Below are positions 1 through 64,000 of a DNA stretch of 64,000 bases, one piece after another. Within the stretch, counting starts at the first letter, position 1. Each line of letters opens with the position of its first letter. A model generated the notes under the pieces. It was not told the origin of the DNA, did no database searches, and saw nothing but the letters and a program-made list of their open reading frames with translations. The translations under genes and the position numbers were made by a program. Location: positions 1 through 64,000 of the forward strand of contig CALXEH010000002.1 in assembly GCA_944387285.1 (NCBI GenBank). The letters are read 5' to 3'. This stretch comes from an uncultured Oscillospiraceae bacterium. GTDB lineage: Bacteria; Bacillota; Clostridia; Oscillospirales; Oscillospiraceae.

Positions 1-177
<177 letters not shown>

Positions 178-384
178 GTATCTTAACTGTACCTCAGTAC
201 AGCTAAAACCTTATTGAGCTGATTCCTCAGCTAATTCAAAAGAATTGTCCGCGGTCATCTCTGACCGCATCCAGAAGTCCCTTCTCTGGTGCTTATTTGC
301 ATAAGCTTTTGCTTACATTGTTTAATTTACAAGGTACACACGCTCTCGTTTTGGGCATCTTTCACAGCGCCGTCTCTCAAGCGC
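178..384 (-). other. rRNA operon leader
   Basis: This is the transcribed leader between the rrn promoter (391-419) and the 16S gene. It holds a perfect hairpin, GCGGTCA / TGACCGC with a 4-base loop (251-257 and 262-268), and imperfect repeats near 196-240. Such leaders carry processing and antitermination signals, but I could not identify a clear boxA. No protein gene is supported here. Confidence 0.6.
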
Positions 385-390
385 TTGATT

Positions 391-419
391 AATATAACAC
401 CTCCTGCGCGTCTTGTCAA
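391..419 (-). promoter_or_regulatory. rrn promoter (sigma-A)
   Basis: Read on the minus strand: TTGACA (414-419), a 17-base spacer, then TATATT (391-396). Position and quality fit the promoter of the rRNA operon, with transcription starting near 384. It diverges from the ger operon, whose first possible codons begin within 60-80 bases. Confidence 0.8.
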
Positions 420-458
420 CAACTTTTTTCAAAAAAATCGAGATTTTTTTGCGGCTAC

Positions 459-488
459 AAAATAGTGTGGTCGTTATGGGGCATACTA
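459..488 (+). promoter_or_regulatory. possible sigma-G promoter for the ger operon
   Basis: CATACTA at 482-488 is an exact match to the sigma-G -10 consensus. Seventeen bases upstream AAAATA (459-464) is a weak -35. Germinant-receptor operons are typically transcribed in the forespore by sigma-G, which makes the match credible, but a start near 495 would lie beyond the most upstream ATG codons of gerA. It may be a chance match. Confidence 0.3.
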
Positions 489-1969
489 CCCACATGTTTG
501 ATTTTTCATTCGACAAAAGCGGCCTTTCGATGGCTGCGATAAGCGAAGTTTTCTCCGGCGCGGCGGATTTTGAGAGCCGCGCGATCCTGCCCGGGCTGGA
601 GGAGAAGGCGGGCGTCTGCGTCTGCTGGGTGGACGGACTGGCCGACGGCGCGGCGATCTCGGAGGACATACTCCGGCCGCTGACGCAGGCGGCGAGGGCC
701 GGGTCGGCTCCGTCCGGGCGGCGGCTGCTGGAGCAGCTCGAGCGCGGCGGCATCTACTCGAGCACGGTTCGCCGCCGCACGGAGCTCTGCGACGTCGTGA
801 CCGACCTGCTGGCCGGCTTCTGCTGCCTCGTCTGCGACGGCGCGGCCCAGGCGCTCAGCTTCGAGGTGCGCTCCAAGGCCACCCGCTCCATCTCCGCACC
901 CTCGGTCGAAAAGAGCATCAAGGGCGGCAAGGACGCCTTTGTCGAGACCCTGCGCGTGAACACCTCGCTCGTGCGCCGGAAGCTCCGCACGCCCGAGCTG
1001 CGCCTCACCGAGACCGTCGTGGGCCGGCGCTCCGGCACCTCCGTCGCCGTCATGTACCTCGAGGGCATTGCCAAGAACGGCCTTGCGGACGAAGTCCTGC
1101 GCCGCATAGACGCCATCGACATCGACGGCCTGCTCTCCGCCGGCGACCTCGAGGAATACATCGTGGACTCGCCGCGCTCGCCCTTCCCGCAGCTGCTTCA
1201 CACGGAGCGCCCCGACGCTTTTGCCATGCACCTGCTGGACGGGCGCGTGGGCGTGCTGGTGGACGGGCTGCCGCTCGGCTTCGTGCTGCCCGCGGGCCTT
1301 GCCGCCTTCATGCGCGTGCCCGAGGACTCCGCCGACCACTTCCTCGTGGCCTCCATGCTGACCATACTGCGCTGGGCGGCGCTCTTCCTCTCGCTCTGCC
1401 TGCCCGCGGCCTTCGTGGCGATCTCGATGTACCATCAGGAGATGCTGCCCGTGAAGCTGCTGCTGTCAATGACGGCGGCCAAGCAGTACGTCCCCTTCGG
1501 CGTCGCCGCCGAGGTCATAGCCATGCTGCTCTCATTTGAATTATTGCAGGAGGCCGGCCTGCGCCTGCCCGACCCCGTGGGCCAGACCGCCTCGATAATA
1601 GGCGCGCTCATCGTGGGCCAGTCGGCGGTCGAGGCGAAGGTGGTCTCGCCCATTGCGGTCATCGTCGTGGCGCTTGCGGGCATCTGCGGCTACGTCATGC
1701 CCAGCCGCGACCTGGGCGCGGCGCTCAGGCTCTGCCGGCTCGTCTTCGTGCTCGCGGCGGTGCTGCTCGGGCTCTACGGGCTCATGGCGGCCCTGGCCCT
1801 GCTCATCCTGCACCTGGCCTCGCTCGAGAGCTTCGGCGCGCCCTACACCGCGCCCTTCACCGACCGCGAGGGCCCCGGTGCGCTCACCGGGCTCATAAAG
1901 CGCCCCAACAGCGCCGACAAGTTCCGCGCGCCGCACCTCGCCGGCCGGAACAAAAGGAGGCAGAAATGA
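476..1969 (+). CDS. Spore germination protein, GerA family (A subunit)
   Basis: About 497 residues matching the GerA/SpoVAF family: an N-terminal soluble half with the conserved stretch RSKATRSISAPSVEKSIKGG and the NTSLVRRKLR block, then a hydrophobic half with several membrane segments (about residues 260-455) containing the family's PF(G)VAAEVIAMLLSFELLQEA region. In the spore inner membrane the A subunit is part of the germinant receptor with GerB and GerC. The start is uncertain: no candidate has a clear Shine-Dalgarno. ATG 476 is used here; ATG 494 and ATG 530 are alternatives, and 530 would suit a sigma-G start near 495. The stop overlaps the start of the GerC gene by four bases. Confidence 0.9.
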   Translation: MGHTTHMFDFSFDKSGLSMAAISEVFSGAADFESRAILPGLEEKAGVCVCWVDGLADGAAISEDILRPLTQAARAGSAPSGRRLLEQLERGGIYSSTVRRRTELCDVVTDLLAGFCCLVCDGAAQALSFEVRSKATRSISAPSVEKSIKGGKDAFVETLRVNTSLVRRKLRTPELRLTETVVGRRSGTSVAVMYLEGIAKNGLADEVLRRIDAIDIDGLLSAGDLEEYIVDSPRSPFPQLLHTERPDAFAMHLLDGRVGVLVDGLPLGFVLPAGLAAFMRVPEDSADHFLVASMLTILRWAALFLSLCLPAAFVAISMYHQEMLPVKLLLSMTAAKQYVPFGVAAEVIAMLLSFELLQEAGLRLPDPVGQTASIIGALIVGQSAVEAKVVSPIAVIVVALAGICGYVMPSRDLGAALRLCRLVFVLAAVLLGLYGLMAALALLILHLASLESFGAPYTAPFTDREGPGALTGLIKRPNSADKFRAPHLAGRNKRRQK

Positions 1970-3105
1970 GACGTATCCTGGCCGTCCTGCTCACGGCATC
2001 GGCGCTCCTGCCCCTTTCCGGCTGCACGCTCTCGGTCTACAACAACTACCGCGAGCTCGAGCGGCTCCAGGTCATCGAGACCGTGGGCTTTGACGCGGCG
2101 GAGGACGGCGGGGTGACGCTGTCCTCCGCCGCGGGGCGCGACGCCTCGGGCCGCGAACCCGTGCGCGCCGCGGCGACGGCGCCCTCGGTCACTGAGGCCA
2201 TGCAGGAGCTGCAGGGCCTCTCCCGCAGCGACGAGCTCTTCTTCTCCGGCACGGGCTGCATCCTCATAGGCGAGGCGGCGGCCTCGGAGACGGCGCGCTG
2301 GCTGGAGCTCGTGGCGCGCTCGGATTCGCTGCGGCTGGACACGCCGCTTTTCGTGGTGCGCTCTGGCGAGGCGTCGGAACTCGTCACCGAAGCCGGCGGC
2401 GAGGAGGGCGACATCACCCAGATCATGCAGGCGCTCATCAGCTTTGCGGAAAAGAGCGGCCCTGCGCGCATCTATACCTGCGCCGACGCGGCGCGCTCGC
2501 TCATCGAAAGCGGCGCGGCGCTCACCGGGGCCGTGCACTCTGCGCAGGACGCCTCGAGGGAAGGCGGGCTGACCGCGGAGCTGGACGGCTACGCCATACT
2601 GGGCGCCGAGGGGCGGCTCATGGGCTATATAGAGGGCGAGGACGCGCTGGGCGTCGGGCTCTTCGGCGGCGAGCCCGGCCGGGCGGCGCTGACGCTCGGC
2701 TGCGGCGCCACGGTGGAGCTCGCGGGCGGCGGCGTGGAGCTCGAGCCGGCCTGGGACGCCGCCGGCCAGCTCTGCGGCCTGAAGGCCGCGGTGAGCGTCG
2801 AGGCCATCGTCATGGAGACGACGTCCGGGCTCGACCTGGGCACGGACGAGGCGCGCCGGCTGGTCGAGGACGAGCTGGCGCAGCGCTGCGGCGGCTGGAT
2901 ATACAATATATTAACTAAGAGCGCCGCGCTGGGCCTGGATTTCCTGGGCATAGGCAGGAGGCTGGAGCTGGAAAACGCGGGCCGCTGGAAGGCGCTGCCC
3001 GGGCCCTGGCCGGAACAGCTGCCCGGGCTGGAGTTTTCGGTCACGGCCTCGGCGCAGCTGCTGAACATCCGCGAATTTACCGGCGCGCCGGACTGGGGCA
3101 GGTGA
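1966..3105 (+). CDS. Ger(x)C family germination lipoprotein
   Basis: 379 residues. The N-terminus is a lipoprotein signal with lipobox LSGC (Cys20), followed by the NNYRELERLQVIETVGFD segment typical of Ger(x)C proteins, which begins the N-terminal domain after the anchor. GerC subunits sit on the outer face of the spore inner membrane and are needed for receptor function and for recruiting receptors into the germinosome. The lipid would be added by Lgt, encoded at 42645-43607. The start ATG overlaps the upstream stop (ATGA), and the downstream gerB begins at its own end, so the three are translationally coupled. Confidence 0.92.
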   Translation: MRRILAVLLTASALLPLSGCTLSVYNNYRELERLQVIETVGFDAAEDGGVTLSSAAGRDASGREPVRAAATAPSVTEAMQELQGLSRSDELFFSGTGCILIGEAAASETARWLELVARSDSLRLDTPLFVVRSGEASELVTEAGGEEGDITQIMQALISFAEKSGPARIYTCADAARSLIESGAALTGAVHSAQDASREGGLTAELDGYAILGAEGRLMGYIEGEDALGVGLFGGEPGRAALTLGCGATVELAGGGVELEPAWDAAGQLCGLKAAVSVEAIVMETTSGLDLGTDEARRLVEDELAQRCGGWIYNILTKSAALGLDFLGIGRRLELENAGRWKALPGPWPEQLPGLEFSVTASAQLLNIREFTGAPDWGR

Positions 3106-3110
3106 GGGAC

Positions 3111-4193
3111 ATGGAAAACAAAACGCCCGGCGGGCTCACGGCCCGTCAGGCTTCGGCCATATGCTTTGTGGCGCTGCTGCCGCCGGCGACGCGGCTGCTG
3201 CCGGGCCTGTGCTCGGAGCTCGCCGGCCGCGCGGCCTGGCTCTGCCCCATCGCCGCCCTGCCCTTCCTGCTGCTGACCGCCCTGCTGCTGCGCAGGCTCA
3301 CGGAGAACGCCGCGCAGGACGAGAGCCTGGGCGGGCTCATATGCCGCGGGCTGGGGCCGCGCGCAGGCGGCGCGGCGCTGCTGCTCTACGCGCTCTGGCT
3401 GGCCTTTTACGCGGGCTTTTCGCTCCGCAGCTCGGCCTCCAGGTTCATCTACACCATCTATCCCGGCGCGCCGCCCTGGCCCTTCATCGCCGCCGGCGCC
3501 GTCATGGGCCTCATAGCCGCGTTTTCCAGGCTGAAGGCGCTGGCCCGGGCCTCAGAGCTCTTCCGCTACCTGCTCATACTCGCGCTCGCGCCCATACTGC
3601 TGCTCGGCCTGTTCGAGATGCGGGTGCAGGACCTGCTGCCCGTCTACGCCTCGGACGCGCTGCCGGTGCTCGAGGGCGCGCTGCCCGCGCTGGGCACCGG
3701 GGCCTTCCTCATCGTGAACGTCGGCTTCCTCGACCGCGGGCCGGGCAGGTTCAGGCGCGGGCGCTTTAGCGTCTTCTCCTGCCTGCTCATGTCCCTCATC
3801 GTGGCCGTCACCGTGGGGCGCTTCGGCGCGCAGCTGGCCGGGGAATTCACCTACCCCTTTTTCGCGCTCGTGCGCAACACCGGGCTCTTCGGCGTGACGG
3901 CGCGCATAGAGGCGCTCGTGACGGCGCTCTGGGTGCTCTCGGACTTCGTGCTCTTCGCCTTTGCGCTCGGCTCGGCGTCGAGCTGCCTGGGCCTGGCGTT
4001 CTCGAGCCGGGACGCCTCCTGGCCGGTCTGGCCCTGCGCCGCGGCGGCCGTGCTGACCGCCGTGTTCATCGCCCCGGATTCGGCGAGCCTCAAGCTGGTC
4101 TCGGAGCTCATCGCCCCGGGCCTCAACCTCATCATGCTCTTCGGCCTCGTCCTGCCCGCGCTGCTCATAGGCAGGCTGCGCGGCAGGCTCTAA
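3111..4193 (+). CDS. Spore germination permease, GerB family
   Basis: About 360 residues with roughly ten hydrophobic segments, starting with the family opening GGLTARQASAICFVALLPPA. GerB subunits belong to the APC-type transporter superfamily and are thought to bind the germinant. ATG 3111 is chosen because GGTGAGG (3100-3106) lies four bases before it; an in-frame GTG at 3102 is possible. It completes an A-C-B operon order. Its stop codon overlaps by two bases the stop codon of the convergent lysR gene, so no terminator separates them. Confidence 0.9.
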   Translation: MENKTPGGLTARQASAICFVALLPPATRLLPGLCSELAGRAAWLCPIAALPFLLLTALLLRRLTENAAQDESLGGLICRGLGPRAGGAALLLYALWLAFYAGFSLRSSASRFIYTIYPGAPPWPFIAAGAVMGLIAAFSRLKALARASELFRYLLILALAPILLLGLFEMRVQDLLPVYASDALPVLEGALPALGTGAFLIVNVGFLDRGPGRFRRGRFSVFSCLLMSLIVAVTVGRFGAQLAGEFTYPFFALVRNTGLFGVTARIEALVTALWVLSDFVLFAFALGSASSCLGLAFSSRDASWPVWPCAAAAVLTAVFIAPDSASLKLVSELIAPGLNLIMLFGLVLPALLIGRLRGRL

Positions 4194-5068
4194 ATGCCCA
4201 GCACGCCCTTGGCGCACTCGATGAGCCGCCGCATCGCCGGCGAGGCCGCGCGGCCCGAGCGCATCGCCATGCCCAGCGTGCGCTTGAGCGGCGGGTCCAG
4301 CGGTATCGCCGCCACGTCCGCCGTGCTGCCCTCGAGTATCAGCTTCGGCATGATCGTCACGCCCAGGTTGTGCTCCACCATCGAGAGTATCGTCACGTCA
4401 AAGTTCGAGGAGAGCTTCGCCTTGCGGGGTATGCCCGCTATGCGCATGGCCCGGGCCAGGTCCTCGTCCGGCACGTTCGAGGAGGTCATGTACACCAAAA
4501 AGGGCTCGCCCTTGAAGCGGCCTATCGGGAATACCTCCGCCCCTGCCATGGGGTGGGTCCGCGGCAGGACGGCCATCATCGGGTCGTCCTGTATCTTTAT
4601 CGTGTCGTAGCTGAAATGCGGCTGCAGGCTCGTGAAGGCTATGTCTATGCGCCCCGTCGTCAGCCACTCCTCGATCTCTGGGCCGTTGCCCTCCAGCAGC
4701 TCCACCGAGATGCCGGGATAGCGCTCCTGAAAGGCCTCCAGTATCCTGGGCATCCAGCGCATGGAGATGCTCGAGTAGGTGCCTATCCTGACCGCGCCGC
4801 GCTCGAGCCCGCGGGTGAGCGCCACCTCCTGCGAGAGGTTCGCCGCCGCCTGCACCACCTCGCGTATGAGCGGGGCCAGCCGCTCGCCCTCGGCCGTGAA
4901 ATGTACGCCGCGGTTGCCCCGCACCAGGAGCGGGATGCCCGCCTCATCCTCCAGCGAGCTTATGATGTGCGTCACGCCCGACTGCGTGTAGCCCAGCGCC
5001 TCCGCCGCCTTCGAGATGCTCCCGAGCTCCGCAGCCGTCAGCAGCGCCGCCAGCTTTGCCGTGTCCAC
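4190..5068 (-). CDS. LysR family transcriptional regulator
   Basis: 292 residues. Residues 1-60 are the LysR winged helix-turn-helix (AAELGSISKAAEALGYTQSG is the recognition region) followed by the linker helix. Residues about 90-290 are the periplasmic-binding-protein-like effector domain, starting with GAVRIGTYSS. The start is GTG, supported by AAGGAGG with 8-base spacing. The target is not shown by the context: the gene diverges from the DUF4914-like gene with a terminator hairpin between them. A perfect palindrome over its own -10 element suggests autoregulation. Confidence 0.93.
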   Translation of the reverse strand: MDTAKLAALLTAAELGSISKAAEALGYTQSGVTHIISSLEDEAGIPLLVRGNRGVHFTAEGERLAPLIREVVQAAANLSQEVALTRGLERGAVRIGTYSSISMRWMPRILEAFQERYPGISVELLEGNGPEIEEWLTTGRIDIAFTSLQPHFSYDTIKIQDDPMMAVLPRTHPMAGAEVFPIGRFKGEPFLVYMTSSNVPDEDLARAMRIAGIPRKAKLSSNFDVTILSMVEHNLGVTIMPKLILEGSTADVAAIPLDPPLKRTLGMAMRSGRAASPAMRRLIECAKGVLGI

Positions 5069-5106
5069 CCCTGTGTCCTCCTTCGGTATTAATAAGTTTC
5101 ATATCT

Positions 5107-5138
5107 GATATTATAATATCTCTCTTTACTAATATCAA
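5107..5138 (-). promoter_or_regulatory. lysR promoter with overlapping palindrome
   Basis: On the minus strand TTGATA (5133-5138), 17 bases, TATAAT (5110-5115). A perfect 14-base palindrome, GATATTATAATATC (5107-5120), covers the -10 element. LysR regulators often repress their own gene by binding at the promoter, so this is a candidate operator, although the usual T-N11-A form is not obvious. Confidence 0.65.
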
Positions 5139-5232
5139 TACATATGTTATTTTTTAAACGAAAGATACGGCGCTATTTACACAGCGCGACAATATATAAC
5201 ATGATTTTCCTCTTCCAAACTCCCATATCCAC

Positions 5233-5264
5233 AAAAACGCCGCCATATTCCTGGCGGCGTTTTT
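5233..5264. terminator. Rho-independent terminator, bidirectional
   Basis: A 13-base perfect stem (5233-5245 with 5252-5264) closes a 6-base loop; its core is CGCCGCCA / TGGCGGCG and it is flanked by A and T runs so it could work both ways. It sits between two divergent genes, where a terminator is unexpected. Confidence 0.75.
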
Positions 5265-5305
5265 GTCGATGAGGCGGCGGCGGCGCGGGCCCGCCTGTTT
5301 CGGCA

Positions 5306-5334
5306 TTGACAAACCGGCGCGGCGGGAATAAATT
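5306..5334 (+). promoter_or_regulatory. promoter of the DUF4914-like gene
   Basis: TTGACA (5306-5311), 17 bases, TAAATT (5329-5334). The gene begins 64 bases downstream of the -10 element. Confidence 0.6.
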
Positions 5335-5397
5335 ATTATAGTGTGTTACAGCGATTGCGCCGTCTTTTTCAGCCGGTGCGGAAAGTGAGGTAGGCAG

Positions 5398-7275
5398 ATG
5401 AACATACTTTTCGAGAGATTCACGCTTCCGGAGCAGCTCAGCCGGGTGATCTACAACAGCCCGAGCGTCATCATCCCGACCAGCAAGGAGGTGCTCTTCG
5501 AGCTGATCTTCGGCAACGAGCACACGGGCAAGATCGAGGTGCTCTATGATATACACGGCAAGGTCGTGAAGGAGGCCGAGGTGGTGCGCTGCCGCAACGG
5601 CGCGGCGGTGAACTATCCCGAGGACTACATGCGCCGGCGCGACCCGGACTGCATGCGCATAGCGGACGATCTGCCGACGGATAAGCCCAAGTTTGAGGAC
5701 GTTTACGGCTATAAGTTCGACGAGCTGAGGATAGAGACGCTCAAGTGGCTGACGAAGCAGGAGCTCATCCTGGTGCCCTTCAAGGCCGGCGGCTATGATT
5801 ACGGCTACGAGGCGGTGCTGGTCTGCCCGAGGAACGCGGCCTTCTTCGGCTTCGCCATGGCCCAGCTGCAGGCCTTTGTGGATATCAGGACGGTGGAGCA
5901 TTTCAAGCCCCGCGCGGTGGTGTACGCGGCGCCGCCCTTCAGGCATACGCATTTCAACGGCAAGCAGGTCGTCGTCCACAACAGGATGGAGGGCCTGCAC
6001 GAGGTCTTCTCGTACAACCTCTACCCCGGCCCCTCGGCGAAGAAGGGCATCTACAGCGTGCTGCTGGACATAGGCGAGCAGGAGGGCTGGGTCACGGCCC
6101 ACGCCTCCTCGGCGAGGATCATCACGCCCTACGAGAACGAGATGGTCATGATGCACGAGGGCGCCTCCGGCGGCGGCAAGAGCGAGCTGCTGCAGGACGT
6201 CATGCGCTGCGCGGACGGCCGCGTGCTGCTCGGTGTGGACCTGGTGACGGGCGAGGAGCGCTATATAAGCATGAGCGACACCTGTACGATAGCGCCCGTG
6301 ACGGACGACATGGCCATGTGCCCGCCGAGCATACAGAAGAGCGGCGGCAAGCTCAGCCTCGTTGACGGCGAGGACGGCTGGTTCGTGCGCGTGGACGGCA
6401 TCACCTCCTACGGCTGCGACCCGATGTACGAGCGGATAGCCATACACTCGAAGGAACCGCTGATGTTCTTCAACCTGGAGGCGGTGCCGCGCGCGACCTG
6501 CCTGCCCTGGGAACATGTGCCGGATTCCGACGGCAAGCCCTGCCCGAACCCGAGGATAATCGTGCCGAGACGGATGATAGAGAACATCGTCTCCACGCCG
6601 GTGGATGTGGACGTGCGCTCCTTCGGCGTGCGCATGCCGCCCGCCACGGCGAAGAAGCCGACCTACGGCATCATGGGCCTCATGCACATCATCCCGCCGG
6701 CCCTGGCCTGGCTGTGGCGGCTCGTGGCCCCGCGCGGCTTCAAGAACCCCAGCGTCAGCGGCGGCAGCCCGCTGGCGAGCGAGGGCGTCGGCTCCTACTG
6801 GCCCTTCGCCACCGGCAAGCGCGTCGTCCAGGCCAACCTCCTGCTCGAGCAGATCATAAACTGCACGCAGACCCGCTATGTGCTCATACCCAACCAGCAC
6901 ATCGGCAGCTTCAAGGTCGGCTTCGCGGCCGAGTGGATAGCCAGGGAGTACCTGGCCCGCCGCGGCGGCGTGAACATGAAGATGGATAGGCTCTCTCCGG
7001 CGCGCTGCCCGCTCTTCGGCTACGCGCTCAACGAGATGAAGGTCGACGGCCAGCGCATCTCCACCCGTTTCCTGCGCCCCGAGCTGCAGGAGTCCCTGGG
7101 CGAGGACGGCTACGACAAGGGCGCCGAGATCCTCTACAACTTCTTCGCCAAGGAACTCGCGGTCTACGACTGCGATGAGCTGCACCCCGTCGGCAAGCAG
7201 ATCCTCGAGTGCTTCAAAAAGCGCGGCAGCGTCGAGGACTACTGCGCCATACTCCCGCTCGGCCTGAGCGAGTGA
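5398..7275 (+). CDS. P-loop protein of unknown function (DUF4914-like)
   Basis: 625 residues, a single-gene unit with its own promoter and terminator. From memory the sequence and length fit the DUF4914 family. A Walker A motif, GASGGGKS, lies at about residues 255-262; the following Glu (GKSE) is reminiscent of HPr kinase and PEP carboxykinase P-loops, so a nucleotide-dependent phosphotransfer role is possible but not shown. Other landmarks are APPFRHTHFNGKQ (about residues 180-192) and SYNLYPGPSAKKG (about 204-216), which look conserved. There is no signal peptide, although a hydrophobic stretch (about 423-442, LMHIIPPALAWLWRLVAP) is present. The SD is GTGAGGT. The true reaction is unknown. 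Confidence 0.75.
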   Translation: MNILFERFTLPEQLSRVIYNSPSVIIPTSKEVLFELIFGNEHTGKIEVLYDIHGKVVKEAEVVRCRNGAAVNYPEDYMRRRDPDCMRIADDLPTDKPKFEDVYGYKFDELRIETLKWLTKQELILVPFKAGGYDYGYEAVLVCPRNAAFFGFAMAQLQAFVDIRTVEHFKPRAVVYAAPPFRHTHFNGKQVVVHNRMEGLHEVFSYNLYPGPSAKKGIYSVLLDIGEQEGWVTAHASSARIITPYENEMVMMHEGASGGGKSELLQDVMRCADGRVLLGVDLVTGEERYISMSDTCTIAPVTDDMAMCPPSIQKSGGKLSLVDGEDGWFVRVDGITSYGCDPMYERIAIHSKEPLMFFNLEAVPRATCLPWEHVPDSDGKPCPNPRIIVPRRMIENIVSTPVDVDVRSFGVRMPPATAKKPTYGIMGLMHIIPPALAWLWRLVAPRGFKNPSVSGGSPLASEGVGSYWPFATGKRVVQANLLLEQIINCTQTRYVLIPNQHIGSFKVGFAAEWIAREYLARRGGVNMKMDRLSPARCPLFGYALNEMKVDGQRISTRFLRPELQESLGEDGYDKGAEILYNFFAKELAVYDCDELHPVGKQILECFKKRGSVEDYCAILPLGLSE

Positions 7276-7287
7276 CGATCCTGTCCG

Positions 7288-7323
7288 AAACGGCCCCGGC
7301 GCCAATGCCGGGGCCGTTTTTTT
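7288..7323 (+). terminator. Rho-independent terminator after the DUF4914-like gene
   Basis: A stem of 13 pairs (7288-7300 with 7307-7319), core CGGCCCCGGC / GCCGGGGCCG, 6-base loop, then a T run to 7323. Confidence 0.85.
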
Positions 7324-7344
7324 GTCCGCAGCGGAGCTTTCTGT

Positions 7345-7374
7345 TTGCAGGGACGGCGGGCCGTGGTGTATAAT
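7345..7374 (+). promoter_or_regulatory. promoter of the TetR-type regulator
   Basis: TATAAT at 7369-7374 is exact. TTGCAG (7345-7350) with an 18-base spacer is a weak -35. The start codon follows 28 bases after the -10 element. Confidence 0.5.
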
Positions 7375-7402
7375 CGTGAAAAGGCGAAAGGAGGCGCGCG
7401 GC

Positions 7403-7975
7403 ATGGAGGAACAGAGGGAACGAGGCTCGGAGGCCACAAAATACCGCCTGGCCCGGGCCATGGAGGAGTGCATGCGCCGTATGCCCGTGGAGGCCGTCAC
7501 GGTGACGAACGTCGCCGAGACCTGCGGCGTCACGCGCCAGACCTTTTACCGCAACTTCCTGGACAAGTACGACCTCATAAACTGGTACTTCGGCAAGCTG
7601 CTCGAGCGCTCCTTCGAGCACATGGGCAGCGGGCGCACCATAGCCGAGGGCCTGGAGCGCAAGTTCGAGTACATCCGCAAGGAGCGGGTGTTCTTCACCG
7701 CCGCCTTCCGCGCCGACGGCACGAACAGCCTCAAGGAACACGACTTTGAGGCGATCATGGCCTTCTACCTCGGCATCATCGAAAAACAGACCGGCGCCGC
7801 CCCGCCGGAGGACCTGCGCTTTTTGCTCGAGCTCTATTGCCGCGGCTCCGTGGCCATGACCGTCAAATGGGTGCTCGGCGGCATGAAGGAGGCCCCGGCC
7901 GAGATGTCCCGGCGCCTCGTCGCCGCCCTGCCCGAGCCGCTGCGGCAGCTCTTCGCCCGTCTGTCCTTACTGTGA
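7403..7975 (+). CDS. TetR/AcrR family transcriptional regulator
   Basis: About 190 residues. Residues 14-60 form the TetR helix-turn-helix (VTVTNVAETCGVTRQTFYRNFLDK). The C-terminal half resembles the DhaS-like type of ligand domain (family known for activators of dihydroxyacetone kinase), which is an impression, not a proof. ATG 7403 is chosen because AAAGGAGG lies just upstream; a longer reading would run into the promoter. It precedes fucO in the same direction with a 122-base gap containing a separate promoter and a palindrome, so fucO is a plausible target. Confidence 0.88.
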   Translation: MEEQRERGSEATKYRLARAMEECMRRMPVEAVTVTNVAETCGVTRQTFYRNFLDKYDLINWYFGKLLERSFEHMGSGRTIAEGLERKFEYIRKERVFFTAAFRADGTNSLKEHDFEAIMAFYLGIIEKQTGAAPPEDLRFLLELYCRGSVAMTVKWVLGGMKEAPAEMSRRLVAALPEPLRQLFARLSLL

Positions 7976-8009
7976 GGGCGGACGGGTTACATTTTTGCGC
8001 ATTTGTCAC

Positions 8010-8063
8010 TTTACGCGGGAAGCGGAAGGGAATAAAATACCCACAGATAGTTAATTATTTAAC
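8010..8063 (+). promoter_or_regulatory. fucO promoter and possible operator
   Basis: TTTACG (8010-8015), 17 bases, TAAAAT (8033-8038). Just after the expected start lies the palindrome GTTAATTATTTAAC (8050-8063), a possible repressor site. The SD of fucO is GAAAGGAG. Confidence 0.45.
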
Positions 8064-8097
8064 CATAAGCCTCAACATCTGAAAGGAGTAATGTTCC

Positions 8098-9243
8098 ATG
8101 GCAAACCGCATAATGCTCAACGAGACCTCCTATCACGGCGCGGGCGCCGTTGCCGCCATCCCGGGCGAGATTGCCGCGCGCGGGCTGAAGAAGCCCCTGG
8201 TCTGCTGCGGCCCGTCCATACTGAAGCACGGCGTCGTGGCGAAGGTGACCGACCTGCTGGACGCGGCCGGCATCGGGTACGAGATCTTCTCCGACATCAA
8301 GGCCAACCCGACCATAGAGAACGTGCAGGCGGGCGTGGCGGCCTTCAAGGCGGCGGGCGCGGACTGCATCGTGGCCATCGGCGGCGGCAGCCCCATGGAC
8401 ACCTCCAAGGCCATAGGCATCATCATAAACAACCCCGAGTTCGCCGACGTGCGCAGCCTTGAGGGCGTGGCGGACACGAAGAAGCCCTGCGTGCCCATCA
8501 TCGCCGTGCCGACCACGGCGGGCACCGCGGCCGAGGTCACGATAAACTACGTCATCACGGACGTGGAGCGCCGCCGCAAGTTCGTCTGCGTCGACCCTCA
8601 CGACATGCCGGTGGTCGCCGTCGTCGACCCCGAGATGATGGATTCCATGCCGAAGGGCCTCACCGCCGCGACGGGCATGGACGCCCTGACCCACGCCATC
8701 GAGGGCTACACCACCCTGGCGGCCTGGGAGATGACGGACATGTTCCACCTGAAGGCCATTGAGCTCATCTCGAAGAACCTGCGCGGGGCCGTTGCGGGCA
8801 CGAAGGAAGGCCGCGAGGGCATGGCCCTGGGCCAGTACATCGCGGGCATGGGCTTCTCGAACGTGGGCCTGGGCATCGCCCACAGCATGGCGCACACCCT
8901 CGGCGCGGTGTACGACACGCCGCACGGCGTGGCCTGCGCGATGATGCTGCCCATCGTCATGGAGTACAACGCCGAGTGCACCGGCGAGCGCTACCGCGAG
9001 ATCGCGCGCGCCATGGGCGTCAAGGGCGTCGATGGGATGAGCCAGGCCGAGTACCGCGCCGCCGCCATAGAGGCCGTGCGCAAGCTCTCCGCCGACGTGG
9101 GCATCCCCGCGAAGCTCGAGGCCCTGAAGGAAGAGGACCTGCCCTTCCTCGCCGAGAGCGCCTATAACGACGCCTGCCGTCCCGGCAACCCCAAGGAGAC
9201 CAGCGTGGAGGACCTCACCGCCCTCTTCCGCAAGCTCATGTGA
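8098..9243 (+). CDS. fucO: Lactaldehyde reductase (iron-dependent alcohol dehydrogenase)
   Basis: 381 residues, closely matching E. coli FucO along its length: the opening MANRIMLNETSYHGAGAV, the NAD motif GGGSPMDTSKAIGII, PTTAGTAAEVTINYVITD and the iron ligands in GMDALTHAIEG, SMAHTLG and YDTPHGVA (one Asp and three His). FucO reduces L-lactaldehyde to (S)-1,2-propanediol with NADH, recycling NAD in anaerobic fucose or rhamnose use. It stands alone between its own promoter and terminator. Rhamnulose-1-phosphate aldolase, which makes lactaldehyde, is encoded 9 kb away (18573-19379). A broader 1,3- or 1,2-diol dehydrogenase role cannot be excluded. Confidence 0.93.
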   Translation: MANRIMLNETSYHGAGAVAAIPGEIAARGLKKPLVCCGPSILKHGVVAKVTDLLDAAGIGYEIFSDIKANPTIENVQAGVAAFKAAGADCIVAIGGGSPMDTSKAIGIIINNPEFADVRSLEGVADTKKPCVPIIAVPTTAGTAAEVTINYVITDVERRRKFVCVDPHDMPVVAVVDPEMMDSMPKGLTAATGMDALTHAIEGYTTLAAWEMTDMFHLKAIELISKNLRGAVAGTKEGREGMALGQYIAGMGFSNVGLGIAHSMAHTLGAVYDTPHGVACAMMLPIVMEYNAECTGERYREIARAMGVKGVDGMSQAEYRAAAIEAVRKLSADVGIPAKLEALKEEDLPFLAESAYNDACRPGNPKETSVEDLTALFRKLM

Positions 9244-9263
9244 GCCGCGAAGGCATAAAAAGA

Positions 9264-9298
9264 CCCCGGACGGGCCAAAACCCGTCCGGGGATTTTTT
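9264..9298. terminator. Bidirectional Rho-independent terminator
   Basis: An 11-base perfect stem, CCCCGGACGGG / CCCGTCCGGGG (9264-9274 and 9281-9291), loop CCAAAA, with a T run on the plus side and TCTTTTTA on the minus side. It serves fucO and the convergent zinc-ribbon gene. Confidence 0.9.
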
Positions 9299-9308
9299 GT
9301 CCTGGGCC

Positions 9309-9776
9309 TTATTTGTCTTCGTCCTCGTCCTCGTCCTCGCCGTCGATGGGCTCGACGCCCTCAAACTCGAGGGTCTCGCCGCAGTTCGGGCACTCTATGG
9401 AGCCGAGGTCCAGCACGTCCTCGTCGATGGTGATGGTGTTCTCGCAGGCGGGGCAGGTGACCTCGTAGAACACGGGCTCGCCGTCCTCGTCCTCGCCGCA
9501 GCAGCAGCCGCCGCAGTAGTCCTCATCCTCATCGTCGTCATCTTCGTCCTCGTCCACGTCGTAGACGATGTCCTCGATGTCGGAGAGGTCGTCGCTCACC
9601 TGGTCGATGGCCTCGCCGAGCTCCCAGGCGTTTTCCTCCAGGTCCTCGATGTCGTGCGCCAGGTCCTCGAGAATGTCCATGATGGCGTCGAGCACGCGGC
9701 CCTCTTTAGTTTCCTTGTCTATGCCGAGGCCCTCGGCCAGACCCTTCAGATAGGCCACCTTTTCGGAAGTTGTCAT
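9309..9776 (-). CDS. CD1247 N-terminal-domain protein with zinc ribbon
   Basis: 155 residues. Residues 1-50 (opening TTSEKVAYLKGLAEGLGID, then a predicted helix through EDLAHDIEDLEENA) fit the CD1247 N-terminal domain common in Clostridia. A very acidic Asp/Glu run follows (about 74-86), then CGGCCCG, then a two-CxxC zinc ribbon (CPAC near 109 and CPNC near 129) and an acidic tail. The start is ATG 9776, preceded by GAGGAGG. The function is unknown; a regulatory or rRNA-associated role is only a guess. It follows efp by 34 bases on the same strand and ends at the shared terminator. Confidence 0.85.
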   Translation of the reverse strand: MTTSEKVAYLKGLAEGLGIDKETKEGRVLDAIMDILEDLAHDIEDLEENAWELGEAIDQVSDDLSDIEDIVYDVDEDEDDDDEDEDYCGGCCCGEDEDGEPVFYEVTCPACENTITIDEDVLDLGSIECPNCGETLEFEGVEPIDGEDEDEDEDK

Positions 9777-9810
9777 ACCTGCTCCTCCTCTCGGATAATC
9801 AGAATAGTGT

Positions 9811-10374
9811 TCAGCCCTTCGCGCGCTCCAGGTACTCGCCGGTGCGCGTGTCGATCTTGATCTTGTCGCCCTCGTTGATGAAGAGGGGCACCTTGACCTC
9901 GGCGCCGGTCTCGAGCGTCGCGGGCTTGGTGGCGTTGGTGGCGGTGTTGCCGGCAAAGCCCGGGTCGGTCTGGGTGACCTCGAGCTCCACGAAGTTGGGC
10001 GGCTCGACCGCGAACACGTTGCCCTTGTAGCTCATGACCACGCAGACCATGTTCTCCTTCACGAACTTGAAGCTGTCGCCCAGCAGAGAGCCGTCGATGG
10101 GGATGAGCTCATAGCTCTCGGGGTCCATGAAGTAGTAGAGGTTGCCGTCGGCATAGCTGTACTCCATGCTCTTGCGCTCGACCGTGGCCTCCTCGAACTT
10201 CGCCGTGGGGTTGAAGGAAGTCTCGGTGACGGCGCCGGTCATGACGTTCTTCATCTTGGTGCGGACAAAGGCCGCGCCCTTGCCGGGCTTGACGTGCTGG
10301 AAGCTGACGACGGTCATGACCTGCCCGTCCATCTCAAAGGTGACGCCGTTTCTGAAATCGCCTGCTGTTATCAT
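9811..10374 (-). CDS. efp: Translation elongation factor P
   Basis: 187 residues with the KOW-like N-terminal domain, central OB domain and C-terminal OB domain. EF-P enters the ribosomal E site and relieves stalling at polyproline. The modification loop reads [10 protein letters not shown] with Lys32 at the tip, as in Bacillus EF-P, where this lysine carries 5-aminopentanol. The genes linked to that modification, ymfF and ymfH, are present at 40071-42639. It has its own promoter (10404-10432) downstream of the aminopeptidase gene, the same neighbour pair as yqhT-efp in Bacillus. Confidence 0.97.
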
Positions 10375-10403
10375 AAATCCTGTCCTCCTGTGGCAGATTG
10401 ATT

Positions 10404-10432
10404 AATATAACCAAGATATTTTACACTATGAA
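10404..10432 (-). promoter_or_regulatory. efp promoter
   Basis: On the minus strand TTCATA (10427-10432), 17 bases, TATATT (10404-10409). The start codon of efp lies 30 bases downstream, with an AGGAGG ribosome site. Confidence 0.6.
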
Positions 10433-10456
10433 ACGCATTTTGGCAAGTACCAACGT

Positions 10457-11527
10457 TTACAGTATCAGCAATTCCTTCGGCGCCTTCGTGATGTCGACGC
10501 AGCCCTCGCCGGTGAGGTAGAGCACGTCCTCGATCCTGACGCCGAAGCGGCCCGGCAGGTAGATGCCCGGCTCGGCGGAGATGACCGCGCCCTCGGGCAT
10601 GGGCCTGGTGTTGGAGGGTGCCGCCGTGGGCTGCTCGTGGATGTCGAGGCCGACGCCGTGGCCGAAGCCGTGGCCGAAATACGGCCCGTAGCCCGCGTCG
10701 GCTATGACCTTGGCCGCCGCGTTGTGGATATCCGCGCCGGTGACGCCGGGCCGCGCCTTTGCGATGCCGGCCTTCTGCGCCTCGAGCACGGTGTAATAGA
10801 CGTTTTTCATCTCCTCCGTCGCGCTGCCTATGGCCACGGTGCGCGTCATGTCGGAGCAGTAGCCGTCCTTCACGCAGCCGAAGTCCATGGTGACGAAGTC
10901 GCCGGCCTTGAGCCTCTCGTCTCCCGGCACGCCGTGGGGCATGCTGCTCTTGGCGCCGGTGACGACTATGGGGTCGAAGGAGTTGCCCTCCGCCCCGTGC
11001 AGGCGGAGCCTGTAGGTGAGCTCGGCGGCGATCTCGCGCTCCACCGCGCCGGGCTTCAGCAGGGGCAGGACCTCCTCCAGCGCCTTTTCGGCTATGCGCT
11101 GCGCGGCGACCAGGCTCCCGAGCTCCTCGGCGGTCTTGCAGGCGCGCAGCGCCGAGAGCAGCTCCTGGGCCGGCAGCAGCCTCAGGCCCAGCGCCTCCTC
11201 CAGCCTGAGCCAGGCGGCGTGGCTGAGTTTTTCCTCCTCGGCCCCGAGCTTTTCAGCCCCGGCCTTTTCCAGCAGTTCCGCCAGTATGCGCGCGATCGGC
11301 CGCTCCCTCGTCGTCAGTATGACCTCTACGCCCTCGGCCGCCTGCCTCTGCGCCGCCTCGATGTAGCGCGAATCCGTGACCAGCCAGGCCGCGTCGCGCG
11401 TGACCAGCGCCGCGCTGTCCGTGGGCAGAAAGCCCGTGGCGTAGAAGATGTCCCGGTCGTCCATGAGCAGCAGGGCGTCCAGCCCGCGCTCGGCCACCGC
11501 TTCCTTGACCATCAAAGTGTTTGCCAT
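10457..11527 (-). CDS. Xaa-Pro aminopeptidase, M24B family
   Basis: 356 residues: an N-terminal creatinase-like domain (1-125) and a pita-bread metallopeptidase domain. The metal ligands are visible in MDFGCVKDGYCSDMTRT (two Asp), HGFGHGVGLDIHE (His), SAEPGIYLPG (Glu) and VRIEDV (Glu). The enzyme removes N-terminal residues before proline. Its SD is GGAGG. It follows the GerMN-like lipoprotein gene by 17 bases, so it may share the comEA operon transcript, while efp next door has its own promoter. The pairing with EF-P matches Bacillus yqhT. Confidence 0.93.
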   Translation of the reverse strand: MANTLMVKEAVAERGLDALLLMDDRDIFYATGFLPTDSAALVTRDAAWLVTDSRYIEAAQRQAAEGVEVILTTRERPIARILAELLEKAGAEKLGAEEEKLSHAAWLRLEEALGLRLLPAQELLSALRACKTAEELGSLVAAQRIAEKALEEVLPLLKPGAVEREIAAELTYRLRLHGAEGNSFDPIVVTGAKSSMPHGVPGDERLKAGDFVTMDFGCVKDGYCSDMTRTVAIGSATEEMKNVYYTVLEAQKAGIAKARPGVTGADIHNAAAKVIADAGYGPYFGHGFGHGVGLDIHEQPTAAPSNTRPMPEGAVISAEPGIYLPGRFGVRIEDVLYLTGEGCVDITKAPKELLIL

Positions 11528-11544
11528 TTTTCCGCCTCCAAATA

Positions 11545-12006
11545 CTATTCGGCCTCCATTTCGGCCGCTAAGATCAGATCCCCGGCGTCCATCGCCGGCC
11601 CGAGCCTCTGGCCGAGCAGGTAGAAGCTCACCCGCTCTATCCCCTCGATCCCGCAGAAGGTCAGGACCGCGCAGCCCTCGGCCACGGTGCGTTCAAAGCC
11701 CTCCAGCTCCGCCCAGCCCTGGCTGACCTCCAGCTTGAGCTCAACGCCCTCCAGCCTCCAGCCCAGGATGTCCGCGCCCTCGGGCGCGGCGCGGGTCAGG
11801 CCGGGCTCGTCGGGCTCGGAATTGAAGGCCGCGGCCAGCCCGGCTATGAGCTCGGTGCCCGCCGGCAGCCTCCGGCTCTCCGGCACAGCGACGCTGCCCT
11901 CGCTCCTGCGCCAGACGCTTATCTGCACCGCGTCGCCGGCGCAGCCGGCCAGGCCCGCCAGCAGGCCCAGGCAGAGCAGCAGCGCCGCAAGTCTCCTCAG
12001 CTTCAC
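11545..12006 (-). CDS. GerMN-like lipoprotein
   Basis: 153 residues with a signal ending in the lipobox LAGC (Cys22). The remaining 130 residues resemble a single GerMN (sporulation/spore-germination) domain: the LKLEVSQGWAELEG strand and IEGIERVSFYLLGQRLG are typical of that fold. GerMN domains are found in cell-envelope proteins near cell-wall enzymes. The gene overlaps the upstream sensor kinase by four bases, so the lipoprotein probably works with that kinase at the cell surface. The domain call is by pattern only. Confidence 0.7.
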   Translation of the reverse strand: MKLRRLAALLLCLGLLAGLAGCAGDAVQISVWRRSEGSVAVPESRRLPAGTELIAGLAAAFNSEPDEPGLTRAAPEGADILGWRLEGVELKLEVSQGWAELEGFERTVAEGCAVLTFCGIEGIERVSFYLLGQRLGPAMDAGDLILAAEMEAE

Positions 12007-13448
12007 TGCCCGCCGCCTCCCTTCTCCGGCTCGGGAAAATACACCGTGAACCTGGTGCCGCCGCCCTCGCGCGCGGCGACCTCTATGCTGCCGCCCAGGG
12101 CGGCCACGGCGTCGTGGACTATCGAGAGCCCCAGCCCGCTGCCGCCGCGCTCGCGCGAGCGCGCCTTGTCCACGCGGTAAAAGCGCGAGAAGATGTTGGG
12201 CAGGTCGCTCTCGGGTATGCCTATGCCCCGGTCCTCGACGATGAGCAGCACCTTGCCGCCCTCTTTCCTCATGCGTATATCGACCGAGCCGCCTTCGACG
12301 TTGTATTTCACCGCGTTCTCGGCCAGGTTGAAGACTATCTGGTACACGTCGTCCTCGGGCGCGAGGATGACGCAGCCGGGCTGCGGCTCGCAGCCGAGCG
12401 TGACGCCCAGCTTTTCCGCCAGCGGCGCCAGCAGGCGCAGGGTGGAGGCCGAGACCTCCGCCAGGTCCACGGGCGTCCTAGGGGCCGCGGCCCCGTCGTC
12501 CCGGCGGGAGAGGTCCAGCAGCTTTTCCGTCGTGCGCTGGAGCCGGTCCGCCTCCGTGCCTATGTCCGAGACGAACTCGCGCATGGTGGCCTCGTCCATG
12601 CCCTCGGACTGCTCGATGCTGTCCGCCAGCAGGCGTATGGCCGCCAGCGGCGTCTTGAGCTCGTGCGAGGCGTCGGAGACGAAGCGCCGCCGCTGCTGCT
12701 CCGTCGTCTCGAGGGTCTGGGTCATGTTGTTGAACTCCTCGCACAGCTCGGTGAGCTCGTCGTTGCCCTCGGGCTTGAGCCTGTGCTCGTAGTCGCCGCC
12801 GCGCACGACCCTGATCGCCTCAGCCAGGCGCGTGATGCGCCCCGTCAGCGCGCGCGAGAAGACCACCGTCAGCGCCAGCGCCGCCGCGCTCACCGCCAGG
12901 GAGATGCCCACCATGCGGTTGAGTATGGACAGCAGCAGCTCCGCCTGGGCCTCGTCGTATTCGTACACGCACACGGTGCCCAGGATCAGCCCGCCGTTCC
13001 TGACCGGCAGGGCCGCCGCGGAGAAGAAGGCGCCCGACGCGAACCTCGAGCCGAACATCTGCTTGCCGTTGAGCGCGTACTGCACTTCCCTGAGCAGGGC
13101 GTACCTGCCCTCGAAGGCGGGCTGGTCGCTGTCGTAGAGCACGAGCCCGGCCGCGTCCGTGACCAAAAAGCGGCTCGAGGAGCTCAGCTCCAGCAGATCC
13201 ATGACCTGGCCCACGGAATCCGGCGTCATCCGGTCGAGGCCCGAGAGCGAGGAGGACACGACCGCCGCCTGGCCGAGCAGCGAGCTCTCCTTCTCCTTGA
13301 ACACCAGGTCGCGCGAGGCGGCGATGGGCAGGGTGTTCAGGAGCACGATCAGCCCGGTCACGAGCAGGAAAAAGGAGAGCACGAACTTAAACTGCACGCG
13401 CTCTGTTATCCTCCGGCGTTTTCTGTTCCTGCCTTCCCTGCCGCTCAT
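12003..13448 (-). CDS. Sensor histidine kinase
   Basis: 481 residues: membrane segment at about 22-42, extracytoplasmic sensing region to about 175, second membrane segment at about 177-200, HAMP linker (about 200-250), HisKA domain with phosphoacceptor SHELKTPLAAIR (about 262), and HATPase domain with N box NLAENAVKYN, G1 DRGIGIP and G2 GGSGLGLSIV. It phosphorylates the response regulator encoded 10 bases upstream. The architecture resembles PhoR/WalK-type envelope sensors. The following lipoprotein gene overlaps its stop. The signal is unknown. Confidence 0.95.
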   Translation of the reverse strand: MSGREGRNRKRRRITERVQFKFVLSFFLLVTGLIVLLNTLPIAASRDLVFKEKESSLLGQAAVVSSSLSGLDRMTPDSVGQVMDLLELSSSSRFLVTDAAGLVLYDSDQPAFEGRYALLREVQYALNGKQMFGSRFASGAFFSAAALPVRNGGLILGTVCVYEYDEAQAELLLSILNRMVGISLAVSAAALALTVVFSRALTGRITRLAEAIRVVRGGDYEHRLKPEGNDELTELCEEFNNMTQTLETTEQQRRRFVSDASHELKTPLAAIRLLADSIEQSEGMDEATMREFVSDIGTEADRLQRTTEKLLDLSRRDDGAAAPRTPVDLAEVSASTLRLLAPLAEKLGVTLGCEPQPGCVILAPEDDVYQIVFNLAENAVKYNVEGGSVDIRMRKEGGKVLLIVEDRGIGIPESDLPNIFSRFYRVDKARSRERGGSGLGLSIVHDAVAALGGSIEVAAREGGGTRFTVYFPEPEKGGGGQ

Positions 13449-13458
13449 TTATCCGGCC

Positions 13459-14139
13459 TCACTCGGCGAAGTAGTAGCCGACGCCCCATTTGGTGATGAT
13501 GAGCTTCGGCGAGGCGGGCCTGTCCTCGAGCTTTTCGCGCAGGCGGCGGATGTGTACGTCCACGGTGCGGGCGTCGCCCTGGTAGTCGTAGCCCCAGACC
13601 AGGTCGAGCAGGTTGTCCCGGCTGTAGACCTTGCCGGGGTTCCTGATGAAGAGCTCGATGAGGTCGAACTCCCTTGCGGTGAGCTCGACGTGCGCGCCGT
13701 TTTTGCGCGCCGTGCGTTTTTCGGTGTCGATCTCGAGCCCGCCCTTTTCGAGCACCGAGGCCGAGGGCCCGGCGGCCGGCATGGAGGCGCGGCGCAGCAG
13801 GGCGCGGATGCGCGCCTTGAGCTCGAGGATGTTGAAGGGCTTGGTCACATAGTCGTCCGCGCCGGACTCGAAGCCGAGCAGCTTGTCGGCGTCCTCGCTC
13901 CTGGCCGTGAGCATGATGATGGGCACGGTGGAAAAGCCCCGTATCTTCTGGCAGGCCTCCAGCCCGTCCAGGCCCGGCATCATGAGGTCGAGGATGATGA
14001 GGCTGTAGTCGCCCGAGGCGGCCAGCTGCACCGCGCTCTCGCCGTCATAGCAGGCGTCCACGGTGTAGCCCTCGTTTTCCAGGTTGAATTTTATGCCCTT
14101 GACGAGCAGTTTTTCGTCGTCCACGACGAGTATTTTCAT
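13459..14139 (-). CDS. OmpR/PhoB-family response regulator
   Basis: 226 residues. The receiver domain has the acidic pair (VVDDE), phosphoacceptor Asp in IILDLMMPGLDG (about 51-53) and Lys in VTKPF. The C-terminal winged helix ends in TVDVHIRRLREKLE and WGVGYYFAE. It overlaps comEA by four bases and precedes its kinase, so comEA, regulator, kinase and lipoprotein form one operon. Similarity to PhoP/WalR is general. Confidence 0.95.
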   Translation of the reverse strand: MKILVVDDEKLLVKGIKFNLENEGYTVDACYDGESAVQLAASGDYSLIILDLMMPGLDGLEACQKIRGFSTVPIIMLTARSEDADKLLGFESGADDYVTKPFNILELKARIRALLRRASMPAAGPSASVLEKGGLEIDTEKRTARKNGAHVELTAREFDLIELFIRNPGKVYSRDNLLDLVWGYDYQGDARTVDVHIRRLREKLEDRPASPKLIITKWGVGYYFAE

Positions 14140-14462
14140 GCAGCGTCCTCCAATCCTCCGGCGCAGACGTAATCCCGCAGCCCGTCGAGCACGGCGGGGC
14201 CTATGCCGGGAACCTCCAGCAATTCTTCGACGTCAGAAAAGGGGCCGGATCCCAGCCTGTACTCGATGATGGCGGCGGCCTTCACCTCGCCTATGCCCGG
14301 CAGCAGCTGCAGCTCGGCCGCGTCGGCGGAGTTGATGTCCACGAGCCTGGGCTCGGCGCCCTCGGCCGCGACGCTGCTGCGCCCTCTCAGGGTCCCGGAC
14401 AGGAGCACAAAGGCCAGCGCCAGCAGGATGCAGGCTGCGGCCGGTAAATACGACCTGCGCAA
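14136..14462 (-). CDS. comEA: ComEA-like helix-hairpin-helix DNA-binding protein
   Basis: 108 residues: an N-terminal membrane anchor (about 7-23), a short linker and a tandem helix-hairpin-helix domain (VDINSADAAELQLLPGIG, then EELLEVPGIGPAVLDGLRDY). ComEA binds incoming double-stranded DNA outside the membrane during natural transformation. The start codon is TTG, supported by GGAGGTGAG with about 7-base spacing. No comEC or comGA lies in the window. It heads the operon with the two-component system, which is an unusual partner for comEA. Confidence 0.88.
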   Translation of the reverse strand: MRRSYLPAAACILLALAFVLLSGTLRGRSSVAAEGAEPRLVDINSADAAELQLLPGIGEVKAAAIIEYRLGSGPFSDVEELLEVPGIGPAVLDGLRDYVCAGGLEDAA

Positions 14463-14493
14463 GGCCGCTCACCTCCGAAGGGATTTTTTGCTG

Positions 14494-14522
14494 TTGCTTT
14501 TCGCAGGAAGCACTTGTATAAT
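14494..14522 (+). promoter_or_regulatory. promoter of the carboxypeptidase gene
   Basis: TTGCTT (14494-14499), 17 bases, TATAAT (14517-14522). The start codon is 55 bases downstream. The 115-base gap is shared with the divergent comEA operon. Confidence 0.6.
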
Positions 14523-14577
14523 AATGAAAGCCCCTTGTGCTATGACGCTATGATAACACATTATTGCGGAGATTGAT

Positions 14578-16182
14578 ATGAAAAAAATCAGCTTGCTGCC
14601 CATATTTTTGCTCGTAGTCCTGCTGGCCGGCCTGCTTGCGCCGCAGGCGCTGGCGCTGGAGCCGCCAGAGCTCACCAGCACGGCCGCCGTGCTCGTGGAC
14701 CAGGATTCGGGCCGGGTGCTCTTTGAGAAAAACGCCGACCAGACCGCCTACCCCGCCTCGCTGACGAAGGTCATGACCGTGCTCATCGCGGTCGAGGCGA
14801 TAGAAAGGGGCGAGTTCGCGCTCACCGACAGCGTCACCGCAAGCGACAGCTGTCTTGAAGGCATGGTCGAGGACGGCAGCACGGCGGGCATAGTCCCGGG
14901 CGAGACGATGCCGCTCAAGGACCTGCTCTACTGCGCGCTGCTCGCCTCCGCAAACGAGGCCTGCAACGTCATCGGCGAGTACATAGGCGGCACGGTGACG
15001 GATTTCGTCGCCATGATGAATTCCCGGGCCGCCGAGCTCGGCTGCACCGGCACGCACTTTGCCAATACCCACGGCCTGCCGGATGAGGAGCACTACACCA
15101 CGGCGAGGGACATGTCCCTCATCTACCGCGAGGCGCTCTCGCACGAGGTCTTCGCAGAAATAGCGGGCACGATAAGCTACACCGTGGCGGCGACGAACGT
15201 CGCGGCGGAACGGCAGCTGTCGAACACGAACGGGCTCATAAACCAGAACACCCAGCTCTACTCCGGCAACTACTACGAGTACGCGAAGACCGGCAAGACC
15301 GGCCACACCAGCGCCGCGGGCTACTGCCTGGTCTCCTCCGCGGAGAAGGACACGGTCCGGCTCATCGCCGTCGTCCTCGGCGGGCAGGCCACGCAGAACA
15401 GCTCCGGCGGCTACGACTACGGCAACTTCATCGACAGCCGCACCCTCTACAACTGGGGCTTTGAGAACTTCAGCGTCCGCGAGATCCTCAGCTCCTCCGA
15501 GCTCGTCACCGAGGTCGAGGTCGCCATGGCCGAGGACGACGGCAAGGCCACGCTCCGGCCCAACAGCGTCATCACCGCGCTCATCGCCAACGACTTCGAC
15601 ATCTCCGGGCTCGAGCGCGACATAGTCATCTACAGCGTCCGGGACGGCGAGACGCTCGAGGCGCCCATCGCCGCGGGCACCGTGCTCGGCGAGATCACCC
15701 TCAGCCTCGACGGCGAAGTCTACGGCAGCACCCAGCTCATCGCGGGCAGCGCGGTGGAGCTCTCCAAGCTGCAGTACATGAAAAACCAGGTCGCGAACGT
15801 CCTGGGCATGACCTGGGTGAAGATCGTCATCGTGGCCCTGGCCCTGGCCCTTGTGAGCTACATCGCCCTTGTCATCCGCTACAGGGTGCTGCACAAGCGC
15901 CACATGCGCGAGCTGCGCCGCGCGAGGCTCGAGCGCCAGCGCCGTATGGAGGCCGAAAACGCCACCCGGGTCTTCAGCGAGCAGCCGCCGGCCCAGGCCC
16001 CGAGGCAGCGCGAGACGGTCACAGCCGCTGCGCCGCGGCCGCGCCAGCCCCAACAGCCGCAGCAGCCGCGCCGGCAGCCCCAGCCGCCTCAACCCCAGGC
16101 CCAGGCGGACGAGGAAAAGCTCAAAGCGCAGGAAAAGGCGCGCCGGGACTACTTTGAGGAGTTCTTCAAGAACAAGGATTGA
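14578..16182 (+). CDS. D-alanyl-D-alanine carboxypeptidase (DacF/PBP5 type)
   Basis: 534 residues. A signal peptide (1-26, ending ALA) is followed by the S11 domain with SLTK (SxxK, about 60-63), SAN (about 124) and KTGKTG (about 240). This enzyme trims the terminal D-Ala of peptidoglycan pentapeptides. A membrane helix at about 417-438 anchors the C-terminus, with a basic, Gln/Pro-rich cytoplasmic tail (about 455-534) that is long for the family. The monocistronic unit is bounded by its own promoter and terminator. DacF homologues act in spore cortex formation, but no sporulation promoter is visible here, so a vegetative role is equally possible. Confidence 0.93.
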   Translation: MKKISLLPIFLLVVLLAGLLAPQALALEPPELTSTAAVLVDQDSGRVLFEKNADQTAYPASLTKVMTVLIAVEAIERGEFALTDSVTASDSCLEGMVEDGSTAGIVPGETMPLKDLLYCALLASANEACNVIGEYIGGTVTDFVAMMNSRAAELGCTGTHFANTHGLPDEEHYTTARDMSLIYREALSHEVFAEIAGTISYTVAATNVAAERQLSNTNGLINQNTQLYSGNYYEYAKTGKTGHTSAAGYCLVSSAEKDTVRLIAVVLGGQATQNSSGGYDYGNFIDSRTLYNWGFENFSVREILSSSELVTEVEVAMAEDDGKATLRPNSVITALIANDFDISGLERDIVIYSVRDGETLEAPIAAGTVLGEITLSLDGEVYGSTQLIAGSAVELSKLQYMKNQVANVLGMTWVKIVIVALALALVSYIALVIRYRVLHKRHMRELRRARLERQRRMEAENATRVFSEQPPAQAPRQRETVTAAAPRPRQPQQPQQPRRQPQPPQPQAQADEEKLKAQEKARRDYFEEFFKNKD

Positions 16183-16187
16183 ACACG

Positions 16188-16220
16188 AGCCCTGTCCCCT
16201 TCGGGATGGGGCTTTGTTTT
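16188..16220 (+). terminator. Rho-independent terminator
   Basis: AGCCCTGTCC / GGATGGGGCT (16188-16197 and 16204-16213, two G-U pairs), 6-base loop, then TTGTTTT. Confidence 0.7.
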
Positions 16221-16245
16221 GAACTGCGCTGAAAGGAGCGACGCT

Positions 16246-18576
16246 ATGACTGACCTTGAACTCATCCGCCTCTGCGAAGGGGCGGACTGCTGGCACACGC
16301 GCGGCGTGCCGGAGCTGGGCCTGCACCCGCTCATGATGTCCGACGGGCCGCACGGCCTGCGCAAGCAGGAGCGCGCGGGCGACATGCTGGGCATGAACCG
16401 CTCCAAGCCCGCCGTCTGTTTCCCTGCGGCGGTGCTCACGGCCTGCGGCTGGGACTTGGAGCTCCTGCGCGAGATAGGCGCCGCCATAGCCCGCGAGGCG
16501 CTGTCAGAGGGCGTCGGCCTCGTGCTCGGGCCCGGCGCGAACATCAAGCGCAGCCCGCTCTGCGGGCGGAACTTCGAGTATTTCTCCGAGGACCCGCTGC
16601 TCACGGGCCGGCTGGCCGCCGCCTTCATCGAGGGCCTGCAGGCCGAGGGCGCGGGCGCCTGCCTCAAGCACTTCGCCTGCAACAACCAGGAATACAAGCG
16701 CTTCTCCTCGGACAGCCGCGTGGACGAGCGGACGCTGAGGGAGATCTACCTGCGCGGCTTCGAGCTGGCCGTGAGGGCCGCAAAGCCCGCCGCCCTCATG
16801 TGCGCCTACAACAGCGTAAACGGCGAGCACTGCTCGGACAACCGCCGGCTGCTGACGGACATCCTGCGCGGCGGCTGGGGCTTTGAGGGCGCGGTCATAA
16901 GCGACTGGGGCGCGGGGAACGACAGGCTGCGCGGCATCAAGGCCGGCTGCGACCTGCTCATGCCCGGCGGCTCGGGCTATATGGAGGCGGACTGTCTTCG
17001 AGCCATGGACAGGGGCGAGCTCAGCCGCGAGGAGCTGGAGCTCTGCGCCGGGCGCGTGGAGCGCCTTGCGCGAAAGTACGCCGCGGCGGCCTCGGCGGGC
17101 CGCGCCTGCGACTACGCCCGGGACCACGAGCTCGCCCGCCTGGCGGCGGAGCGCTGCGCCGTGCTGCTCAAGAACGAGGGCGGCATCCTGCCGGTAAAGG
17201 ACCGGGCCGGGACGGTGTTCATAGGCGACATGGCGGCGCATCCGCGCTATCAGGGCGCGGGCAGCAGCCATATAAACCCGAAAAAGCTCACGAGCGCGGC
17301 GGGCTGCTGCCCCGACATAAAGTGGGTGCAGGGCTGCCTCGCAGACGGCGGCACCACGGGCGAGCTCATCGCGGCGGCCGAGCGCGCGGCGCGGTCGGCA
17401 AAGACGGCGGTGGTGTTCGCGGGCCTGCCGGCGCAGTACGAGTCTGAGGGCTTTGACCGCGCGGACATGTCCATGCCCGAAGGACACATCCGGCTCATCG
17501 AGGCCGTGGCGGCGGCGAACCCGGACACCGTGGTCGTGCTCTCCTGCGGCGGGGCCGTGGAGTGCCCCTGGGCGGACAGGGTGCGCGGCATACTCTACAT
17601 GGGCCTGCCGGGCGAGGCGGGCGGCGAGGCCATTGAGCGGCTGCTCTTCGGCGCGGCGAACCCCTCCGGCAAGCTGGCGGAGAGCTGGCCGATGCGGTAT
17701 TCGGACAGCGCCGTCTCGGAGCACTACGGCGAGCGCGACCCGCTCTACCGCGAGGGCCTCTACGTCGGCTACCGCTGGTATTCGAGCGCCGGGATACCGG
17801 TGCGCTTCGCCTTCGGCCACGGGCTGAGCTACACGGAGTTTGAGTATTCGGACATGGCCGTCGGGGACGGCGCGGTCAGCTTCACGCTGACGAACGCCGG
17901 CAAATGCGCCGGCGCGGAGGTCTCGCAGCTGTATTTCGTCCCGCCCGAGGGCGCGTACTACCGGCCGCGCCTGAACCTCTGCGGCTTTGCGCGGACGTAT
18001 CTGGAGCCGGGCGAGAGCCGCCGGGTGAGGCTGGATATCGCAAAGGAGAGCCTGGAGGTCTGGACCCCGGCGGGCTGGCGCACGCCGGGCGGGGAATACC
18101 GGCTGCTGCTGGGTTCTGGCAGCGCGGATATCCGGCTCGAGGCGGCGCTGACGCTGCCGGAGACGGAACTGCCCGAGCCGCCGGAGACGCCGGGCTGGTA
18201 CTTCGCGCCCCAGGGCAAGCCGAGCACGGCGGATTTTGAGCGGCTGCTGGGCCGGCGCCTCGCGCCCCGGCCCGTCCGGAAGGGCACATACACGATGGAG
18301 AGCACGCTCACGGACCTCTGCTGCAGCTGCCGCTCGGCCCGGCTGCTGAAGCTGGCGCTCGAGCAGGTGCTCGTCAGGGCCGGCGGCGGCGACAAGTCCT
18401 CGCCGGAGTACAAAATGATGCTCTCCTCGGCGGCGGACGCCTCGCTGAGCGCCATGCAGATAAACGGCGGCATACGCGGGCCCTGGCTCGGCGCGCTGCT
18501 GGAGCTGGCCAACGGCAGATACAAAAACTGCCTCGGGCTGCTGGCCCGGGGCCTCAGGAAGGCGGTGAAGGGATGA
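16246..18576 (+). CDS. Glycoside hydrolase family 3 beta-glucosidase-type enzyme
   Basis: 776 residues. GH3 N-terminal barrel with SDGPHGLRKQ, KHFACNNQE and the nucleophile Asp in GAVISDWGAGNDR (about 220), then the GH3 C-terminal domain (GLPGEAGGEAIERLLFG), then a fibronectin-III-like domain (about 535-620). The last 95 residues form a helical tail beginning YTMESTLTDL that resembles the two tiny proteins encoded at 50505-50956. There is no signal peptide, so the enzyme acts on imported glycosides. ATG 16246 is supported by AAAGGAG. It overlaps rhaD by four bases, which suggests a rhamnose-containing glycoside substrate; that is inference. Confidence 0.93.
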   Translation: MTDLELIRLCEGADCWHTRGVPELGLHPLMMSDGPHGLRKQERAGDMLGMNRSKPAVCFPAAVLTACGWDLELLREIGAAIAREALSEGVGLVLGPGANIKRSPLCGRNFEYFSEDPLLTGRLAAAFIEGLQAEGAGACLKHFACNNQEYKRFSSDSRVDERTLREIYLRGFELAVRAAKPAALMCAYNSVNGEHCSDNRRLLTDILRGGWGFEGAVISDWGAGNDRLRGIKAGCDLLMPGGSGYMEADCLRAMDRGELSREELELCAGRVERLARKYAAAASAGRACDYARDHELARLAAERCAVLLKNEGGILPVKDRAGTVFIGDMAAHPRYQGAGSSHINPKKLTSAAGCCPDIKWVQGCLADGGTTGELIAAAERAARSAKTAVVFAGLPAQYESEGFDRADMSMPEGHIRLIEAVAAANPDTVVVLSCGGAVECPWADRVRGILYMGLPGEAGGEAIERLLFGAANPSGKLAESWPMRYSDSAVSEHYGERDPLYREGLYVGYRWYSSAGIPVRFAFGHGLSYTEFEYSDMAVGDGAVSFTLTNAGKCAGAEVSQLYFVPPEGAYYRPRLNLCGFARTYLEPGESRRVRLDIAKESLEVWTPAGWRTPGGEYRLLLGSGSADIRLEAALTLPETELPEPPETPGWYFAPQGKPSTADFERLLGRRLAPRPVRKGTYTMESTLTDLCCSCRSARLLKLALEQVLVRAGGGDKSSPEYKMMLSSAADASLSAMQINGGIRGPWLGALLELANGRYKNCLGLLARGLRKAVKG

Positions 18577-19379
18577 ACCTGCCCTTTATTGACAAAGTGG
18601 AGGAGCTGGCGGCCACGGCCTCGAACATGTACCGGCTGGGCTGGCACGAGCGCAACGGCGGGAACATCAGCCTGCTGCTGGACGCGCCCGAGACGGAGGG
18701 CCTGGCCCATGCCGAGGTGAAGCGCGCCTTCGACACGGGCTTTGACGCCTCGGCGCTCGCGGGCAGGTACCTGCTCGTCACGGGCACGGGCAAGTACTTC
18801 AAGAACCTCGAAAAGTACCCGGAGCGCGACCTGGGCCTCATCCGCATCAGCGCGGACGGGAGCAAGGCGGAGCTCATCTGGGGCTACTCTGACGGCGGGA
18901 AGTGCACCTCCGAGCTGCCGAGCCACCTCATGGGCCACATCTCGCGGCTCGCCGTGGACGGGGAAAACCGCGTCGTCATGCACAGCCACCCGACGAACCT
19001 CATCGCCATGACCTGCGTACACGAGCTGGACTCGCGCGAGTTCACGCGCACGCTCTGGCGCATGAACAACGAGTGCATCATGGTGCTGCCGGACGGGGTG
19101 AACGTCCTGCCCTGGCAGCTGTGCGGCACGGCGGAGATAGGCGTCGAGACGGCGCGGGAATTCAAGACGGCGCGGCTCGTCGTCTGGGCCCACCACGGCA
19201 TCTACGGCTGCGGGGCCACGCTGGACGACGCCTTCGGCCTCATCGAGAGCGCGGAGAAGGCGGCGGAGATCTACCTCAAGATCGCCCACCTGCCCATCAA
19301 GGGCCTCATCGAGGACGAGCAGCTGAAAAAACAGGCCCGTCACCTGGGCCTGTGCGTGAGAAGCGGCTATTTGGATTGA
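18573..19379 (+). CDS. rhaD: Rhamnulose-1-phosphate aldolase
   Basis: 268 residues, class II (zinc) aldolase fold, matching E. coli RhaD: GWHERNGGNISLLLD, LLVTGTGKYFKN, catalytic/zinc region TSELPSHLMGH, MHSHPTNLIAMT (two zinc His), NVLPWQLCGTAEIG and HHGIYGCG. It cleaves L-rhamnulose-1-phosphate into DHAP and L-lactaldehyde. The start overlaps the GH3 stop, so the two are coupled. Isomerase and kinase genes (rhaA, rhaB) are not in the window. Its 3' end overlaps the convergent kinase gene by 13 bases. FucO at 8098 can reduce the lactaldehyde. Confidence 0.92.
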   Translation: MNLPFIDKVEELAATASNMYRLGWHERNGGNISLLLDAPETEGLAHAEVKRAFDTGFDASALAGRYLLVTGTGKYFKNLEKYPERDLGLIRISADGSKAELIWGYSDGGKCTSELPSHLMGHISRLAVDGENRVVMHSHPTNLIAMTCVHELDSREFTRTLWRMNNECIMVLPDGVNVLPWQLCGTAEIGVETAREFKTARLVVWAHHGIYGCGATLDDAFGLIESAEKAAEIYLKIAHLPIKGLIEDEQLKKQARHLGLCVRSGYLD

Positions 19380-20524
19380 CGCCGGCCAAAGACGGCCGTG
19401 ACCCTGGCCCCGTTCGGGACGTTTTCGATGCAGAGCCGGCCGTTGTGCCGGCGGCAGAGTATATCGCAGATATTCAGGCCCAGGCCGAGATGGCCGGAGC
19501 CGCTGCCCTCGCCCTTGTAAAAAGGGGCGGGGGCTTTTTCCAGCCCCTCCTTCGTGAAGCCGCCGCCGTCGTCCGTGACGGATACGCTCAAGCCTTCCGC
19601 CCCGGCTCGCAGCTCTATCTCCACCCGGGCGCGCGCATACCTCGCGCTGTTCGAGAGGATGTTGCCGCAGACCTGCATGACCACCTCGCTGTCCACGTCC
19701 GCCTCGCCCTCGCCGCAGACGAGCTCCACCCCGCGCCCGGCGAGCAGTATCTCCGCCGTCTCGCGCAGGGCCGCGGCCAGCTCGCCGAGCGGCACGCGCA
19801 CGCGCCGCACCTCCAGGTCCTCCATGCGCTGCAGGCTGGACATGGCGTCGGCATAACGCACAAGGCGTTCGATATGCGTCTGCATGACCCTTACGTCCGC
19901 CGCGGCCTCGCTGTCCGGCGGCAGCCCGGCCCCGAGCAGGCAGGCGCGCCCGCGCAGGACGGTCAGCGGCGTGCGCAGGTCGTGGGCGAAGGCGGCGTTG
20001 AGGCGGCGGCGCTCCTCCATCTGCGCCCAGTGCTCGCGGTTGAGCATGAGCAGCGCGGCGCGCATCTTCTCGAAGGAGGCGCAAAGCCGGCCCAGCTCGT
20101 TGCCGCAGGGCGTCTCCACCGTGAAATCCAGGTCGTTTTCCGCTATTTTCTGCGAGGCGGCGTCGAGCAGCTCGATGGGCCGCTTGAGCTTCCGGCGGTA
20201 AAAAATGACGGCGCACAGGACGATGGCGCCGAGGTAGGAGAGGGGTATCGCCAGGGCCTGCAGGGCCCTCAGGACGTTGTCGAGGGCCTCGTCTTCAGGG
20301 CTGTACTCCATATGCCCGTCCCCGGCGCCAGGGATCTCCTCGGCCAGGGCGCTGTATTTGTTGTAGAGCTCTATCCGCACTTCGTCCATCCAGTTTATAG
20401 CAACGGCGCAGACGACGGTGGCGGCGACGGCGGTGACGACCATGTAGAGGACGAAGGAGACGCGCAGGGGCGCGTCGCGGAGCCTGTGCCTGCGCCCGGC
20501 GGCCGCCGTTTTCACCTTGCCCAT
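19367..20524 (-). CDS. Sensor histidine kinase
   Basis: 385 residues: two membrane segments (about 22-44 and 96-115), HAMP-like linker, HisKA with AAFAHDLRTPLTVLRG (His about 210), and HATPase with GNILSNSARYARA, DDGGGF and GLGLNICDILCRRHNG. The start is ATG 20524, inside the end of the response-regulator gene (13-base overlap). It acts with that regulator and probably responds to an envelope signal, since the third gene of the operon encodes a VTT membrane protein. Its 3' end overlaps rhaD. Confidence 0.93.
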   Translation of the reverse strand: MGKVKTAAAGRRHRLRDAPLRVSFVLYMVVTAVAATVVCAVAINWMDEVRIELYNKYSALAEEIPGAGDGHMEYSPEDEALDNVLRALQALAIPLSYLGAIVLCAVIFYRRKLKRPIELLDAASQKIAENDLDFTVETPCGNELGRLCASFEKMRAALLMLNREHWAQMEERRRLNAAFAHDLRTPLTVLRGRACLLGAGLPPDSEAAADVRVMQTHIERLVRYADAMSSLQRMEDLEVRRVRVPLGELAAALRETAEILLAGRGVELVCGEGEADVDSEVVMQVCGNILSNSARYARARVEIELRAGAEGLSVSVTDDGGGFTKEGLEKAPAPFYKGEGSGSGHLGLGLNICDILCRRHNGRLCIENVPNGARVTAVFGRRQSK

Positions 20525-21189
20525 CGGTAGCCCACCCCCCACACGGTCTCGATGTACTGCCGCGGGCAGCCCGCGGCGGCAAATTTCGCGCGGATGCGGC
20601 GCACATGCTCGGAGATGACGGCGGAGTCGCCCTCGCCGTCTATGCCCCAGACGCACTCGTAGATGCGCTCGCGGTCAAAGACCATGCCCGGGTTTTGGGA
20701 GAGGAACTCGACGATGTCGAATTCCCTGCGCACGAGCCCCAGCTCGCGCCCGGCCCAGCTGGCCCTGCGCTCGGAGTAGTTTATGACGAGCTCGCCCTCG
20801 AAGCGCAGCTCGGCGGCGGTACCGTGGCGGCGCTCGCGCCGCAGGTGGGCGTCCACGCGCGCGGCGAGTTCTTCAAGGGAGAAGGGCTTCACGACGTAGT
20901 CGTCGCCGCCCGCGGCGAAGCCCTGCAGCTTGTCCGAGTCCTCCACCCTCGCGGTGAGGAAGATGATGGGGCAGGCGACGTGACTGCGGATGCGGCGGCA
21001 GACCTCCAGGCCGTCGAGGCCCGGCATGTTCACGTCGAGCAGGATGAGGTCCGGCCCGCGCGCGGCCTGGCGCACGGCCTCCTCGCCGCTGCCGGCGCGC
21101 AGGATGTCATAGCCCCGCGCGGCGAACAGGCGGGCCAGGGTCTCGACTATGTCCGGCTCATCGTCGGCGATGAGCAGCTTATCCGGCAT
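20512..21189 (-). CDS. OmpR/PhoB-family response regulator
   Basis: 225 residues. Receiver with IADDEPD, phosphoacceptor in LILLDVNMPGLDG and Lys in VVKPF; the C-terminal winged helix ends ISEHVRRIRAKF and TVWGVGYRWAR. It overlaps the VTT gene by 11 bases and the kinase gene by 13, so all three are one operon. Confidence 0.94.
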   Translation of the reverse strand: MPDKLLIADDEPDIVETLARLFAARGYDILRAGSGEEAVRQAARGPDLILLDVNMPGLDGLEVCRRIRSHVACPIIFLTARVEDSDKLQGFAAGGDDYVVKPFSLEELAARVDAHLRRERRHGTAAELRFEGELVINYSERRASWAGRELGLVRREFDIVEFLSQNPGMVFDRERIYECVWGIDGEGDSAVISEHVRRIRAKFAAAGCPRQYIETVWGVGYRWAR

Positions 21190-21913
21190 CCTTGTCCTCC
21201 TCCTTTTTGAGCCGCTCCTCGTGCCGGCGGCAGATGCGGCGGTAGGCCAGCAGGCCCGCGCCGCTTATGAGGAGCGTGGCGCCGAGGGCAATGCCGGCGA
21301 AGACATAGTTCTGCACGCCCAGGGCGCTGCCGCCTATCGTCGAGGTGACGATGGACGGTATCCTCGCCACCGAGGTGATGAGCAGCCAGGTCCAGGCGCT
21401 CATGCCCGTGAGCGGCGCAAAATAGCCGAGCAGGTCCTTGGGCGTGCCCGGGATGAGGATGAGCAGGAACATGAGCGTGTTGCGCCGGCGCTCGTCGCGC
21501 AAAAAGCGCAGGGACTCTATCTTCTCGCGCGGGAAGAAGATCTCCACCGCCCGCACGCCGAAGCGCTTCACGAAGAAAAACACCGCCATGCTGCCGATGA
21601 TCGTCCCGCCCAGGCAGAGCAGCGTGCCCTCTACGGCGCCGAAGGCGTAGCCCGCGCCCAGCTCCATGGGCTCGCCGGGGATGATCGCCACGAAGACCTG
21701 CAGCAGCTGCATGCCCAGGAACCACACCCGGCTCATCACCCCGCCCGAATCCACCCAGGCGCGGAAGCGCTCGGGCTCGGAGACGAAACGCAGCATGGGC
21801 CGGCCCACGAACCAGGCCACAGCCAGGGTCAGCAGTATGAACACGGCGATGGAGGCGGCGGCTATATACTTTTTGGCGCGGTCGGAGAGCTCCGGCCTCT
21901 GGTGTGCGGACAT
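21179..21913 (-). CDS. TVP38/TMEM64 (VTT domain) membrane protein
   Basis: 244 residues with membrane segments near 18-38 and a VTT core: LQVFVAIIPGEPMELGAGYAFG, GTIIGSMAVFFFVKRFG and LILIPGTPKDLLGYFAPLTG, the reentrant-loop motifs of the DedA/TVP38 superfamily. Members are linked to lipid scrambling or undecaprenyl-phosphate recycling; the role of this one is unknown. It is the first gene of an operon with a response regulator and kinase. Confidence 0.9.
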   Translation of the reverse strand: MSAHQRPELSDRAKKYIAAASIAVFILLTLAVAWFVGRPMLRFVSEPERFRAWVDSGGVMSRVWFLGMQLLQVFVAIIPGEPMELGAGYAFGAVEGTLLCLGGTIIGSMAVFFFVKRFGVRAVEIFFPREKIESLRFLRDERRRNTLMFLLILIPGTPKDLLGYFAPLTGMSAWTWLLITSVARIPSIVTSTIGGSALGVQNYVFAGIALGATLLISGAGLLAYRRICRRHEERLKKEEDKDAG

Positions 21914-22012
21914 ACGCGGCTCCTTTTGTTCATCTCCGGCAAGAAATGTACCGCCGGGAAATCAACTTTTCATCTATTCGCATGAAAATTTAGCACAGCA
22001 GCGAAAAAAACC

Positions 22013-22041
22013 TTGTAATTTAAGGAACACGGTGTTATCAT
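22013..22041 (+). promoter_or_regulatory. promoter of the aminotransferase gene
   Basis: TTGTAA (22013-22018), 17 bases, TATCAT (22036-22041). The coding start is 65 bases downstream, preceded by AGAGGAGG. Confidence 0.55.
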
Positions 22042-22106
22042 TCTTGGTATTATCGCGGATAATATCCCTGCGAGAGAGTTAAAGATGCTAAGAGGAGGAA
22101 CCAGAA

Positions 22107-23297
22107 ATGAAGCTCAGGATCTCAGACCGTATGCAGAAGCCCGATTTTCAGGGCGAATTCACCTCGGCCATACTCAAGGCCGCCGCGTCGCCGGACGTAA
22201 TATCCTTTGCCGGCGGGCTGCCGAACCCCGACTCCTTTCCTGTAAAGGAGATGGAAGCCGCGGTCACCAAGGTCCTTGAGCGGGACGGCGTGCGCGCCCT
22301 GCAGTACAGCAACACCGAGGGCTATATGCCGCTGCGCAAGTTCATCTCCGACAGATACAAGAGCCAGGGCGTGGACTTCGCGCCGGAGAACATCATCATA
22401 ACGAACGGCTCGCAGCAGGCGCTGGACATGGTCGCGGCGACGCTGATAAACCCGGGCGACAAGGTCGCCGTCGAGAAGCCGAGCTACCTGGCCGCGCTGC
22501 AGACCTTCCATCTGTACGACCCGAAGATAGTCTCCGTCAGCCTGAACGAGGACGGCATCGACTGCGACGAGCTGGAGAAGACGCTCAAGGAGCACGACCC
22601 GAAGTTCATCTATGTGATACCGAACTTCCAGAACCCGACGGGCCTGACCTACACCCAGGCGGTGCGCGAGCGCGCGGCAGAGATACTCAAGGCCGCGGGC
22701 ACCCCGGTCATTGAGGACAACCCCTACGGCGAGCTGCGCTTCCACGGCGAGGGCGGCAGCAGCTTTGCGGCCCTGCTGGGCGAGCAGTGCGCGGCCATGG
22801 GCACCTTCTCGAAGATCGTCGCGCCCGGCATGCGCATAGGCTGGATAGCCTGCAAGCAGCCCGAGCTCTACGCCAAGCTGCTGGCCTTCAAGTCCACGAT
22901 GGACCTGCACACGAACATCTTCGGCCAGATGGTGCTGGCGGAGTACCTGCTGGACAACGACCTCGACGCGCAGATCGAGAAGATAAAGGTCATGTACCGC
23001 GAGAAGGCGGAGAAGATGATGGCCTGCATGGCGGAGGACTTCCCCGCGGACGTGAGCTACACCAAGCCCGAGGGCGGCATGTTCATCTGGGCGACGATGC
23101 CGGAGGGGCTCAAGGCCGTGGACGTCATGACCGCCGCCGCCAAGAAGGGCGTGGCCGTCTGCCCCGGCGACCCCTTCTACGAGGAGGACAGGGACGTGCG
23201 CACCATGCGCATCAACTACTCCAACAGCTCCGACGAGGCCATAGAAAAGGGCATCAAGATCCTCGGCGACACGCTCAAGGAGCTGCTCGCGAAGTAA
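22107..23297 (+). CDS. PLP-dependent class I aminotransferase (2-aminoadipate transaminase type)
   Basis: 396 residues, fold type I. The opening ISFAGGLPNPDSFP, TNGSQQALDMVA, YVIPNFQNPTGLT and the PLP lysine in GTFSKIVAPGMRIGW are typical of the LysN/MocR-like aminotransferase group that handles 2-aminoadipate, aromatic or branched amino acids. The substrate cannot be fixed from sequence. The gene is alone, with its own promoter and a strong terminator. Confidence 0.92.
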   Translation: MKLRISDRMQKPDFQGEFTSAILKAAASPDVISFAGGLPNPDSFPVKEMEAAVTKVLERDGVRALQYSNTEGYMPLRKFISDRYKSQGVDFAPENIIITNGSQQALDMVAATLINPGDKVAVEKPSYLAALQTFHLYDPKIVSVSLNEDGIDCDELEKTLKEHDPKFIYVIPNFQNPTGLTYTQAVRERAAEILKAAGTPVIEDNPYGELRFHGEGGSSFAALLGEQCAAMGTFSKIVAPGMRIGWIACKQPELYAKLLAFKSTMDLHTNIFGQMVLAEYLLDNDLDAQIEKIKVMYREKAEKMMACMAEDFPADVSYTKPEGGMFIWATMPEGLKAVDVMTAAAKKGVAVCPGDPFYEEDRDVRTMRINYSNSSDEAIEKGIKILGDTLKELLAK

Positions 23298-23317
23298 GTA
23301 GAATATAGCATAATAAA

Positions 23318-23357
23318 CCCGCCCGTGGAAGACAAATTTCCACGGGCGGGCTTTTTT
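23318..23357. terminator. Rho-independent terminator
   Basis: CCCGCCCGTGGAA / TTCCACGGGCGGG (23318-23330 and about 23338-23350) around a short loop, followed by TTTTTT. It ends the aminotransferase transcript and lies just beyond the convergent foldase gene. Confidence 0.88.
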
Positions 23358-23380
23358 CCGTCTCCGGCCCTGCGGCGGCC

Positions 23381-24493
23381 TCAGCCGCCGAAGATGTCGT
23401 TTATATCGAGGTCTTCAAAACCCGGCGCCCAGCTGGTCTCGGCGTTCTCGGCCCAGCCCATCTGCTGGCTGTCGTAGAGGTTCGCGGCCGCCACGGCCCT
23501 TATCGTGTAGGGCGTGCCGGCGGAGTCGAAGCGCATGACCCTGTCCTCGGCCCGCAGGGGCTCCCTGAGGATGATGTGGTAGCCGAAGGGGCTCTCGACT
23601 ATCTCCGACATCTGGCCCGGCTCCAGGGCCGCCGCGGCGGTCTCAAAGGCCTCCACCATCTCGCCGGAGCTGAAGCAGTAGCCGTCCGGGAAGGCGGCCA
23701 GGCCCGTGTCCTCGCTGTTTTCCTGCATGAGCGCGTCGAAGGCCTCTTCCAGCTCCTCGCCGCTCTTGCCCTCGAGCTGGGCGTAGATGGCCTCGGCCTG
23801 CTCCAGCTTTTCGGCCTTGGCCGCGTCGTCCAGCGGCTCGCCCTCGGCGTCCGTCGTCTGGATGAGTATGTGCTTTGCCGTCATGAAGCCGTATTCCTCG
23901 GCGAAGTCCTGGACCTGCTGCTCCGTCAGCTTCTCGCCCGAGCTGCCGTAGAGCGTGGTGAAGGCGCGGGAATACAGCGCCGCCATGCGGTTTATGAAGT
24001 CATAGAGCTCGGGGCTGACGTAGGTCTCGGCCAGGATGTCGAAAAACTCCTCCTGCGTGCCGTCCTCGCCCGCGACGGAGCTGATGTCGCTCTCGAGCAG
24101 GGCCTGGAGCGAGGCCTCGTCCTCCTCGGTGAGCCGGACGCCCTCCTTTTCGGCGTTGACCTCGAGGGCGTGGTACTGGACGCAGTAGCCCTTGGCCGCG
24201 TCGATGAGCAGCTCGCCCACCGTCATGCCGGCGTCGTAGGCGCTGGGCGCGTTGAGGTCGGTGATCTCGCCGTTTTCGGAGCAGTAGTCGTTGTAGCAGG
24301 TGTAGAGCCAGTAGAAGAACTCGGCCCAGTCGGCCTCGGCGCCGTCCACGGTCAGCACGACGGCGTCGGGCTCGTACTTGGCCCTGGCGGCGTCCCAGTC
24401 CAGGCCCTCCTCCACGGCTTCCTGCGAGCCGCAGCCGGACATGAGCCCGAGCGCCAGCGCAAGGCATATCAGCACAGATATGAGTCTTTTCAT
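23381..24493 (-). CDS. PpiC/PrsA-type peptidyl-prolyl isomerase lipoprotein
   Basis: 370 residues. Signal peptide with lipobox MSGC (Cys21), a helical N-terminal region, then a parvulin (rotamase) domain at about 215-330 with TAKHILIQT, FPDGYCFSSGEMVEAFETAA and VESPFGYHIILRE. It is expected to help fold exported proteins outside the membrane. ATG 24493 is preceded by AAGGAGG and lies one base past the mfd stop. The mfd-foldase gene pair is common in Firmicutes. Confidence 0.9.
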   Translation of the reverse strand: MKRLISVLICLALALGLMSGCGSQEAVEEGLDWDAARAKYEPDAVVLTVDGAEADWAEFFYWLYTCYNDYCSENGEITDLNAPSAYDAGMTVGELLIDAAKGYCVQYHALEVNAEKEGVRLTEEDEASLQALLESDISSVAGEDGTQEEFFDILAETYVSPELYDFINRMAALYSRAFTTLYGSSGEKLTEQQVQDFAEEYGFMTAKHILIQTTDAEGEPLDDAAKAEKLEQAEAIYAQLEGKSGEELEEAFDALMQENSEDTGLAAFPDGYCFSSGEMVEAFETAAAALEPGQMSEIVESPFGYHIILREPLRAEDRVMRFDSAGTPYTIRAVAAANLYDSQQMGWAENAETSWAPGFEDLDINDIFGG

Positions 24494-24494
24494 C

Positions 24495-27400
24495 TTATCC
24501 TCCTTGAGTTTCCTGAGAATATTTGTCCGTCGAGGCCCAGGCGGCGGCAAAGCGCGAGGCCTCGTCCAGCACCCTGGCCTTGGGCGGCAGCTTGAGCGAT
24601 ATCCTGGGCACCGAGCCCGCCTCCACGCGGAGCCTGCCCTTGAACTCGGGCCTGGCGTAGAGCTCGGAGACGCGGCGCATGTCGAAGGACTGCAGCGTGA
24701 AGCGCAGCGCGCCGGACTTCTGCGAGATGTCTGTTATGCCGGCCCGGCCGGCCTCGCCCCTGAGCAGCGCCACGCGCACCAGCGCAGTGACGGCGTCCGG
24801 CGGCTCGCCGAAGCGGTCTATGAGCTCGTCGAGCACGTCGTCCGCGTCCGCCTCGCTCCTGATGAGCGCTATGCGGCGGTAGAGGTCCATCCTCTGCTCC
24901 GAGGAGGCCACATAGCTCTCCGGTATGTTCGCCGTGACGGCGAGGTCGGCCGTGGAGCTCGCGCGGTTTACGGGCTTTTCGCCCTTTTCCTCGAGCACGG
25001 CCTCCTCCAGCAGCTTGAGGTACATGTCGTAGCCCACGTCTATGAGGTGGCCGGACTGTTCCGCGCCCAGGAGGTTGCCCGCGCCGCGTATCTCGAGGTC
25101 GCGCATGGCGATGCGGAAGCCCGAGTTGAACTCGGCGAATTCGCGTATGGCCTCGAGCCTTTTCTCGGCTATCTCGGTGAGCACCTTGTCCCGCTTGAAG
25201 GTCAGGTAGGCGCTGGCCCTTCTGGCGGAGCGGCCCACGCGGCCGCGGATCTGGTGCAGCTGGGCCAGGCCCAGCTTGTCGGCGTCCTCTATGATGAGCG
25301 TGTTGACGTTCGGTATGTCTATGCCCGTCTCGATTATTGTCGTGCAGACCAGCACCTGGACCCTGCCCTCGACCATGTCCTCCATGACGCGCGAGAGCTG
25401 TTCCTCGTCCATCTTGCCGTGGGCCACGGCGACGGAGGCGCCGTCGAGCAGCTCGGATATTTTGAGCGCCGTGCGCTCTATGTTGTCGACCCTGTTGTGC
25501 AGGTAGTAGACCTGCCCGCCGCGCATGAGCTCGCGGCGCATGGCCTCGGCCAGGGCGCCCCAGTCGTGCTCCATGACGAAGGTCTGCACGGGCAGGCGGT
25601 CCTGCGGCGGCTCCTCTATCGTGGACATGTCCCTGATGCCGGCCAGGGCCATGTTCAGCGTGCGCGGTATAGGCGTGGCCGAGAGGGTCAGCACGTCCAC
25701 CTGACGGGATATCTCCTTTATATGTTCCTTGTGCGAGACGCCGAAGCGCTGCTCCTCGTCCACGATGAGCAGGCCCAGCTTCTTGAACTCTATGTCCTTC
25801 TGCAGCAGCCTGTGCGTGCCGATGACGAGGTCGCACTTGCCGCTCTTGAGGTTTTTGAGCGTCTCCTTCACCTGCGCGGGCGTCCGGAAACGGCTGAGCA
25901 CCTCTATGTCCACGGGGTAGCCGAAAAAACGCTGCATCGCCGTCTGGTAGTGCTGCTGGGCCAGCACCGTCGTCGGCACGAGTATCGCCGCCTGGCAGCC
26001 GTCGAGGATGCACTTCATCACGGCGCGCAGGGCCACCTCGGTCTTGCCGTAGCCCACGTCGCCGCAGAGCAGCCTGTCCATGGGCACGGGCTTTTCCATG
26101 TCCCTTTTTATCTCCTCCACGCATCGGAGCTGGTCTTCGGTCTCCTCGTAGCCGAAGCGCTCCTCGAACTCCTGCTGCCAGGCGGAGTCCGGCGCGAAGG
26201 CGTGGCCCTCGGTGCGCGCGCGCTCGGCGTAGAGCTGGATGAGGCCCTTTGCCAGCTGCTTTGCCGCCGCCTTGGCCCGGGACTTCGTGCGCTGCCACTC
26301 CGCCCCGCCCAGCTTCGAGAGCCGCACGGGCGCGTCCTCGCCCGCCCCGACGTACTTCGTCACGAGGTCGAGCTGGGTCGCCGGGACGTAGAGGCTGTCC
26401 GTGCCGGCGTAGCTGATCTTCATGTAGTCCTTCTCGGCCCCGTCCACGGGTATGCGCACGACGCCCGCAAAGCGGCCTATGCCGTGCTGCTCGTGGACTA
26501 CGAGGTCGCCGACGGCCAGGTCGGCGCAGGAGCCTATCTTCTCGCCCACGGCCTTTTTGCGGCGCTTCTGCCGGCGCAGGCCGGCCGCCATGAGCTGGGT
26601 GTCCGTGAGTATGGCCAGCTTCAGCGTGGGGTACTCTATGCCCGCCGACAGGCCGCCCGTCGTGACTATGCACTCGCGCGGCTCGGGCAGGCGCTTGAGG
26701 TTTTCCGCGAGCATGGCCCCGCCCGATTCGCGGAACATGCCCGTCAGTATATTGGACCTTCTCGAGTCGCCCGCCAGCACCAGGACGCCGCAGCCGGCCT
26801 CGCGGTAATGAGCCAGATCCTCCTTCGCCTGCTCGGCGCTGCCGCCGTAGGAGGGCAGCTGCTTGGCCTGGACCTGCACCACGCTGCCCGGCTCGAGCGG
26901 ATAGCGCCCCGCCGTGAAGGCGTCGGCAAAATAGACGCAGTGCCCCGCCAGCCTCTGCCAGACGTACTGCTCGGAGACGTGGAAGGCCTCGGCCTTCGCC
27001 TGCATGCGGCCGGAGGAATTGAGCGCGGCGACGTCCTCCTGCAGGCTCTTTATGTATTCCCGGGCCCGTTCCGTGAAGCGGCCCGGCTGTTCGCAGACTA
27101 TCACGGCCCGAGCCGGCAGGTAATCCGCGGCGCAGGCCGGCTCGCCGTAGATGAGCTCGGCGTATTTGTCCGCGGCGCGCAGTTCCGCGCCGTTTTCCAG
27201 GCGCTCTGCGTCCTCGCGGAGCGTTTCGGTCAGGCGCGCCGGGGCGCCGCCCCTCTTTTCATACCTCGCGGCCAGCTTCCTGAGGCTCTCCGCCAGGGCA
27301 CCGGCCCCGCCCCTGCAGAGCCCGGGCAGGGTCTCGGCCGCGGGCAGGACGCTGCAGCGCTCCAGCGCCTCCGTCCGCCGCTGGCTGAGTATGTCGAAAT

Positions 27401-28016
27401 GGGCCATGGAGTCTATCTCATCGCCCCAGAACTCTATCCTCACCGGCTGGCTGTGGGCCGGGGTGTAAAAATCCAGTATGCCGCCCCTGCGCGAGAACTG
27501 GCCCGGACCCTCCACCTGGGCGGAGCGGGAATAGCCGCAGCGCAGCAGCGCGTCCTCCAGATCCTCGGGCGCCAGCCGGGCGTCCATGCCTATGTCGAAG
27601 GCGCAGCGCTCGAAGGCCGCGAGGGGCATGGCCCTCTGGAACAGGCCGCGGGCGGTGACGATGACTATACCCTCTCCCCTCTGCAGCTGCCTGAGCGCGC
27701 CCAGGCGGCCCTGCTCGAGCTGCCTCGAGGCCGCGTCGGCCTGGATGAAGACGTAATCCCTGCCCGTGAGCAGCGCGGCCCTCTCGCCCGTGAAGGCGTA
27801 TATGTCCGCGGCGAGCGCCTCCGACGAGGCCTCGTCGGGCGAGAGCACGACGAGCGGGGCCTGCGCCGCCGTCCACAGGGCAGCGCAGAGATGGGCCCTG
27901 TGCACCGCCGAGAGCCCCGTTACGAGCGCAGCAGAGCCGCCGCTCTCCGAAGGAAGGGGGAGGGCGGCCGCTTCGGGTATTTTCAAAAAGGCCTCAGCCA
28001 GGAGCTTTCTTTCCAT
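24495..28016 (-). CDS. mfd: Transcription-repair coupling factor
   Basis: 1173 residues, the usual size. The N-terminal UvrB-like region is followed by the RNA-polymerase-interacting domain (GDLVVHEQHGIGRFAGV, about 500), then the RecG-like translocase with Walker A GDVGYGKTEVALRA, DEEQRFGV (DEEQ box), LTLSATPIPRTL and QIRGRVGRS. Mfd removes stalled RNA polymerase and recruits UvrA. The ATG has no ribosome site: it lies only nine bases after a TATAAT, so the message is probably leaderless or nearly so. Confidence 0.97.
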   Translation of the reverse strand: MERKLLAEAFLKIPEAAALPLPSESGGSAALVTGLSAVHRAHLCAALWTAAQAPLVVLSPDEASSEALAADIYAFTGERAALLTGRDYVFIQADAASRQLEQGRLGALRQLQRGEGIVIVTARGLFQRAMPLAAFERCAFDIGMDARLAPEDLEDALLRCGYSRSAQVEGPGQFSRRGGILDFYTPAHSQPVRIEFWGDEIDSMAHFDILSQRRTEALERCSVLPAAETLPGLCRGGAGALAESLRKLAARYEKRGGAPARLTETLREDAERLENGAELRAADKYAELIYGEPACAADYLPARAVIVCEQPGRFTERAREYIKSLQEDVAALNSSGRMQAKAEAFHVSEQYVWQRLAGHCVYFADAFTAGRYPLEPGSVVQVQAKQLPSYGGSAEQAKEDLAHYREAGCGVLVLAGDSRRSNILTGMFRESGGAMLAENLKRLPEPRECIVTTGGLSAGIEYPTLKLAILTDTQLMAAGLRRQKRRKKAVGEKIGSCADLAVGDLVVHEQHGIGRFAGVVRIPVDGAEKDYMKISYAGTDSLYVPATQLDLVTKYVGAGEDAPVRLSKLGGAEWQRTKSRAKAAAKQLAKGLIQLYAERARTEGHAFAPDSAWQQEFEERFGYEETEDQLRCVEEIKRDMEKPVPMDRLLCGDVGYGKTEVALRAVMKCILDGCQAAILVPTTVLAQQHYQTAMQRFFGYPVDIEVLSRFRTPAQVKETLKNLKSGKCDLVIGTHRLLQKDIEFKKLGLLIVDEEQRFGVSHKEHIKEISRQVDVLTLSATPIPRTLNMALAGIRDMSTIEEPPQDRLPVQTFVMEHDWGALAEAMRRELMRGGQVYYLHNRVDNIERTALKISELLDGASVAVAHGKMDEEQLSRVMEDMVEGRVQVLVCTTIIETGIDIPNVNTLIIEDADKLGLAQLHQIRGRVGRSARRASAYLTFKRDKVLTEIAEKRLEAIREFAEFNSGFRIAMRDLEIRGAGNLLGAEQSGHLIDVGYDMYLKLLEEAVLEEKGEKPVNRASSTADLAVTANIPESYVASSEQRMDLYRRIALIRSEADADDVLDELIDRFGEPPDAVTALVRVALLRGEAGRAGITDISQKSGALRFTLQSFDMRRVSELYARPEFKGRLRVEAGSVPRISLKLPPKARVLDEASRFAAAWASTDKYSQETQGG

Positions 28017-28025
28017 GATTCTGCT

Positions 28026-28054
28026 ATTATAGCAAAGCCGCCTGTCAAATTCAA
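28026..28054 (-). promoter_or_regulatory. mfd promoter (extended -10)
   Basis: On the minus strand TTGAAT (28049-28054), 17 bases, TATAAT (28026-28031), preceded by TGC as an extended -10. The mfd ATG begins nine bases downstream. The -10 sits in the palindrome TGCTATTATAGCA (28022-28034). Confidence 0.65.
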
Positions 28055-28118
28055 TAAAAACAGGCCCCTTGTTCCGGTCAAGTTTTCCGGCGCGAAGAAA
28101 AAAATGTGGCTGTTGTTA

Positions 28119-28147
28119 TAGACAAAAGCTAAAATTGTTATTATAAT
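28119..28147 (+). promoter_or_regulatory. dnaA promoter
   Basis: TAGACA (28119-28124), 17 bases, TATAAT (28142-28147). TTATAGACA (28116-28124), which differs at one place from the relaxed DnaA box TTWTNCACA, overlaps the -35 and may serve autoregulation. Confidence 0.7.
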
Positions 28148-28164
28148 AGTAGACGTAAGCTGTG

Positions 28165-28194
28165 CGTCCCTTGTATAGTGAGGGGCGTTTTTTT
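28165..28194 (+). terminator. terminator-like hairpin in the dnaA leader
   Basis: CGTCCCTT / GAGGGGCG (28165-28172 and 28180-28187, with G-U pairs) closes a 7-base loop and is followed by seven T. It lies between the dnaA promoter and start codon, about 10 bases into the transcript, so it could be a 5' stabilising hairpin, an attenuator, or an end for read-through from outside. Confidence 0.45.
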
Positions 28195-28211
28195 CTGAGG
28201 GGAGAGATGAG

Positions 28212-29522
28212 ATGGATTCGCTCAAAACGGTGTGGCAGAACGTGCTCGACGAGATATCCAAGCAGATATCCACCACGGCCTATAATACCTGGTTCGCCGA
28301 CTGCGAGCCCTACAGGCTCGAGGAGGACAAGATAACCCTGCTCACAACTTCGGAGCTCAAGCAGAAGGTGCTCAACGAGAAGTTTTCGGACGTGATACAC
28401 AGGGCGCTCATAGAGGTCTTCTCCAGCGACCTGAACCTGGTCATCATGACCGTCGACGACGCGAGGATGGAGGAATCCAGGCACTTTGCCGCGGACACGC
28501 CTCCGGAGATGGACGCCTACACCTTCGACAACTTCATCGTCGGCACCTCCAACGAATTCGCGCACGCGGCCTCCATCGCCGTGGCGAACAATCCCGGCAA
28601 GGTCTACAATCCCCTTTTCATCTACGGCAACTCCGGCCTGGGCAAGACCCACCTGCTCATGGCCATCTGCAACGTCATACACTGCAACGACCCGGAGCTG
28701 CGCGTGGCCTACGTCTGCGGCGACGAATTCACAAACAGGGTCATTTCCGCCATCAGGAACGGCACCATGGACGAGGTGCGCGACGAGTACAAGAACGTCG
28801 GCCTCTTCCTCATGGACGACGTGCAGTACATCGCCGGCAAGCGCAGCACGCAGGAGGAGTTCTTCAGCATCTTCAACGCCATCTACCGCACGGGCGGGCA
28901 GATCGTCATAACCGCCGACCGGCCGCCGATAGACATGTCCATCCTGGACGACAGGCTGCGCACGAGGCTGGAGGGCGGGCTCATGGCCGACGTGCAGCCG
29001 CCCGATATAGAGACCAGGTCCGCCATAATACGGAGCAAGGCCGCGCAGCTGGGCATGCAGCTCTCGCCCGAGGTGGAGAGCTACATCGCCGAAAACATCA
29101 CCTCCAACGTCCGCCAGCTGGAGGGCGTCGTGAAGCGCCTGACCGCCTACAGGGAGATCCTGAACGACAACATCTCCATCGCCTCCGTAAAGCGCGCCAT
29201 AAAGGACGTCATCCGGGTCGGGGCCTACATCCCCACGCCCGACGTCATCATCGAGGAGACCGCGAGGTACTTTTCCATAACCGCGGCCGATATCCGCGGG
29301 CAGCGGCGCTCGAAAAACGTCGCCAAGGCGAGGCAGGTCTCGATGTACCTCATCCGCAGCCTCACCAACCTCTCTCTCGTGGACATAGGCAGCCAGTACG
29401 AGGGCCGCAACCACTCCACCGTCCTCAACAGCATCCGCAAGATCGAAGAGCTGCTGAAGACCGACCAGGAGACCGCTGACTCGGTCAGGGACATCTCCTC
29501 CAACATAAATTCGAGGTCCTGA
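28212..29522 (+). CDS. dnaA: Chromosomal replication initiator protein DnaA
   Basis: 436 residues: domain I (1-80), a short linker, the AAA+ domain with Walker A GNSGLGKTH (about 139-147), Walker B LFLMDDVQYI and sensor regions, and DNA-binding domain IV with the signature VDIGSQYEGRNHSTVLNSI (about 395-413). It binds DnaA boxes and opens the origin. ATG 28212 is preceded by GGGGAGAG. dnaN follows after the origin-like gap. Confidence 0.98.
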   Translation: MDSLKTVWQNVLDEISKQISTTAYNTWFADCEPYRLEEDKITLLTTSELKQKVLNEKFSDVIHRALIEVFSSDLNLVIMTVDDARMEESRHFAADTPPEMDAYTFDNFIVGTSNEFAHAASIAVANNPGKVYNPLFIYGNSGLGKTHLLMAICNVIHCNDPELRVAYVCGDEFTNRVISAIRNGTMDEVRDEYKNVGLFLMDDVQYIAGKRSTQEEFFSIFNAIYRTGGQIVITADRPPIDMSILDDRLRTRLEGGLMADVQPPDIETRSAIIRSKAAQLGMQLSPEVESYIAENITSNVRQLEGVVKRLTAYREILNDNISIASVKRAIKDVIRVGAYIPTPDVIIEETARYFSITAADIRGQRRSKNVAKARQVSMYLIRSLTNLSLVDIGSQYEGRNHSTVLNSIRKIEELLKTDQETADSVRDISSNINSRS

Positions 29523-29775
29523 GTTTTGCACATCCCGTTGTGCCTTGTCGTAAATCCCCTGATGAAAGCTGTTCAAAGCGATTTTTAACAGTTTATCCCT
29601 GTTCAAAGAGGTTCACAACTGTTCAAAAGCCTGTGGACGCTTTTTTCCCGATATCACAGGGCCTTCCGGAGTTTTCAACATTTCGTTCGTACTACCGCTT
29701 CTTTCACTACATATATATCCTATCCTTCCTATCCTTCCTGATAGGTATGCGTTTTAGAGTTTTAAGGAGGACAAA
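29523..29775. other. Candidate replication origin region, dnaA-dnaN gap
   Basis: The 253-base gap has TTTTGCACA (29524-29532), a match to the relaxed DnaA box TTWTNCACA, partial boxes TTATCCCTG (29593-29601) and TGTGGACGC (29632-29640), and GTTCA units in exact 10-base register at 29571, 29601, 29611 and 29621. Near dnaN there are two tandem copies of CTATCCTTC (29720-29737) and the inverted repeat CCTATC/GATAGG (29728-29745). Origins lie at dnaA in most Firmicutes. No protein gene is seen here. Confidence 0.55.
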
Positions 29776-30888
29776 ATGAAATTTTCCTGTGAAAAGCATC
29801 TGCTGCAATCCGCGGTCCTGGCGGCGTCCAGGGCGGCCTCGGCCAAGAGCCCCATTTCGGCGCTGGAGGGCCTGCTCATCCAGGCCGGCTCGGGCGTGAG
29901 GGTCACGGGCTACGACCTCAAGAAGGGCATCTACATGAACATAGACGCCGAGGTGGCGCAGTCTGGCTCCGCCGTGCTCATGACGGCAAAGCTGTTTTCC
30001 GAGATGATGCGCCTGCTGCCCGACGGCATAGTCACCGTTGAGGTCGGGGAGGACAGCCGTGCGAGCGTTAAATGCGGTCAGAGCGAGTACAGCTTCATGG
30101 CCCTGCCCGCGGCGGACTATCCCGAGCTGCCGGACGTGGAAGTCTCCGAGGCCATCATGATACCGCAGAAGACGCTCAGGAGCATGATAGACGAGAGCAT
30201 CTTTGCCGTCTCCACGAACGAGAGCCGGCCCGTCTACATGGGCAGCCTCTTCGAGCTCGAGGGCGGCCGGCTGACCATGGTCTCCGTGGACGGCTACAGG
30301 CTGGCCATAAGGCGCGAGGGGGTCAAGGGCGGCACGGAAGGCATGCGCTTCATCATCCCCGGCTCGGCCCTGCTGGATGTGGAGCGGCTCTGCGGCGACT
30401 CGGACGAGGAGGTGCTGCTCAACGTCGGCACGAAGCACAGCTCCTTCACCATAGGCAGCACCGTGGTCGTGTCCCGCAAGCTCGAGGGCGACTTCCTCAA
30501 CTACAAGAAGTCCGTGCCGGAGAATTTCAGGCACGTCGTCAGCGTCCTGCGCGAGGACATGCTCGGCGCGACGGACAGGGTCTCTCTGGTCGTGGACGAG
30601 AAGATGAAAAGCCCCGTGCGCCTCATCTTCGGCGACGGGCGCATCGACTTCATCTGCACCACGCCGCTCGGCAAGGCGGGCGACATCTGCCCCTGCGACG
30701 GGGACGGCGGCGAGACCGAGATCGGCTTCAACGACCGCTACCTGCGCGACGCGCTCAGGTCAGCCCCGGCGAAGGAGCTCTGCGTCTGCATAAACACCGG
30801 ATCCTCGCCCTGCGTCATAAAGGCCGCCGACGGCGGGGACGGCTTTGTCTACATGATCCTGCCCGTCAGGCTCAAGGCCGGGGAGTGA
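29776..30888 (+). CDS. dnaN: DNA polymerase III beta subunit (sliding clamp)
   Basis: 370 residues, the three-domain clamp: opening [38 protein letters not shown] in the middle domain and the closing YMILPVRLK. The ring tethers the replicative polymerase to DNA. The SD is AAGGAGG. It is followed at two bases by the S4-domain gene, starting the dnaN-yaaA-recF-remB-gyrB string. Confidence 0.97.
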
Positions 30889-30890
30889 CG

Positions 30891-31099
30891 ATGCAGAGCG
30901 TAGAGATAAACACCGAATTCATAAAGCTCGACGCGCTTTTGAAGTTTGCGGGACTGTGCGAGACGGGCGGCGAGGCCAAGCTCTGCGTGGAAGAGGGGCT
31001 CGTCAAGGTAAACGGCGAGACCTGCCTGCAGAGGGGCAGGAAGCTCAGGCCCGGCGACGTGGTAGAGCTGGACGGCGAAGCCGTAGAGGTCGCGGGCGC

Positions 31100-31103
<4 letters not shown>
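30891..31103 (+). CDS. yaaA: S4-domain RNA-binding protein YaaA
   Basis: 70 residues, nearly all an S4 fold: [19 protein letters not shown], then [23 protein letters not shown]. It sits between dnaN and recF as in Bacillus, where the homologue (YaaA/RlbA) is linked to ribosome assembly. Its stop overlaps the recF start (ATGA). Confidence 0.93.
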
Positions 31104-34737
<3,634 letters not shown>

Positions 34738-34749
34738 GGTGGTAACACA

Positions 34750-37227
34750 ATGGCAAAGGATTACAAACCCGAGGACATAATGTTCCCTGAACAGAGGATC
34801 GTCACGAGCGAGATCGTGAACGAGATGAAAGAGAGCTACATGAGCTACGCCATGAGCGTCATCGTGGGCAGGGCGCTGCCGGACGTGAGGGACGGGCTCA
34901 AGCCCGTGCACCGGCGCATACTCTACACGATGTACGAGGGCGGGCTCACCTCGGACAAGGCGTTCAAAAAATGCGCCACCGCCGTCGGCGACGTGCTGGG
35001 CCACTACCACCCGCACGGCGACGGCTCCGTTTACGACGCGCTGGTGCGGCTCGCGCAGGACTTCTCCATGCGCTATCCGCTCATCGACGGCCACGGCAAC
35101 TTCGGCTCCGTGGACGGCGACCCTCCCGCGGCTTACCGTTACACCGAGGCCCGCATGGCCAAGATCTCCGACGAGATGCTCCGCGATATCGACAAGGACA
35201 CCGTGGACTGGGACCCCAACTTCGACGAGAGCCGCAAGGAGCCCCGCGTGCTCCCCGCGCGCTTCCCCAACCTCCTGGTCAACGGCTCGAGCGGCATCGC
35301 CGTCGGCATGGCCACGAATATCCCGCCCCACAACCTCACCGAGGTCATAAACGCCTGCATCTGCGTGCTTGAAAACCCCGAGGCCGGGCTCTCCGACCTC
35401 ATGGAGCACGTCAAGGGCCCCGACTTCCCCACGAAGGGCATCATCATGGGCCGCAGCGGCATCCGCGCCGCCTACGCCACCGGCAGGGGCAAGATCGTCG
35501 TCCGCGCCCGCACCGAGATCGAGGAATACGGCCACGAGCGCTACCGCATCATCGTCACCGAGCTGCCCTACCAGGTCAACAAGCGCCAGCTCATCGAGAA
35601 CATCGCCGACCAGGTGCGCGACAAGCGCCTCGAGGGCATCTCCGGCCTGCGCGACGAGTCCGACCGCAACGGCATGCGCATCGTCATCGAGATAAAAAAG
35701 GACGCCAACACCCAGGTCGTGCTCAACCGGCTCTTCGCCCAGACCCAGCTGCAGAGCTCCTTCTCCATCAACATGCTCGCGCTGGTGGACGACCAGAGCC
35801 AGCCCAAGATCCTCTCCCTGCGCCACATCATCGACGAGTACCTCAAGTTCCAGGAGGAGCTCATCACCCGGCGCACCCGCTACGACCTCAGGAAGGCCCG
35901 CGAGCGCGAGCACCTGCTGCAGGGCCTGCTCATCGCCCAGGACAACATTGACGAGGTCATCCGCATCATCCGCCAGAGCTACGACGACGCCAGGGAGAAC
36001 CTCATGGCCCGCTTCGGGCTGGACGAGGTCCAGGCCCAGGCCATCCTCGACATGCGCCTCAAGGCGCTCCAGGGCCTCGACAGGGAGAAGCTCGAGCGCG
36101 AATACGCCGAGCTCGAGGAGCGCATCGCCTACTACGAGAGCCTGCTGGCTGACCCGGAAAAGATAAAGGGCGTGCTCAAGGACGAGCTCGCCGCCATCCG
36201 CGACAAGTACGGCGACGGGCGCATGACCGAGATACAGGACGTCGAGGACGAGATCGACATCGAGGACCTCATCGACGAGGAGGAGTGCGTCTACACCCTG
36301 ACGCACGGCGGCTATATAAAGCGCCTGCCGGCCTCCGAGTACCGCGCGCAGGGCCGCGGCGGCAAGGGCATCCGCGCCATGACCACAAGGGAGGAGGACT
36401 ACGTCGAGACCGTGTTCACCGCCTCGACCCACGACTACATCCTCTTCTTCACGAACTTCGGCCGGGTCTACCGCAAGAAGGGCTACCAGATACCGGAGGC
36501 CGGCCGGGCCGCGCGGGGCACGAACATCGTGAATATCATCCCCGTCGAGCCGGGCGAGAAGGTCGGCGCCATGCTGCATGTGCGCGAGCTGGGCGACATG
36601 TACATCTTCATGGTCACGCGCAAGGGCACGGTGAAGCGCCTGCCGCTGGACTCCATCCGGAACATCCGCAAGACCGGCATCCGCGCGCTGTCCATAGCCG
36701 AGGACGACGAGCTCATCACCGTGCGCCTCACCGACGGCAGGCAGAACATCCTCATCGCCACGCACGAGGGCTATGCCATCTGCTTTGATGAGAACGACGT
36801 GCGCCCGATGGGCCGCGAGGCGGCGGGCGTGCGCGGCATCAAGCTGCGCGAGGGCGACTATGTCGTGGGGGCGGGCCGGGCCGGCGGCGGCACGGCGCTG
36901 CTCTCCGTCACCGAGAACGGCTACGGCAAGCGCACGGCGCTCGACGAGTACCTGCGCGGCGGCGACGAGCGCCAGCCCCAGAGCCGCGGCGGCATGGGCC
37001 TCAAAAACTACAACTGTACCGAGAAGACCGGCTATGTCGCGGACGTCAAGGTCGTGCGCGACGACGACGACCTGCTCATCGTGGCGGACGACGGCACGAT
37101 CATCCGCATCGCGGCGGATGAGGTCTCCATGCTGGGCCGCTCGACCCAGGGCGTGCGGCTCATGAGGCCGAACCCGGGCGCGAAGGTCATCTCCGTGGCG
37201 CGCACCGAGCGCGAGGAAGCCGAATAA
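34750..37227 (+). CDS. gyrA: DNA gyrase subunit A
   Basis: 825 residues. The breakage-reunion domain has the catalytic Tyr in [10 protein letters not shown] (about 130) and the DNA gate region [16 protein letters not shown]; the C-terminal beta-pinwheel includes the GyrA box QGRGGKG (about 535). At the position of E. coli Ser83 this protein has Gly (residue 92) followed by Ser; the Asp equivalent to Asp87 is kept. The SD is AAGGTGG. The gene is normally right after gyrB; here the RAYT remnant sits between. Confidence 0.98.
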
Positions 37228-37229
37228 TA

Positions 37230-37670
37230 ATGAAAAAAGTCTGCATATACACCGACGGGGCCTGCTCGGGAAACCCGGGCCCAGGCGGCTGGGCGGCCAT
37301 ACTTCGCTACAACGGGCACGAGAAGGAGCTCTCCGGCGGCGAGGCCGTCACGACCAACAACCGCATGGAGCTCACGGCGGTGATCTCGGCGCTGGAGGCG
37401 CTCCGCGAGCCCTGCGAGGTGGAGCTCTGGACGGATTCGCAGTACATCGCCCGCGCGATAAACGAGGGCTGGCTGGCGGGCTGGAAGCGCCGCGGCTGGA
37501 AGCGCAAGGAGGGCGAGCTCAAGAATCCCGAGCTCTGGCAGCGCCTCGACGCGCTGCTGAACACCCACAGCGTCAGCTTCAACTGGGTGAAGGGCCACGA
37601 CGGGCAGGAGCAGAACGAGCGCTGCGACGCCCTTGCCGTCGCGCAGAGGGACAAATTTTCGCGACAATGA
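37230..37670 (+). CDS. rnhA: Ribonuclease HI
   Basis: 146 residues with all active-site carboxylates: Asp in [14 protein letters not shown], Glu in NNRMELTAV, Asp in TDSQYI and Asp in NERCDALA, plus the VKGH loop. It degrades RNA in RNA-DNA hybrids. It follows gyrA by two bases and is followed by the ABC exporter gene. Confidence 0.96.
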
Positions 37671-37680
37671 GGTATTCCAC

Positions 37681-39450
37681 TTGAAAGCAAAAAAACAAAG
37701 CAAATTCCACAGATCCGACCTCGCGGTGTTCTTCTCCTTCTTTAAGCCGCACCGCGGTCTCTTCGCGCTGGATATGAGCTGTGCCGTGGCGGTGGCGGTC
37801 ATAGACCTGGCGTTTCCGTATATTACACGCATATCTATGCAGACGCTGCTGCCTGAGAAGCTCTACACGACCTTCTTTGTCGTGATGGCGGCGATGTTCT
37901 GCGCCTACATACTCAAGGGTTTCATGTACTACCTCATCACCGTGCTGGGGCACAGGATGGGCGTGTACATCGAGGCGGACATGCGGCATGCGGTGTTCAA
38001 CCACATGCAGAAGCTGTCGTTCTCCTTCTTCGACCGGAACAGGACGGGCGTGCTCATGAGCCGCATCACCTCCGACCTGTTTGAGATAACTGAGCTGGCG
38101 CACCACGGGCCGGAAGACATACTCATCAGCGTCCTCACCATCATCGGGTCGCTCATCGTTCTTGCGGGCATAGAGTGGAGGCTCGCCCTGGTGCTGGCGG
38201 TCTGCCTGCCGCTGCTCATAATGTTCACGCTCTCGCGGCGCGTGAGCATGAAAAAGGCCAACCTCGAGGTCAAGCGCCAGACGGCGGAGATAAACGCCGC
38301 CATAGAGTCCGGCATCTCCGGCATCAGGACGGCGAAGGCCTTCGCCAACGAGGAGGCCGAGGACGAGAAGTTCGTCGCCGCCAACGAGCGCTACAAGGCC
38401 GCGCGCAACCGCTACTTCAAGGCCATGGGCGGCTTCATGAGCGGCATGGAGTTCACGACGAGCGTCATGCAGGTGCTGGTGGTGACGGCGGGCGGCGCGC
38501 TCATCATGGGCGGGCGGATGGACTATGTCGATCTCGTGACCTTCTCGCTGTACGTCTCGACCTTCGTGACGCCGGTGCGCAAGCTCGCGAGCTTTTCCGA
38601 GGTCTACATGCAGGGCACGGCGGGCTTTTCGCGCTTTCTCGAGCTCATGCGCACGGAGCCGGACGTGCAGGACGCGCCGGACGCCGTGGAGCTTACGGGC
38701 GTGCGCGGCGAGGTGGAGTACCGGGACGTGAGCTTTTCGTACAACGACGAGGCCGGGCCGGTGCTCGAGCATGTGAGCCTGAAGATAGCGCCGGGCGAGA
38801 AGCTGGCGGTCGTCGGCCCTTCGGGCGGCGGCAAGACCACGCTCTGCCAGCTGCTGCCGCGCTTCTACGACGTGACGGGCGGCGCTGTGCTGGTGGACGG
38901 CGTGGACGTGCGGAGCGTGACGCAGGATTCGCTGCGGCGGAGCATAGGCATCATACAGCAGGACGTGTTCATCTTTGCGGGCACGATAAGGGAGAACATC
39001 CGCTACGGGCGGCCGGAGGCGACGGACGCCGAGGTCGTGGCCGCGGCGGTGCGCGCGGAGATACATCAGGAGATCATGGCGATGCCGGACGGCTATGACA
39101 GCTACGTCGGCGAGCGCGGGGTAATGCTCTCCGGCGGACAGAAGCAGCGGCTGTCGATAGCGCGGGTATTTTTGAAAAACCCGCCCATCCTGGTGATGGA
39201 CGAGGCGACGAGCGCGCTGGACACCGTGACGGAGCAGCGCATCCAGGCCTCGCTGGACGAGCTGGCGGAGGGCCGCACGAGCATTATCATCGCCCACCGG
39301 CTCTCGACCATCCACGGGGCGGACAGGATAGCGGTCATAGAGGACGAGCGGGTGCAGGAGCTGGGCACGCACGCGGAGCTGATGGCGAAGGACGGTGTGT
39401 ACGCCGGGCTGTACCGGGCGCAGACGTTTAAGGAGGATAAAGATGTATGA
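37681..39450 (+). CDS. ABC exporter half-transporter (permease fused to ATPase)
   Basis: About 589 residues: six membrane helices (about 20-305), then the ATPase with Walker A GPSGGGKTTL, Q loop, signature LSGGQKQR, Walker B ILVMDEATSALD and switch His in IIAHRLST. It is the MsbA/BmrA-type multidrug or lipid exporter layout; the substrate is unknown. The start is taken as TTG 37681, just after the rnhA stop and eight bases after GAGG; an in-frame ATG at 37633 would overlap rnhA. It forms a homodimer or pairs with a partner not seen here. The acetyltransferase gene overlaps its end by eight bases. Confidence 0.92.
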   Translation: MKAKKQSKFHRSDLAVFFSFFKPHRGLFALDMSCAVAVAVIDLAFPYITRISMQTLLPEKLYTTFFVVMAAMFCAYILKGFMYYLITVLGHRMGVYIEADMRHAVFNHMQKLSFSFFDRNRTGVLMSRITSDLFEITELAHHGPEDILISVLTIIGSLIVLAGIEWRLALVLAVCLPLLIMFTLSRRVSMKKANLEVKRQTAEINAAIESGISGIRTAKAFANEEAEDEKFVAANERYKAARNRYFKAMGGFMSGMEFTTSVMQVLVVTAGGALIMGGRMDYVDLVTFSLYVSTFVTPVRKLASFSEVYMQGTAGFSRFLELMRTEPDVQDAPDAVELTGVRGEVEYRDVSFSYNDEAGPVLEHVSLKIAPGEKLAVVGPSGGGKTTLCQLLPRFYDVTGGAVLVDGVDVRSVTQDSLRRSIGIIQQDVFIFAGTIRENIRYGRPEATDAEVVAAAVRAEIHQEIMAMPDGYDSYVGERGVMLSGGQKQRLSIARVFLKNPPILVMDEATSALDTVTEQRIQASLDELAEGRTSIIIAHRLSTIHGADRIAVIEDERVQELGTHAELMAKDGVYAGLYRAQTFKEDKDV

Positions 39451-39988
39451 GATAAAACGCGGCGGGCACGCCGATATGAAGCGCGTCTATCCGATGTTTG
39501 AGTACGATTTCAAGGAATGGGAGCGGCCGAGCCTTGCGGCCTGTCAGGTGGGCCTGATAAAGGGCGCGGAGCTGCTGCTTTTGAAGGACGAGGCCGGGCT
39601 CGAGTGCGGCTACGCCTATATGCTCCGGGACAAGCTCAGGCGCTACGCGCTGCTGGGCTGGCTGGGAGTGTATCCGACGGTGCGCGGCGCCGGAATAGGC
39701 GGGCAGTTTTTGGAGCTTATCAAGGAGCGCTACGCGGGATACGACTGCGTGTTCCTCGAGGTGACGCAATATCCGGAGCTGGAGAAGGCGCGGCGGCTGG
39801 CGGGCTTCTACCGTCGGCACGGCTGGCAGGAGACCGGCGTGGGCCGCTACGAGATAGGCGGCGAGCCGACCCTGCTCATGCACCTGGGCGCGGCGCCGGA
39901 GCGGCAGGCGGTAAAATACGCCATAGAGGCGGTGTATTCGCCCATGTATGCGCCCGCGCTGCTTCCGAGGTACGTCAAAGTGGAGTAA
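39443..39988 (+). CDS. GNAT-family N-acetyltransferase
   Basis: 181 residues. The acetyl-CoA binding motif A is LLGWLGVYPTVRGAGIGGQFLELI (about 72-95, R/QxxGxG/A as VRGAGIGG). The remainder lacks substrate-defining features. The ATG overlaps the ABC exporter stop and has GGAGGATAAAG upstream, so it is co-transcribed with the exporter; it could modify the exported compound, which is speculation. Confidence 0.85.
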   Translation: MYEIKRGGHADMKRVYPMFEYDFKEWERPSLAACQVGLIKGAELLLLKDEAGLECGYAYMLRDKLRRYALLGWLGVYPTVRGAGIGGQFLELIKERYAGYDCVFLEVTQYPELEKARRLAGFYRRHGWQETGVGRYEIGGEPTLLMHLGAAPERQAVKYAIEAVYSPMYAPALLPRYVKVE

Positions 39989-40007
39989 ATTCACAAATAA
40001 TTTACAT

Positions 40008-40042
40008 GCCGGGGTGGAAAGCGCGCCCCGGCGTGGTATAAT
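40008..40042 (+). promoter_or_regulatory. promoter of the ymfF-ymfH-lgt operon, with hairpin
   Basis: TATAAT (40037-40042) preceded by TGG (extended -10). No good -35 is present. An inverted repeat GCCGGGG / CCCCGGC (40008-40014 and 40026-40032) occupies the -35 position and could be an operator or end the upstream transcript. Confidence 0.5.
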
Positions 40043-40070
40043 ATTGAGACCTGACGAAGGGGGACCGAGT

Positions 40071-41375
40071 ATGGAATTCCGGCGGGAGGAGATCATGCCG
40101 GCCGTGTATCTGACGGCCCTGCAGACTGACAAGTTCAAAACCGCCGTGCTGAGCCTGAGCCTGCTCACGCAGCTCGACGCGCAGACGGCTTCCATGAACG
40201 CGCTCATCCCCAGCGTACTGCGGCGCGGCACCGTGCGCTGCCCGGATATGGACAGCCTGGCCTCGTACATGGACGGGCTCTACGGGCTGAAGGCGGAGCC
40301 GGTCGTGCGCTGTGTGGGCGAGATACAGGCCCCGGGCTTTTATCTCAGCTTCCCGGACGACAGGTATCTGCCGGGGAAGGAGCGCCTGCTGCCCAAGGCG
40401 GCGGGCCTGCTGGGCGAGCTGCTGCTCTCGCCCAACACCAGGGGCGGGCTCTTCCTGCCCGACTACGTCGAGCGCGAGCGCTCGAGGCTGGCGCAGCGGA
40501 TAAGGGCCAGGCGCAACAACAAGGACGGCTACGCCGTCCTGCGGCTCATAGAGCTCATGTGCGCCTACGAGCCCATCGCGGCGGGCAGCCTGGGCTCGGA
40601 GCAGGACGCCGAGGGCGTCAACTATGTGGCCCTCTCGAAGCACTACAGGAAGCTCATAGCCTCCTCGCCCATCGAGCTCTTCTACTGCGGCACGGCGGGC
40701 TTTGACGAGGCCGCCTCGGCGCTGACGGAGGCGCTCTCGCGGCTGCCCAGGGGCGAGATCGACTGGGACATGGGCACGGAGATAAGGATGAATTCCCTCG
40801 AGGAGGAGCCGCGCGTGTTCAACGAGAGCATGGAGCTCAGCCAGGGCAAGCTGGCCCTGGGCTGGCGGCTCGGCGAGTGCATGGAGGAGCCGGACCTCGC
40901 GGCCATACGGGTGTTCAACGCCGTCTACGGCGGCACGGCGGCCTCGAAGCTCTTCATGAACGTGCGCGAGCGGCTGTCGCTGTGCTACTACGCCTCCTCG
41001 GGCGCGGACACGCAGAAGGGCCTGCTGCTGGTCGCAAGCGCGGTGAACTTTGAGAATTTCGGCCGGGCCAGGGAGGAGATCCTCGCCCAGCTGGAGGCCG
41101 TGAAGCGCGGCGAGATAACGGACGAGGAGCTGGACACGGCGAGGAAGAGCTGCTCCTCGGCGCTCAGGGCGCTGGAGGACGACCCCGCCGCGCTCGAGTC
41201 CTACTGGCTGACCATGAACGTCTCGGGCGCGGAGCTGGGCCCGGCGGAGCTGGCCGCCTCCTGCGAGCTCGTGACCCGGGAGGAGGCCGCGGCCATAGCC
41301 CGCAGCTGTGAGCTCGACGCGGAGCTCTACCTGCGCGGAAAGGAGGAGGACGGCGATGAGCCTGAGCGTGACTGA
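40071..41375 (+). CDS. ymfF: M16-family protein YmfF (EF-P modification associated)
   Basis: 434 residues, pitrilysin-like fold, without the HxxEH zinc motif, so it is the inactive member of the pair. The order, length and the missing motif fit the YmfF family, known in Bacillus (with YmfH and YmfI) to be required for 5-aminopentanol modification of EF-P. EF-P with the matching Lys32 loop is encoded at 9811-10374. The SD is AAGGGGG and the gene overlaps ymfH by 20 bases. Confidence 0.85.
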   Translation: MEFRREEIMPAVYLTALQTDKFKTAVLSLSLLTQLDAQTASMNALIPSVLRRGTVRCPDMDSLASYMDGLYGLKAEPVVRCVGEIQAPGFYLSFPDDRYLPGKERLLPKAAGLLGELLLSPNTRGGLFLPDYVERERSRLAQRIRARRNNKDGYAVLRLIELMCAYEPIAAGSLGSEQDAEGVNYVALSKHYRKLIASSPIELFYCGTAGFDEAASALTEALSRLPRGEIDWDMGTEIRMNSLEEEPRVFNESMELSQGKLALGWRLGECMEEPDLAAIRVFNAVYGGTAASKLFMNVRERLSLCYYASSGADTQKGLLLVASAVNFENFGRAREEILAQLEAVKRGEITDEELDTARKSCSSALRALEDDPAALESYWLTMNVSGAELGPAELAASCELVTREEAAAIARSCELDAELYLRGKEEDGDEPERD

Positions 41376-42639
41376 GTACGCGAATATAGGCGAGCGGCTC
41401 TATTCCGGCCGGCTCGGCAACGGGCTGAGGCTGGCCGTGCTGCCCAGGCCGGGCTTTTTGAAGAAATATGCCTTTTTCGCGGCCAATTACGGCGGCGTGA
41501 TGCGGGATTTCAGCGTCGGAGGCCGCAGGGTCGCCTCGCCCGAGGGCGTGGCGCATTTCCTCGAGCACAAGATGTTCGACATGCCCTGGGGCAATGCGCT
41601 GGGCCTGCTCTCGGCGCGGGGCGCCTCGCCGAACGCCTACACCTCCGACTTCATAACCGCCTACCACTTCGAGTGCACCGAGGGCTTTTACGAGGACCTC
41701 GACACGCTGCTCGAATTCGTCTCCACGCCGTATTTCACCGCCGAGAGCGTGCAGAAGGAGCAGGGCATCATCGGCGAGGAGATAGGCATGACCGAGAACG
41801 ACCCGGGCCATGCGCTGTACTACGGGCTGATGCGCTGCCTCTACGAGCACTGCCGGGTCAGGGACAGCGTCATCGGCACGGCGGAGAGCATAGCGCAGAT
41901 AACGCCCGAGGTGCTGACCGACTGCCACAGGGCCTTCTACGCGCCCTCGAACTTGCTGCTTTGCGTCGTGGGCGACGTGGAGCCGGAGCGGGTCGCCGAG
42001 GCGGCGGAGCGCATACTGCCTAAGGAGTTCTCGCCCGCGCCGGAGCCGGATTTCGGCCCGCCCGAGGGCCCGGAGCCCTTTGAGCGCCGCTTTATGAAGG
42101 AGATGGACGTCTCCGCGCCGCAGTTCATGTTCGGCGCGAAGCTGAGCCCCGAGGGCGAGGGCGACGGGCTGCTCCGGCGCCAGCTGGTCTGCGCGCTGGC
42201 CCTGCGCTGCCTCGCCGGCACGTCCTCGAAGCTCTACACCTCCATGTACGCCGAAGGGCTCATCCGCAGCTTCTGGAACGAGGCCGACTGGGGCCCCTGC
42301 GCGGCCTATGCCGTGTTCGGCGGCGAGGGCCCGGAGCCGGAGCGCGTGCTCGGGCGCTTCAGCGAGGCCGTGAAGGCCGTCTCGGAGCGCGGCTTTGACG
42401 CCGGGAGCTTTGAAAACTGCAAAAGGGCGGAGTACGGGCAGCGCCTGCGCCTGCTCGGCAGCGCGTCCGCCGCGGCTGACCGCCTGGCGCGCGGCAGCTT
42501 CCTCGGCTGCGAGGAGCTCAGGAGCTTCGAGCTGCTGCCCGGCATTACAAAGGACGAGTGCGAGAGCTTCGTCAGGGACTTCCTCGGGCCGGAACGCCTG
42601 GCGCTTGCAGTCGTGTGCCCTAAACCTCGAAAGGACTAA
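41356..42639 (+). CDS. ymfH: M16-family zinc peptidase YmfH
   Basis: 427 residues with the inverted zinc motif HFLEH (HxxEH, about residue 68) and the downstream Glu in IIGEEIGM, so it should be catalytically active. It belongs to the YmfH family partner of YmfF. ATG 41356 lies inside the ymfF end. The order ymfF-ymfH is conserved in Firmicutes; the third gene ymfI is not adjacent here. lgt follows after five bases. Confidence 0.88.
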   Translation: MSLSVTEYANIGERLYSGRLGNGLRLAVLPRPGFLKKYAFFAANYGGVMRDFSVGGRRVASPEGVAHFLEHKMFDMPWGNALGLLSARGASPNAYTSDFITAYHFECTEGFYEDLDTLLEFVSTPYFTAESVQKEQGIIGEEIGMTENDPGHALYYGLMRCLYEHCRVRDSVIGTAESIAQITPEVLTDCHRAFYAPSNLLLCVVGDVEPERVAEAAERILPKEFSPAPEPDFGPPEGPEPFERRFMKEMDVSAPQFMFGAKLSPEGEGDGLLRRQLVCALALRCLAGTSSKLYTSMYAEGLIRSFWNEADWGPCAAYAVFGGEGPEPERVLGRFSEAVKAVSERGFDAGSFENCKRAEYGQRLRLLGSASAAADRLARGSFLGCEELRSFELLPGITKDECESFVRDFLGPERLALAVVCPKPRKD

Positions 42640-42644
42640 TCTCT

Positions 42645-43607
42645 ATGCCAACTATGATGAGAGACGCCGCCATCAGCTTTCCCATGCTGGGCGGCCTAGA
42701 GCTGAATTTCCCCGCGAGCTTTGAGCTCTTCGGCCACACCTTCTACCTCTACGGCGTGGTCATGGCCATCGCCTTCATCGCGGCGGTGTTCTACGCCTCG
42801 AAGCGCGCGCCGCGCGTGGGCATCAAGGGCGACGACATTTTCGGCATGGTGCTCTGGGTGCTGCCCATCGCCATCGTCGGCTGCCGCGTCTACTACGTCA
42901 TCGCCGAGTGGGACAGGTACAAGGACAACTTCTGGGACGTCTTCAAGATCTGGGAGGGCGGCATCGCCATGTACGGCGGCACGATCGCCGGCGTCATCAC
43001 GGTCATCATCTGGAGCAGGGTGAAGAAGATCCGCTTCGCCGCGACGCTGGACGTGGCCTCGTCGGGCCTCATCCTGGGCCAGGTCATAGGCCGCTGGGCG
43101 AATTTTGTGAACCGCGAGGCCTTCGGCCGCGAGACGGATATCTTCTGCCGCATGGGCCTCACCACGCCCGACGGCACGACCTATTACGTCCACCCGACCT
43201 TCCTGTACGAGAGCCTGTGGAACCTCGTGGGCTTCATCATCATAGACCGCTACTGGTACCGCAAGGAGCACAGGAAATACGACGGGCAGATCTTCATCTT
43301 CTACGTCTTCTGGTACGGCGCGGGCCGGGCCTGGGTCGAGGGCCTGCGTACGGACAGCCTGTACATACCGGGCACGAATATCCGCACCTCCCAGCTGGTG
43401 GCGGCGGTCTCGGCGGTGATAGCGCTGGCCCTGCTGCTCATCAATATAAAGCGCCCGCACAAGCCGACCTACGTCAGCACCCAGGCTGCGGCGGCGGCCA
43501 TGACCCCGGCCGAAGCCGAGGCCGGGACTGAGGCTGTGGTCGAGGCGGCGGCTGAGACTGAGGCAAAACAAACTACTGATAAAACGGAGGAAGAACAAGA
43601 TGTCTGA
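42645..43607 (+). CDS. lgt: Prolipoprotein diacylglyceryl transferase
   Basis: 320 residues, about seven membrane helices, with the family signature GRWANFVNREAFG (about 152-164), HPTFLYES and YGAGRAWVEGLRTDSL. It transfers diacylglycerol to the lipobox Cys of prolipoproteins, such as the GerC, GerMN-like and PpiC-type lipoproteins encoded here. The last 45 residues are an Ala/Glu/Thr-rich tail (about 278-320) not needed by the family. The SD is AAAGGA. It overlaps the next gene by eight bases. Confidence 0.95.
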   Translation: MPTMMRDAAISFPMLGGLELNFPASFELFGHTFYLYGVVMAIAFIAAVFYASKRAPRVGIKGDDIFGMVLWVLPIAIVGCRVYYVIAEWDRYKDNFWDVFKIWEGGIAMYGGTIAGVITVIIWSRVKKIRFAATLDVASSGLILGQVIGRWANFVNREAFGRETDIFCRMGLTTPDGTTYYVHPTFLYESLWNLVGFIIIDRYWYRKEHRKYDGQIFIFYVFWYGAGRAWVEGLRTDSLYIPGTNIRTSQLVAAVSAVIALALLLINIKRPHKPTYVSTQAAAAAMTPAEAEAGTEAVVEAAAETEAKQTTDKTEEEQDV

Positions 43608-44046
43608 TTACAGCGACCTGATAAAATCCCTGAAGGCGGCGGCCGGCGGCTTTGCCGACATAGCGAAGGACCTGGCCGGCGCGGCGGGCGACAAGGCCCG
43701 CGACCTGGCCGGCGGCGCGGGCGAGAAGGCCAAGGCCCTTGCGCGGCTGGCAAAGCTGACGATGGAGCTCAGCTCCGAGCGCGACAGCCTCAACGAGGCC
43801 TATGCCGAGGTGGGCAAGCTCTACTTTGAGACGGCGGACAAGACCGACCCGGGCGAGATGTACGTCAGGGCCTTTGACCGCGTGATGCTCTCGCTCGCGG
43901 CGATAGAGCGCATGGAGACCGAGCTCACCGAGCTGCGCGCCGCCCTGAACGAGGGCGCCGCCGAGGACGCCGACTTTGAAGACGTGGTCAGCGCCGCCGA
44001 AGAGGGCATAGAGGTCGAGATCACCGAGGACAAGACAGAGGAATGA
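43600..44046 (+). CDS. Hypothetical protein, helical and acidic
   Basis: 148 residues, not recognised. A near-repeat DLAGAAGDKAR / DLAGGAGEKAK (about 24-46) precedes a helical segment LAKLTMELSSERDSLNEAYAEVGKLYFE, a pattern seen in many small clostridial proteins. The last third is strongly acidic (residues 120-148). No signal peptide or membrane segment is seen. It overlaps lgt and ends at a shared terminator. Confidence 0.8.
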   Translation: MSDYSDLIKSLKAAAGGFADIAKDLAGAAGDKARDLAGGAGEKAKALARLAKLTMELSSERDSLNEAYAEVGKLYFETADKTDPGEMYVRAFDRVMLSLAAIERMETELTELRAALNEGAAEDADFEDVVSAAEEGIEVEITEDKTEE

Positions 44047-44058
44047 CCCTGAAAACGC

Positions 44059-44092
44059 AAAAAGCGGACGGTCTTAACCGTCCGCTTTTTTT
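44059..44092. terminator. Bidirectional Rho-independent terminator
   Basis: AAAAAGCGGACGG / CCGTCCGCTTTTT (44059-44071 and 44078-44090) with a 6-base loop and T runs on both strands; it serves the hypothetical gene and the convergent hydrolase gene. Confidence 0.92.
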
Positions 44093-44105
44093 GCTGCCTG
44101 TGCCG

Positions 44106-45029
44106 CTATTTTATAAAGCCGTCCAGGGCCTCGGCGTAGGCTTCGGGGCTGCGCAGCCAGCCCAGGGCGTGCTTGGCGCCGGGCACCTGGAGCATGGGGT
44201 CGCGGCCGCCGCGAGCCGCACGCAGCTTCTCCGTCGAGCCGGGCGGGATGCTCCGGTCCTCCGCCCCGCAGACGAAGAGGATGGGCTCCTTCGCGCTCTC
44301 CACTGCCCGGACGACGCTGCCGCAGGCGAAGTCCCGGCCCGCTATCAGCATGCCCGCCAGCGTGCCTATGGGCACGAAGGGGAACTGGGGCAGGTGGTAC
44401 TGCTTCGTCATCTGGTAGGCCAGCACGTCCCTCGGGCTGGTGAAGGAGCTGTCCGCCACGATGCCCTCGACCCGCGCCCTGCCGAAGCCCTCGCCCGCCG
44501 CCATGAGCACCGTCGCCGCGCCCATGGACACGCCGTGCAGCCAGAGCCGGCCGCCGAGATTGGCCCGCGCGCACTCGACCCAGCGGCGCAGGTCCTCGCG
44601 CTCGCGCGTGCCGAAGCTGATCTCGCGCCCCTCGCTCTGCCCGTGCGCGCGCTGGTCTATGAGCAGCACGCCGAAGCCACGGGCTATGTAATACTGCGCT
44701 ATGCCCGCAAAGTCGTTCTCCCCGCTCGAGCGGTAGCCGTGGACGAGGATGACATTGTCTTCGCCCTTCCCGCGCAGCTGCCGCGCGTGCAGGCACAGGC
44801 CGTCAAAGGAATTCGTGTACACGTCCTCCCAGGGCAGCGCGCGCAGCTCGAGGATGAGGCGCGAGACCTCCTGCGCGTAGGGCGCCCAGCGCGTGTGCTC
44901 GGCCACGCTCAGCTGCGCCAGCTCCGGGGCAGGCCCCGGGCGCATGTTCAGCTTCAGGAGTATGAAGGTGACGGCAAAGACCGCAAGGCAGACCGCCAGC
45001 AGCGCCGCCAATATATATAAAATGAGCAT
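44106..45029 (-). CDS. Alpha/beta-hydrolase with N-terminal membrane anchor
   Basis: 307 residues. One membrane helix (about 2-28), then the hydrolase fold: HGYRSS oxyanion region, nucleophile elbow GVSMGA (Ser about 168), Asp in GAEDRSIPP and His in AKHALGW. It resembles YqkD-type membrane-anchored esterases; the substrate is unknown. It is transcribed alone, toward the bidirectional terminator. Confidence 0.88.
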   Translation of the reverse strand: MLILYILAALLAVCLAVFAVTFILLKLNMRPGPAPELAQLSVAEHTRWAPYAQEVSRLILELRALPWEDVYTNSFDGLCLHARQLRGKGEDNVILVHGYRSSGENDFAGIAQYYIARGFGVLLIDQRAHGQSEGREISFGTREREDLRRWVECARANLGGRLWLHGVSMGAATVLMAAGEGFGRARVEGIVADSSFTSPRDVLAYQMTKQYHLPQFPFVPIGTLAGMLIAGRDFACGSVVRAVESAKEPILFVCGAEDRSIPPGSTEKLRAARGGRDPMLQVPGAKHALGWLRSPEAYAEALDGFIK

Positions 45030-45089
45030 AAGATCCCTCCGCCCAACAATATATCACCGCCGCCGCGGTATTGCAAACAGCACCCGCAG

Positions 45090-45127
45090 AAAAGCGCAAA
45101 ACGCAGATTTGGCGTTTTGCGCTTTTT
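45090..45127. terminator. Terminator-like hairpin in a divergent gap
   Basis: AAAAGCGCAAAACGC / GCGTTTTGCGCTTTT (about 45090-45105 and 45112-45126), a 15-base stem with A and T runs on both sides. No gene ends here, as it lies between divergent genes. GCGCAAAAC recurs at 45144-45152. Confidence 0.6.
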
Positions 45128-45170
45128 TCCAGCCGCTTTAATTGCGCAAAACCCAAAAGCGGAACGGTTT

Positions 45171-45199
45171 TTGACGCGCCCCGGCTGCCGGTTTATACT
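45171..45199 (+). promoter_or_regulatory. promoter of the CoA-transferase gene
   Basis: TTGACG (45171-45176), 17 bases, TATACT (45194-45199), one mismatch in each element. The start codon is 67 bases downstream with CGGAGG. Confidence 0.75.
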
Positions 45200-45266
45200 G
45201 TTTTCATAGACAGAAAAGAATTTTAAGCGAATTTTTAGGCATTTTGACAAATGACCGGAGGTAATT

Positions 45267-46577
45267 ATGGACTGGAGAGAAAAATACGCTGACAAGATAG
45301 TCTCGGCGCAGGAGGCCATCAGCCATGTGCGCTCCGGGGACACGATACATTCGACGATGTTCTCCTCCCTGCCCTACGCGCTGTTTGACGAGCTGGGCGC
45401 GCAGAAGAACAGGCTGGAGGACGTGAACATCTACATGGGCTTCGGCGGCGGGCTGTACCGGCCCCTGGCCAAGGCCTGCAACGGGCATGTGAACGTGAAC
45501 AGCCTCTTCCTCGGCCCGGCCGAGCGCACCTTCATGTACAAGATGGGCTCGCATGTGAACGTGCAGATACTCCAGCTCTCGCGCACCTTCGACGACCGCA
45601 GCCGCATCCACCCCGGCGACGTCATCATGATGGCCGCCACACCTCCCGACGAGGACGGCATGATGAGCTTCGGCCTCACGCCCATAGACACGGCCCTGTG
45701 CGAGCAGGCCCGCTGCGTCATCCTGCAGGTGAACGAGAACGTTCCATTTGTGCGCGGCGTAGACAACATGGTGAATATAAAGGACGTCACCTGCGTCATC
45801 GACAAGACCCAGAACCTCTGCGTCATGCCGGTCACGGAGCCCTCGGAGCTGGACAATAAGATAGCCGACATCATCGCCGAGCGCATACCCGACGGGGCCT
45901 GCATCCAGTTCGGCATCGGCGGCCTCGGCATAGCCATGGGCTACCGCTGCAAGGACAAGCGCCACCTCGGCATACACACGGAGCTCTTCGTCGAGTCCAT
46001 GGCCGACCTCATGGAGTGCGGCGCGGTGGACAACTCCATGAAGGCCATAGACAAGGGCATCAGCACCTTCGGCTTCGCCATGGGCAGCGACAGGCTCAAC
46101 AAGTTCCTCGACCACAACCCGCTGTGCGAGTCCCGGCGCTTCATGTACTCGAACGACCCCTACATAATCGCCAAAAACGACAACGTCATTTCGGTCAATT
46201 CGGCCATGCAGGTGGACATCACGGGCCAGGTCGCCGCGGAGGGCATAGGCTTCAAGCAGTACAGCGGCATAGGCGGGCAGCTCGACTATGTGCGCGGCTC
46301 GCAGCTGTCGAAGGGCGGGCACTCCTTCATAGCGCTCGAGTCCACCCGCAAGGAGAAGGACGGCACGCTCAAGTCCAAGATCGTCATATCCCACCCGGCG
46401 GGCACGCCCATCACGACGCCGAGGGCCGAGGTGGAGTACATCGTCACCGAGTACGGCGTCGCCGACCTCAAGTATGAGACGCTAGACGTGCGGGCCAAGC
46501 GCCTCATCGCCATAGCGCACCCGGATTTCCGCGAGGAGCTGACCGCCGAGGCCAGGAAGCTGGGGCTGCTGGTATGA
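45267..46577 (+). CDS. Acetyl-CoA hydrolase/transferase family CoA-transferase
   Basis: 436 residues of the 4-hydroxybutyrate/butyryl-CoA:acetate CoA-transferase type. The catalytic Glu (E239) is in GIHTELFVESM, and CoA-binding glycines are in YSGIGGQLDYVRGS. The family moves CoA from an acyl-CoA to acetate or another acid in fermentation. It begins a new transcript and is followed by a broken MBL-fold gene and then the 2-oxoacid:ferredoxin oxidoreductase genes, so it could convert the acyl-CoA they make into free acid and conserve energy. Confidence 0.9.
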   Translation: MDWREKYADKIVSAQEAISHVRSGDTIHSTMFSSLPYALFDELGAQKNRLEDVNIYMGFGGGLYRPLAKACNGHVNVNSLFLGPAERTFMYKMGSHVNVQILQLSRTFDDRSRIHPGDVIMMAATPPDEDGMMSFGLTPIDTALCEQARCVILQVNENVPFVRGVDNMVNIKDVTCVIDKTQNLCVMPVTEPSELDNKIADIIAERIPDGACIQFGIGGLGIAMGYRCKDKRHLGIHTELFVESMADLMECGAVDNSMKAIDKGISTFGFAMGSDRLNKFLDHNPLCESRRFMYSNDPYIIAKNDNVISVNSAMQVDITGQVAAEGIGFKQYSGIGGQLDYVRGSQLSKGGHSFIALESTRKEKDGTLKSKIVISHPAGTPITTPRAEVEYIVTEYGVADLKYETLDVRAKRLIAIAHPDFREELTAEARKLGLLV

Positions 46578-46897
46578 AAAAGCTCTGGAAGCAGAGGCTC
46601 GAGCCGTTCAGGATCTGGGGCAACCTCTGGTTCTGCGGCAGCGTGCCCTCCTCCTGCCACGTCATCGACACGGGCGAGGGGCTCATCCTCATCGACCCGG
46701 GCCTGCCCGAGACCTTTTACCTGGTCGTGCAGGGGCTCTGGGAACTGGGCTTCGAGCCGAAGCAGGTGAAGGCCATCCTGCACACGCACGGGCACTACGA
46801 CCACGCGGGCGCGACGAAGCTGCTGCTCGGCCTCGCGCCGGAGGCGAAGACCTACATCGGCGCGGGCAGTGAAACAGGAAGTACGTTTTTGACATAA
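46574..46897 (+). pseudogene. Truncated metallo-beta-lactamase-fold protein
   Basis: 107 residues. The first 95 match the N-terminal part of an MBL-fold hydrolase, with GLILIDPGLPET and the metal motif HTHGHYDH (HxHxDH, about 70-77). The rest of the domain (usually another 120 or more residues) is missing; after KTYIGAGS the sequence turns AT-rich and stops at 46897. It overlaps the CoA-transferase stop (ATGA). Downstream metal ligands are lost, so it is probably inactive. Confidence 0.75.
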
Positions 46898-46921
46898 AAA
46901 AGCAAAAGGAGGAAAGCAGGA

Positions 46922-47887
46922 ATGAAAATAGCAATGGTCGGCTCAGGCGCGGCCGGCAGCGTGTTCGCGGGCTATCTGAGGCTGGGCGGCGCGGACCTGA
47001 CGCTGGTGGACCCCTATAAGGAGCACATGGACAAGATCGCCGCGGACGGGCTCACCTTCGTCGTGAACCCCGGCGAGACACGTCAGCTCACGGGCTTCAA
47101 GACCGCGTACACGGCCGACGACATCGGCATCATGGATATCGTCATATTCATGACCAAGACCCCGCAGCTGGATGCGGCGCTCAAGGGCGCGGCGCCCTGC
47201 ATAGGCCCCGAGACGGTGCTGGTCTCGCTGATGAACGGCCTCGGCAACGAGGACAAGCTGGTGAAGGCCGTCCCGCCCGACAGGGTGCTCTACGGCAGCG
47301 GCGTACTGGGCACGGAGCTGCCCGAGCCGGGCAAGTGCATCTCCTCGCCCTCGGCGGACGGGCTGCAGATGAACTTTGGCGCGGTGGAGCACGGCCCGCT
47401 CGCGGACGCTGCGGGCGCGGAGCTCGAGAGGCTCTTCAACGCCGGCGGCTGCCCCTGCAAGTTCTGGGACGACGTTAGGCCGCATCTCTGGCAGAAGATC
47501 ATCACGAACTGCACCTTCAACCCGCTCTCCGCCATACTCAGGCTCAGGGCCAAGGACATCATGAAGGACATGAACGGCGCGGGCCTCGCCATCCAGGTGG
47601 TCACCGAGTGCTGCGCCGTGGCGACGGCCAAGGGCTGCCCCATGACCGCCTCCGAGTTCATGGCCGAGCTGCGCAAGTCGGTCAGCGGCGGCTCCATAGA
47701 GGAGTACTTCCCCTCCATGGCCCAGGACGTGCTCATGTTCAAGCGCCAGACCGAGATCGGCACGCTCAACGGCGCGATCTCCAAGTACGGCAAGGCGCTC
47801 GGCATACCCACGCCGGCCAACGACATGATAACCAAAATTATTTCCTGCATCCAGAAGAACTACGACAAGCAGTATCAGGAAGACTAG
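46922..47887 (+). CDS. Ketopantoate reductase-family (ApbA/PanE) dehydrogenase
   Basis: 321 residues: a Rossmann NAD(P) domain with GSGAAGSVFAGYL (7-19) and a helical C-terminal domain with the catalytic Lys in LWQKIITNCTFNPLSAI (NxxxN motif region). Family members reduce 2-ketopantoate or other 2-keto acids to hydroxy acids. Being in the 2-oxoacid oxidoreductase operon suggests a 2-keto acid substrate rather than pantothenate synthesis, which is inference. The SD is AGGAGG. Confidence 0.88.
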   Translation: MKIAMVGSGAAGSVFAGYLRLGGADLTLVDPYKEHMDKIAADGLTFVVNPGETRQLTGFKTAYTADDIGIMDIVIFMTKTPQLDAALKGAAPCIGPETVLVSLMNGLGNEDKLVKAVPPDRVLYGSGVLGTELPEPGKCISSPSADGLQMNFGAVEHGPLADAAGAELERLFNAGGCPCKFWDDVRPHLWQKIITNCTFNPLSAILRLRAKDIMKDMNGAGLAIQVVTECCAVATAKGCPMTASEFMAELRKSVSGGSIEEYFPSMAQDVLMFKRQTEIGTLNGAISKYGKALGIPTPANDMITKIISCIQKNYDKQYQED

Positions 47888-47898
47888 GAGATGACGAG

Positions 47899-48105
47899 AT
47901 GAACAAAGCAAGCGTGGTGGCGAACCTCTGCAAGAGCTGCGGCTTCTGCGTGAAGTTCTGTCCCAAAAAGGTCATCGCGTTCGGGGATAAGCGCAATTCA
48001 AAGGGTCACTACTATCCGGTCATCGACCTGGAGGGCTGCATCGGCTGCGGCACCTGCGCAATAGTCTGTCCCGAAGCCGCGATGGAGATCGTAAAGGGGG
48101 ATTGA
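47899..48105 (+). CDS. 2x[4Fe-4S] ferredoxin-type delta subunit
   Basis: 68 residues with two cluster motifs, CKSCGFCVKFCP (11-22) and CIGCGTCAIVCP (47-58), four cysteines each. It fits the delta subunit of four-subunit 2-oxoacid:ferredoxin oxidoreductases. It is followed at once by the alpha subunit. Confidence 0.92.
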   Translation: MNKASVVANLCKSCGFCVKFCPKKVIAFGDKRNSKGHYYPVIDLEGCIGCGTCAIVCPEAAMEIVKGD

Positions 48106-48107
48106 GC

Positions 48108-49178
48108 ATGGCGAAGGAATTCATGAAGGGCAACGAGGCCATAGGCGAGGCCGCAGTCAGAGGCGGCGTGCGCTTCTTCGCAGGCTACCCCATCACCCCG
48201 CAGTCCGAGCTGCCCGAGTACCTGTCCTGGCGCCTGCCCGAGGTGGGCGGCTGCTTCGTCCAGGGCGAGAGCGAGGTCGCGTCCATCAACATGGTCTACG
48301 GCGCGGCGGCGACGGGCGTGCGGGCCATGACCGGCTCCTCCAGCCCCGGCATTTCGCTCAAGAGCGAGGGCATAAGCTACCTTTCGGCGGCGGAGCTGCC
48401 CGCCGTCATCGTGAACATGCAGCGCGGCGGCCCGGGCCTCGGCTCCATCCAGCCTGCGCAGCAGGATTACCTCCAGGCGACCAAGGCCGCGGGCCACGGC
48501 GGGTTCCGCATGCTGGTCTTCGCACCCTATACCGTGCAGGAGGCCGTGGACATAGTTTACGACGCGCCGGAGTATGCGGAACGCGACCGCAGCCCCGTCA
48601 TGATACTCATGGACGGCTGCCTCGGCACCATGATGGAGGAGGTCGAGCTGCCCCCGATGAAGGAGCTGCCCGAGAGCCCCTGCAAACCCTGGACCGTCGG
48701 CTACGACGGCACCAAGCGCGGCGGCCACCTCATCACCCCGATCTACCCCGAGGCCGGCCTCGAGGGCAAGAACAAGCTCGCCGTCCAGCGCACCAAGCGC
48801 TGGGAGGAAAACGACGTCCGGGTCGAGGAGTTCATGGTAGACGACGCCGAGTGGGTCATCGTGGCCTACGGCATGAGCGCGAGGGTCGCAAAGCAGGTGG
48901 TGCTCGACCTGCGCGAGGTGGGCTTCAAAATAGGCCTCATCCGGCCCATCACCCTCTTCCCCTTCCCGAAAAAGAGCATAGCGAACCTGGATTACACAAA
49001 GGTAAAGGGCCTCATAGACATAGAGATGTCCATACCCGCGCTCATGCGCGAGGACATAGAGCTGCAGGTGCTCGGCAGGGCGCCGGTCTATGAGTACGGC
49101 CGCAGCGGCGGCATCCTGCTCGACGACGAGAGCACAAAGGCCGCTGTACGCAAGATCATCGAAGGAGGTGAGCAGTAA
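48108..49178 (+). CDS. vorB: 2-oxoacid:ferredoxin oxidoreductase alpha subunit (VorB type)
   Basis: 356 residues. Typical alpha motifs: KGNEAIGEAAVRGGVRFFAG, YPITPQSELPEYL, GESEVASINMVYGAA and PGLGSIQPAQQDY. With the beta subunit it oxidises a 2-oxoacid to acyl-CoA, CO2 and reduced ferredoxin. The VorB-like label (branched-chain 2-oxoacids) is the most frequent name for such sequences, but 2-oxoglutarate or aromatic acids cannot be excluded. ATG 48108 follows AAAGGGGG; a TTG at 48102 is possible. It overlaps the beta gene (TAATG). Confidence 0.9.
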   Translation: MAKEFMKGNEAIGEAAVRGGVRFFAGYPITPQSELPEYLSWRLPEVGGCFVQGESEVASINMVYGAAATGVRAMTGSSSPGISLKSEGISYLSAAELPAVIVNMQRGGPGLGSIQPAQQDYLQATKAAGHGGFRMLVFAPYTVQEAVDIVYDAPEYAERDRSPVMILMDGCLGTMMEEVELPPMKELPESPCKPWTVGYDGTKRGGHLITPIYPEAGLEGKNKLAVQRTKRWEENDVRVEEFMVDDAEWVIVAYGMSARVAKQVVLDLREVGFKIGLIRPITLFPFPKKSIANLDYTKVKGLIDIEMSIPALMREDIELQVLGRAPVYEYGRSGGILLDDESTKAAVRKIIEGGEQ

Positions 49179-49936
49179 TGGCGGTTGAGAAGGTGTATAC
49201 GAAACCGAAATGCCTGCTGCCCCTTTCGAGCGGCTTCTGCCCCGGCTGCCTGCACTCGCTCGCGACCAAGCTCATCGCCGAGGCAATCGACGATCTGGGT
49301 GTCGCTGAGAAGGTCATAAACGTGCTGCCCGTCGGCTGCGCGACGATGAACAGCCTCTACTGGAAGCTCGACATGGTCACCTCCGCCCACGGCAGGGCGC
49401 CCGCCGTCGCGACGGGCATCAAGCGCTGCCGCCCGGACGCCTTGGTCTTCGCCTACCAGGGCGACGGCGACCTGGCCTCCATCGGCCTGTCCGAGGTGCT
49501 CATGGCCGCCAACCGCGGCGAGCACATCACCATCTTCTTCGCGAACAACTCCACCTACGGCATGACCGGCGGCCAGATGGCCCCGACCACGCTGGTGGGC
49601 CAGAAATCCACCACCTGCATCTACGGGCGCGACCCGGACACCATGGGCTATCCCCTGCGCATGTGCGAGCTCATAAAGGAGCTCGAGGCCCCGGTCTATG
49701 TGGCGCGGTTCTCGCTGAACAACCCCGCGAACATCCGCAAGGCCAAGGCCGGCATCAAAAAGGCCATGCAGAACCAGGTCGAGGGCCTCGGCTTCTCCTT
49801 CGTGGAGCTGCTGACGAACTGCCCGACGAACTGGCACATGTCGCCCGTGAAGACGCTGGAGTTCATGGAGGAACACACCATGAAATACTTCCCCTGCGGC
49901 GTCTTCGTGGACAAGACGGCAAAGGAGGGCGAGTGA
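49178..49936 (+). CDS. 2-oxoacid:ferredoxin oxidoreductase beta subunit (TPP-binding)
   Basis: 252 residues. The TPP and cluster region: FCPGCLHS, VLPVGCATMN, YQGDGDLASIG and NNSTYGMTGGQMAPTT are those of beta subunits (GDGD...NN TPP motif). The gene overlaps the alpha stop and precedes gamma by one base, so it is in a delta-alpha-beta-gamma order. Confidence 0.94.
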   Translation: MAVEKVYTKPKCLLPLSSGFCPGCLHSLATKLIAEAIDDLGVAEKVINVLPVGCATMNSLYWKLDMVTSAHGRAPAVATGIKRCRPDALVFAYQGDGDLASIGLSEVLMAANRGEHITIFFANNSTYGMTGGQMAPTTLVGQKSTTCIYGRDPDTMGYPLRMCELIKELEAPVYVARFSLNNPANIRKAKAGIKKAMQNQVEGLGFSFVELLTNCPTNWHMSPVKTLEFMEEHTMKYFPCGVFVDKTAKEGE

Positions 49937-49937
49937 G

Positions 49938-50489
49938 ATGAAATTTACGCTCATAATCTCCGGCTCGGGCGGCCAGGGCGTCATGTCGATAGGCATGTCG
50001 CTGGCGGGCAGCGCGGTCGAGGGCGGGATGCACGCGACCTTCATGCCGCTCTACGGCCCCGAGCAGCGCGGCGGCAGCGCCAAGTGCACGGTCATCGTCT
50101 CGGACAGCGAGATAGTCTCGCCCCTGCCCAAGCAGTCGGACGGCCTCATCGTCATGAACGAGACCTCGTTCAAGAAGTTCACGCCTGAGCTGAAGCCGGG
50201 CGGCGTGCTGGTGCGGAACATAAACCGCACGACCTCGGCGCTCAAGCGCACGGATATCGAGGTCGTGGACGTGCCGGCGGACGACCTCGCCCACGAGCTG
50301 GGCAGCGACAAGATAGCGAACATCATCCTCATCGGCGCGATGCTGGGCTATTCCGGCATGCTCGACCCGGCGGTATTCATGGCGAGCCTGGAGCACAAGT
50401 TCGCCGCGAAGGGCGCCGAAGTCGTGGAGCTCAACAGGAAGGCGCTGGACAAGGGCCTGGAGCTCGGCCGCGCCGCAAAAAAGGCTTGA
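49938..50489 (+). CDS. 2-oxoacid:ferredoxin oxidoreductase gamma subunit
   Basis: 183 residues. Opening SGSGGQGVMSIGMSLAGSA, YGPEQRGGSAKCTVIVSD and IILIGAMLGYSG are signatures of the gamma subunit, which binds CoA-side structures. It completes the four-subunit enzyme. Confidence 0.93.
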   Translation: MKFTLIISGSGGQGVMSIGMSLAGSAVEGGMHATFMPLYGPEQRGGSAKCTVIVSDSEIVSPLPKQSDGLIVMNETSFKKFTPELKPGGVLVRNINRTTSALKRTDIEVVDVPADDLAHELGSDKIANIILIGAMLGYSGMLDPAVFMASLEHKFAAKGAEVVELNRKALDKGLELGRAAKKA

Positions 50490-50504
50490 AGAAAGGAGCT
50501 TAGT

Positions 50505-50717
50505 ATGGGAAAATACGGTTGGGACAGCAAGATAGGCGACCTGCTGGCTGACGAGAGGTGCGTGGCGGTGTTCAAGGAGATCCTGCCCGCGGCGCTCGAG
50601 AGCCCGCTGCTGAAGCTGGTCAAGGGCAAGCCCGTGGGCGTGGTGCTCGACAGCCAGAAGAAGATACCCCAGGAGAAGCGCGACGCCCTGAAGGCGGCGC
50701 TTGAAGCGATAGAGTAA
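50505..50717 (+). CDS. Small conserved protein A, paralogue of the next gene
   Basis: 70 residues with a good ribosome site (AAAGGAG). It aligns over most of its length with the next gene's product: IGDLLADERCVAVFKEILPAALESPLLKL against VGEMLDTPEIMELINQYIPAVLEHPLLEV, sharing a pattern of leucine/proline and the ending KAALEAI / KEALEAL. No signal or membrane segment. I do not know its function; it may be an accessory factor of the oxidoreductase operon. Confidence 0.8.
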   Translation: MGKYGWDSKIGDLLADERCVAVFKEILPAALESPLLKLVKGKPVGVVLDSQKKIPQEKRDALKAALEAIE

Positions 50718-50740
50718 AATAATTTTAGGAGGAAAGAAAA

Positions 50741-50956
50741 ATGGCAAAGTATACCTTTGAGACCACCACCGTCGGCGAGATGCTCGACACCCCGGAGATC
50801 ATGGAGCTCATAAACCAGTACATCCCCGCGGTGCTGGAGCACCCGCTGCTCGAGGTCGGCCGCAGCTTCATCTTCAACGACGCCCTGCCCTACATCGAGG
50901 ACATGGTGACCGAGGATGACCTCGCCGCCTATAAGGAGGCCCTTGAGGCGCTGTAA
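50741..50956 (+). CDS. Small conserved protein B, paralogue of the previous gene
   Basis: 71 residues, SD AGGAGG. It starts KYTFETTTVGEML, followed by helices with a central HPLLEVGRSF segment and a C-terminal acidic helix. Besides resembling protein A, its first 11 residues match the beginning of the GH3 tail (YTMESTLTDL, near 18291-18320). Its function is unknown. It ends just before a strong terminator. Confidence 0.8.
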   Translation: MAKYTFETTTVGEMLDTPEIMELINQYIPAVLEHPLLEVGRSFIFNDALPYIEDMVTEDDLAAYKEALEAL

Positions 50957-50974
50957 GCCCGCGCAGATATGACA

Positions 50975-51011
50975 AGGCCCCGCCGGCAGGACCGGCGGGG
51001 CCTCAGTTTGT
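50975..51011. terminator. Rho-independent terminator
   Basis: AGGCCCCGCCGG / CCGGCGGGGCCT (50975-50986 and 50992-51003) with a 5-base loop, followed by a broken T run (CAGTTTGTTTT). It ends the oxidoreductase operon next to the convergent serS. Confidence 0.8.
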
Positions 51012-51019
51012 TTTCGGCT

Positions 51020-52324
51020 TTACTTCTTCGGCACGAGCTTTTCCTTGCCGCCCATGTAGGGGCGCAGGACCTCGGGGATGTCCACCGTGCCGTCGGCGTT
51101 CAGGTTGTTCTCCAGGAAGGCGATGAGCATCCTCGGCGGGGCCACGCAGGTGTTGTTGAGCGTGTGCGCCAGATAGAGCCTGCCGTCCTCGCCGCGCACG
51201 CGGATCTTCAGCCGCCGCGCCTGCGCGTCGCCCAGGTTCGAGCAGCTGCAGACCTCGAAATACTTGCCCTGCCTCGGGCTCCAGGCCTCTATGTCGCAGC
51301 TCTTCACCTTCAGGTCCGCCAGGTCGCCCGAGCAGCACTCCAGCTGCCGCACCGGGATGTCAAGGCTCCGGAACAGGTCCACCGAGTTGCGCCACAGCTT
51401 CTCGTACCAGTCCATGCTCTCCTCGGGCCGGCAGAGCACGATCATCTCCTGCTTTTCAAACTGGTGTATCCTGTAAATGCCGCGCTCCTCCAGCCCGTGA
51501 GCACCCTTCTCCTTGCGGAAGCAGGGCGAATAGCTCGTCAGCGTCAGCGGCAGCTCGCCCTCGGGGATGATCTGGTCTATATACCGGCCTATCATCGAGT
51601 GCTCGGAGGTGCCGATGAGATAGAGGTCCTCCCCTTCTATCTTGTACATCATGGCGTCCATCTCCGGGAAGGACATGACCCCTTCCACCACGTTGCCGTG
51701 TATCATGAAGGGCGGGATCACATAGGTGAAGCCCCGGTCTATCATGAAATCGCGCGCATAGGCCAGCACCGCCTCATGCAGGCGGGCTATGTCGCCTACC
51801 AAATAATAGAATCCGTTGCCCGAGACCCGCCTGGCCGCGTCCAGGTCTATGCCGCCGAAGCTCTCCATGATCTCAGTATGGTAAGGAATGGCAAATTCCG
51901 GTGTCTTGGCCTCGCCGAAGCGCTGGACTTCGACGTTTTTGCTGTCGTCCTCGCCGATGGGCACGCTGGGGTCTATCATCTGCGGGATGACGAGCATGAC
52001 GGAGCGCAGCTTCTGCTCGAGCTCGGCCTCCTGGGCCTCGAGCTCGGCGAGCCGGTCGGCCTGGGCCTTGACCTGGGCCTTGACCTCCTCCGCCTCGGCG
52101 AGCTTGGAGGGGTCCTTTTTGGCCTGGCCCATGAGCATGCCGACCTTTTTGGAGAGCGCATTCCTCGAGGCCCTGAGTTCGTTGGCCTCGGTTATCGCAG
52201 CGCGCAGGCGGGCGTCATAGTCTATGGCCTCGTCCACCAGGGGCAGCTTGGCGTCCTGGAACTTCTTGCGTATGTTCTCGCGCACAGCTTCGGGGTTCTC
52301 GCGCACAAATTTTATGTCCAGCAT
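51020..52324 (-). CDS. serS: Serine--tRNA ligase
   Basis: 434 residues. A long coiled-coil tRNA-binding arm (about 30-105) precedes the class II core with the motif 2 region SYSPCFRKEKGAHGLEERGIYRIHQFEK and motif 3 near TCVAPPRMLIAFLENN. It charges tRNA-Ser. It follows parB by 11 bases, so soj, parB and serS form one operon. Confidence 0.97.
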   Translation of the reverse strand: MLDIKFVRENPEAVRENIRKKFQDAKLPLVDEAIDYDARLRAAITEANELRASRNALSKKVGMLMGQAKKDPSKLAEAEEVKAQVKAQADRLAELEAQEAELEQKLRSVMLVIPQMIDPSVPIGEDDSKNVEVQRFGEAKTPEFAIPYHTEIMESFGGIDLDAARRVSGNGFYYLVGDIARLHEAVLAYARDFMIDRGFTYVIPPFMIHGNVVEGVMSFPEMDAMMYKIEGEDLYLIGTSEHSMIGRYIDQIIPEGELPLTLTSYSPCFRKEKGAHGLEERGIYRIHQFEKQEMIVLCRPEESMDWYEKLWRNSVDLFRSLDIPVRQLECCSGDLADLKVKSCDIEAWSPRQGKYFEVCSCSNLGDAQARRLKIRVRGEDGRLYLAHTLNNTCVAPPRMLIAFLENNLNADGTVDIPEVLRPYMGGKEKLVPKK

Positions 52325-52335
52325 GGCAGATTACC

Positions 52336-53205
52336 TCATTCCTCTTTATTTAAGCCCGCAAGCGCCTCGATAAGCCTCTCGCGGTCATCGGCTCCGTAGT
52401 ATTCCAGTACGATCCGGCCCTTTTTGCCGGTCTCGCTCAGCAGCACGCGCCTGCCCAGGGCTCGCTCCAGCCGGCGCGTCACCTCGGCGGCGTAGTCCAC
52501 GCGGATGCCGCCCTTGTCCTGGGCGGGCCTGGGCGGCTTCATGAGCCGCTTGGCCAGCTCCTCCGTCCGCCGGACGGAAAGGCCGTTTTTCATGACCTGC
52601 CGCGCCGCGTCTATCTGCAGCTCCTCGGGACGGACGGGCACCAGCGCGCGGGCGTGGCCCGCAGAGAGCAGCCCCTGCTCCACAAATTGCAGCACCTCGG
52701 GCGCCAGAGAGAGCAGCCGCAGGGCGTTCGCCACAGCCGGACGGGACTTCCCCACCCTCTGCGCGGCCTCCTCCTGCGTCAGGCCGTAGTCCTCCATGAG
52801 TGTCCGGTAGCCCTGCGCCTCCTCGACCGGGTTCAGATCCTCCCTCTGCAGGTTCTCGACCAGCGCCAGCTCGGTGGCCAGGCGGTCGTCCGCCTCTATG
52901 ACCCGCGCAGGTATCTCGGCCAGGCCCGCCATGCGCGAGGCCCGCCAGCGTCGCTCGCCCGCTATCAGCTGATAGTAGCCGGAATCCAGCTTCCGCACCG
53001 TCACCGGCATCAGCAGCCCGTATTCCCTGATGGATTCGGCCAGCTCGCTCAGCGCTTCCTCGTCAAATACCGTCCTCGGCTGGCCCTCGCGCGGCTCGAT
53101 TTTTGAGATCGGCAGGTTCTGCACCAGCTCGGCCTTCTCCTCTTCCTTTGAAATGTCGCCAAAAAGCACGTCCAGTCCCGTGCCCAGGCCCTTTTTTGTG
53201 GCCAC
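52336..53205 (-). CDS. parB: Chromosome-partitioning protein ParB (Spo0J)
   Basis: 289 residues: N-terminal CTPase domain with the GERRWRASRMAGLAEIPARVIE segment (Box II), central helix-turn-helix that reads LTQEEAAQRVGKSRPAVANALRLL, and a C-terminal dimer domain. It binds parS and slides as a CTP clamp, loading SMC. The start is taken as GTG 53205 (VATKKGLGTGLDVLF), after GGGAGGAG; longer forms overlap soj. Two parS sites lie just upstream of the operon. A Noc-type role is excluded by the soj partner. Confidence 0.95.
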   Translation of the reverse strand: MATKKGLGTGLDVLFGDISKEEEKAELVQNLPISKIEPREGQPRTVFDEEALSELAESIREYGLLMPVTVRKLDSGYYQLIAGERRWRASRMAGLAEIPARVIEADDRLATELALVENLQREDLNPVEEAQGYRTLMEDYGLTQEEAAQRVGKSRPAVANALRLLSLAPEVLQFVEQGLLSAGHARALVPVRPEELQIDAARQVMKNGLSVRRTEELAKRLMKPPRPAQDKGGIRVDYAAEVTRRLERALGRRVLLSETGKKGRIVLEYYGADDRERLIEALAGLNKEE

Positions 53206-53207
53206 GC

Positions 53208-53963
53208 TCACTCCTCCCTTCTCAAAAACTCGTCCGCCAGATGCAGATATGCCCGGCTGCCCTTTGACATCCGATCGTATTTTATCACAGGCTCGCCGTG
53301 GCTCGGGGCCTCGGCCAGGCGCACGTTGCGCGGTATCCGCGTCTTGTACACGGCCGTGCCGAAGAATTTCTCCACCTCTGCGGCCACCTGGTCGGAAAAA
53401 TTCGTCCTTGAATCGTACATTGTCAGCACTATGCCCTGTATCTCCAGCTGCGGGTTCAACCGCTTCTTCGTCAGCTTGATCGTTGTCATCAGGTCGGCGA
53501 TGCCCTCGAGCGCGTAATACTCGCACTGCACGGGTATCAGCACCGAATCCGCTGCCGCCAGAGCGTTCACCGTAAGCAGCTCGAGCGAGGGCGGACAGTC
53601 GATGAATATGTAGTCGTAGTCCTCACGCAGGCCCAGCAGCCGAGTCTTGAGCACATATTCGCGGTTTTCCATGTCCACAAGCTCGACGCTTGCGCCCGAA
53701 AGTTCCTTGTTCGAGGGCAGCACGTCCCCGAACTTGGTCTTTATGATGCAGTCCAAGGCGTCTGCTCCGCGCACTAGCAGGTCGTAGACGTTCGGCGCCT
53801 GCTCCTTTGAGACGCCCATGCCAGAGGTGCTGTTGCCCTGCGGGTCGCAGTCGGCCAGCAGGACGCGGCGGTTGCGCTTCGCCAGCGCCGCGCAGATGTT
53901 CACGCAGCTCGTTGTCTTTCCCACGCCGCCCTTCTGGTTTGCGACGGCGATGATCTTGCCCAT
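53208..53963 (-). CDS. soj: Chromosome-partitioning ATPase ParA (Soj)
   Basis: About 251 residues, deviant Walker A ATPase: NQKGGVGKTTSCVN (KGGVGKT), Walker A' LLADCDPQGNSTSG and IDCPPSLELLTVNAL. It drives chromosome segregation with ParB and, in Bacillus, controls DnaA. ATG 53963 is preferred because AGAGGG sits at suitable spacing; an ATG six bases upstream would be too close. Confidence 0.96.
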   Translation of the reverse strand: MGKIIAVANQKGGVGKTTSCVNICAALAKRNRRVLLADCDPQGNSTSGMGVSKEQAPNVYDLLVRGADALDCIIKTKFGDVLPSNKELSGASVELVDMENREYVLKTRLLGLREDYDYIFIDCPPSLELLTVNALAAADSVLIPVQCEYYALEGIADLMTTIKLTKKRLNPQLEIQGIVLTMYDSRTNFSDQVAAEVEKFFGTAVYKTRIPRNVRLAEAPSHGEPVIKYDRMSKGSRAYLHLADEFLRREE

Positions 53964-53989
53964 GTCCATCCCTCTTTTCTGTGTGACTG

Positions 53990-54018
53990 ATTATAGCAGT
54001 TTCACGCCCGCAATTCAA
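53990..54018 (-). promoter_or_regulatory. soj-parB-serS promoter
   Basis: On the minus strand TTGAAT (54013-54018), 17 bases, TATAAT (53990-53995), with TGC making an extended -10. The parS site 54021-54036 begins two bases beyond the -35, so ParB binding could repress this promoter. Confidence 0.75.
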
Positions 54019-54020
54019 TA

Positions 54021-54036
54021 TGTTTCACATGAAACA
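54021..54036. promoter_or_regulatory. parS site 1
   Basis: TGTTTCACATGAAACA, one base away from the classical parS TGTTTCACGTGAAACA. It lies immediately upstream of the soj promoter -35. Confidence 0.88.
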
Positions 54037-54049
54037 GCGCGGCTCGACC

Positions 54050-54065
54050 TGTTTCATGTGAAACA
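54050..54065. promoter_or_regulatory. parS site 2
   Basis: TGTTTCATGTGAAACA, the exact reverse complement of site 1, centred 29 bases away. It lies one base downstream of the gpr stop codon. Confidence 0.88.
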
Positions 54066-54066
54066 T

Positions 54067-54915
54067 TCAGGACTTCAGCATGTCTATGTCGGCGACGGTG
54101 AGGCCCTCGTGCAGGGCAAGGTTGATGGCGTAGCCTATGAGCTTGGCCACGTCGCGCACGGAGCTGTCGATATCCCTGGGCGTGACGAACATGCCGGCGG
54201 CGTCGGGCGAATCGCTGAAGGCCGCGGCGTCCACTACGGTGGGCACACCTATGGCGAGGACGGGCAGGCCGAGAGAGGCGGTGTTGACTGCGGCGCGGTC
54301 GTTGCCGACGCCGGAACCGGGCACGATGCCTGCGTCCGTGAGCTGCACCGTGCGGCACAGGCGCTCGAGCGAGGCGGAGGCGAGGGCGTCCACGGCGATG
54401 AGCCGCGCGGGGTCGGCCGCGCGGCAGGCCGAGCGCAGCAGCTCTGCGGATTCAATGCCCGTGGCGCCGAGCACGCCGGGCTTCACGGCGCTGACGGTGG
54501 AAAAGCCGGCGAAGTCCTCGGGCATGCCGCGCTTGAGGTGGCGCGTGGCGATGACGGCGTTGACGGCGAGAGGGCCCACGGCGTCGGGCGTCATCTCGTC
54601 GTTGCCGAGCCCTGCGACGAGGGTACCCTTGCCGTCGTCTGTGGGCAGCAGCTCGCGGATGAGCCCGGCCAGCAGGCCTGCGGCGTCCTCAAAGGCGTCC
54701 GAGGCCCGGCCGATAAGCGGCTCCAGGCCCAGGGTGATATACTTGCCAATAGGTTTACATAACGCATCAGCGCCCTTTTGGTCGAGGATCTCGACGGTGC
54801 TGACATCGAAGCCGGACCTCTGTTCCGAGGAGGCGCGCACGCCCTGCAGGCTGCCTGCTCCGGCGGTGAGTTCGCGCTGTTCGGCGGCTAGGTCGGTGCG
54901 GAAGGGTCTGTCCAT
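54067..54915 (-). CDS. gpr: GPR endopeptidase (spore germination protease)
   Basis: About 282 residues of the A25 family: TVEILDQKGADALCKPIGKYITLGLEPL near the start, LVAGLGNDEMTPDAVGPLAVNAV in the middle and IGVPTVVDAAAF near the end. Gpr degrades the small acid-soluble spore proteins at germination and is made as a zymogen. It is shorter than the roughly 370-residue Bacillus form, with gaps rather than missing domains suspected. The ATG has only a distant GAGGTG ribosome site. A sigma-G-like promoter precedes it. Confidence 0.93.
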   Translation of the reverse strand: MDRPFRTDLAAEQRELTAGAGSLQGVRASSEQRSGFDVSTVEILDQKGADALCKPIGKYITLGLEPLIGRASDAFEDAAGLLAGLIRELLPTDDGKGTLVAGLGNDEMTPDAVGPLAVNAVIATRHLKRGMPEDFAGFSTVSAVKPGVLGATGIESAELLRSACRAADPARLIAVDALASASLERLCRTVQLTDAGIVPGSGVGNDRAAVNTASLGLPVLAIGVPTVVDAAAFSDSPDAAGMFVTPRDIDSSVRDVAKLIGYAINLALHEGLTVADIDMLKS

Positions 54916-54950
54916 TGTTTTATGGCACCTCACTGACACAAGATGCTGTA

Positions 54951-54980
54951 TAGTCTGGCATTTTGGCCCGCGGCTATACA
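54951..54980 (-). promoter_or_regulatory. Sigma-G-type promoter of gpr
   Basis: On the minus strand TGTATA (54975-54980), a 17-base spacer, then CAGACTA (54951-54957), one mismatch from the -10 CATACTA. gpr is a known forespore (sigma-F/G) gene in Bacillus, and the predicted start is about 30 bases before the ATG. Confidence 0.7.
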
Positions 54981-55009
54981 AAGTTCAGTTTAAAAATTGC
55001 AAAAAACCC

Positions 55010-55038
55010 TTGATTTTTATATTATGTAATGGTAGAAT
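55010..55038 (+). promoter_or_regulatory. rpsT promoter
   Basis: TTGATT (55010-55015), 17 bases, TAGAAT (55033-55038). The gene begins about 65 bases downstream of the -10. Confidence 0.7.
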
Positions 55039-55102
55039 AACTATCCGCGGGTGGGCGTATTGGCCCGTCTGTGCAGTTTTATAGGAGGAGGTGGCAAACG
55101 GA

Positions 55103-55366
55103 ATGCCCAATATCAAGTCTGCGATGAAGCGCGACGAGAAGTCCAAGCTCGAGAACGCGAGGAACAAGGCTCAGAAGACCGCGCTCAAGACTGTTATGAA
55201 GAAGTTCGACGCGGCGGTTGCGGAGGGCAACAAGGAGGCGGCTGCCGGTACCTATAAAGTTGCTGTTAAGTCTGTCGATCGTGCTGCTGCGAGGGGTCTC
55301 ATCCACAAGAACAACGCGGCTCACAAGAAGAGCGCCATGACGGTGAAGCTCAACGCCATGGAGTAA
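55103..55366 (+). CDS. rpsT: Small ribosomal subunit protein bS20
   Basis: 87 residues, the normal size, starting MPNIKSAMKRDEKSKLENAR, with GLIHKNNAAHKKS near the end. It binds 16S rRNA in the small subunit. ATG 55103 is preferred over GTG 55091, which would add four residues; AGGAGG at 55083-55088 serves either. Confidence 0.95.
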   Translation: MPNIKSAMKRDEKSKLENARNKAQKTALKTVMKKFDAAVAEGNKEAAAGTYKVAVKSVDRAAARGLIHKNNAAHKKSAMTVKLNAME

Positions 55367-55390
55367 GCTCCAAACAAAGCATGTATAACG

Positions 55391-55422
55391 AAAAGCAGCA
55401 GGCGAGTGCCTGCTGCTTTTTT
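55391..55422. terminator. Rho-independent terminator
   Basis: AAAAGCAGCAGGC / GCCTGCTGCTTTT (55391-55403 and 55408-55420), loop GAGT, then T. It serves rpsT and the convergent HD gene. Confidence 0.93.
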
Positions 55423-55425
55423 GTT

Positions 55426-55983
55426 TTATCCTGCCCGGAGCTTTTCGCGCGTGTCCTCGGCGGCGAGCTTTCGCAGCTCGGCCATGAAGGGGAACTGTGC
55501 GCAGTCGGCCTCGCCGTAGACCAGGTTCAGCGTGCGCTCGAGCTCTATCCAGGTGTCCAGCGGGGCCTCGTTGTGCTGGATGACGGCCTCGATGCGGTCC
55601 AGGGCCTTATAGAGCCTGGCCTCGGGCGTCTCGAGGGCGGTGAGCTCCGCGAAGAGCGCGTCCAGCTGCGGCTTCTTGTCCGGCAGCAGGGCGGTGAGGC
55701 TGCCCACGGCGTCGGTCTCGGCGGCCTCGTCGGCCTCGGTCTTGAGGAAGGAGGGGATATCCCCGGTCATGGCCTCGCCCCAGTCGTGGACTATGCACAT
55801 GTCCAGCACCTTCCCCATGTCGAGGCCCGGGAACTCGTCCCGGAGCAGGAAGGCCATGGCGCAGAGCCGGAAGCTGTGTTCGGCCACGGACTCACGCCGT
55901 CCCGTGCTGGTCCAGCCGTGCCGGGTATTGCACTTGAGCCGCTCCAATATATGCAGAAAATCCATGAACTCCTTGGCGCTCAT
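55426..55983 (-). CDS. HD-domain phosphohydrolase (YfbR-like)
   Basis: 185 residues. HD-domain metal ligands: VAEHSFRLCAMA (His), IVHDWGEAMTGDIP (His-Asp) and YKALDRIEA (Asp). The layout and spacing are like YfbR-type 5'-deoxynucleotidases, which hydrolyse deoxynucleoside monophosphates; the substrate is unproven. The start is ATG 55983 after GAAAGGGG. Confidence 0.87.
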   Translation of the reverse strand: MSAKEFMDFLHILERLKCNTRHGWTSTGRRESVAEHSFRLCAMAFLLRDEFPGLDMGKVLDMCIVHDWGEAMTGDIPSFLKTEADEAAETDAVGSLTALLPDKKPQLDALFAELTALETPEARLYKALDRIEAVIQHNEAPLDTWIELERTLNLVYGEADCAQFPFMAELRKLAAEDTREKLRAG

Positions 55984-56034
55984 TTGAACAACCCCTTTCT
56001 GCCGTATCTTAACACATCCGCGCCGCTTTTGCAA

Positions 56035-56062
56035 TTGACAGCCGCGCCTCGAGGGTGATAAT
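56035..56062 (+). promoter_or_regulatory. promoter of the amidohydrolase gene
   Basis: TTGACA (56035-56040), 16 bases, GATAAT (56057-56062). The start codon is 37 bases downstream. Confidence 0.65.
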
Positions 56063-56098
56063 CTGATAGGAAAGGTACATTCCAAGGAGGCGATGTGT

Positions 56099-57373
56099 AT
56101 GATAAGGCTCTACAACGCCCGGCTCATGCCCATGACGAGGGAGAATGACTGCTCCATCGTGGAAGGCGAGCTCTGGACGGATGGGGAGAGGATAAGCTAC
56201 GTCGGCCCGGCGCGGGCGGACATGCCCGGGTTCGAGCGCGAGATAGACCTCGGCGGCGACCTCATAATCCCGGGCTTCAAGGACGCGCACACGCATATAC
56301 CCATGGTCTTCCTGCGCTCCTTCGCGGACGGCCTGCCCCTGCAGGAGTGGCTGTACCAGCAGGTCTTCCCGAGGGAGGCGAAGCTCTATCCCGAGGCGGT
56401 CTACGCCTTCACGCGGCTGGGCATACTCGAGCTGCTCTCCGGCGGCGTGACGGCCTGCTTCGACATGTATTACCACCGGGACGCCTATGTCCAGGCGGTG
56501 CTCGACAGCGGCTTCCGCTCCGTGCTCTGCGGCGCGATAGCGGCCTGGGACGAGGACTGGACCGTGGCCGAGCGGGATTTTGAAAGGTACAACTCCATGG
56601 GCCCGCTGGTGGGTTACCGGCTGGGCTTCCACGCCGAGTACACGGCGAACGAGAAGCTGCTGCGCTACATCGCCGAGCTCTCGCAGGCCCACAAGGCCCC
56701 GGTCTGGATGCACAACAGCGAGACGAAGTCGGAGTACGACGCCTGCATCGAACGCTGCGGCCTGAGCCCGACGAGGTACTTTGAAAAGCTCGGCCTGTGC
56801 GACTACGGCGGCGGCGGTTTCCACTGCGTCTGGTTCGACGAGGGCGACAGGCGCATATTCAAGGAGCGCGGGCTCTGGGCCGTGACCTGCCCCGGCTCGA
56901 ATTCCAAGCTCGCCAGCGGCGTTGCGCCCGTGTGCGAGTTCATTGACGAGGGCGTGAAGCTCGCCGTCGGCACGGACGGGCCGTCCTCCAACAACGCCCT
57001 GGACATGTTCCGGGAGATGTACCTCGCCTGCGTGCTGCAGAAGCTCAAGCACGAGGACGCGGCGGCCTGCCCGGCGGCGGACATACTCTACGCCTCCTGC
57101 AGCGCCGGCGCGCGGGCCATGGGCCTGCCCGACTGCGACAGCCTCGCCCCGGGCAAATACGCCGACCTGGCGGTCATAGACCTGTCCCGGCCGAGCATGA
57201 GGCCCATCATCGCCCCGGCGGAGAACCTGGTCTACAGCGGCTCGAAGGACTGCGTGCGGATGACCATGGTCGCGGGCAGGATACTATACGAAAACGGCGG
57301 GTTCCATGTCGGCGAGAGCGCGGAGCGCATCGTCGCCGAGGCCGAAAAATTCACGAGGGAGCTGACGGCATGA
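56099..57373 (+). CDS. Amidohydrolase, S-adenosylhomocysteine/methylthioadenosine deaminase type
   Basis: About 424 residues. Metal ligands in DAHTHIPM (HxH), GFHAEYTA (His), FHCVWFDEGD and GTDGPSSNNALDMFREM (Asp), as in the MtaD/SsnA chlorohydrolase group. Members deaminate adenosine derivatives or guanine; the exact substrate is not fixed. ATG 56099 is preferred since AAGGAGG lies eight bases upstream; ATG 56093 is too close. It overlaps the following peptidase gene by four bases. Confidence 0.85.
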   Translation: MIRLYNARLMPMTRENDCSIVEGELWTDGERISYVGPARADMPGFEREIDLGGDLIIPGFKDAHTHIPMVFLRSFADGLPLQEWLYQQVFPREAKLYPEAVYAFTRLGILELLSGGVTACFDMYYHRDAYVQAVLDSGFRSVLCGAIAAWDEDWTVAERDFERYNSMGPLVGYRLGFHAEYTANEKLLRYIAELSQAHKAPVWMHNSETKSEYDACIERCGLSPTRYFEKLGLCDYGGGGFHCVWFDEGDRRIFKERGLWAVTCPGSNSKLASGVAPVCEFIDEGVKLAVGTDGPSSNNALDMFREMYLACVLQKLKHEDAAACPAADILYASCSAGARAMGLPDCDSLAPGKYADLAVIDLSRPSMRPIIAPAENLVYSGSKDCVRMTMVAGRILYENGGFHVGESAERIVAEAEKFTRELTA

Positions 57374-58776
57374 CTTTGCAGGAGAGGATATCGCAGTGGG
57401 TGGACGCCCACGAGCAGGAGCTTATACGCGACATCGCGCGGCTGGTGGCGGTAAAGAGCGTGAAGGGCGGGGCGGAGCCGGGCGCGCCCTTCGGGCCGGG
57501 GCCCCGGGCGGCGCTGGACGAGGCGCTGGCGCTCTGCGCGGAGTACGGCTTTGAGACCGCCGCCTACGGCGGGGCGGTGGGTACGGCCGACCTGAACGGG
57601 CTGCCCGCCAGGCTGGACATACTCGGCCACCTCGACGTCGTGGCCGAGGGCACGGGCTGGGATACGCCGCCCTACGAGGCCGTGCTCAAGGACGACGGCT
57701 GCCTCTACGGCCGCGGCACGGACGACGACAAGGGCCCCATCGTCATGGCGCTTTTCGCCATGCGCTGCGTGAAGGAGCTGGGCCTGCCCCTGAAGCACGG
57801 CTGCCGGCTCATCATGGGCACGGACGAGGAGTCCGGCTCCGGCGACCTGCCGTACTATTACTCCGGGCACGCGCCGGCGCCGAACACCTTCACGCCCGAC
57901 TCGGGCTTCCCGGTCTACAACGTGGAGAAGGGCAGCTACAAGCCCGTTTTGAGCAAGAGCTGGCCGGAGGAGACGGCCCTGCCGCGGGCCGCCGCGGCCG
58001 AGGGCGGCTTCCGCATAAACGTGGTGCCCTCCGAGGCTGAGGCTGTGGTGCTGGGACTGAGCGCGGCCGAGGTGCTGGAGCAGGGGAAGGCCGCGGCGGA
58101 GCGCTGCGGGGCCGTCCTGAGCGCCTGCGATGCCGAGGGCGGCGCGAAACTCAGCGTCAAGGGCCGCCAGGCCCACGCCGCCATGCCCTGGGAGGGCGTG
58201 AACGGCAACACGGCGCTGCTGGAGGTGCTCGCGGCGCTGCCCCTGGCCGACTGCGAGTCCACGCGGGCGATCCGGCAGCTGGCGGCCTGCTTCCCGCACG
58301 GCGACTGGCGGGGCGAGGCCTGCGGCATCGCGCAGAAGGACGAGCTCTCGGGCGAGCTGACCATCTCGCTCGACCTGCTGAAGCTGGACGCCGAGGGCGT
58401 GGAGGCGCAGCTCGACGGCCGCGTGCCCATCTGCGCCGACGAGGGCAGCTGCAAGGCCGTCTTCGAGGCGAAGCTGCATGCCCTGGGCTTTGAGGGCGGG
58501 GCGCAGATGCAGCCGGCCCACCACACGCCCGCGGAGGGCGAGTTCGTCTCGACGCTGCTGCGCTGCTACGAGGCTTACTCCGGCCGCAAGGGCGAGTGCA
58601 AGTCCACGGGCGGCGGTACCTATGTGCACGACATCCCCGGCGGCGTGGCCTTCGGCGCCGGCATGCCGGACTTCGCCTCCAACCTGCACGGGGCGAATGA
58701 AAGAATAAATATGCACGACACTCGGATAGCCTGCAAGATCTTTGCCCTGGCCATCGCCGAGCTGTGCGGAGAATAA
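57370..58776 (+). CDS. M20-family dipeptidase (PepV/Sapep type)
   Basis: 468 residues. Metal ligands in ILGHLDVVAEG (His, Asp), GRGTDDDKGP (Asp), MGTDEESGSGDL (Glu pair) and a C-terminal His near INMHDTRIA. It resembles the PepV/Sapep zinc dipeptidases that cut N-terminal dipeptides. The ATG overlaps the amidohydrolase stop. It is co-transcribed with the cupin and MarR genes downstream. Confidence 0.92.
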   Translation: MTLQERISQWVDAHEQELIRDIARLVAVKSVKGGAEPGAPFGPGPRAALDEALALCAEYGFETAAYGGAVGTADLNGLPARLDILGHLDVVAEGTGWDTPPYEAVLKDDGCLYGRGTDDDKGPIVMALFAMRCVKELGLPLKHGCRLIMGTDEESGSGDLPYYYSGHAPAPNTFTPDSGFPVYNVEKGSYKPVLSKSWPEETALPRAAAAEGGFRINVVPSEAEAVVLGLSAAEVLEQGKAAAERCGAVLSACDAEGGAKLSVKGRQAHAAMPWEGVNGNTALLEVLAALPLADCESTRAIRQLAACFPHGDWRGEACGIAQKDELSGELTISLDLLKLDAEGVEAQLDGRVPICADEGSCKAVFEAKLHALGFEGGAQMQPAHHTPAEGEFVSTLLRCYEAYSGRKGECKSTGGGTYVHDIPGGVAFGAGMPDFASNLHGANERINMHDTRIACKIFALAIAELCGE

Positions 58777-58791
58777 GGAGGAGAAGGAAAG

Positions 58792-59139
58792 ATGGTTACA
58801 AGAAACGAGGACAGGCAGCAGCTGGTCATGGAGAACTTCAAGGGCGGGGAAGGCCGCGTGATAAACCGCGTCATCCTGCCCGCCGACTGCATGTACGGCA
58901 AGGGCCGCATCTTCAACGTCGGGCGCCTGGACAAGGGCTGCGAGGTCGGCTGGCACATCCACGAGGGCGACGGCGAGACCTTCCTCATCCTCTCGGGCGA
59001 GGGCGAGTTCAACGACAACGGCACCGTCACCACCGTTCGCGCCGGCGACGTCTGCTTCACGGGCGACGGCGAGGGCCACAGCCTGAAAAACCTCTCCGAC
59101 GAGCCCCTGGAATTCGTGGCCCTGGTGCTGTATAATTGA
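58792..59139 (+). CDS. Cupin-domain protein
   Basis: 115 residues with the cupin motifs GWHIHEGDGETFLILSGEGEF (motif 1 with two His and Glu) and GDVCFTGDGEGHSLKNL (motif 2 with His). Metal-binding single-domain cupins have diverse roles and the substrate is unknown. Its stop overlaps the MarR gene start (TGATG). Confidence 0.9.
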   Translation: MVTRNEDRQQLVMENFKGGEGRVINRVILPADCMYGKGRIFNVGRLDKGCEVGWHIHEGDGETFLILSGEGEFNDNGTVTTVRAGDVCFTGDGEGHSLKNLSDEPLEFVALVLYN

Positions 59140-59603
59140 TGGAAAACGTGCAGAAAGACGCCCTAGAGGCCAATTTCATAGAGGTTTATGACAAGTTTAA
59201 GTTCAGCTTTTACCGCAACGTCTTTTCGCAGGTGAAGGAGCGCGAGGGCTCGCTGACGGCGATGGAGGCCTTTTCGCTGGAGGTCATAAACCAGCTGGGC
59301 AGGCCGACGATAGGGAAGTTCGCGGAATTTCTGAACATCTCGCAGTCGAACGCCACCTACAAGGTCGGCAGCCTGATCAGGAAGGGCTACCTGCGCAAGG
59401 AAAATTCCGGCCCGGACAGGCGGGAGTATTATCTCGTGCTCTCGGAGAAGTATTACGGCTACATCGGCATGATGCGCGACTACGTCTCCACGGTCATGGG
59501 CCGGATGCGAGAGCGCTTTCCGGCCGAGGAGCTCGACAAGGTGGCGGAGATGCTGGGCATCATGTCGCGCGAGCTGATGCCCGAGGCAGGGGCGAGTGAA
59601 TAA
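59139..59603 (+). CDS. MarR-family transcriptional regulator
   Basis: 154 residues with a winged helix: GRPTIGKFAEFLNISQSNATYKVGSLIRKGYLRKENS, followed by the wing GPDRREYYLVLSEKYY. The position suggests it regulates the amidohydrolase-M20-cupin operon, or itself, in response to a ligand. No operator is evident. Confidence 0.88.
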   Translation: MENVQKDALEANFIEVYDKFKFSFYRNVFSQVKEREGSLTAMEAFSLEVINQLGRPTIGKFAEFLNISQSNATYKVGSLIRKGYLRKENSGPDRREYYLVLSEKYYGYIGMMRDYVSTVMGRMRERFPAEELDKVAEMLGIMSRELMPEAGASE

Positions 59604-59613
59604 AAATTCGTGC

Positions 59614-59642
59614 TTGACAAATCCGCACAGGGGTGTTATGTT
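59614..59642 (+). promoter_or_regulatory. promoter of the T-box/trpB transcript
   Basis: TTGACA (59614-59619), 17 bases, TATGTT (59637-59642), with TGT just before it (extended -10). The leader starts at about 59649. Confidence 0.7.
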
Positions 59643-59648
59643 GTCAGG

Positions 59649-59910
59649 GAAGAAACCGAGGACTGAGAAGAGTAGCCGGATGCCAGGGCTTTCAGAGAGC
59701 GGCGTGTGAGCTGTGAGCGCCGCAGTACAGGGCGCCGGTGAATGGACTCAGGAGGGGAGCGAAGCTAACTCCCGGGTGTGCGCCCGTTACAGCGCCGCCG
59801 CGTGATGGCGCGGACTGAGCCGGCGGAGCAGGTCTCCGCAATTTGGGTGGCACCGCAGATCTGTTTATCTGTCCCAAATGACCGAGAGGTCATTTGGGAC
59901 TTTTTTTATT
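59649..59910 (+). promoter_or_regulatory. T-box leader (tryptophan)
   Basis: Stem I contains GAGAAGAGTAG (left side) and GGTGAATGGACTC (right side, 59738-59750), putting the specifier codon TGG (Trp) at 59743-59745, and the distal AGAGAGC motif near 59694. The conserved T-box GTGGCACCGC is at 59847-59856. The terminator hairpin is GTCCCAAATGACC / GGTCATTTGGGAC (59871-59883 and 59888-59900) with a run of T. Uncharged tRNA-Trp should turn on trpB. Confidence 0.93.
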
Positions 59911-59930
59911 CTAAAAAGGAGGAAAATACC

Positions 59931-61307
59931 ATGTCCGAAAACAAGATCCCGTACAAAATCTACCTGAGCGAAGAGGAGCTGCCCCGGGCGTGGTACAACG
60001 TCCGCGCCGACATGAAGGTCAAGCCCGCGCCGCTGCGCAACCCCGCGACGGGCGAGGTCATGAAGTTCGAGGAGCTCCGGCCCGTGTTCTGCGACGAGCT
60101 CATACGCCAGGAGCTGGACAACGACACGCGCGAGATACCCATACCGCAGGACATCCGGGACTTCTACAAGATGTACCGTCCCTCGCCGCTGGTGAGGGCT
60201 TACTGCCTGGAGGAGAAGCTTGGCACACCGGCGCATATCTATTACAAGTTCGAGGGCAACAACACGAGCGGCTCGCACAAGCTCAACTCCGCCGTCGCGC
60301 AGGCGTATTACGCAAAGAACCAGGGCCTGACCGGCGTGACCACCGAGACCGGTGCGGGCCAGTGGGGCACGGCGCTGTCCATGGCCTGCGCATACCTGGG
60401 CCTGGACTGCAAGGTGTACATGGTGAAGTGCTCGTACGAGCAGAAGCCCTTCAGGCGCGAGGTCATGCGCACCTACGGCGCGTCGGTGACGCCGAGCCCC
60501 TCGATGGAGACGGAGGTGGGCCGGAAGATCCTGGCCGAGCACCCGGGCACGACGGGCTCGCTGGGCTGCGCGATCTCCGAGGCGGTGGAGGCCGCCGCGT
60601 CGCACGAGGGCTACCGCTATGTGCTGGGCAGCGTGCTCAACCAGGTGCTGCTGCACCAGTCCATAATCGGCGTCGAGACCAAGACCGCGCTGGACAAGTA
60701 CGGCGTAGTGCCGGATATAATCATCGGCTGCGCGGGCGGCGGCTCGAACCTCGGCGGGCTGATCTCCCCGTTCATGGGCGAGAAGCTGCGCGGCGAGCGG
60801 GATTACCGCTTCATCGCCGTGGAGCCGGCCTCCTGCCCGAGCTTCACCCGCGGCCGCTTCGCCTACGACTACTGCGACACTGGCAAGGTCTGCCCGCTGG
60901 CGAAGATGTATACCCTGGGCAGCGGCTTCATCCCCTCGCCGAGCCACGCGGGCGGGCTGAGGTATCACGGCATGAGCCCCGTGCTCTCGCAGCTCTACCA
61001 CGACGGCTACATGGAGGCCAGGGCGCTGACCCAGACCCAGGTCTTCGAGGCGGCGACGGTGTTCGCGCGCACCGAGGGCATCCTGCCCGCGCCGGAATCC
61101 AGCCACGCCATCCGCGCCGCGATAGACGAGGCCATGAAGTGCAAGGAGACGGGCGAGGAGAAGGTCATCCTCTTCGGCCTGACCGGCACGGGCTACTTCG
61201 ACATGTACGCCTACCAGAAGTTCAACGACGGCCTTATGGACGACTACATCCCGACCGACGCCGACCTGGAGCGCGGCTTCGCCGGCCTGCCGGACATAGG
61301 CTTCTGA
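59931..61307 (+). CDS. Tryptophan synthase beta-like protein (TrpB2)
   Basis: 458 residues, longer than the usual 400-residue TrpB1, as in TrpB2-type proteins. The PLP lysine is in NTSGSHKLNSAVAQ, then TETGAGQWGTALS and the phosphate loop CAGGGSNLGGL. It makes tryptophan from indole and serine. There is no trpA or other trp gene here, so it probably uses free indole. The T-box just upstream has a Trp specifier, supporting the role. The ATG has AAAGGAGG. Confidence 0.92.
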   Translation: MSENKIPYKIYLSEEELPRAWYNVRADMKVKPAPLRNPATGEVMKFEELRPVFCDELIRQELDNDTREIPIPQDIRDFYKMYRPSPLVRAYCLEEKLGTPAHIYYKFEGNNTSGSHKLNSAVAQAYYAKNQGLTGVTTETGAGQWGTALSMACAYLGLDCKVYMVKCSYEQKPFRREVMRTYGASVTPSPSMETEVGRKILAEHPGTTGSLGCAISEAVEAAASHEGYRYVLGSVLNQVLLHQSIIGVETKTALDKYGVVPDIIIGCAGGGSNLGGLISPFMGEKLRGERDYRFIAVEPASCPSFTRGRFAYDYCDTGKVCPLAKMYTLGSGFIPSPSHAGGLRYHGMSPVLSQLYHDGYMEARALTQTQVFEAATVFARTEGILPAPESSHAIRAAIDEAMKCKETGEEKVILFGLTGTGYFDMYAYQKFNDGLMDDYIPTDADLERGFAGLPDIGF

Positions 61308-61315
61308 AGAAAGAC

Positions 61316-61352
61316 GCTGACCCGCCCGATCATATCGGGCGGGTCAGCTTTT
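61316..61352. terminator. Rho-independent terminator
   Basis: GCTGACCCGCCCGAT / ATCGGGCGGGTCAGC (61316-61330 and 61334-61348), loop CAT, then TTTT. It overlaps the 3' end of the convergent XRE gene. Confidence 0.88.
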
Positions 61353-61556
61353 CGGGTCGTCGGACAGGCCGGCGAGATAGTCGAGCGTCACGTTGTAGAG
61401 CTCGGATAGCCTGACCGCAAACTCCAGCGGCAGCGCTCGCTCGCCTCGCTCATACTTTGAATACAGGGACTGGTCACAGTGCAGATAATCCGCGACCTGC
61501 CTCTGGGTCATGTCCGCGTCCTCACGCAGGTCGCGTATCCTGAGCCTCATTTTCAT
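61344..61556 (-). CDS. XRE-family helix-turn-helix regulator
   Basis: About 70 residues, a single HTH: RIRDLREDADMTQRQVADYLHCDQSLYSKYERGERALPL, then a short helical tail. A Cro/CI-like repressor fold is expected. Starts: GTG 61559, ATG 61556 or ATG 61550; the promoter -10 is so close that the message has almost no leader. Two AGGAC-N5-GTCCT operators around the promoter suggest autorepression. It diverges from the RHH gene. Confidence 0.9.
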   Translation of the reverse strand: MKMRLRIRDLREDADMTQRQVADYLHCDQSLYSKYERGERALPLEFAVRLSELYNVTLDYLAGLSDDPKS

Positions 61557-61566
61557 CACCGGATTG

Positions 61567-61596
61567 AATATACCAAAGGACGATATGTCCTATCAA
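61567..61596 (-). promoter_or_regulatory. XRE gene promoter
   Basis: On the minus strand TTGATA (61591-61596), an 18-base spacer, TATATT (61567-61572). The spacer contains operator 1. Confidence 0.65.
61577..61591. promoter_or_regulatory. Operator 1 for the XRE regulator (candidate)
   Basis: AGGACGATATGTCCT: AGGAC and GTCCT arms around five bases, lying between the -35 and -10 of the XRE promoter. Confidence 0.7.
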
Positions 61597-61601
61597 GATT
61601 T

Positions 61602-61616
61602 AGGACTATCTGTCCT
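61602..61616. promoter_or_regulatory. Operator 2 for the XRE regulator (candidate)
   Basis: AGGACTATCTGTCCT: the same arms as operator 1, centred 25 bases away, upstream of the XRE -35 and between the two divergent promoters. Confidence 0.7.
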
Positions 61617-61641
61617 GTCTGCTGCTCCCTGGCCGCGTTGA

Positions 61642-61670
61642 TTGGTACCATATAGATATACCGATATCAT
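61642..61670 (+). promoter_or_regulatory. promoter of the RHH gene
   Basis: TTGGTA (61642-61647), 17 bases, TATCAT (61665-61670). The RHH start follows 20 bases later. Confidence 0.5.
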
Positions 61671-61690
61671 AACATATTAGAGGTGATATA

Positions 61691-61885
61691 TTGGCAAAGG
61701 ACGAACTGGTGCTCAGGCCGAAGCGCGTCAGGGGAGAGGACGGCTACCGGACCTTCTCCGTGCGCGTGAAGGAGGACACCGTGGCAAAGCTCGACGCCAT
61801 CGCGAGCCGCACGGGGCACAGCCGCAACGAGCTCATAGGCATCTTCCTCGAATACGCCGCCGAACACTGCCGCGTGGAGGAATGA
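61691..61885 (+). CDS. Ribbon-helix-helix (CopG/Arc-type) DNA-binding protein
   Basis: 64 residues. RTFSVRVKEDTVAKLDAIASRTGHSRNELIGIFLEYA shows the RHH beta strand and two helices. The start codon is TTG with AGAGGTGAT six bases upstream. There is no toxin gene next to it. It may be a regulator or antitoxin remnant, paired with the XRE gene across the operator region. Confidence 0.8.
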   Translation: MAKDELVLRPKRVRGEDGYRTFSVRVKEDTVAKLDAIASRTGHSRNELIGIFLEYAAEHCRVEE

Positions 61886-61892
61886 CTGCGCC

Positions 61893-61921
61893 TTGACACC
61901 TGCCGTTCCCGGGTATATAAT
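61893..61921 (+). promoter_or_regulatory. consensus promoter of the SPT-like gene
   Basis: TTGACA (61893-61898), exactly 17 bases, TATAAT (61916-61921). This is a perfect sigma-A promoter, the best in the window. Confidence 0.92.
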
Positions 61922-61923
61922 AA

Positions 61924-61953
61924 CTTAAAATTTTTTAATTAAAATATTTTAAG
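61924..61953. promoter_or_regulatory. All-AT inverted repeat at the start of the SPT-like transcript
   Basis: Thirty bases, A/T only apart from the C and G at its ends, with arms CTTAAAAT (61924-61931) and ATTTTAAG (61946-61953). It begins three bases after the -10 and covers the expected start site, so it is a candidate repressor operator. Confidence 0.55.
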
Positions 61954-61968
61954 CATCTGGGAGGCGTT

Positions 61969-63150
61969 ATGGATCTTTTCGCCAAGTGTGCGGCCTATAC
62001 CACGGCCCGCGAATGCAGGGAAAAGGGCATCTACCCCTATTTCCACGCCCTGGAGTCGAGGCAGGACACAGAGGTCATCATGGAGGGCCGGCGGCGCATC
62101 ATGCTCGGCTCGAACAACTACCTGGGCCTGACCGCCGCGCCGGAGGTAGTCGCCGCGGCGGAGGCGGCGCTGGCCGAGTACGGCACGGGCTGCTCGGGCT
62201 CGCGCTTTTTGAACGGTACGCTCCGGCTGCATCTCGAGCTCGAGCGCGAGCTGGCCGACTTCGTGCGCATGGACGGGGCCGTGACCTTTTCGACGGGCTT
62301 CCAGTCGAACCTGGGCATCATCAGCGCGCTGGTGGGCCGGGGCGACTACGTCGTCTGCGACAGGGAGAACCACGCGAGCATCTACGACGGCTGCCGCCTC
62401 TCCTTCGGCAAGATGCTCCGCTACCGCCACGCGGACATGGACGACCTTGAAGCCAAGCTCCGCGCCGTGCCGGAGTCGGCGGGCTGCCTCATCGTGACGG
62501 ACGGCGTGTTCTCCATGGGCGGGGACATCGCAAAGCTGCCGGAGATCTGCGAGCTGGCGGCAAAGTACGGCGCGCGGGTCATGGTGGACGACGCCCACGG
62601 CCTGGGCGTCATAGGCGAGGGCGGCCGCGGCACGGCCAGCCACTTCGGGCTCGAGGACAGGGTGGACGTCATCATGGGCACCTTCTCGAAGTCGCTGGCG
62701 AGCCTCGGCGGCTACATGGCGGCCTCGGAGACGGTCTGCGAATATGTGCGGCACAACTCGCGGCCCTTCATCTTCTCGGCCTCCATCCCGCCCTCGGCCT
62801 GCGCTGCGGCGCTCGCGGCGCTGCGGCTACTGCGGGCGCGGCCGGAGCTGCCCGAGCGCCTGCTGGGCCTGGCCGCCTACGCCCGGGCCGGGCTCAAGGC
62901 CCGCGGCCTGAGGATAATCGAGTCCGAGACGCCGATAATACCGATCTACACCTATGAGATGGAGCACACGCTGGTAAGCGCCAAGCGGCTCTACGACGCG
63001 GGCGTGTATGTGAATCCCGTCCTGCCGCCCGCGGCCGCGCCGGGCGAGTGCCTGCTGCGGGTCAGCTGCATGGCCACGCACACCGAGGCGCTGCTGGACG
63101 AGGCCATGGACATAATAGCGGAGGTCTTGGGGAAGGATGAAAACGCATAA
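61969..63150 (+). CDS. Serine-palmitoyltransferase-like alpha-oxoamine synthase
   Basis: 393 residues, fold type I PLP enzyme of the alpha-oxoamine synthase group. The PLP lysine (K241) lies in MGTFSKSLASLGGYMA, the TFSKS form typical of serine palmitoyltransferase rather than the GTLGKA form of KBL and BioF. Other landmarks are GSNNYLGL (47-54), TGCSGSRFLNGT (73-84), NHASIYDGC with His135 and VDDAHG with Asp208 and His210. It could condense serine with an acyl-CoA or acyl-ACP to give a 3-keto-sphingoid base. The SD is GGGAGG. The SDR gene overlaps its end. A BioF role is less likely as no bio genes are near. Confidence 0.82.
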   Translation: MDLFAKCAAYTTARECREKGIYPYFHALESRQDTEVIMEGRRRIMLGSNNYLGLTAAPEVVAAAEAALAEYGTGCSGSRFLNGTLRLHLELERELADFVRMDGAVTFSTGFQSNLGIISALVGRGDYVVCDRENHASIYDGCRLSFGKMLRYRHADMDDLEAKLRAVPESAGCLIVTDGVFSMGGDIAKLPEICELAAKYGARVMVDDAHGLGVIGEGGRGTASHFGLEDRVDVIMGTFSKSLASLGGYMAASETVCEYVRHNSRPFIFSASIPPSACAAALAALRLLRARPELPERLLGLAAYARAGLKARGLRIIESETPIIPIYTYEMEHTLVSAKRLYDAGVYVNPVLPPAAAPGECLLRVSCMATHTEALLDEAMDIIAEVLGKDENA

Positions 63151-63937
63151 GAAGGTAGCGATAGTCACGGGCGGCTCGGGCGGCATAGGCCGCTGCACGG
63201 CCCGGGCGCTGGCCAAGGCCGGCTGCCGGGTCTACGAGTTCTCGCGGCGTGAGAAAGGGAAGGCTGAGGGCGTGGAGCACGTCACGGCCGACATGACCGA
63301 CGAGGCCAGCGTGCAGGCGGCGGCGGCCGAGGTCGAGCGGCGCGAGGGGCGCATAGACATCCTCGTGTGCAACGCGGGCTTCGGCATCTCGGGCGCGGCG
63401 GAGTACACCAGCCCCGAGGACGCGCACGCCCAGCTCGAGCTGAACCTCTACGGCGCCGACCGGGCGGCGAGGGCGGTCATACCCGTCATGCGCGCGCAGG
63501 GCGGCGGGCGCATCGTGTGCATGAGCTCGATAGCGGGCATACTGCCGATACCCTTCCAGCTCTGGTACTCGGTGTCGAAGGCGGCGATAAACGCCTATGT
63601 ACTGGCCCTGCAGAACGAGCTGCGGCCCTTCGGCATAAGCGTCTGCGCGGTCATGCCGGGCGACATCGCCTCGGGCTTCACGGCCAACCGGAAGAAGACG
63701 CTCAGGGAGGACGCCTACGGCGGGCGCGTGGCCCGCAGCGTGGCGAGGATGGAGCACGACGAGGAGACGGGCATGAGCCCCGAGGCGGCGGGCGCTTTCA
63801 TAGCGAAGACGGCGCTCAAAAAGAGCAGCCGCCCGCTCATCGCCCTGGGCCTGCCCTACAAGGCCGCGGCCGCGGCGGCAAAGCTGCTGCCGAGGCGGCT
63901 GTCGAACCGAATAATCGGTCAAATGTACGCAAAATAG
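63137..63937 (+). CDS. Short-chain dehydrogenase/reductase
   Basis: 266 residues, classical SDR: cofactor motif TGGSGGIG (11-18), CNAG (78-81), catalytic Ser131 and YSVSK (Tyr144, Lys148). The C-terminal extension ALGLPYKAAAAAAKLLPRRL is like that of membrane-associated SDRs acting on lipids. Overlap with the SPT-like gene (14 bases) suggests it reduces that enzyme's 3-keto product, as 3-ketodihydrosphingosine reductase does. YmfI-type EF-P reductase is another SDR possibility but its context is different. Confidence 0.88.
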   Translation: MKTHKKVAIVTGGSGGIGRCTARALAKAGCRVYEFSRREKGKAEGVEHVTADMTDEASVQAAAAEVERREGRIDILVCNAGFGISGAAEYTSPEDAHAQLELNLYGADRAARAVIPVMRAQGGGRIVCMSSIAGILPIPFQLWYSVSKAAINAYVLALQNELRPFGISVCAVMPGDIASGFTANRKKTLREDAYGGRVARSVARMEHDEETGMSPEAAGAFIAKTALKKSSRPLIALGLPYKAAAAAAKLLPRRLSNRIIGQMYAK

Positions 63938-63953
63938 GGCGAAAAACGAAAGC

Positions 63954-63990
63954 GCAACCGTGGGTAGCGGAGATTCCAGCCCACGGTTGC
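63954..63990 (+). terminator. Possible terminator after the SDR gene
   Basis: GCAACCGTGGG / CCCACGGTTGC (63954-63964 and 63980-63990) with a 15-base loop. The following TTGTCATTTC is a poor T run, so it may be a weak terminator or part of a longer structure beyond the window. Confidence 0.45.
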
Positions 63991-64000
63991 TTGTCATTTC

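What the first reader, a model, noticed from the sequence alone, without database searches (positions are those of the whole stretch)
50505..50956. Tandem tiny paralogues that look like the tail of a GH3 enzyme
Two ~70-residue proteins downstream of the oxidoreductase align with each other, and KYTFETTTVGEM in the second resembles TYTMESTLTDL in the C-terminal tail of the GH3 enzyme (about 18288-18320). A single small helical module may exist free and as an appended domain, possibly a docking or oligomerising unit. I recall similar tails on other clostridial enzymes but know of no assigned function.
Basis: partly seen in the sequence, partly recalled or inferred. Interest (0 to 1): 0.62.

Follow-up and report, generated by a model that had tools for sequence, protein, structure and literature searches.

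The report
Portable helical tag on bacterial enzymes
Two tiny bacterial proteins prove to be free copies of an unnamed small helical domain that many bacteria also attach to the ends of unrelated enzymes, often several neighbouring enzymes at once, which suggests a part that holds enzymes together or caps them.

Summary
P0001 (50505-50717) and P0002 (50741-50956) are homologous 70-71-aa proteins closing a 2-oxoacid:ferredoxin oxidoreductase (OFOR) operon. Compared directly, the GH3 tail does not match them significantly. Through intermediates it does: a profile of 14 free modules matches 36 GH3 tails of other bacteria (E 1e-13), and those match the window-type tail (E 4e-8).

The domain has no Pfam or NCBIfam model. 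It is free or terminal in 131 of 133 matches: on GH3, GH78, GH2, GH43 and apiosidase-like enzymes, esterases, SDR dehydrogenases and an OFOR subunit. In one operon three consecutive enzymes (esterase, GH3, SDR) carry it. In another species GH3 and SDR form one chain, GH3-module-module-SDR. In a third, P0002 is fused to OFOR gamma. The AlphaFold model of P0002 (pLDDT 88) resembles the C-terminal domain of solved GH3 structures and, more loosely, DUF1858/ScdA_N. Gut beta-glucuronidases carry the sequence too, including one (7KGZ) whose C-terminal domain reportedly matters for triclosan-glucuronide processing.

Docking is my preferred function (0.45), an active-site cap the main rival. Neither was tested.

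The parts
50505..50717 (+). P0001, free-standing module, 70 aa
   Evidence: ORF; homologous to P0002; 94% and 84% identical orthologues in L029 and L031
50741..50956 (+). P0002, free-standing module, 71 aa, all-helical AlphaFold model (pLDDT 88)
   Evidence: orthologues after the OFOR gamma gene in other genomes, one fused to it
18256..18573 (+). C-terminal tail of the GH3 enzyme, divergent form of the module; 'YTMESTLTDL' at about 18289-18318
   Evidence: transitive homology only
16219..18576 (+). GH3 glycoside hydrolase that bears the tail (GH3_N, GH3_C, Fn3-like, then tail)
   Evidence: Pfam; nearest NCBIfam model exo-alpha-(1->6)-L-arabinopyranosidase, below its cut-off
49938..50489 (+). 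OFOR gamma subunit (POR domain), gene directly upstream of P0001; fused to the module in L099
   Evidence: Pfam PF01558 E 1.3e-36; fusion
49178..49936 (+). OFOR beta subunit (TPP enzyme C)
48102..49178 (+). OFOR alpha subunit (VorB-like)
47887..48105 (+). OFOR delta subunit (2x 4Fe-4S ferredoxin)
50975..51003 (+). terminator-like hairpin after P0002
   Evidence: 12 pairs, 11 GC

Best explanation
P0001 and P0002 are free copies of an unnamed portable helical domain of about 65-95 residues that bacteria also place at the C- or N-terminus of enzymes. SHOWN by sequence and fold: P0001, P0002 and modules on esterases, SDRs, GH2, GH3, GH43 and GH78 enzymes and an OFOR gamma subunit are one family; the window's GH3 tail is a divergent member linked through intermediates; the domain is nearly always terminal or free. 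INFERRED: it is an association (docking) domain. Modules on consecutive enzymes of a catabolic operon would bring those enzymes side by side; a free module would act as a separately encoded subunit of the enzyme beside which it is encoded. In the window, P0001 and P0002 would bind the 4-subunit OFOR, probably through the gamma subunit, to which P0002's counterpart is covalently joined in another species.
For: Homology: (a short-type profile without any GH3 row and without rows from the tested loci finds GH3 tails at iE 7.5e-7 and 2e-8, esterases 1.5e-7 and 1.6e-6, SDRs 6e-22 and 2e-21). Terminal position: of 133 distinct matched stretches 83 C-terminal, 36 free, 12 N-terminal, 2 internal or unclear; one of the two is the GH3-module-module-SDR fusion. 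Consecutive enzymes: L082 esterase 7002-7991, GH3 8013-10325, SDR 10321-11355. Fusions of what is separate elsewhere: L081 GH3-module-module-SDR, 1105 aa, against separate GH3-module and module-SDR in L082; L099 gamma-module, 276 aa, against separate gamma and P0002 in the window. A free module follows a module-bearing GH2-like enzyme in L085. Linkage: P0002-type genes go with OFOR gamma in all 7 distinct contigs examined, fused in one; of 20 gamma loci only the three closest to the window's have the module nearby, 17 do not. Fold: among Foldseek's 38 PDB matches for the P0002 model, ranks 1-4, 8 and 9 are GH3 PSTG1 chains; VIA-align 7ms2_B 675-750 Z 5.3, 65 residues, the same stretch the sequence profile picks.
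Against: No interaction was measured or modelled. Many genomes show one module-bearing protein only: each of the 26 matching genomes had one match, so module-to-module docking cannot be the rule there, unless it is self-association or the partner is untagged. In solved GH3 structures (7ms2, 9lql, 8j9f) the module is ordered enough to be aligned, with no foreign partner named in the entry titles, so it probably packs on its own enzyme or subunit. Published work on FMN-binding beta-glucuronidases, several of which carry the module sequence, puts their C-terminal domain beside the active site and ties it to substrate choice, which favours a cap. The L081/L082 rhamnosidases, which would make it four consecutive enzymes, match a leave-out profile only at E 2.4 and 0.4. 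Foldseek E-values are weak (0.7 and up).
Confidence: 0.45

Rival explanations
1. Active-site cap: the module is a mobile lid that covers the substrate entry of its own enzyme (or, when free, of the enzyme encoded beside it) and helps to hold bulky, often aromatic aglycones. ScdA_N in YtfE, a similar fold, caps a hydrophobic channel to the active site in this way.
For: PMC8748916 (passages): C-terminal domain of R. hominis GUS3 (7KGZ) critical for triclosan-glucuronide processing; C-terminal domains of these enzymes mobile and unresolved. PMC9377255 (passages): the domain flanks the active site. 7KGZ residues 654-731 match the module profile. Fold resemblance to YtfE N-terminal domain, Z 4.0-4.1; PMC9052748 (passages): ScdA_N caps a hydrophobic channel and its movement controls access. 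Many bearers act on glycosides or esters.
Against: The bearers have unrelated catalytic folds (TIM barrel, alpha/alpha barrel, beta-propeller, alpha/beta hydrolase, Rossmann, POR; folds recalled for the Pfam families), on which one domain would have to cap quite different entrances; it sits N-terminal on SDR and apiosidase-like enzymes and C-terminal on others; it does not explain the module-module pair in the GH3-SDR fusion.
Confidence: 0.3
2. General folding, stability or solubility cap: the module packs on the end of an enzyme and has no specific partner or substrate role; free copies help fold the enzyme encoded beside them.
For: Terminal position on many unrelated folds; ordered in GH3 structures.
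Against: Does not predict that free copies persist as separate 70-aa genes beside one particular OFOR isoform among many, nor the clustering on neighbouring enzymes.
Confidence: 0.15
3. The free proteins and the GH3 tail are unrelated; both merely begin with a Y-T-x-x-S/T-x-L/V-x-E/D-L helix-capping motif.
For: Direct comparison is not significant; single-sequence model of the GH3 tail gives only generic helical bundles; the intermediate-type profile does not find the window tail in its own genome at E <= 1.
Against: Intermediate GH3 tails in the same position at the end of GH3 enzymes link both ends: 73 columns at E 1.3e-13 to free modules and 76-82 columns at E 1.8e-5 to 3.7e-8 to window-type tails; column-permuted controls reached the observed score in 0 of 150.
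Confidence: 0.07
4. Relic of a redox or metal-binding DUF1858/ScdA_N domain that lost its cysteines and now acts as a small regulator.
For: Fold match to 2k5e, Z 5.1, 61 residues (that this entry is a DUF1858 protein is recalled); free modules vs 59 DUF1858 sequences: E 3.6e-5, 62 columns, score 27.8 against a maximum of 16.1 in 120 permuted controls.
Against: No conserved cysteine in the module; fused-module profile vs DUF1858 only E 0.0083 and window-type tails 0.41; says nothing about fusions to glycosidases.
Confidence: 0.03

Closest known systems
C-terminal helical domain of GH3 beta-glucosidases with solved structures (7ms2 C. thermocellum BglB; 8j9f/9lql PSTG1)
   Same: Same stretch by sequence profile (7ms2 676-753 E 4.7e-18; 8j9f 706-780 E 1.2e-16) and by fold
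   Different: There it is part of one enzyme; here also free proteins beside an OFOR. I found no paper that names it as a domain
C-terminal domain of FMN-binding gut beta-glucuronidases (7KGZ, 6MVG)
   Same: 7KGZ 654-731 matches the short profile (E 1.7e-4) and the GH3-tail profile (7.5e-8); 6MVG 686-741 the latter (5.7e-5)
   Different: The papers describe about 150 residues, unresolved in crystals; only the last part matches the module
DUF1858 (PF08984 / TIGR03980) and ScdA_N of YtfE
   Same: Similar fold of similar length, weak in-register profile similarity
   Different: DUF1858 members keep a C-x-x-C type motif (read); the module lacks it, and no Pfam hit to DUF1858 is reported for module members
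Docking domains such as dockerins or polyketide-synthase docking domains (recalled)
   Same: Terminal, portable, on several enzymes of one pathway; fusions replace them
   Different: No sequence relation reported by Pfam; interaction not shown

Membership tests
One module family (P0001, P0002, enzyme tails) | Full-length profile match between free and non-GH3 fused modules | tested here: met
   17 fused rows vs 14 free rows: E 2.8e-22, 70 columns
One module family (P0001, P0002, enzyme tails) | Full-length direct profile match of the window GH3 tail to the short modules | tested here: not met
   E 0.01, 13 columns
One module family (P0001, P0002, enzyme tails) | Match of the window GH3-tail group to GH3 tails that match the free modules | tested here: met
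   E 3.7e-8, 1.8e-5 to 5.5e-7 with stricter row choices
One module family (P0001, P0002, enzyme tails) | Same predicted fold of window GH3 tail and P0002 | tested here: inconclusive
   P0004 model pLDDT 68.7, pTM 0.49, generic helical matches
DUF1858 (PF08984) | Score above the Pfam cut-off | tested here: not met
   No Pfam family for P0001 or P0002 at E <= 1, nor for any of 33 module members at E <= 0.01
DUF1858 (PF08984) | Conserved cysteine pair | tested here: not met
   P0001 has one Cys, P0002 none; DUF1858 sequences read have C-x-x-C
DUF1858 (PF08984) | Fold | tested here: inconclusive
   2k5e Z 5.1, rmsd 2.8, 61 aligned; Z below 8 may be a common arrangement
Docking domain | Mediates protein-protein association | not testable with these tools
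   Only anatomy: terminal position, neighbouring bearers, fusions
OFOR subunit | Known POR/KOR subunit domain | tested here: not met
   No Pfam or NCBIfam OFOR model hits P0001 or P0002; they are accessory genes

The most novel reading that the evidence does not exclude
An unnamed family of portable end-domains gathers the enzymes of plant-glycoside and related catabolic pathways into complexes (or gates them), in free and fused form, inside Firmicutes cells and, with signal peptides, in the sphingomonad periplasm; the part of the mobile C-terminal domain of gut beta-glucuronidases that governs drug-glucuronide processing belongs to it, and an anaerobic oxidoreductase has recruited two free copies as subunits.
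Probability: 0.4. Interest if true: 0.85.

Novelty: new variant of a known kind. Interest (0 to 1): 0.66.

Why it matters
A domain found on at least seven enzyme classes, with no Pfam or NCBIfam model matching it here, would explain unannotated tails of many glycosidases, esterases and dehydrogenases and many orphan 70-aa genes. It offers a handle on the unresolved C-terminal domain of FMN-binding gut beta-glucuronidases, reported to matter for reactivating triclosan and discussed for mycophenolate. If it docks, it gives bacteria a simple intracellular way to build enzyme assemblies without a scaffold; if it caps, it unites substrate gating across unrelated folds. Both are testable with small proteins.

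Tried and rejected
Direct GH3-tail comparison gives no significant full-length match; I kept the link only through intermediates. A viral-contig scan with the GH3 tail found no relative. Rfam on the window gave only a partial 16S rRNA. Papers on PSTG1, on the GH3 helical C-terminus and on a shared docking module were not found. Hits I judged to be chance by reading: L021, L022, L024, L026, L027 (5 of 26). Neighbours of free modules in Oscillospiraceae and other Clostridia show no single conserved partner (28 loci, 1.5-kb flanks; the largest neighbour cluster is 7 loci and was not annotated). My first 'short' profile held one GH3 row (L116); it was removed and the test repeated. I first counted four consecutive module enzymes in L082; a leave-out profile confirms three, the rhamnosidase being unsupported on its own (E 0.4). 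DUF1858 membership was considered and rejected; common descent with DUF1858 remains possible. Architecture counts are by best BLAST to 12 representatives: GH3 38, free 38, GH78 25, SDR 7, GH2 7, esterase 6, apiosidase-like 5, GH43 1, POR 1, unassigned 5 (of which L012, L013, L016, L158 read as free genes with an open frame upstream and L086 is unclear), 133 in all; rows were made distinct by exact matched stretch, so overlapping loci can count twice, and the genome sets of the searches overlap.

Full report
OBSERVATION. Two short ORFs, 50505-50717 (P0001, 70 aa) and 50741-50956 (P0002, 71 aa), follow the gamma-subunit gene of a four-subunit 2-oxoacid:ferredoxin oxidoreductase (delta 47887-48105, alpha 48102-49178, beta 49178-49936, gamma 49938-50489). 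A terminator-like hairpin lies at 50975-51003. The two proteins are homologous: BLASTP E 2e-07 over the full length, profile E 7e-9. A profile of free modules that contains neither finds P0002 at 1e-17 and P0001 at 1e-10.

The P0002-type gene goes with the gamma gene in all seven distinct contigs looked at: window, L029 (same contig as L004), L030, L031, L032, L106, and L099, where it is fused. P0001 orthologues are in L029 (94%) and L031 (84%) as well. Gamma itself is a large family: 74 of 150 genomes of the taxonomic family have a match at E <= 1e-20, with four in this genome. Of the 20 gamma loci fetched only the three closest to the window's (the window's own included) have the module nearby; 17 do not (one of these, L234, has a chance-level hit, E 0.21). 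The module therefore goes with one OFOR isoform.

IS THE GH3 TAIL RELATED? Directly, no significant match: BLASTP E 0.27, profile-profile E 0.01 over 13 columns. Searches with the short profile led to GH3 enzymes of other bacteria whose tails are intermediate in form, reading roughly T-x-G-D-L-M ... M-P-L-R-A-L-x-x-F-S-G-G-x-x-T-E-E-x-L. Profile comparisons, with the number of rows: 14 free-standing modules vs 36 intermediate GH3 tails, E 1.3e-13, 73 columns; 17 fused non-GH3 modules vs the same, E 2.2e-15; the 36 intermediates vs 10 window-type tails, E 3.7e-8, 82 columns. With only the 7 intermediates found through profiles that hold no window-type row, against 9 window-type tails without the bridging row L150, E 1.8e-5, 76 columns. 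Permuting the columns of one side never reached the observed scores in 150 trials for each pair, but this control does not remove selection bias in how rows were gathered. A leave-out profile with no GH3 row found GH3 tails at iE 7.5e-7 and 2e-8 in a set of 279 genes. I conclude that the tail of the window's GH3 is a divergent form of the module, by transitive homology, with confidence about 0.9.

FOLD. AlphaFold2 on P0002 with six relatives gives an all-helical model, mean pLDDT 88, pTM 0.72. Foldseek against the PDB lists 38 chains with E <= 10, none significant; ranks 1-4, 8 and 9 are chains of GH3 beta-glucosidase PSTG1 (9lql, 8j9f). VIA-align places P0002 on 7ms2_B residues 675-750 (Z 5.3, 65 residues) and 9lql_A 676-753 (Z 4.8), the C-terminal stretches that the sequence profile also picks in these proteins (7ms2 676-753, E 4.7e-18; 8j9f 706-780, E 1.2e-16; the residue numbers of the entry and of the sequence differ for PSTG1). 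A second resemblance is to 2k5e (Z 5.1; [quoted passage not shown] called ScdA_N in PMC9052748). Z values of this size can be a common arrangement. Free modules against 59 DUF1858 sequences give E 3.6e-5 over 62 columns, score 27.8 against a maximum of 16.1 in 120 permutations, but fused modules (E 0.0083) and window-type tails (0.41) do not match. I treat DUF1858 as a possible distant relative, not a family assignment; the module lacks its cysteines.

WHERE THE MODULE OCCURS. Searches: 150 genomes of the family with P0002 (26 with a match at E <= 0.1; 21 of these are the module by my reading); 348 genomes of the phylum (3 with a match, the window's own included); 148 genomes of the family of G483 (35 with a match); 291 of the class (25 with a match); 98 of the G483 family with the GH3-tail profile (43 with a match). 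The sets overlap. Of 133 distinct matched stretches in fetched loci, 83 are C-terminal, 36 free, 12 N-terminal, 2 internal or unclear; some counted as C-terminal are free genes with an open frame upstream. Bearers by Pfam: GH3, SDR, esterase (BD-FAE/Abhydrolase_3), GH78 rhamnosidase, GH2, GH43, apiosidase-like, POR gamma. None of 33 module members has a Pfam family at E <= 0.01; one has a weak NCBIfam hit (RNA polymerase subunit F, E 0.0033) that I take as chance.

NEIGHBOURING BEARERS AND FUSIONS. In L082 (genome G783) esterase, GH3 and SDR follow one another, each with the module; the rhamnosidase before them aligns over full length at its C-terminus but not significantly (E 0.4). In L081 (G805) GH3 and SDR are one 1105-aa chain with two modules between them, next to a module-bearing esterase. 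L083 has two module-bearing enzymes of GH2 type (one by Pfam, the other by its similar sequence), L089 a GH43 beside a second bearer, L091 and L092 three bearers each within 19 kb. In L085 a free module follows a module-bearing enzyme of GH2 type. In sphingomonad plasmids a free module with an N-terminal signal-peptide-like stretch (my reading of the sequence; 95 and 103 aa) lies near glycoside hydrolase genes in the four regions opened, of 21 records with a match; profile E 1.3e-20 and 8.8e-18 for the two that were tested, L157 and L156.

FUNCTION. Anatomy suggests association: nearly always at an end, on unrelated folds, on neighbouring enzymes, exchangeable with fusion, and free beside one enzyme. 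The main rival is a cap. In FMN-binding beta-glucuronidases the C-terminal domain is reported critical for triclosan-glucuronide processing, mobile and unresolved (PMC8748916, passages) and beside the active site (PMC9377255, passages); the 7KGZ sequence matches the module at 654-731 (E 1.7e-4; 7.5e-8 with the GH3-tail profile). In YtfE the ScdA_N domain caps a hydrophobic channel and its movement controls access (PMC9052748, passages). Both roles can coexist: a domain that packs on a neighbouring subunit may cap that subunit's active site. I give docking 0.45, cap 0.30, general stability 0.15. The finding that many genomes have a single bearer speaks against module-to-module docking as the only mode.

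NOVELTY. The fold is in the PDB as part of GH3 enzymes and the glucuronidase domain is discussed in print, so the thing is not wholly new. What I did not find in print (searches; open-access papers only) is that these tails, the dehydrogenase and esterase tags and the free 70-aa proteins are one domain family.

Noticed in passing
G000:C10:17022-17228 (L044 1501-1710, L100): A third free module in the window's own genome, 69 aa, upstream of a D-Ala-D-Ala-ligase-like gene (my reading of the sequence).
   Followed up: partly
window 1-175, - strand: 5' end of a 16S rRNA gene, cut by the window edge.
   Followed up: no
window 46574-46897: A 107-aa ORF that reads like the beginning of a metallo-beta-lactamase-fold protein and stops early; perhaps a truncated gene inside the operon (by eye).
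   Followed up: no
window 45267-46577: CoA-transferase whose best NCBIfam match is butyryl-CoA:acetate CoA-transferase, well below its cut-off (321.8 vs 674.8 bits), at the head of the OFOR operon: substrate unknown.
   Followed up: no
L157 9929-10216; L156 11911-12222; L158 9884-10210; L159 9896-10216: Free modules (signal-peptide-like N-terminus read in L156 and L157) on sphingomonad megaplasmids, each near glycoside hydrolase genes; some loci also hold steroid- or sulfotransferase-like genes.
   Followed up: partly
e.g. G187:C1:118558-118719, G264:C1:2217782-2217943: Several DUF1858 matches read through a single in-frame TGA in an otherwise open ~75-aa frame, as selenoprotein forms would.
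   Followed up: no
L138, L078, L079, L080, L095: Apiosidase-like (DUF5060/DUF5605) enzymes carry the module at the N-terminus instead of the C-terminus (L095 by Pfam, the others by similarity).
   Followed up: partly
G136:C38, C34, C13, C93, C108; G000:C23, C92, C16: Many OFOR gamma paralogues per genome in this family, up to six.
   Followed up: no

Follow-up and report, generated by a model that had tools for sequence, protein, structure and literature searches.

An XRE regulator with two AGGAC-N5-GTCCT palindromes in an Oscillospiraceae genome, a probable orphaned autorepressor with many Clostridial relatives

Near the end of the window, by which we mean the whole stretch of 64,000 nucleotides that was analysed, genes for an XRE regulator and an RHH (CopG/Arc-like) protein diverge from a gap of 131 bases, counted from the annotated XRE GTG (61559) to the RHH TTG (61691). 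The gap contains two 15-base palindromes, a proximal one, AGGACGATATGTCCT (61577-61591), and a distal one, AGGACTATCTGTCCT (61602-61616), neither assigned to a strand. Both are exact AGGAC-N5-GTCCT and their centres are 25 bp apart, just as an earlier note on this DNA had described. That note read the arrangement as a compact, phage-repressor-like genetic switch formed by the two genes. The question is which protein the palindromes serve, and whether the two genes belong together.

The XRE gene is encoded on the minus strand. The earlier note had given its product 70 residues, which is the length from the mechanical start at GTG 61559. Relatives keep a GGTGAT ribosome-binding sequence (61555..61560, minus strand) before an ATG, here 4 nt before ATG 61550, so the protein is 68 aa long (61344..61550). 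An intrinsic terminator with a 15-pair stem (61316..61348, minus strand) follows it, before a converging PALP-fold enzyme gene. The protein matches Pfam HTH_3 at 57.4 bits (1.4e-15; curated cut-off 23), and its AlphaFold2 model has five helices at a mean pLDDT of 95, residues 27-34 (QSLYSKYE) forming the recognition helix. The motif CDQSLYSKYERGER, which is invariant in the set of XREs associated with AGGAC operators (the AGGAC class) and present here, lies on helix 3 of the HTH model. Its nearest solved structures, by sequence and by fold, are the DNA-binding domain of ICEBs1 ImmR and arbitrium-phage repressors (7t8i, 9iaq, 9sf2). The label phage-repressor-like is hence right for the fold, while the protein is better described as belonging to a chromosomal Clostridial regulator family. 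As had been noted, there are no phage genes around; the neighbors are metabolic genes and a MarR regulator. A viral origin was considered and rejected, there being no AGGAC-class relative in viral contigs and less than 60% identity to any phage or plasmid relative. One fecal contig labeled as phage (L290) has a 25-bp operator pair of another class, and the inovirus repressor of L287 has no 25-bp operator pair.

By matching to consensus, as for all promoters described here, the XRE promoter is assigned as TTGATA-18-TATATT with an extended -10 (TG) at 61567..61596 on the minus strand. With the end of its -10 at 61567, a transcript start around 61560 is predicted, which leaves a leader some 10 nt long. 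The proximal operator is inside the -35/-10 spacer and the distal operator is 5 bp upstream of the -35, which agrees with the placement first proposed. The relatives have the same promoter geometry with TCAATA as the -35 in place of TTGATA. They also have a divergent promoter, of which this locus has a degenerate remnant at 61593..61621 on the plus strand, with TCAAGA (61593-61598, 3/6) where they have TTGACA and TGTCTG (61616-61621, 2/6) where they have TAWWAT. The RHH gene has a separate plus-strand promoter, TTGGTA-17-TATCAT (61642..61670), outside both operators and starting 26 bp beyond the distal one. Further to the right, a consensus-perfect promoter, TTGACA-17-TATAAT at 61893-61921, is found upstream of an aminotransferase-fold gene at 61969, and a similar one precedes the orthologue of that gene at L302.

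Exact AGGAC-N5-GTCCT matches number 2 in the 2.4-Mb genome, both in this gap, against 3 for the reversed pattern used as a control. Single sites are thus at the chance level, and the signal is in the pairing. Among 300 genomes of the family, 6 have the pair pattern GGACN5GTCC-N12-GGACN5GTCC and none has its reversed control. In all 6, one of which is the source genome itself, the pair is directly upstream of an XRE relative, and in the other five that XRE is 61-69% identical to the one here. Sites with one mismatch in the source genome (101) are rarer than those of the reversed control (128), so no wider regulon can be claimed. Matches to structured RNA in the region were all below threshold.

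A scan of genomes from 84,980 species gave 304 XRE relatives, and the best 80 were examined for sites. Nearly all of these 80 are from Oscillospirales-type Clostridia by their record titles, and many of the loci compared come from metagenome-assembled genomes. The earlier note had proposed looking for the sites near XRE orthologues, and there they are: two AGGAC-N5-GTCCT-like sites were found in 45 of the 80, with 25 bp between centres in 38 and 24 bp in 7, and in these 45 the proximal operator keeps the equivalent position. Another 23 have one site, which is the distal one, 10 have none, and 2 have other spacings. The distal site is present in nearly all relatives having any site, and the proximal, autoregulatory one is missing in about a third of them, hence not every relative would repress its own gene. 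In most relatives, the divergent TTGACA-TAWWAT promoter has a 17-bp spacer that the distal operator fills. With its two palindromes upstream of the XRE gene, the source locus belongs to the AGGAC class; the divergent promoter over the distal operator, a variable and optional trait of the class that usually comes with an MPDY-type small gene, is degenerate here. Seven Oscillibacter-like loci (L063, L089, L096, L103, L116, L119, and L121) have both operators and weak divergent promoters, suggesting that other arrangements exist. The locus L283 (genome G150) has an AGGAC-pair XRE, a second XRE, and three partner-protein matches within 3 kb, a layout that suggests tandem modules.

The partner in question is the usual gene behind the divergent promoter of the relatives, encoding a protein of 50-60 aa (MPDYKEMYLxLFRATEQAINxLIxAQxxCEExYI). 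A strong divergent promoter is associated with this gene (33/36 versus 20/36, Fisher p = 0.001). The protein has no match in Pfam, NCBIfam, PHROG, or PADLOC and no significant match in PDB, and since it is modeled as a single long helix, a fold search would be of little use. The gene was not found in the source genome, which is about 85% complete. The partner could be an antirepressor, as a lead only, because the nearest fold neighbors of the XRE include repressors that, by their entry titles, were solved or discussed with the small antirepressor AimX; the partner has no sequence link to AimX. A second family of small divergent genes (..LSDxxCxxxIxxxxEELGSxxxxRHDF; L009, L015, L019, and L105) is found beside XREs whose operators belong to several classes, which suggests that partner type combines freely with DNA specificity. 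In a genome of the same bacterial family (G122, loci L181-L199), a repeat of up to about 800 bp occurs about 19 times, most copies lying at the ends of contigs, with no XRE beside it. It contains an ORF of about 61 aa (MVDYKKMYLTMFNATEDAIN...) that is related to the partner protein, a leader of roughly 400 nt, and a terminator-like hairpin, and nothing in Rfam matches it at the gathering score. The ORF looks to be under purifying selection (crude pN/pS 0.23), and one copy has an early stop.

Hundreds of related XRE regulators exist, and many share the two-site layout with other site sequences. For 187 related XRE loci, we searched for the best mutually similar pair of palindromes at a distance of 17 to 45 bp, with shuffles as the control. 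A pair score of at least 22 was reached by 74 of the 187 loci but by 2 of the 935 shuffles; in 69 of the 74 loci the distance is exactly 25 bp. Distant XREs thus retain the 25-bp frame with other palindromes, making up at least 14 operator classes. Examples of recognition helix and operator are CDQSLYSK with TAGGAC, CSQVCYSH with TATAAC, CSQQVYSN with TACCGC, MSQTGYSK with TAACCT, CSQRIYSN with TAGCGA, TSQTMYAR with AGTAAA, and IDQRVYST with ACTATC. Across 57 distinct helices, operator similarity tracks recognition-helix similarity with a Mantel r = 0.56 (0/2000 permutations), a test that removes phylogenetic dependence only in part. Once the rest of the protein is accounted for, the partial r is still 0.52, which argues that the helix itself carries signal. 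Because the palindromes are conserved in orthologues and covary with the helix among paralogues, they are very probably operators of the XRE protein itself.

This bears directly on the first alternative, that the palindromes occur by chance or serve another DNA-binding protein. The chance frequency of single sites in the genome is what that reading has in its favor; the conservation of the pair, its exclusive link to AGGAC-class XREs, and the covariation of helix and operator together make it hardly credible. The switch read by the earlier note, in which the XRE would control RHH and RHH would counter-regulate XRE through the shared intergenic region, is not supported. The RHH gene (61691..61885, plus strand, 64 aa, TTG start; Pfam RHH_1 24.2 bits, cut-off 20.5) is indeed divergent and adjacent, and a small divergent gene resembling RHH also accompanies three distant XRE classes (L020, L031, and L032), the L031 one, which was the one searched, matching RHH_5 below threshold. 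Against this, the 84 further AGGAC-class XRE loci that were inspected all lack this RHH, the other RHH loci examined have no XRE within about 1.5 kb, and the RHH promoter lies clear of the operators. The synteny points the same way. Five genomes of the same genus have no AGGAC-class XRE (their best XRE is 52% identical). In these five the genes to the left (cupin, PALP enzyme) have counterparts, as have those to the right (aminotransferase, short-chain dehydrogenase), but the two flanks are not adjacent, so the XRE-RHH junction is particular to the source species. RHH adjoins XRE by chance or recent rearrangement, and we regard a switch between the two as improbable.

We consider it quite probable instead that the locus holds an orphaned autorepressor, one that would have lost the divergent promoter and gene and kept the operators. 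We infer that the 68-aa XRE binds each AGGAC-N5-GTCCT palindrome as a dimer, filling the -35/-10 spacer at the proximal site and covering the stretch immediately before the -35 at the distal site, which would repress its own promoter. The ancestral layout, still seen in most relatives, would be back-to-back promoters with a common -35 segment and one operator per spacer, in which one protein may shut off both its own gene and the divergent small gene by blocking RNA polymerase at both promoters. Comparison with relatives points to loss as the direction of change in the source genome, where the XRE -35 would have improved from TCAATA to TTGATA and RHH would be a neighbor by happenstance. Counting against this reading are the relatives without a proximal site, the seven Oscillibacter-like loci, and the stronger conservation in relatives of the distal site, whose promoter is gone here. 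Also, the 25-bp distance does not make a whole number of helical turns, so it is not evident how cooperative contacts would form.

A biphasic autoregulator would put the distal site to a different use, with XRE bound there activating its own weak -35 promoter at low level and XRE at the proximal site repressing it at high level. It would account for the poor XRE -35 of the relatives (TCAATA, 3/6), for the distal operator just upstream of it, and for the distal site being the most retained. Restriction-modification C proteins are biphasic autoregulators, and they and phage/ICE repressors are structural neighbors of the XRE. RcoLS20 acts in this way at overlapping divergent promoters (PMC4207663). 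At the source locus, however, the XRE -35 is near consensus, so activation would not be needed, and in the relatives repression of the divergent promoter fully explains the distal site. Moreover, the centre of the distal site is at about -49 from the predicted start, beyond typical activator positions. We therefore find the biphasic reading rather unlikely.

Among known systems, the ICEBs1 ImmR and arbitrium-phage (phi106) repressors have the same XRE DNA-binding fold and are mobile-element repressors, whereas the XRE here is without mobile-element genes, an ImmA-type gene, or a C-terminal domain. Its neighbors are metabolic enzymes, the MarR regulator, and RHH, with no metalloprotease ImmA beside it, and the likeness noted is one of sequence and fold. 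RstR, the repressor of the filamentous phage CTXphi and also a small XRE repressor, is the best NCBIfam match; its types differ in operator specificity. Membership in that family is rejected, with NF041951 at 48 bits under a cut-off of 80, and in contrast to RstR the XRE here is chromosomal and without an rstA/rstB-like gene. The restriction-modification C proteins C.AhdI and C.Csp231I, small XRE dimers with paired operators at their own promoter, are fold neighbors with a weak profile match. No restriction or methyltransferase genes adjoin the XRE, which removes it as a controller of that type, and here the likeness noted is in fold, small size, and paired operators at the gene's own promoter. 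RcoLS20 of plasmid pLS20 controls overlapping divergent promoters, its own and another (PMC4207663), as a tetramer that loops DNA between two multi-site operators, and it runs a conjugation operon; here, by contrast, there are two single palindromes 25 bp apart and the divergent gene is lost.

We found no description of this Clostridial XRE family in the open literature, and it is apparently an undescribed large set of repressors with one geometry and many specificities. A tentative fuller picture, possible but less than probable, is of a large undescribed family that keeps two promoters back to back over a common -35 segment, each with an operator in its spacer at the 25-bp distance, while its DNA specificity has spread over at least 14 operator classes, and where the divergent single-helix proteins of about 50-60 aa may be antirepressors in a double-negative switch, as AimX is for related phage repressors. 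The source locus indicates what such a switch may become after its partner gene is lost. That an XRE should regulate itself through palindromic operators is nothing unusual; what is useful is the comparison set. With a fixed geometry and operators readable from the sequence, the family provides a natural table of helix-to-operator pairs, which would allow direct tests of the DNA specificity of XRE proteins and could be a source of repressors that act independently of one another.
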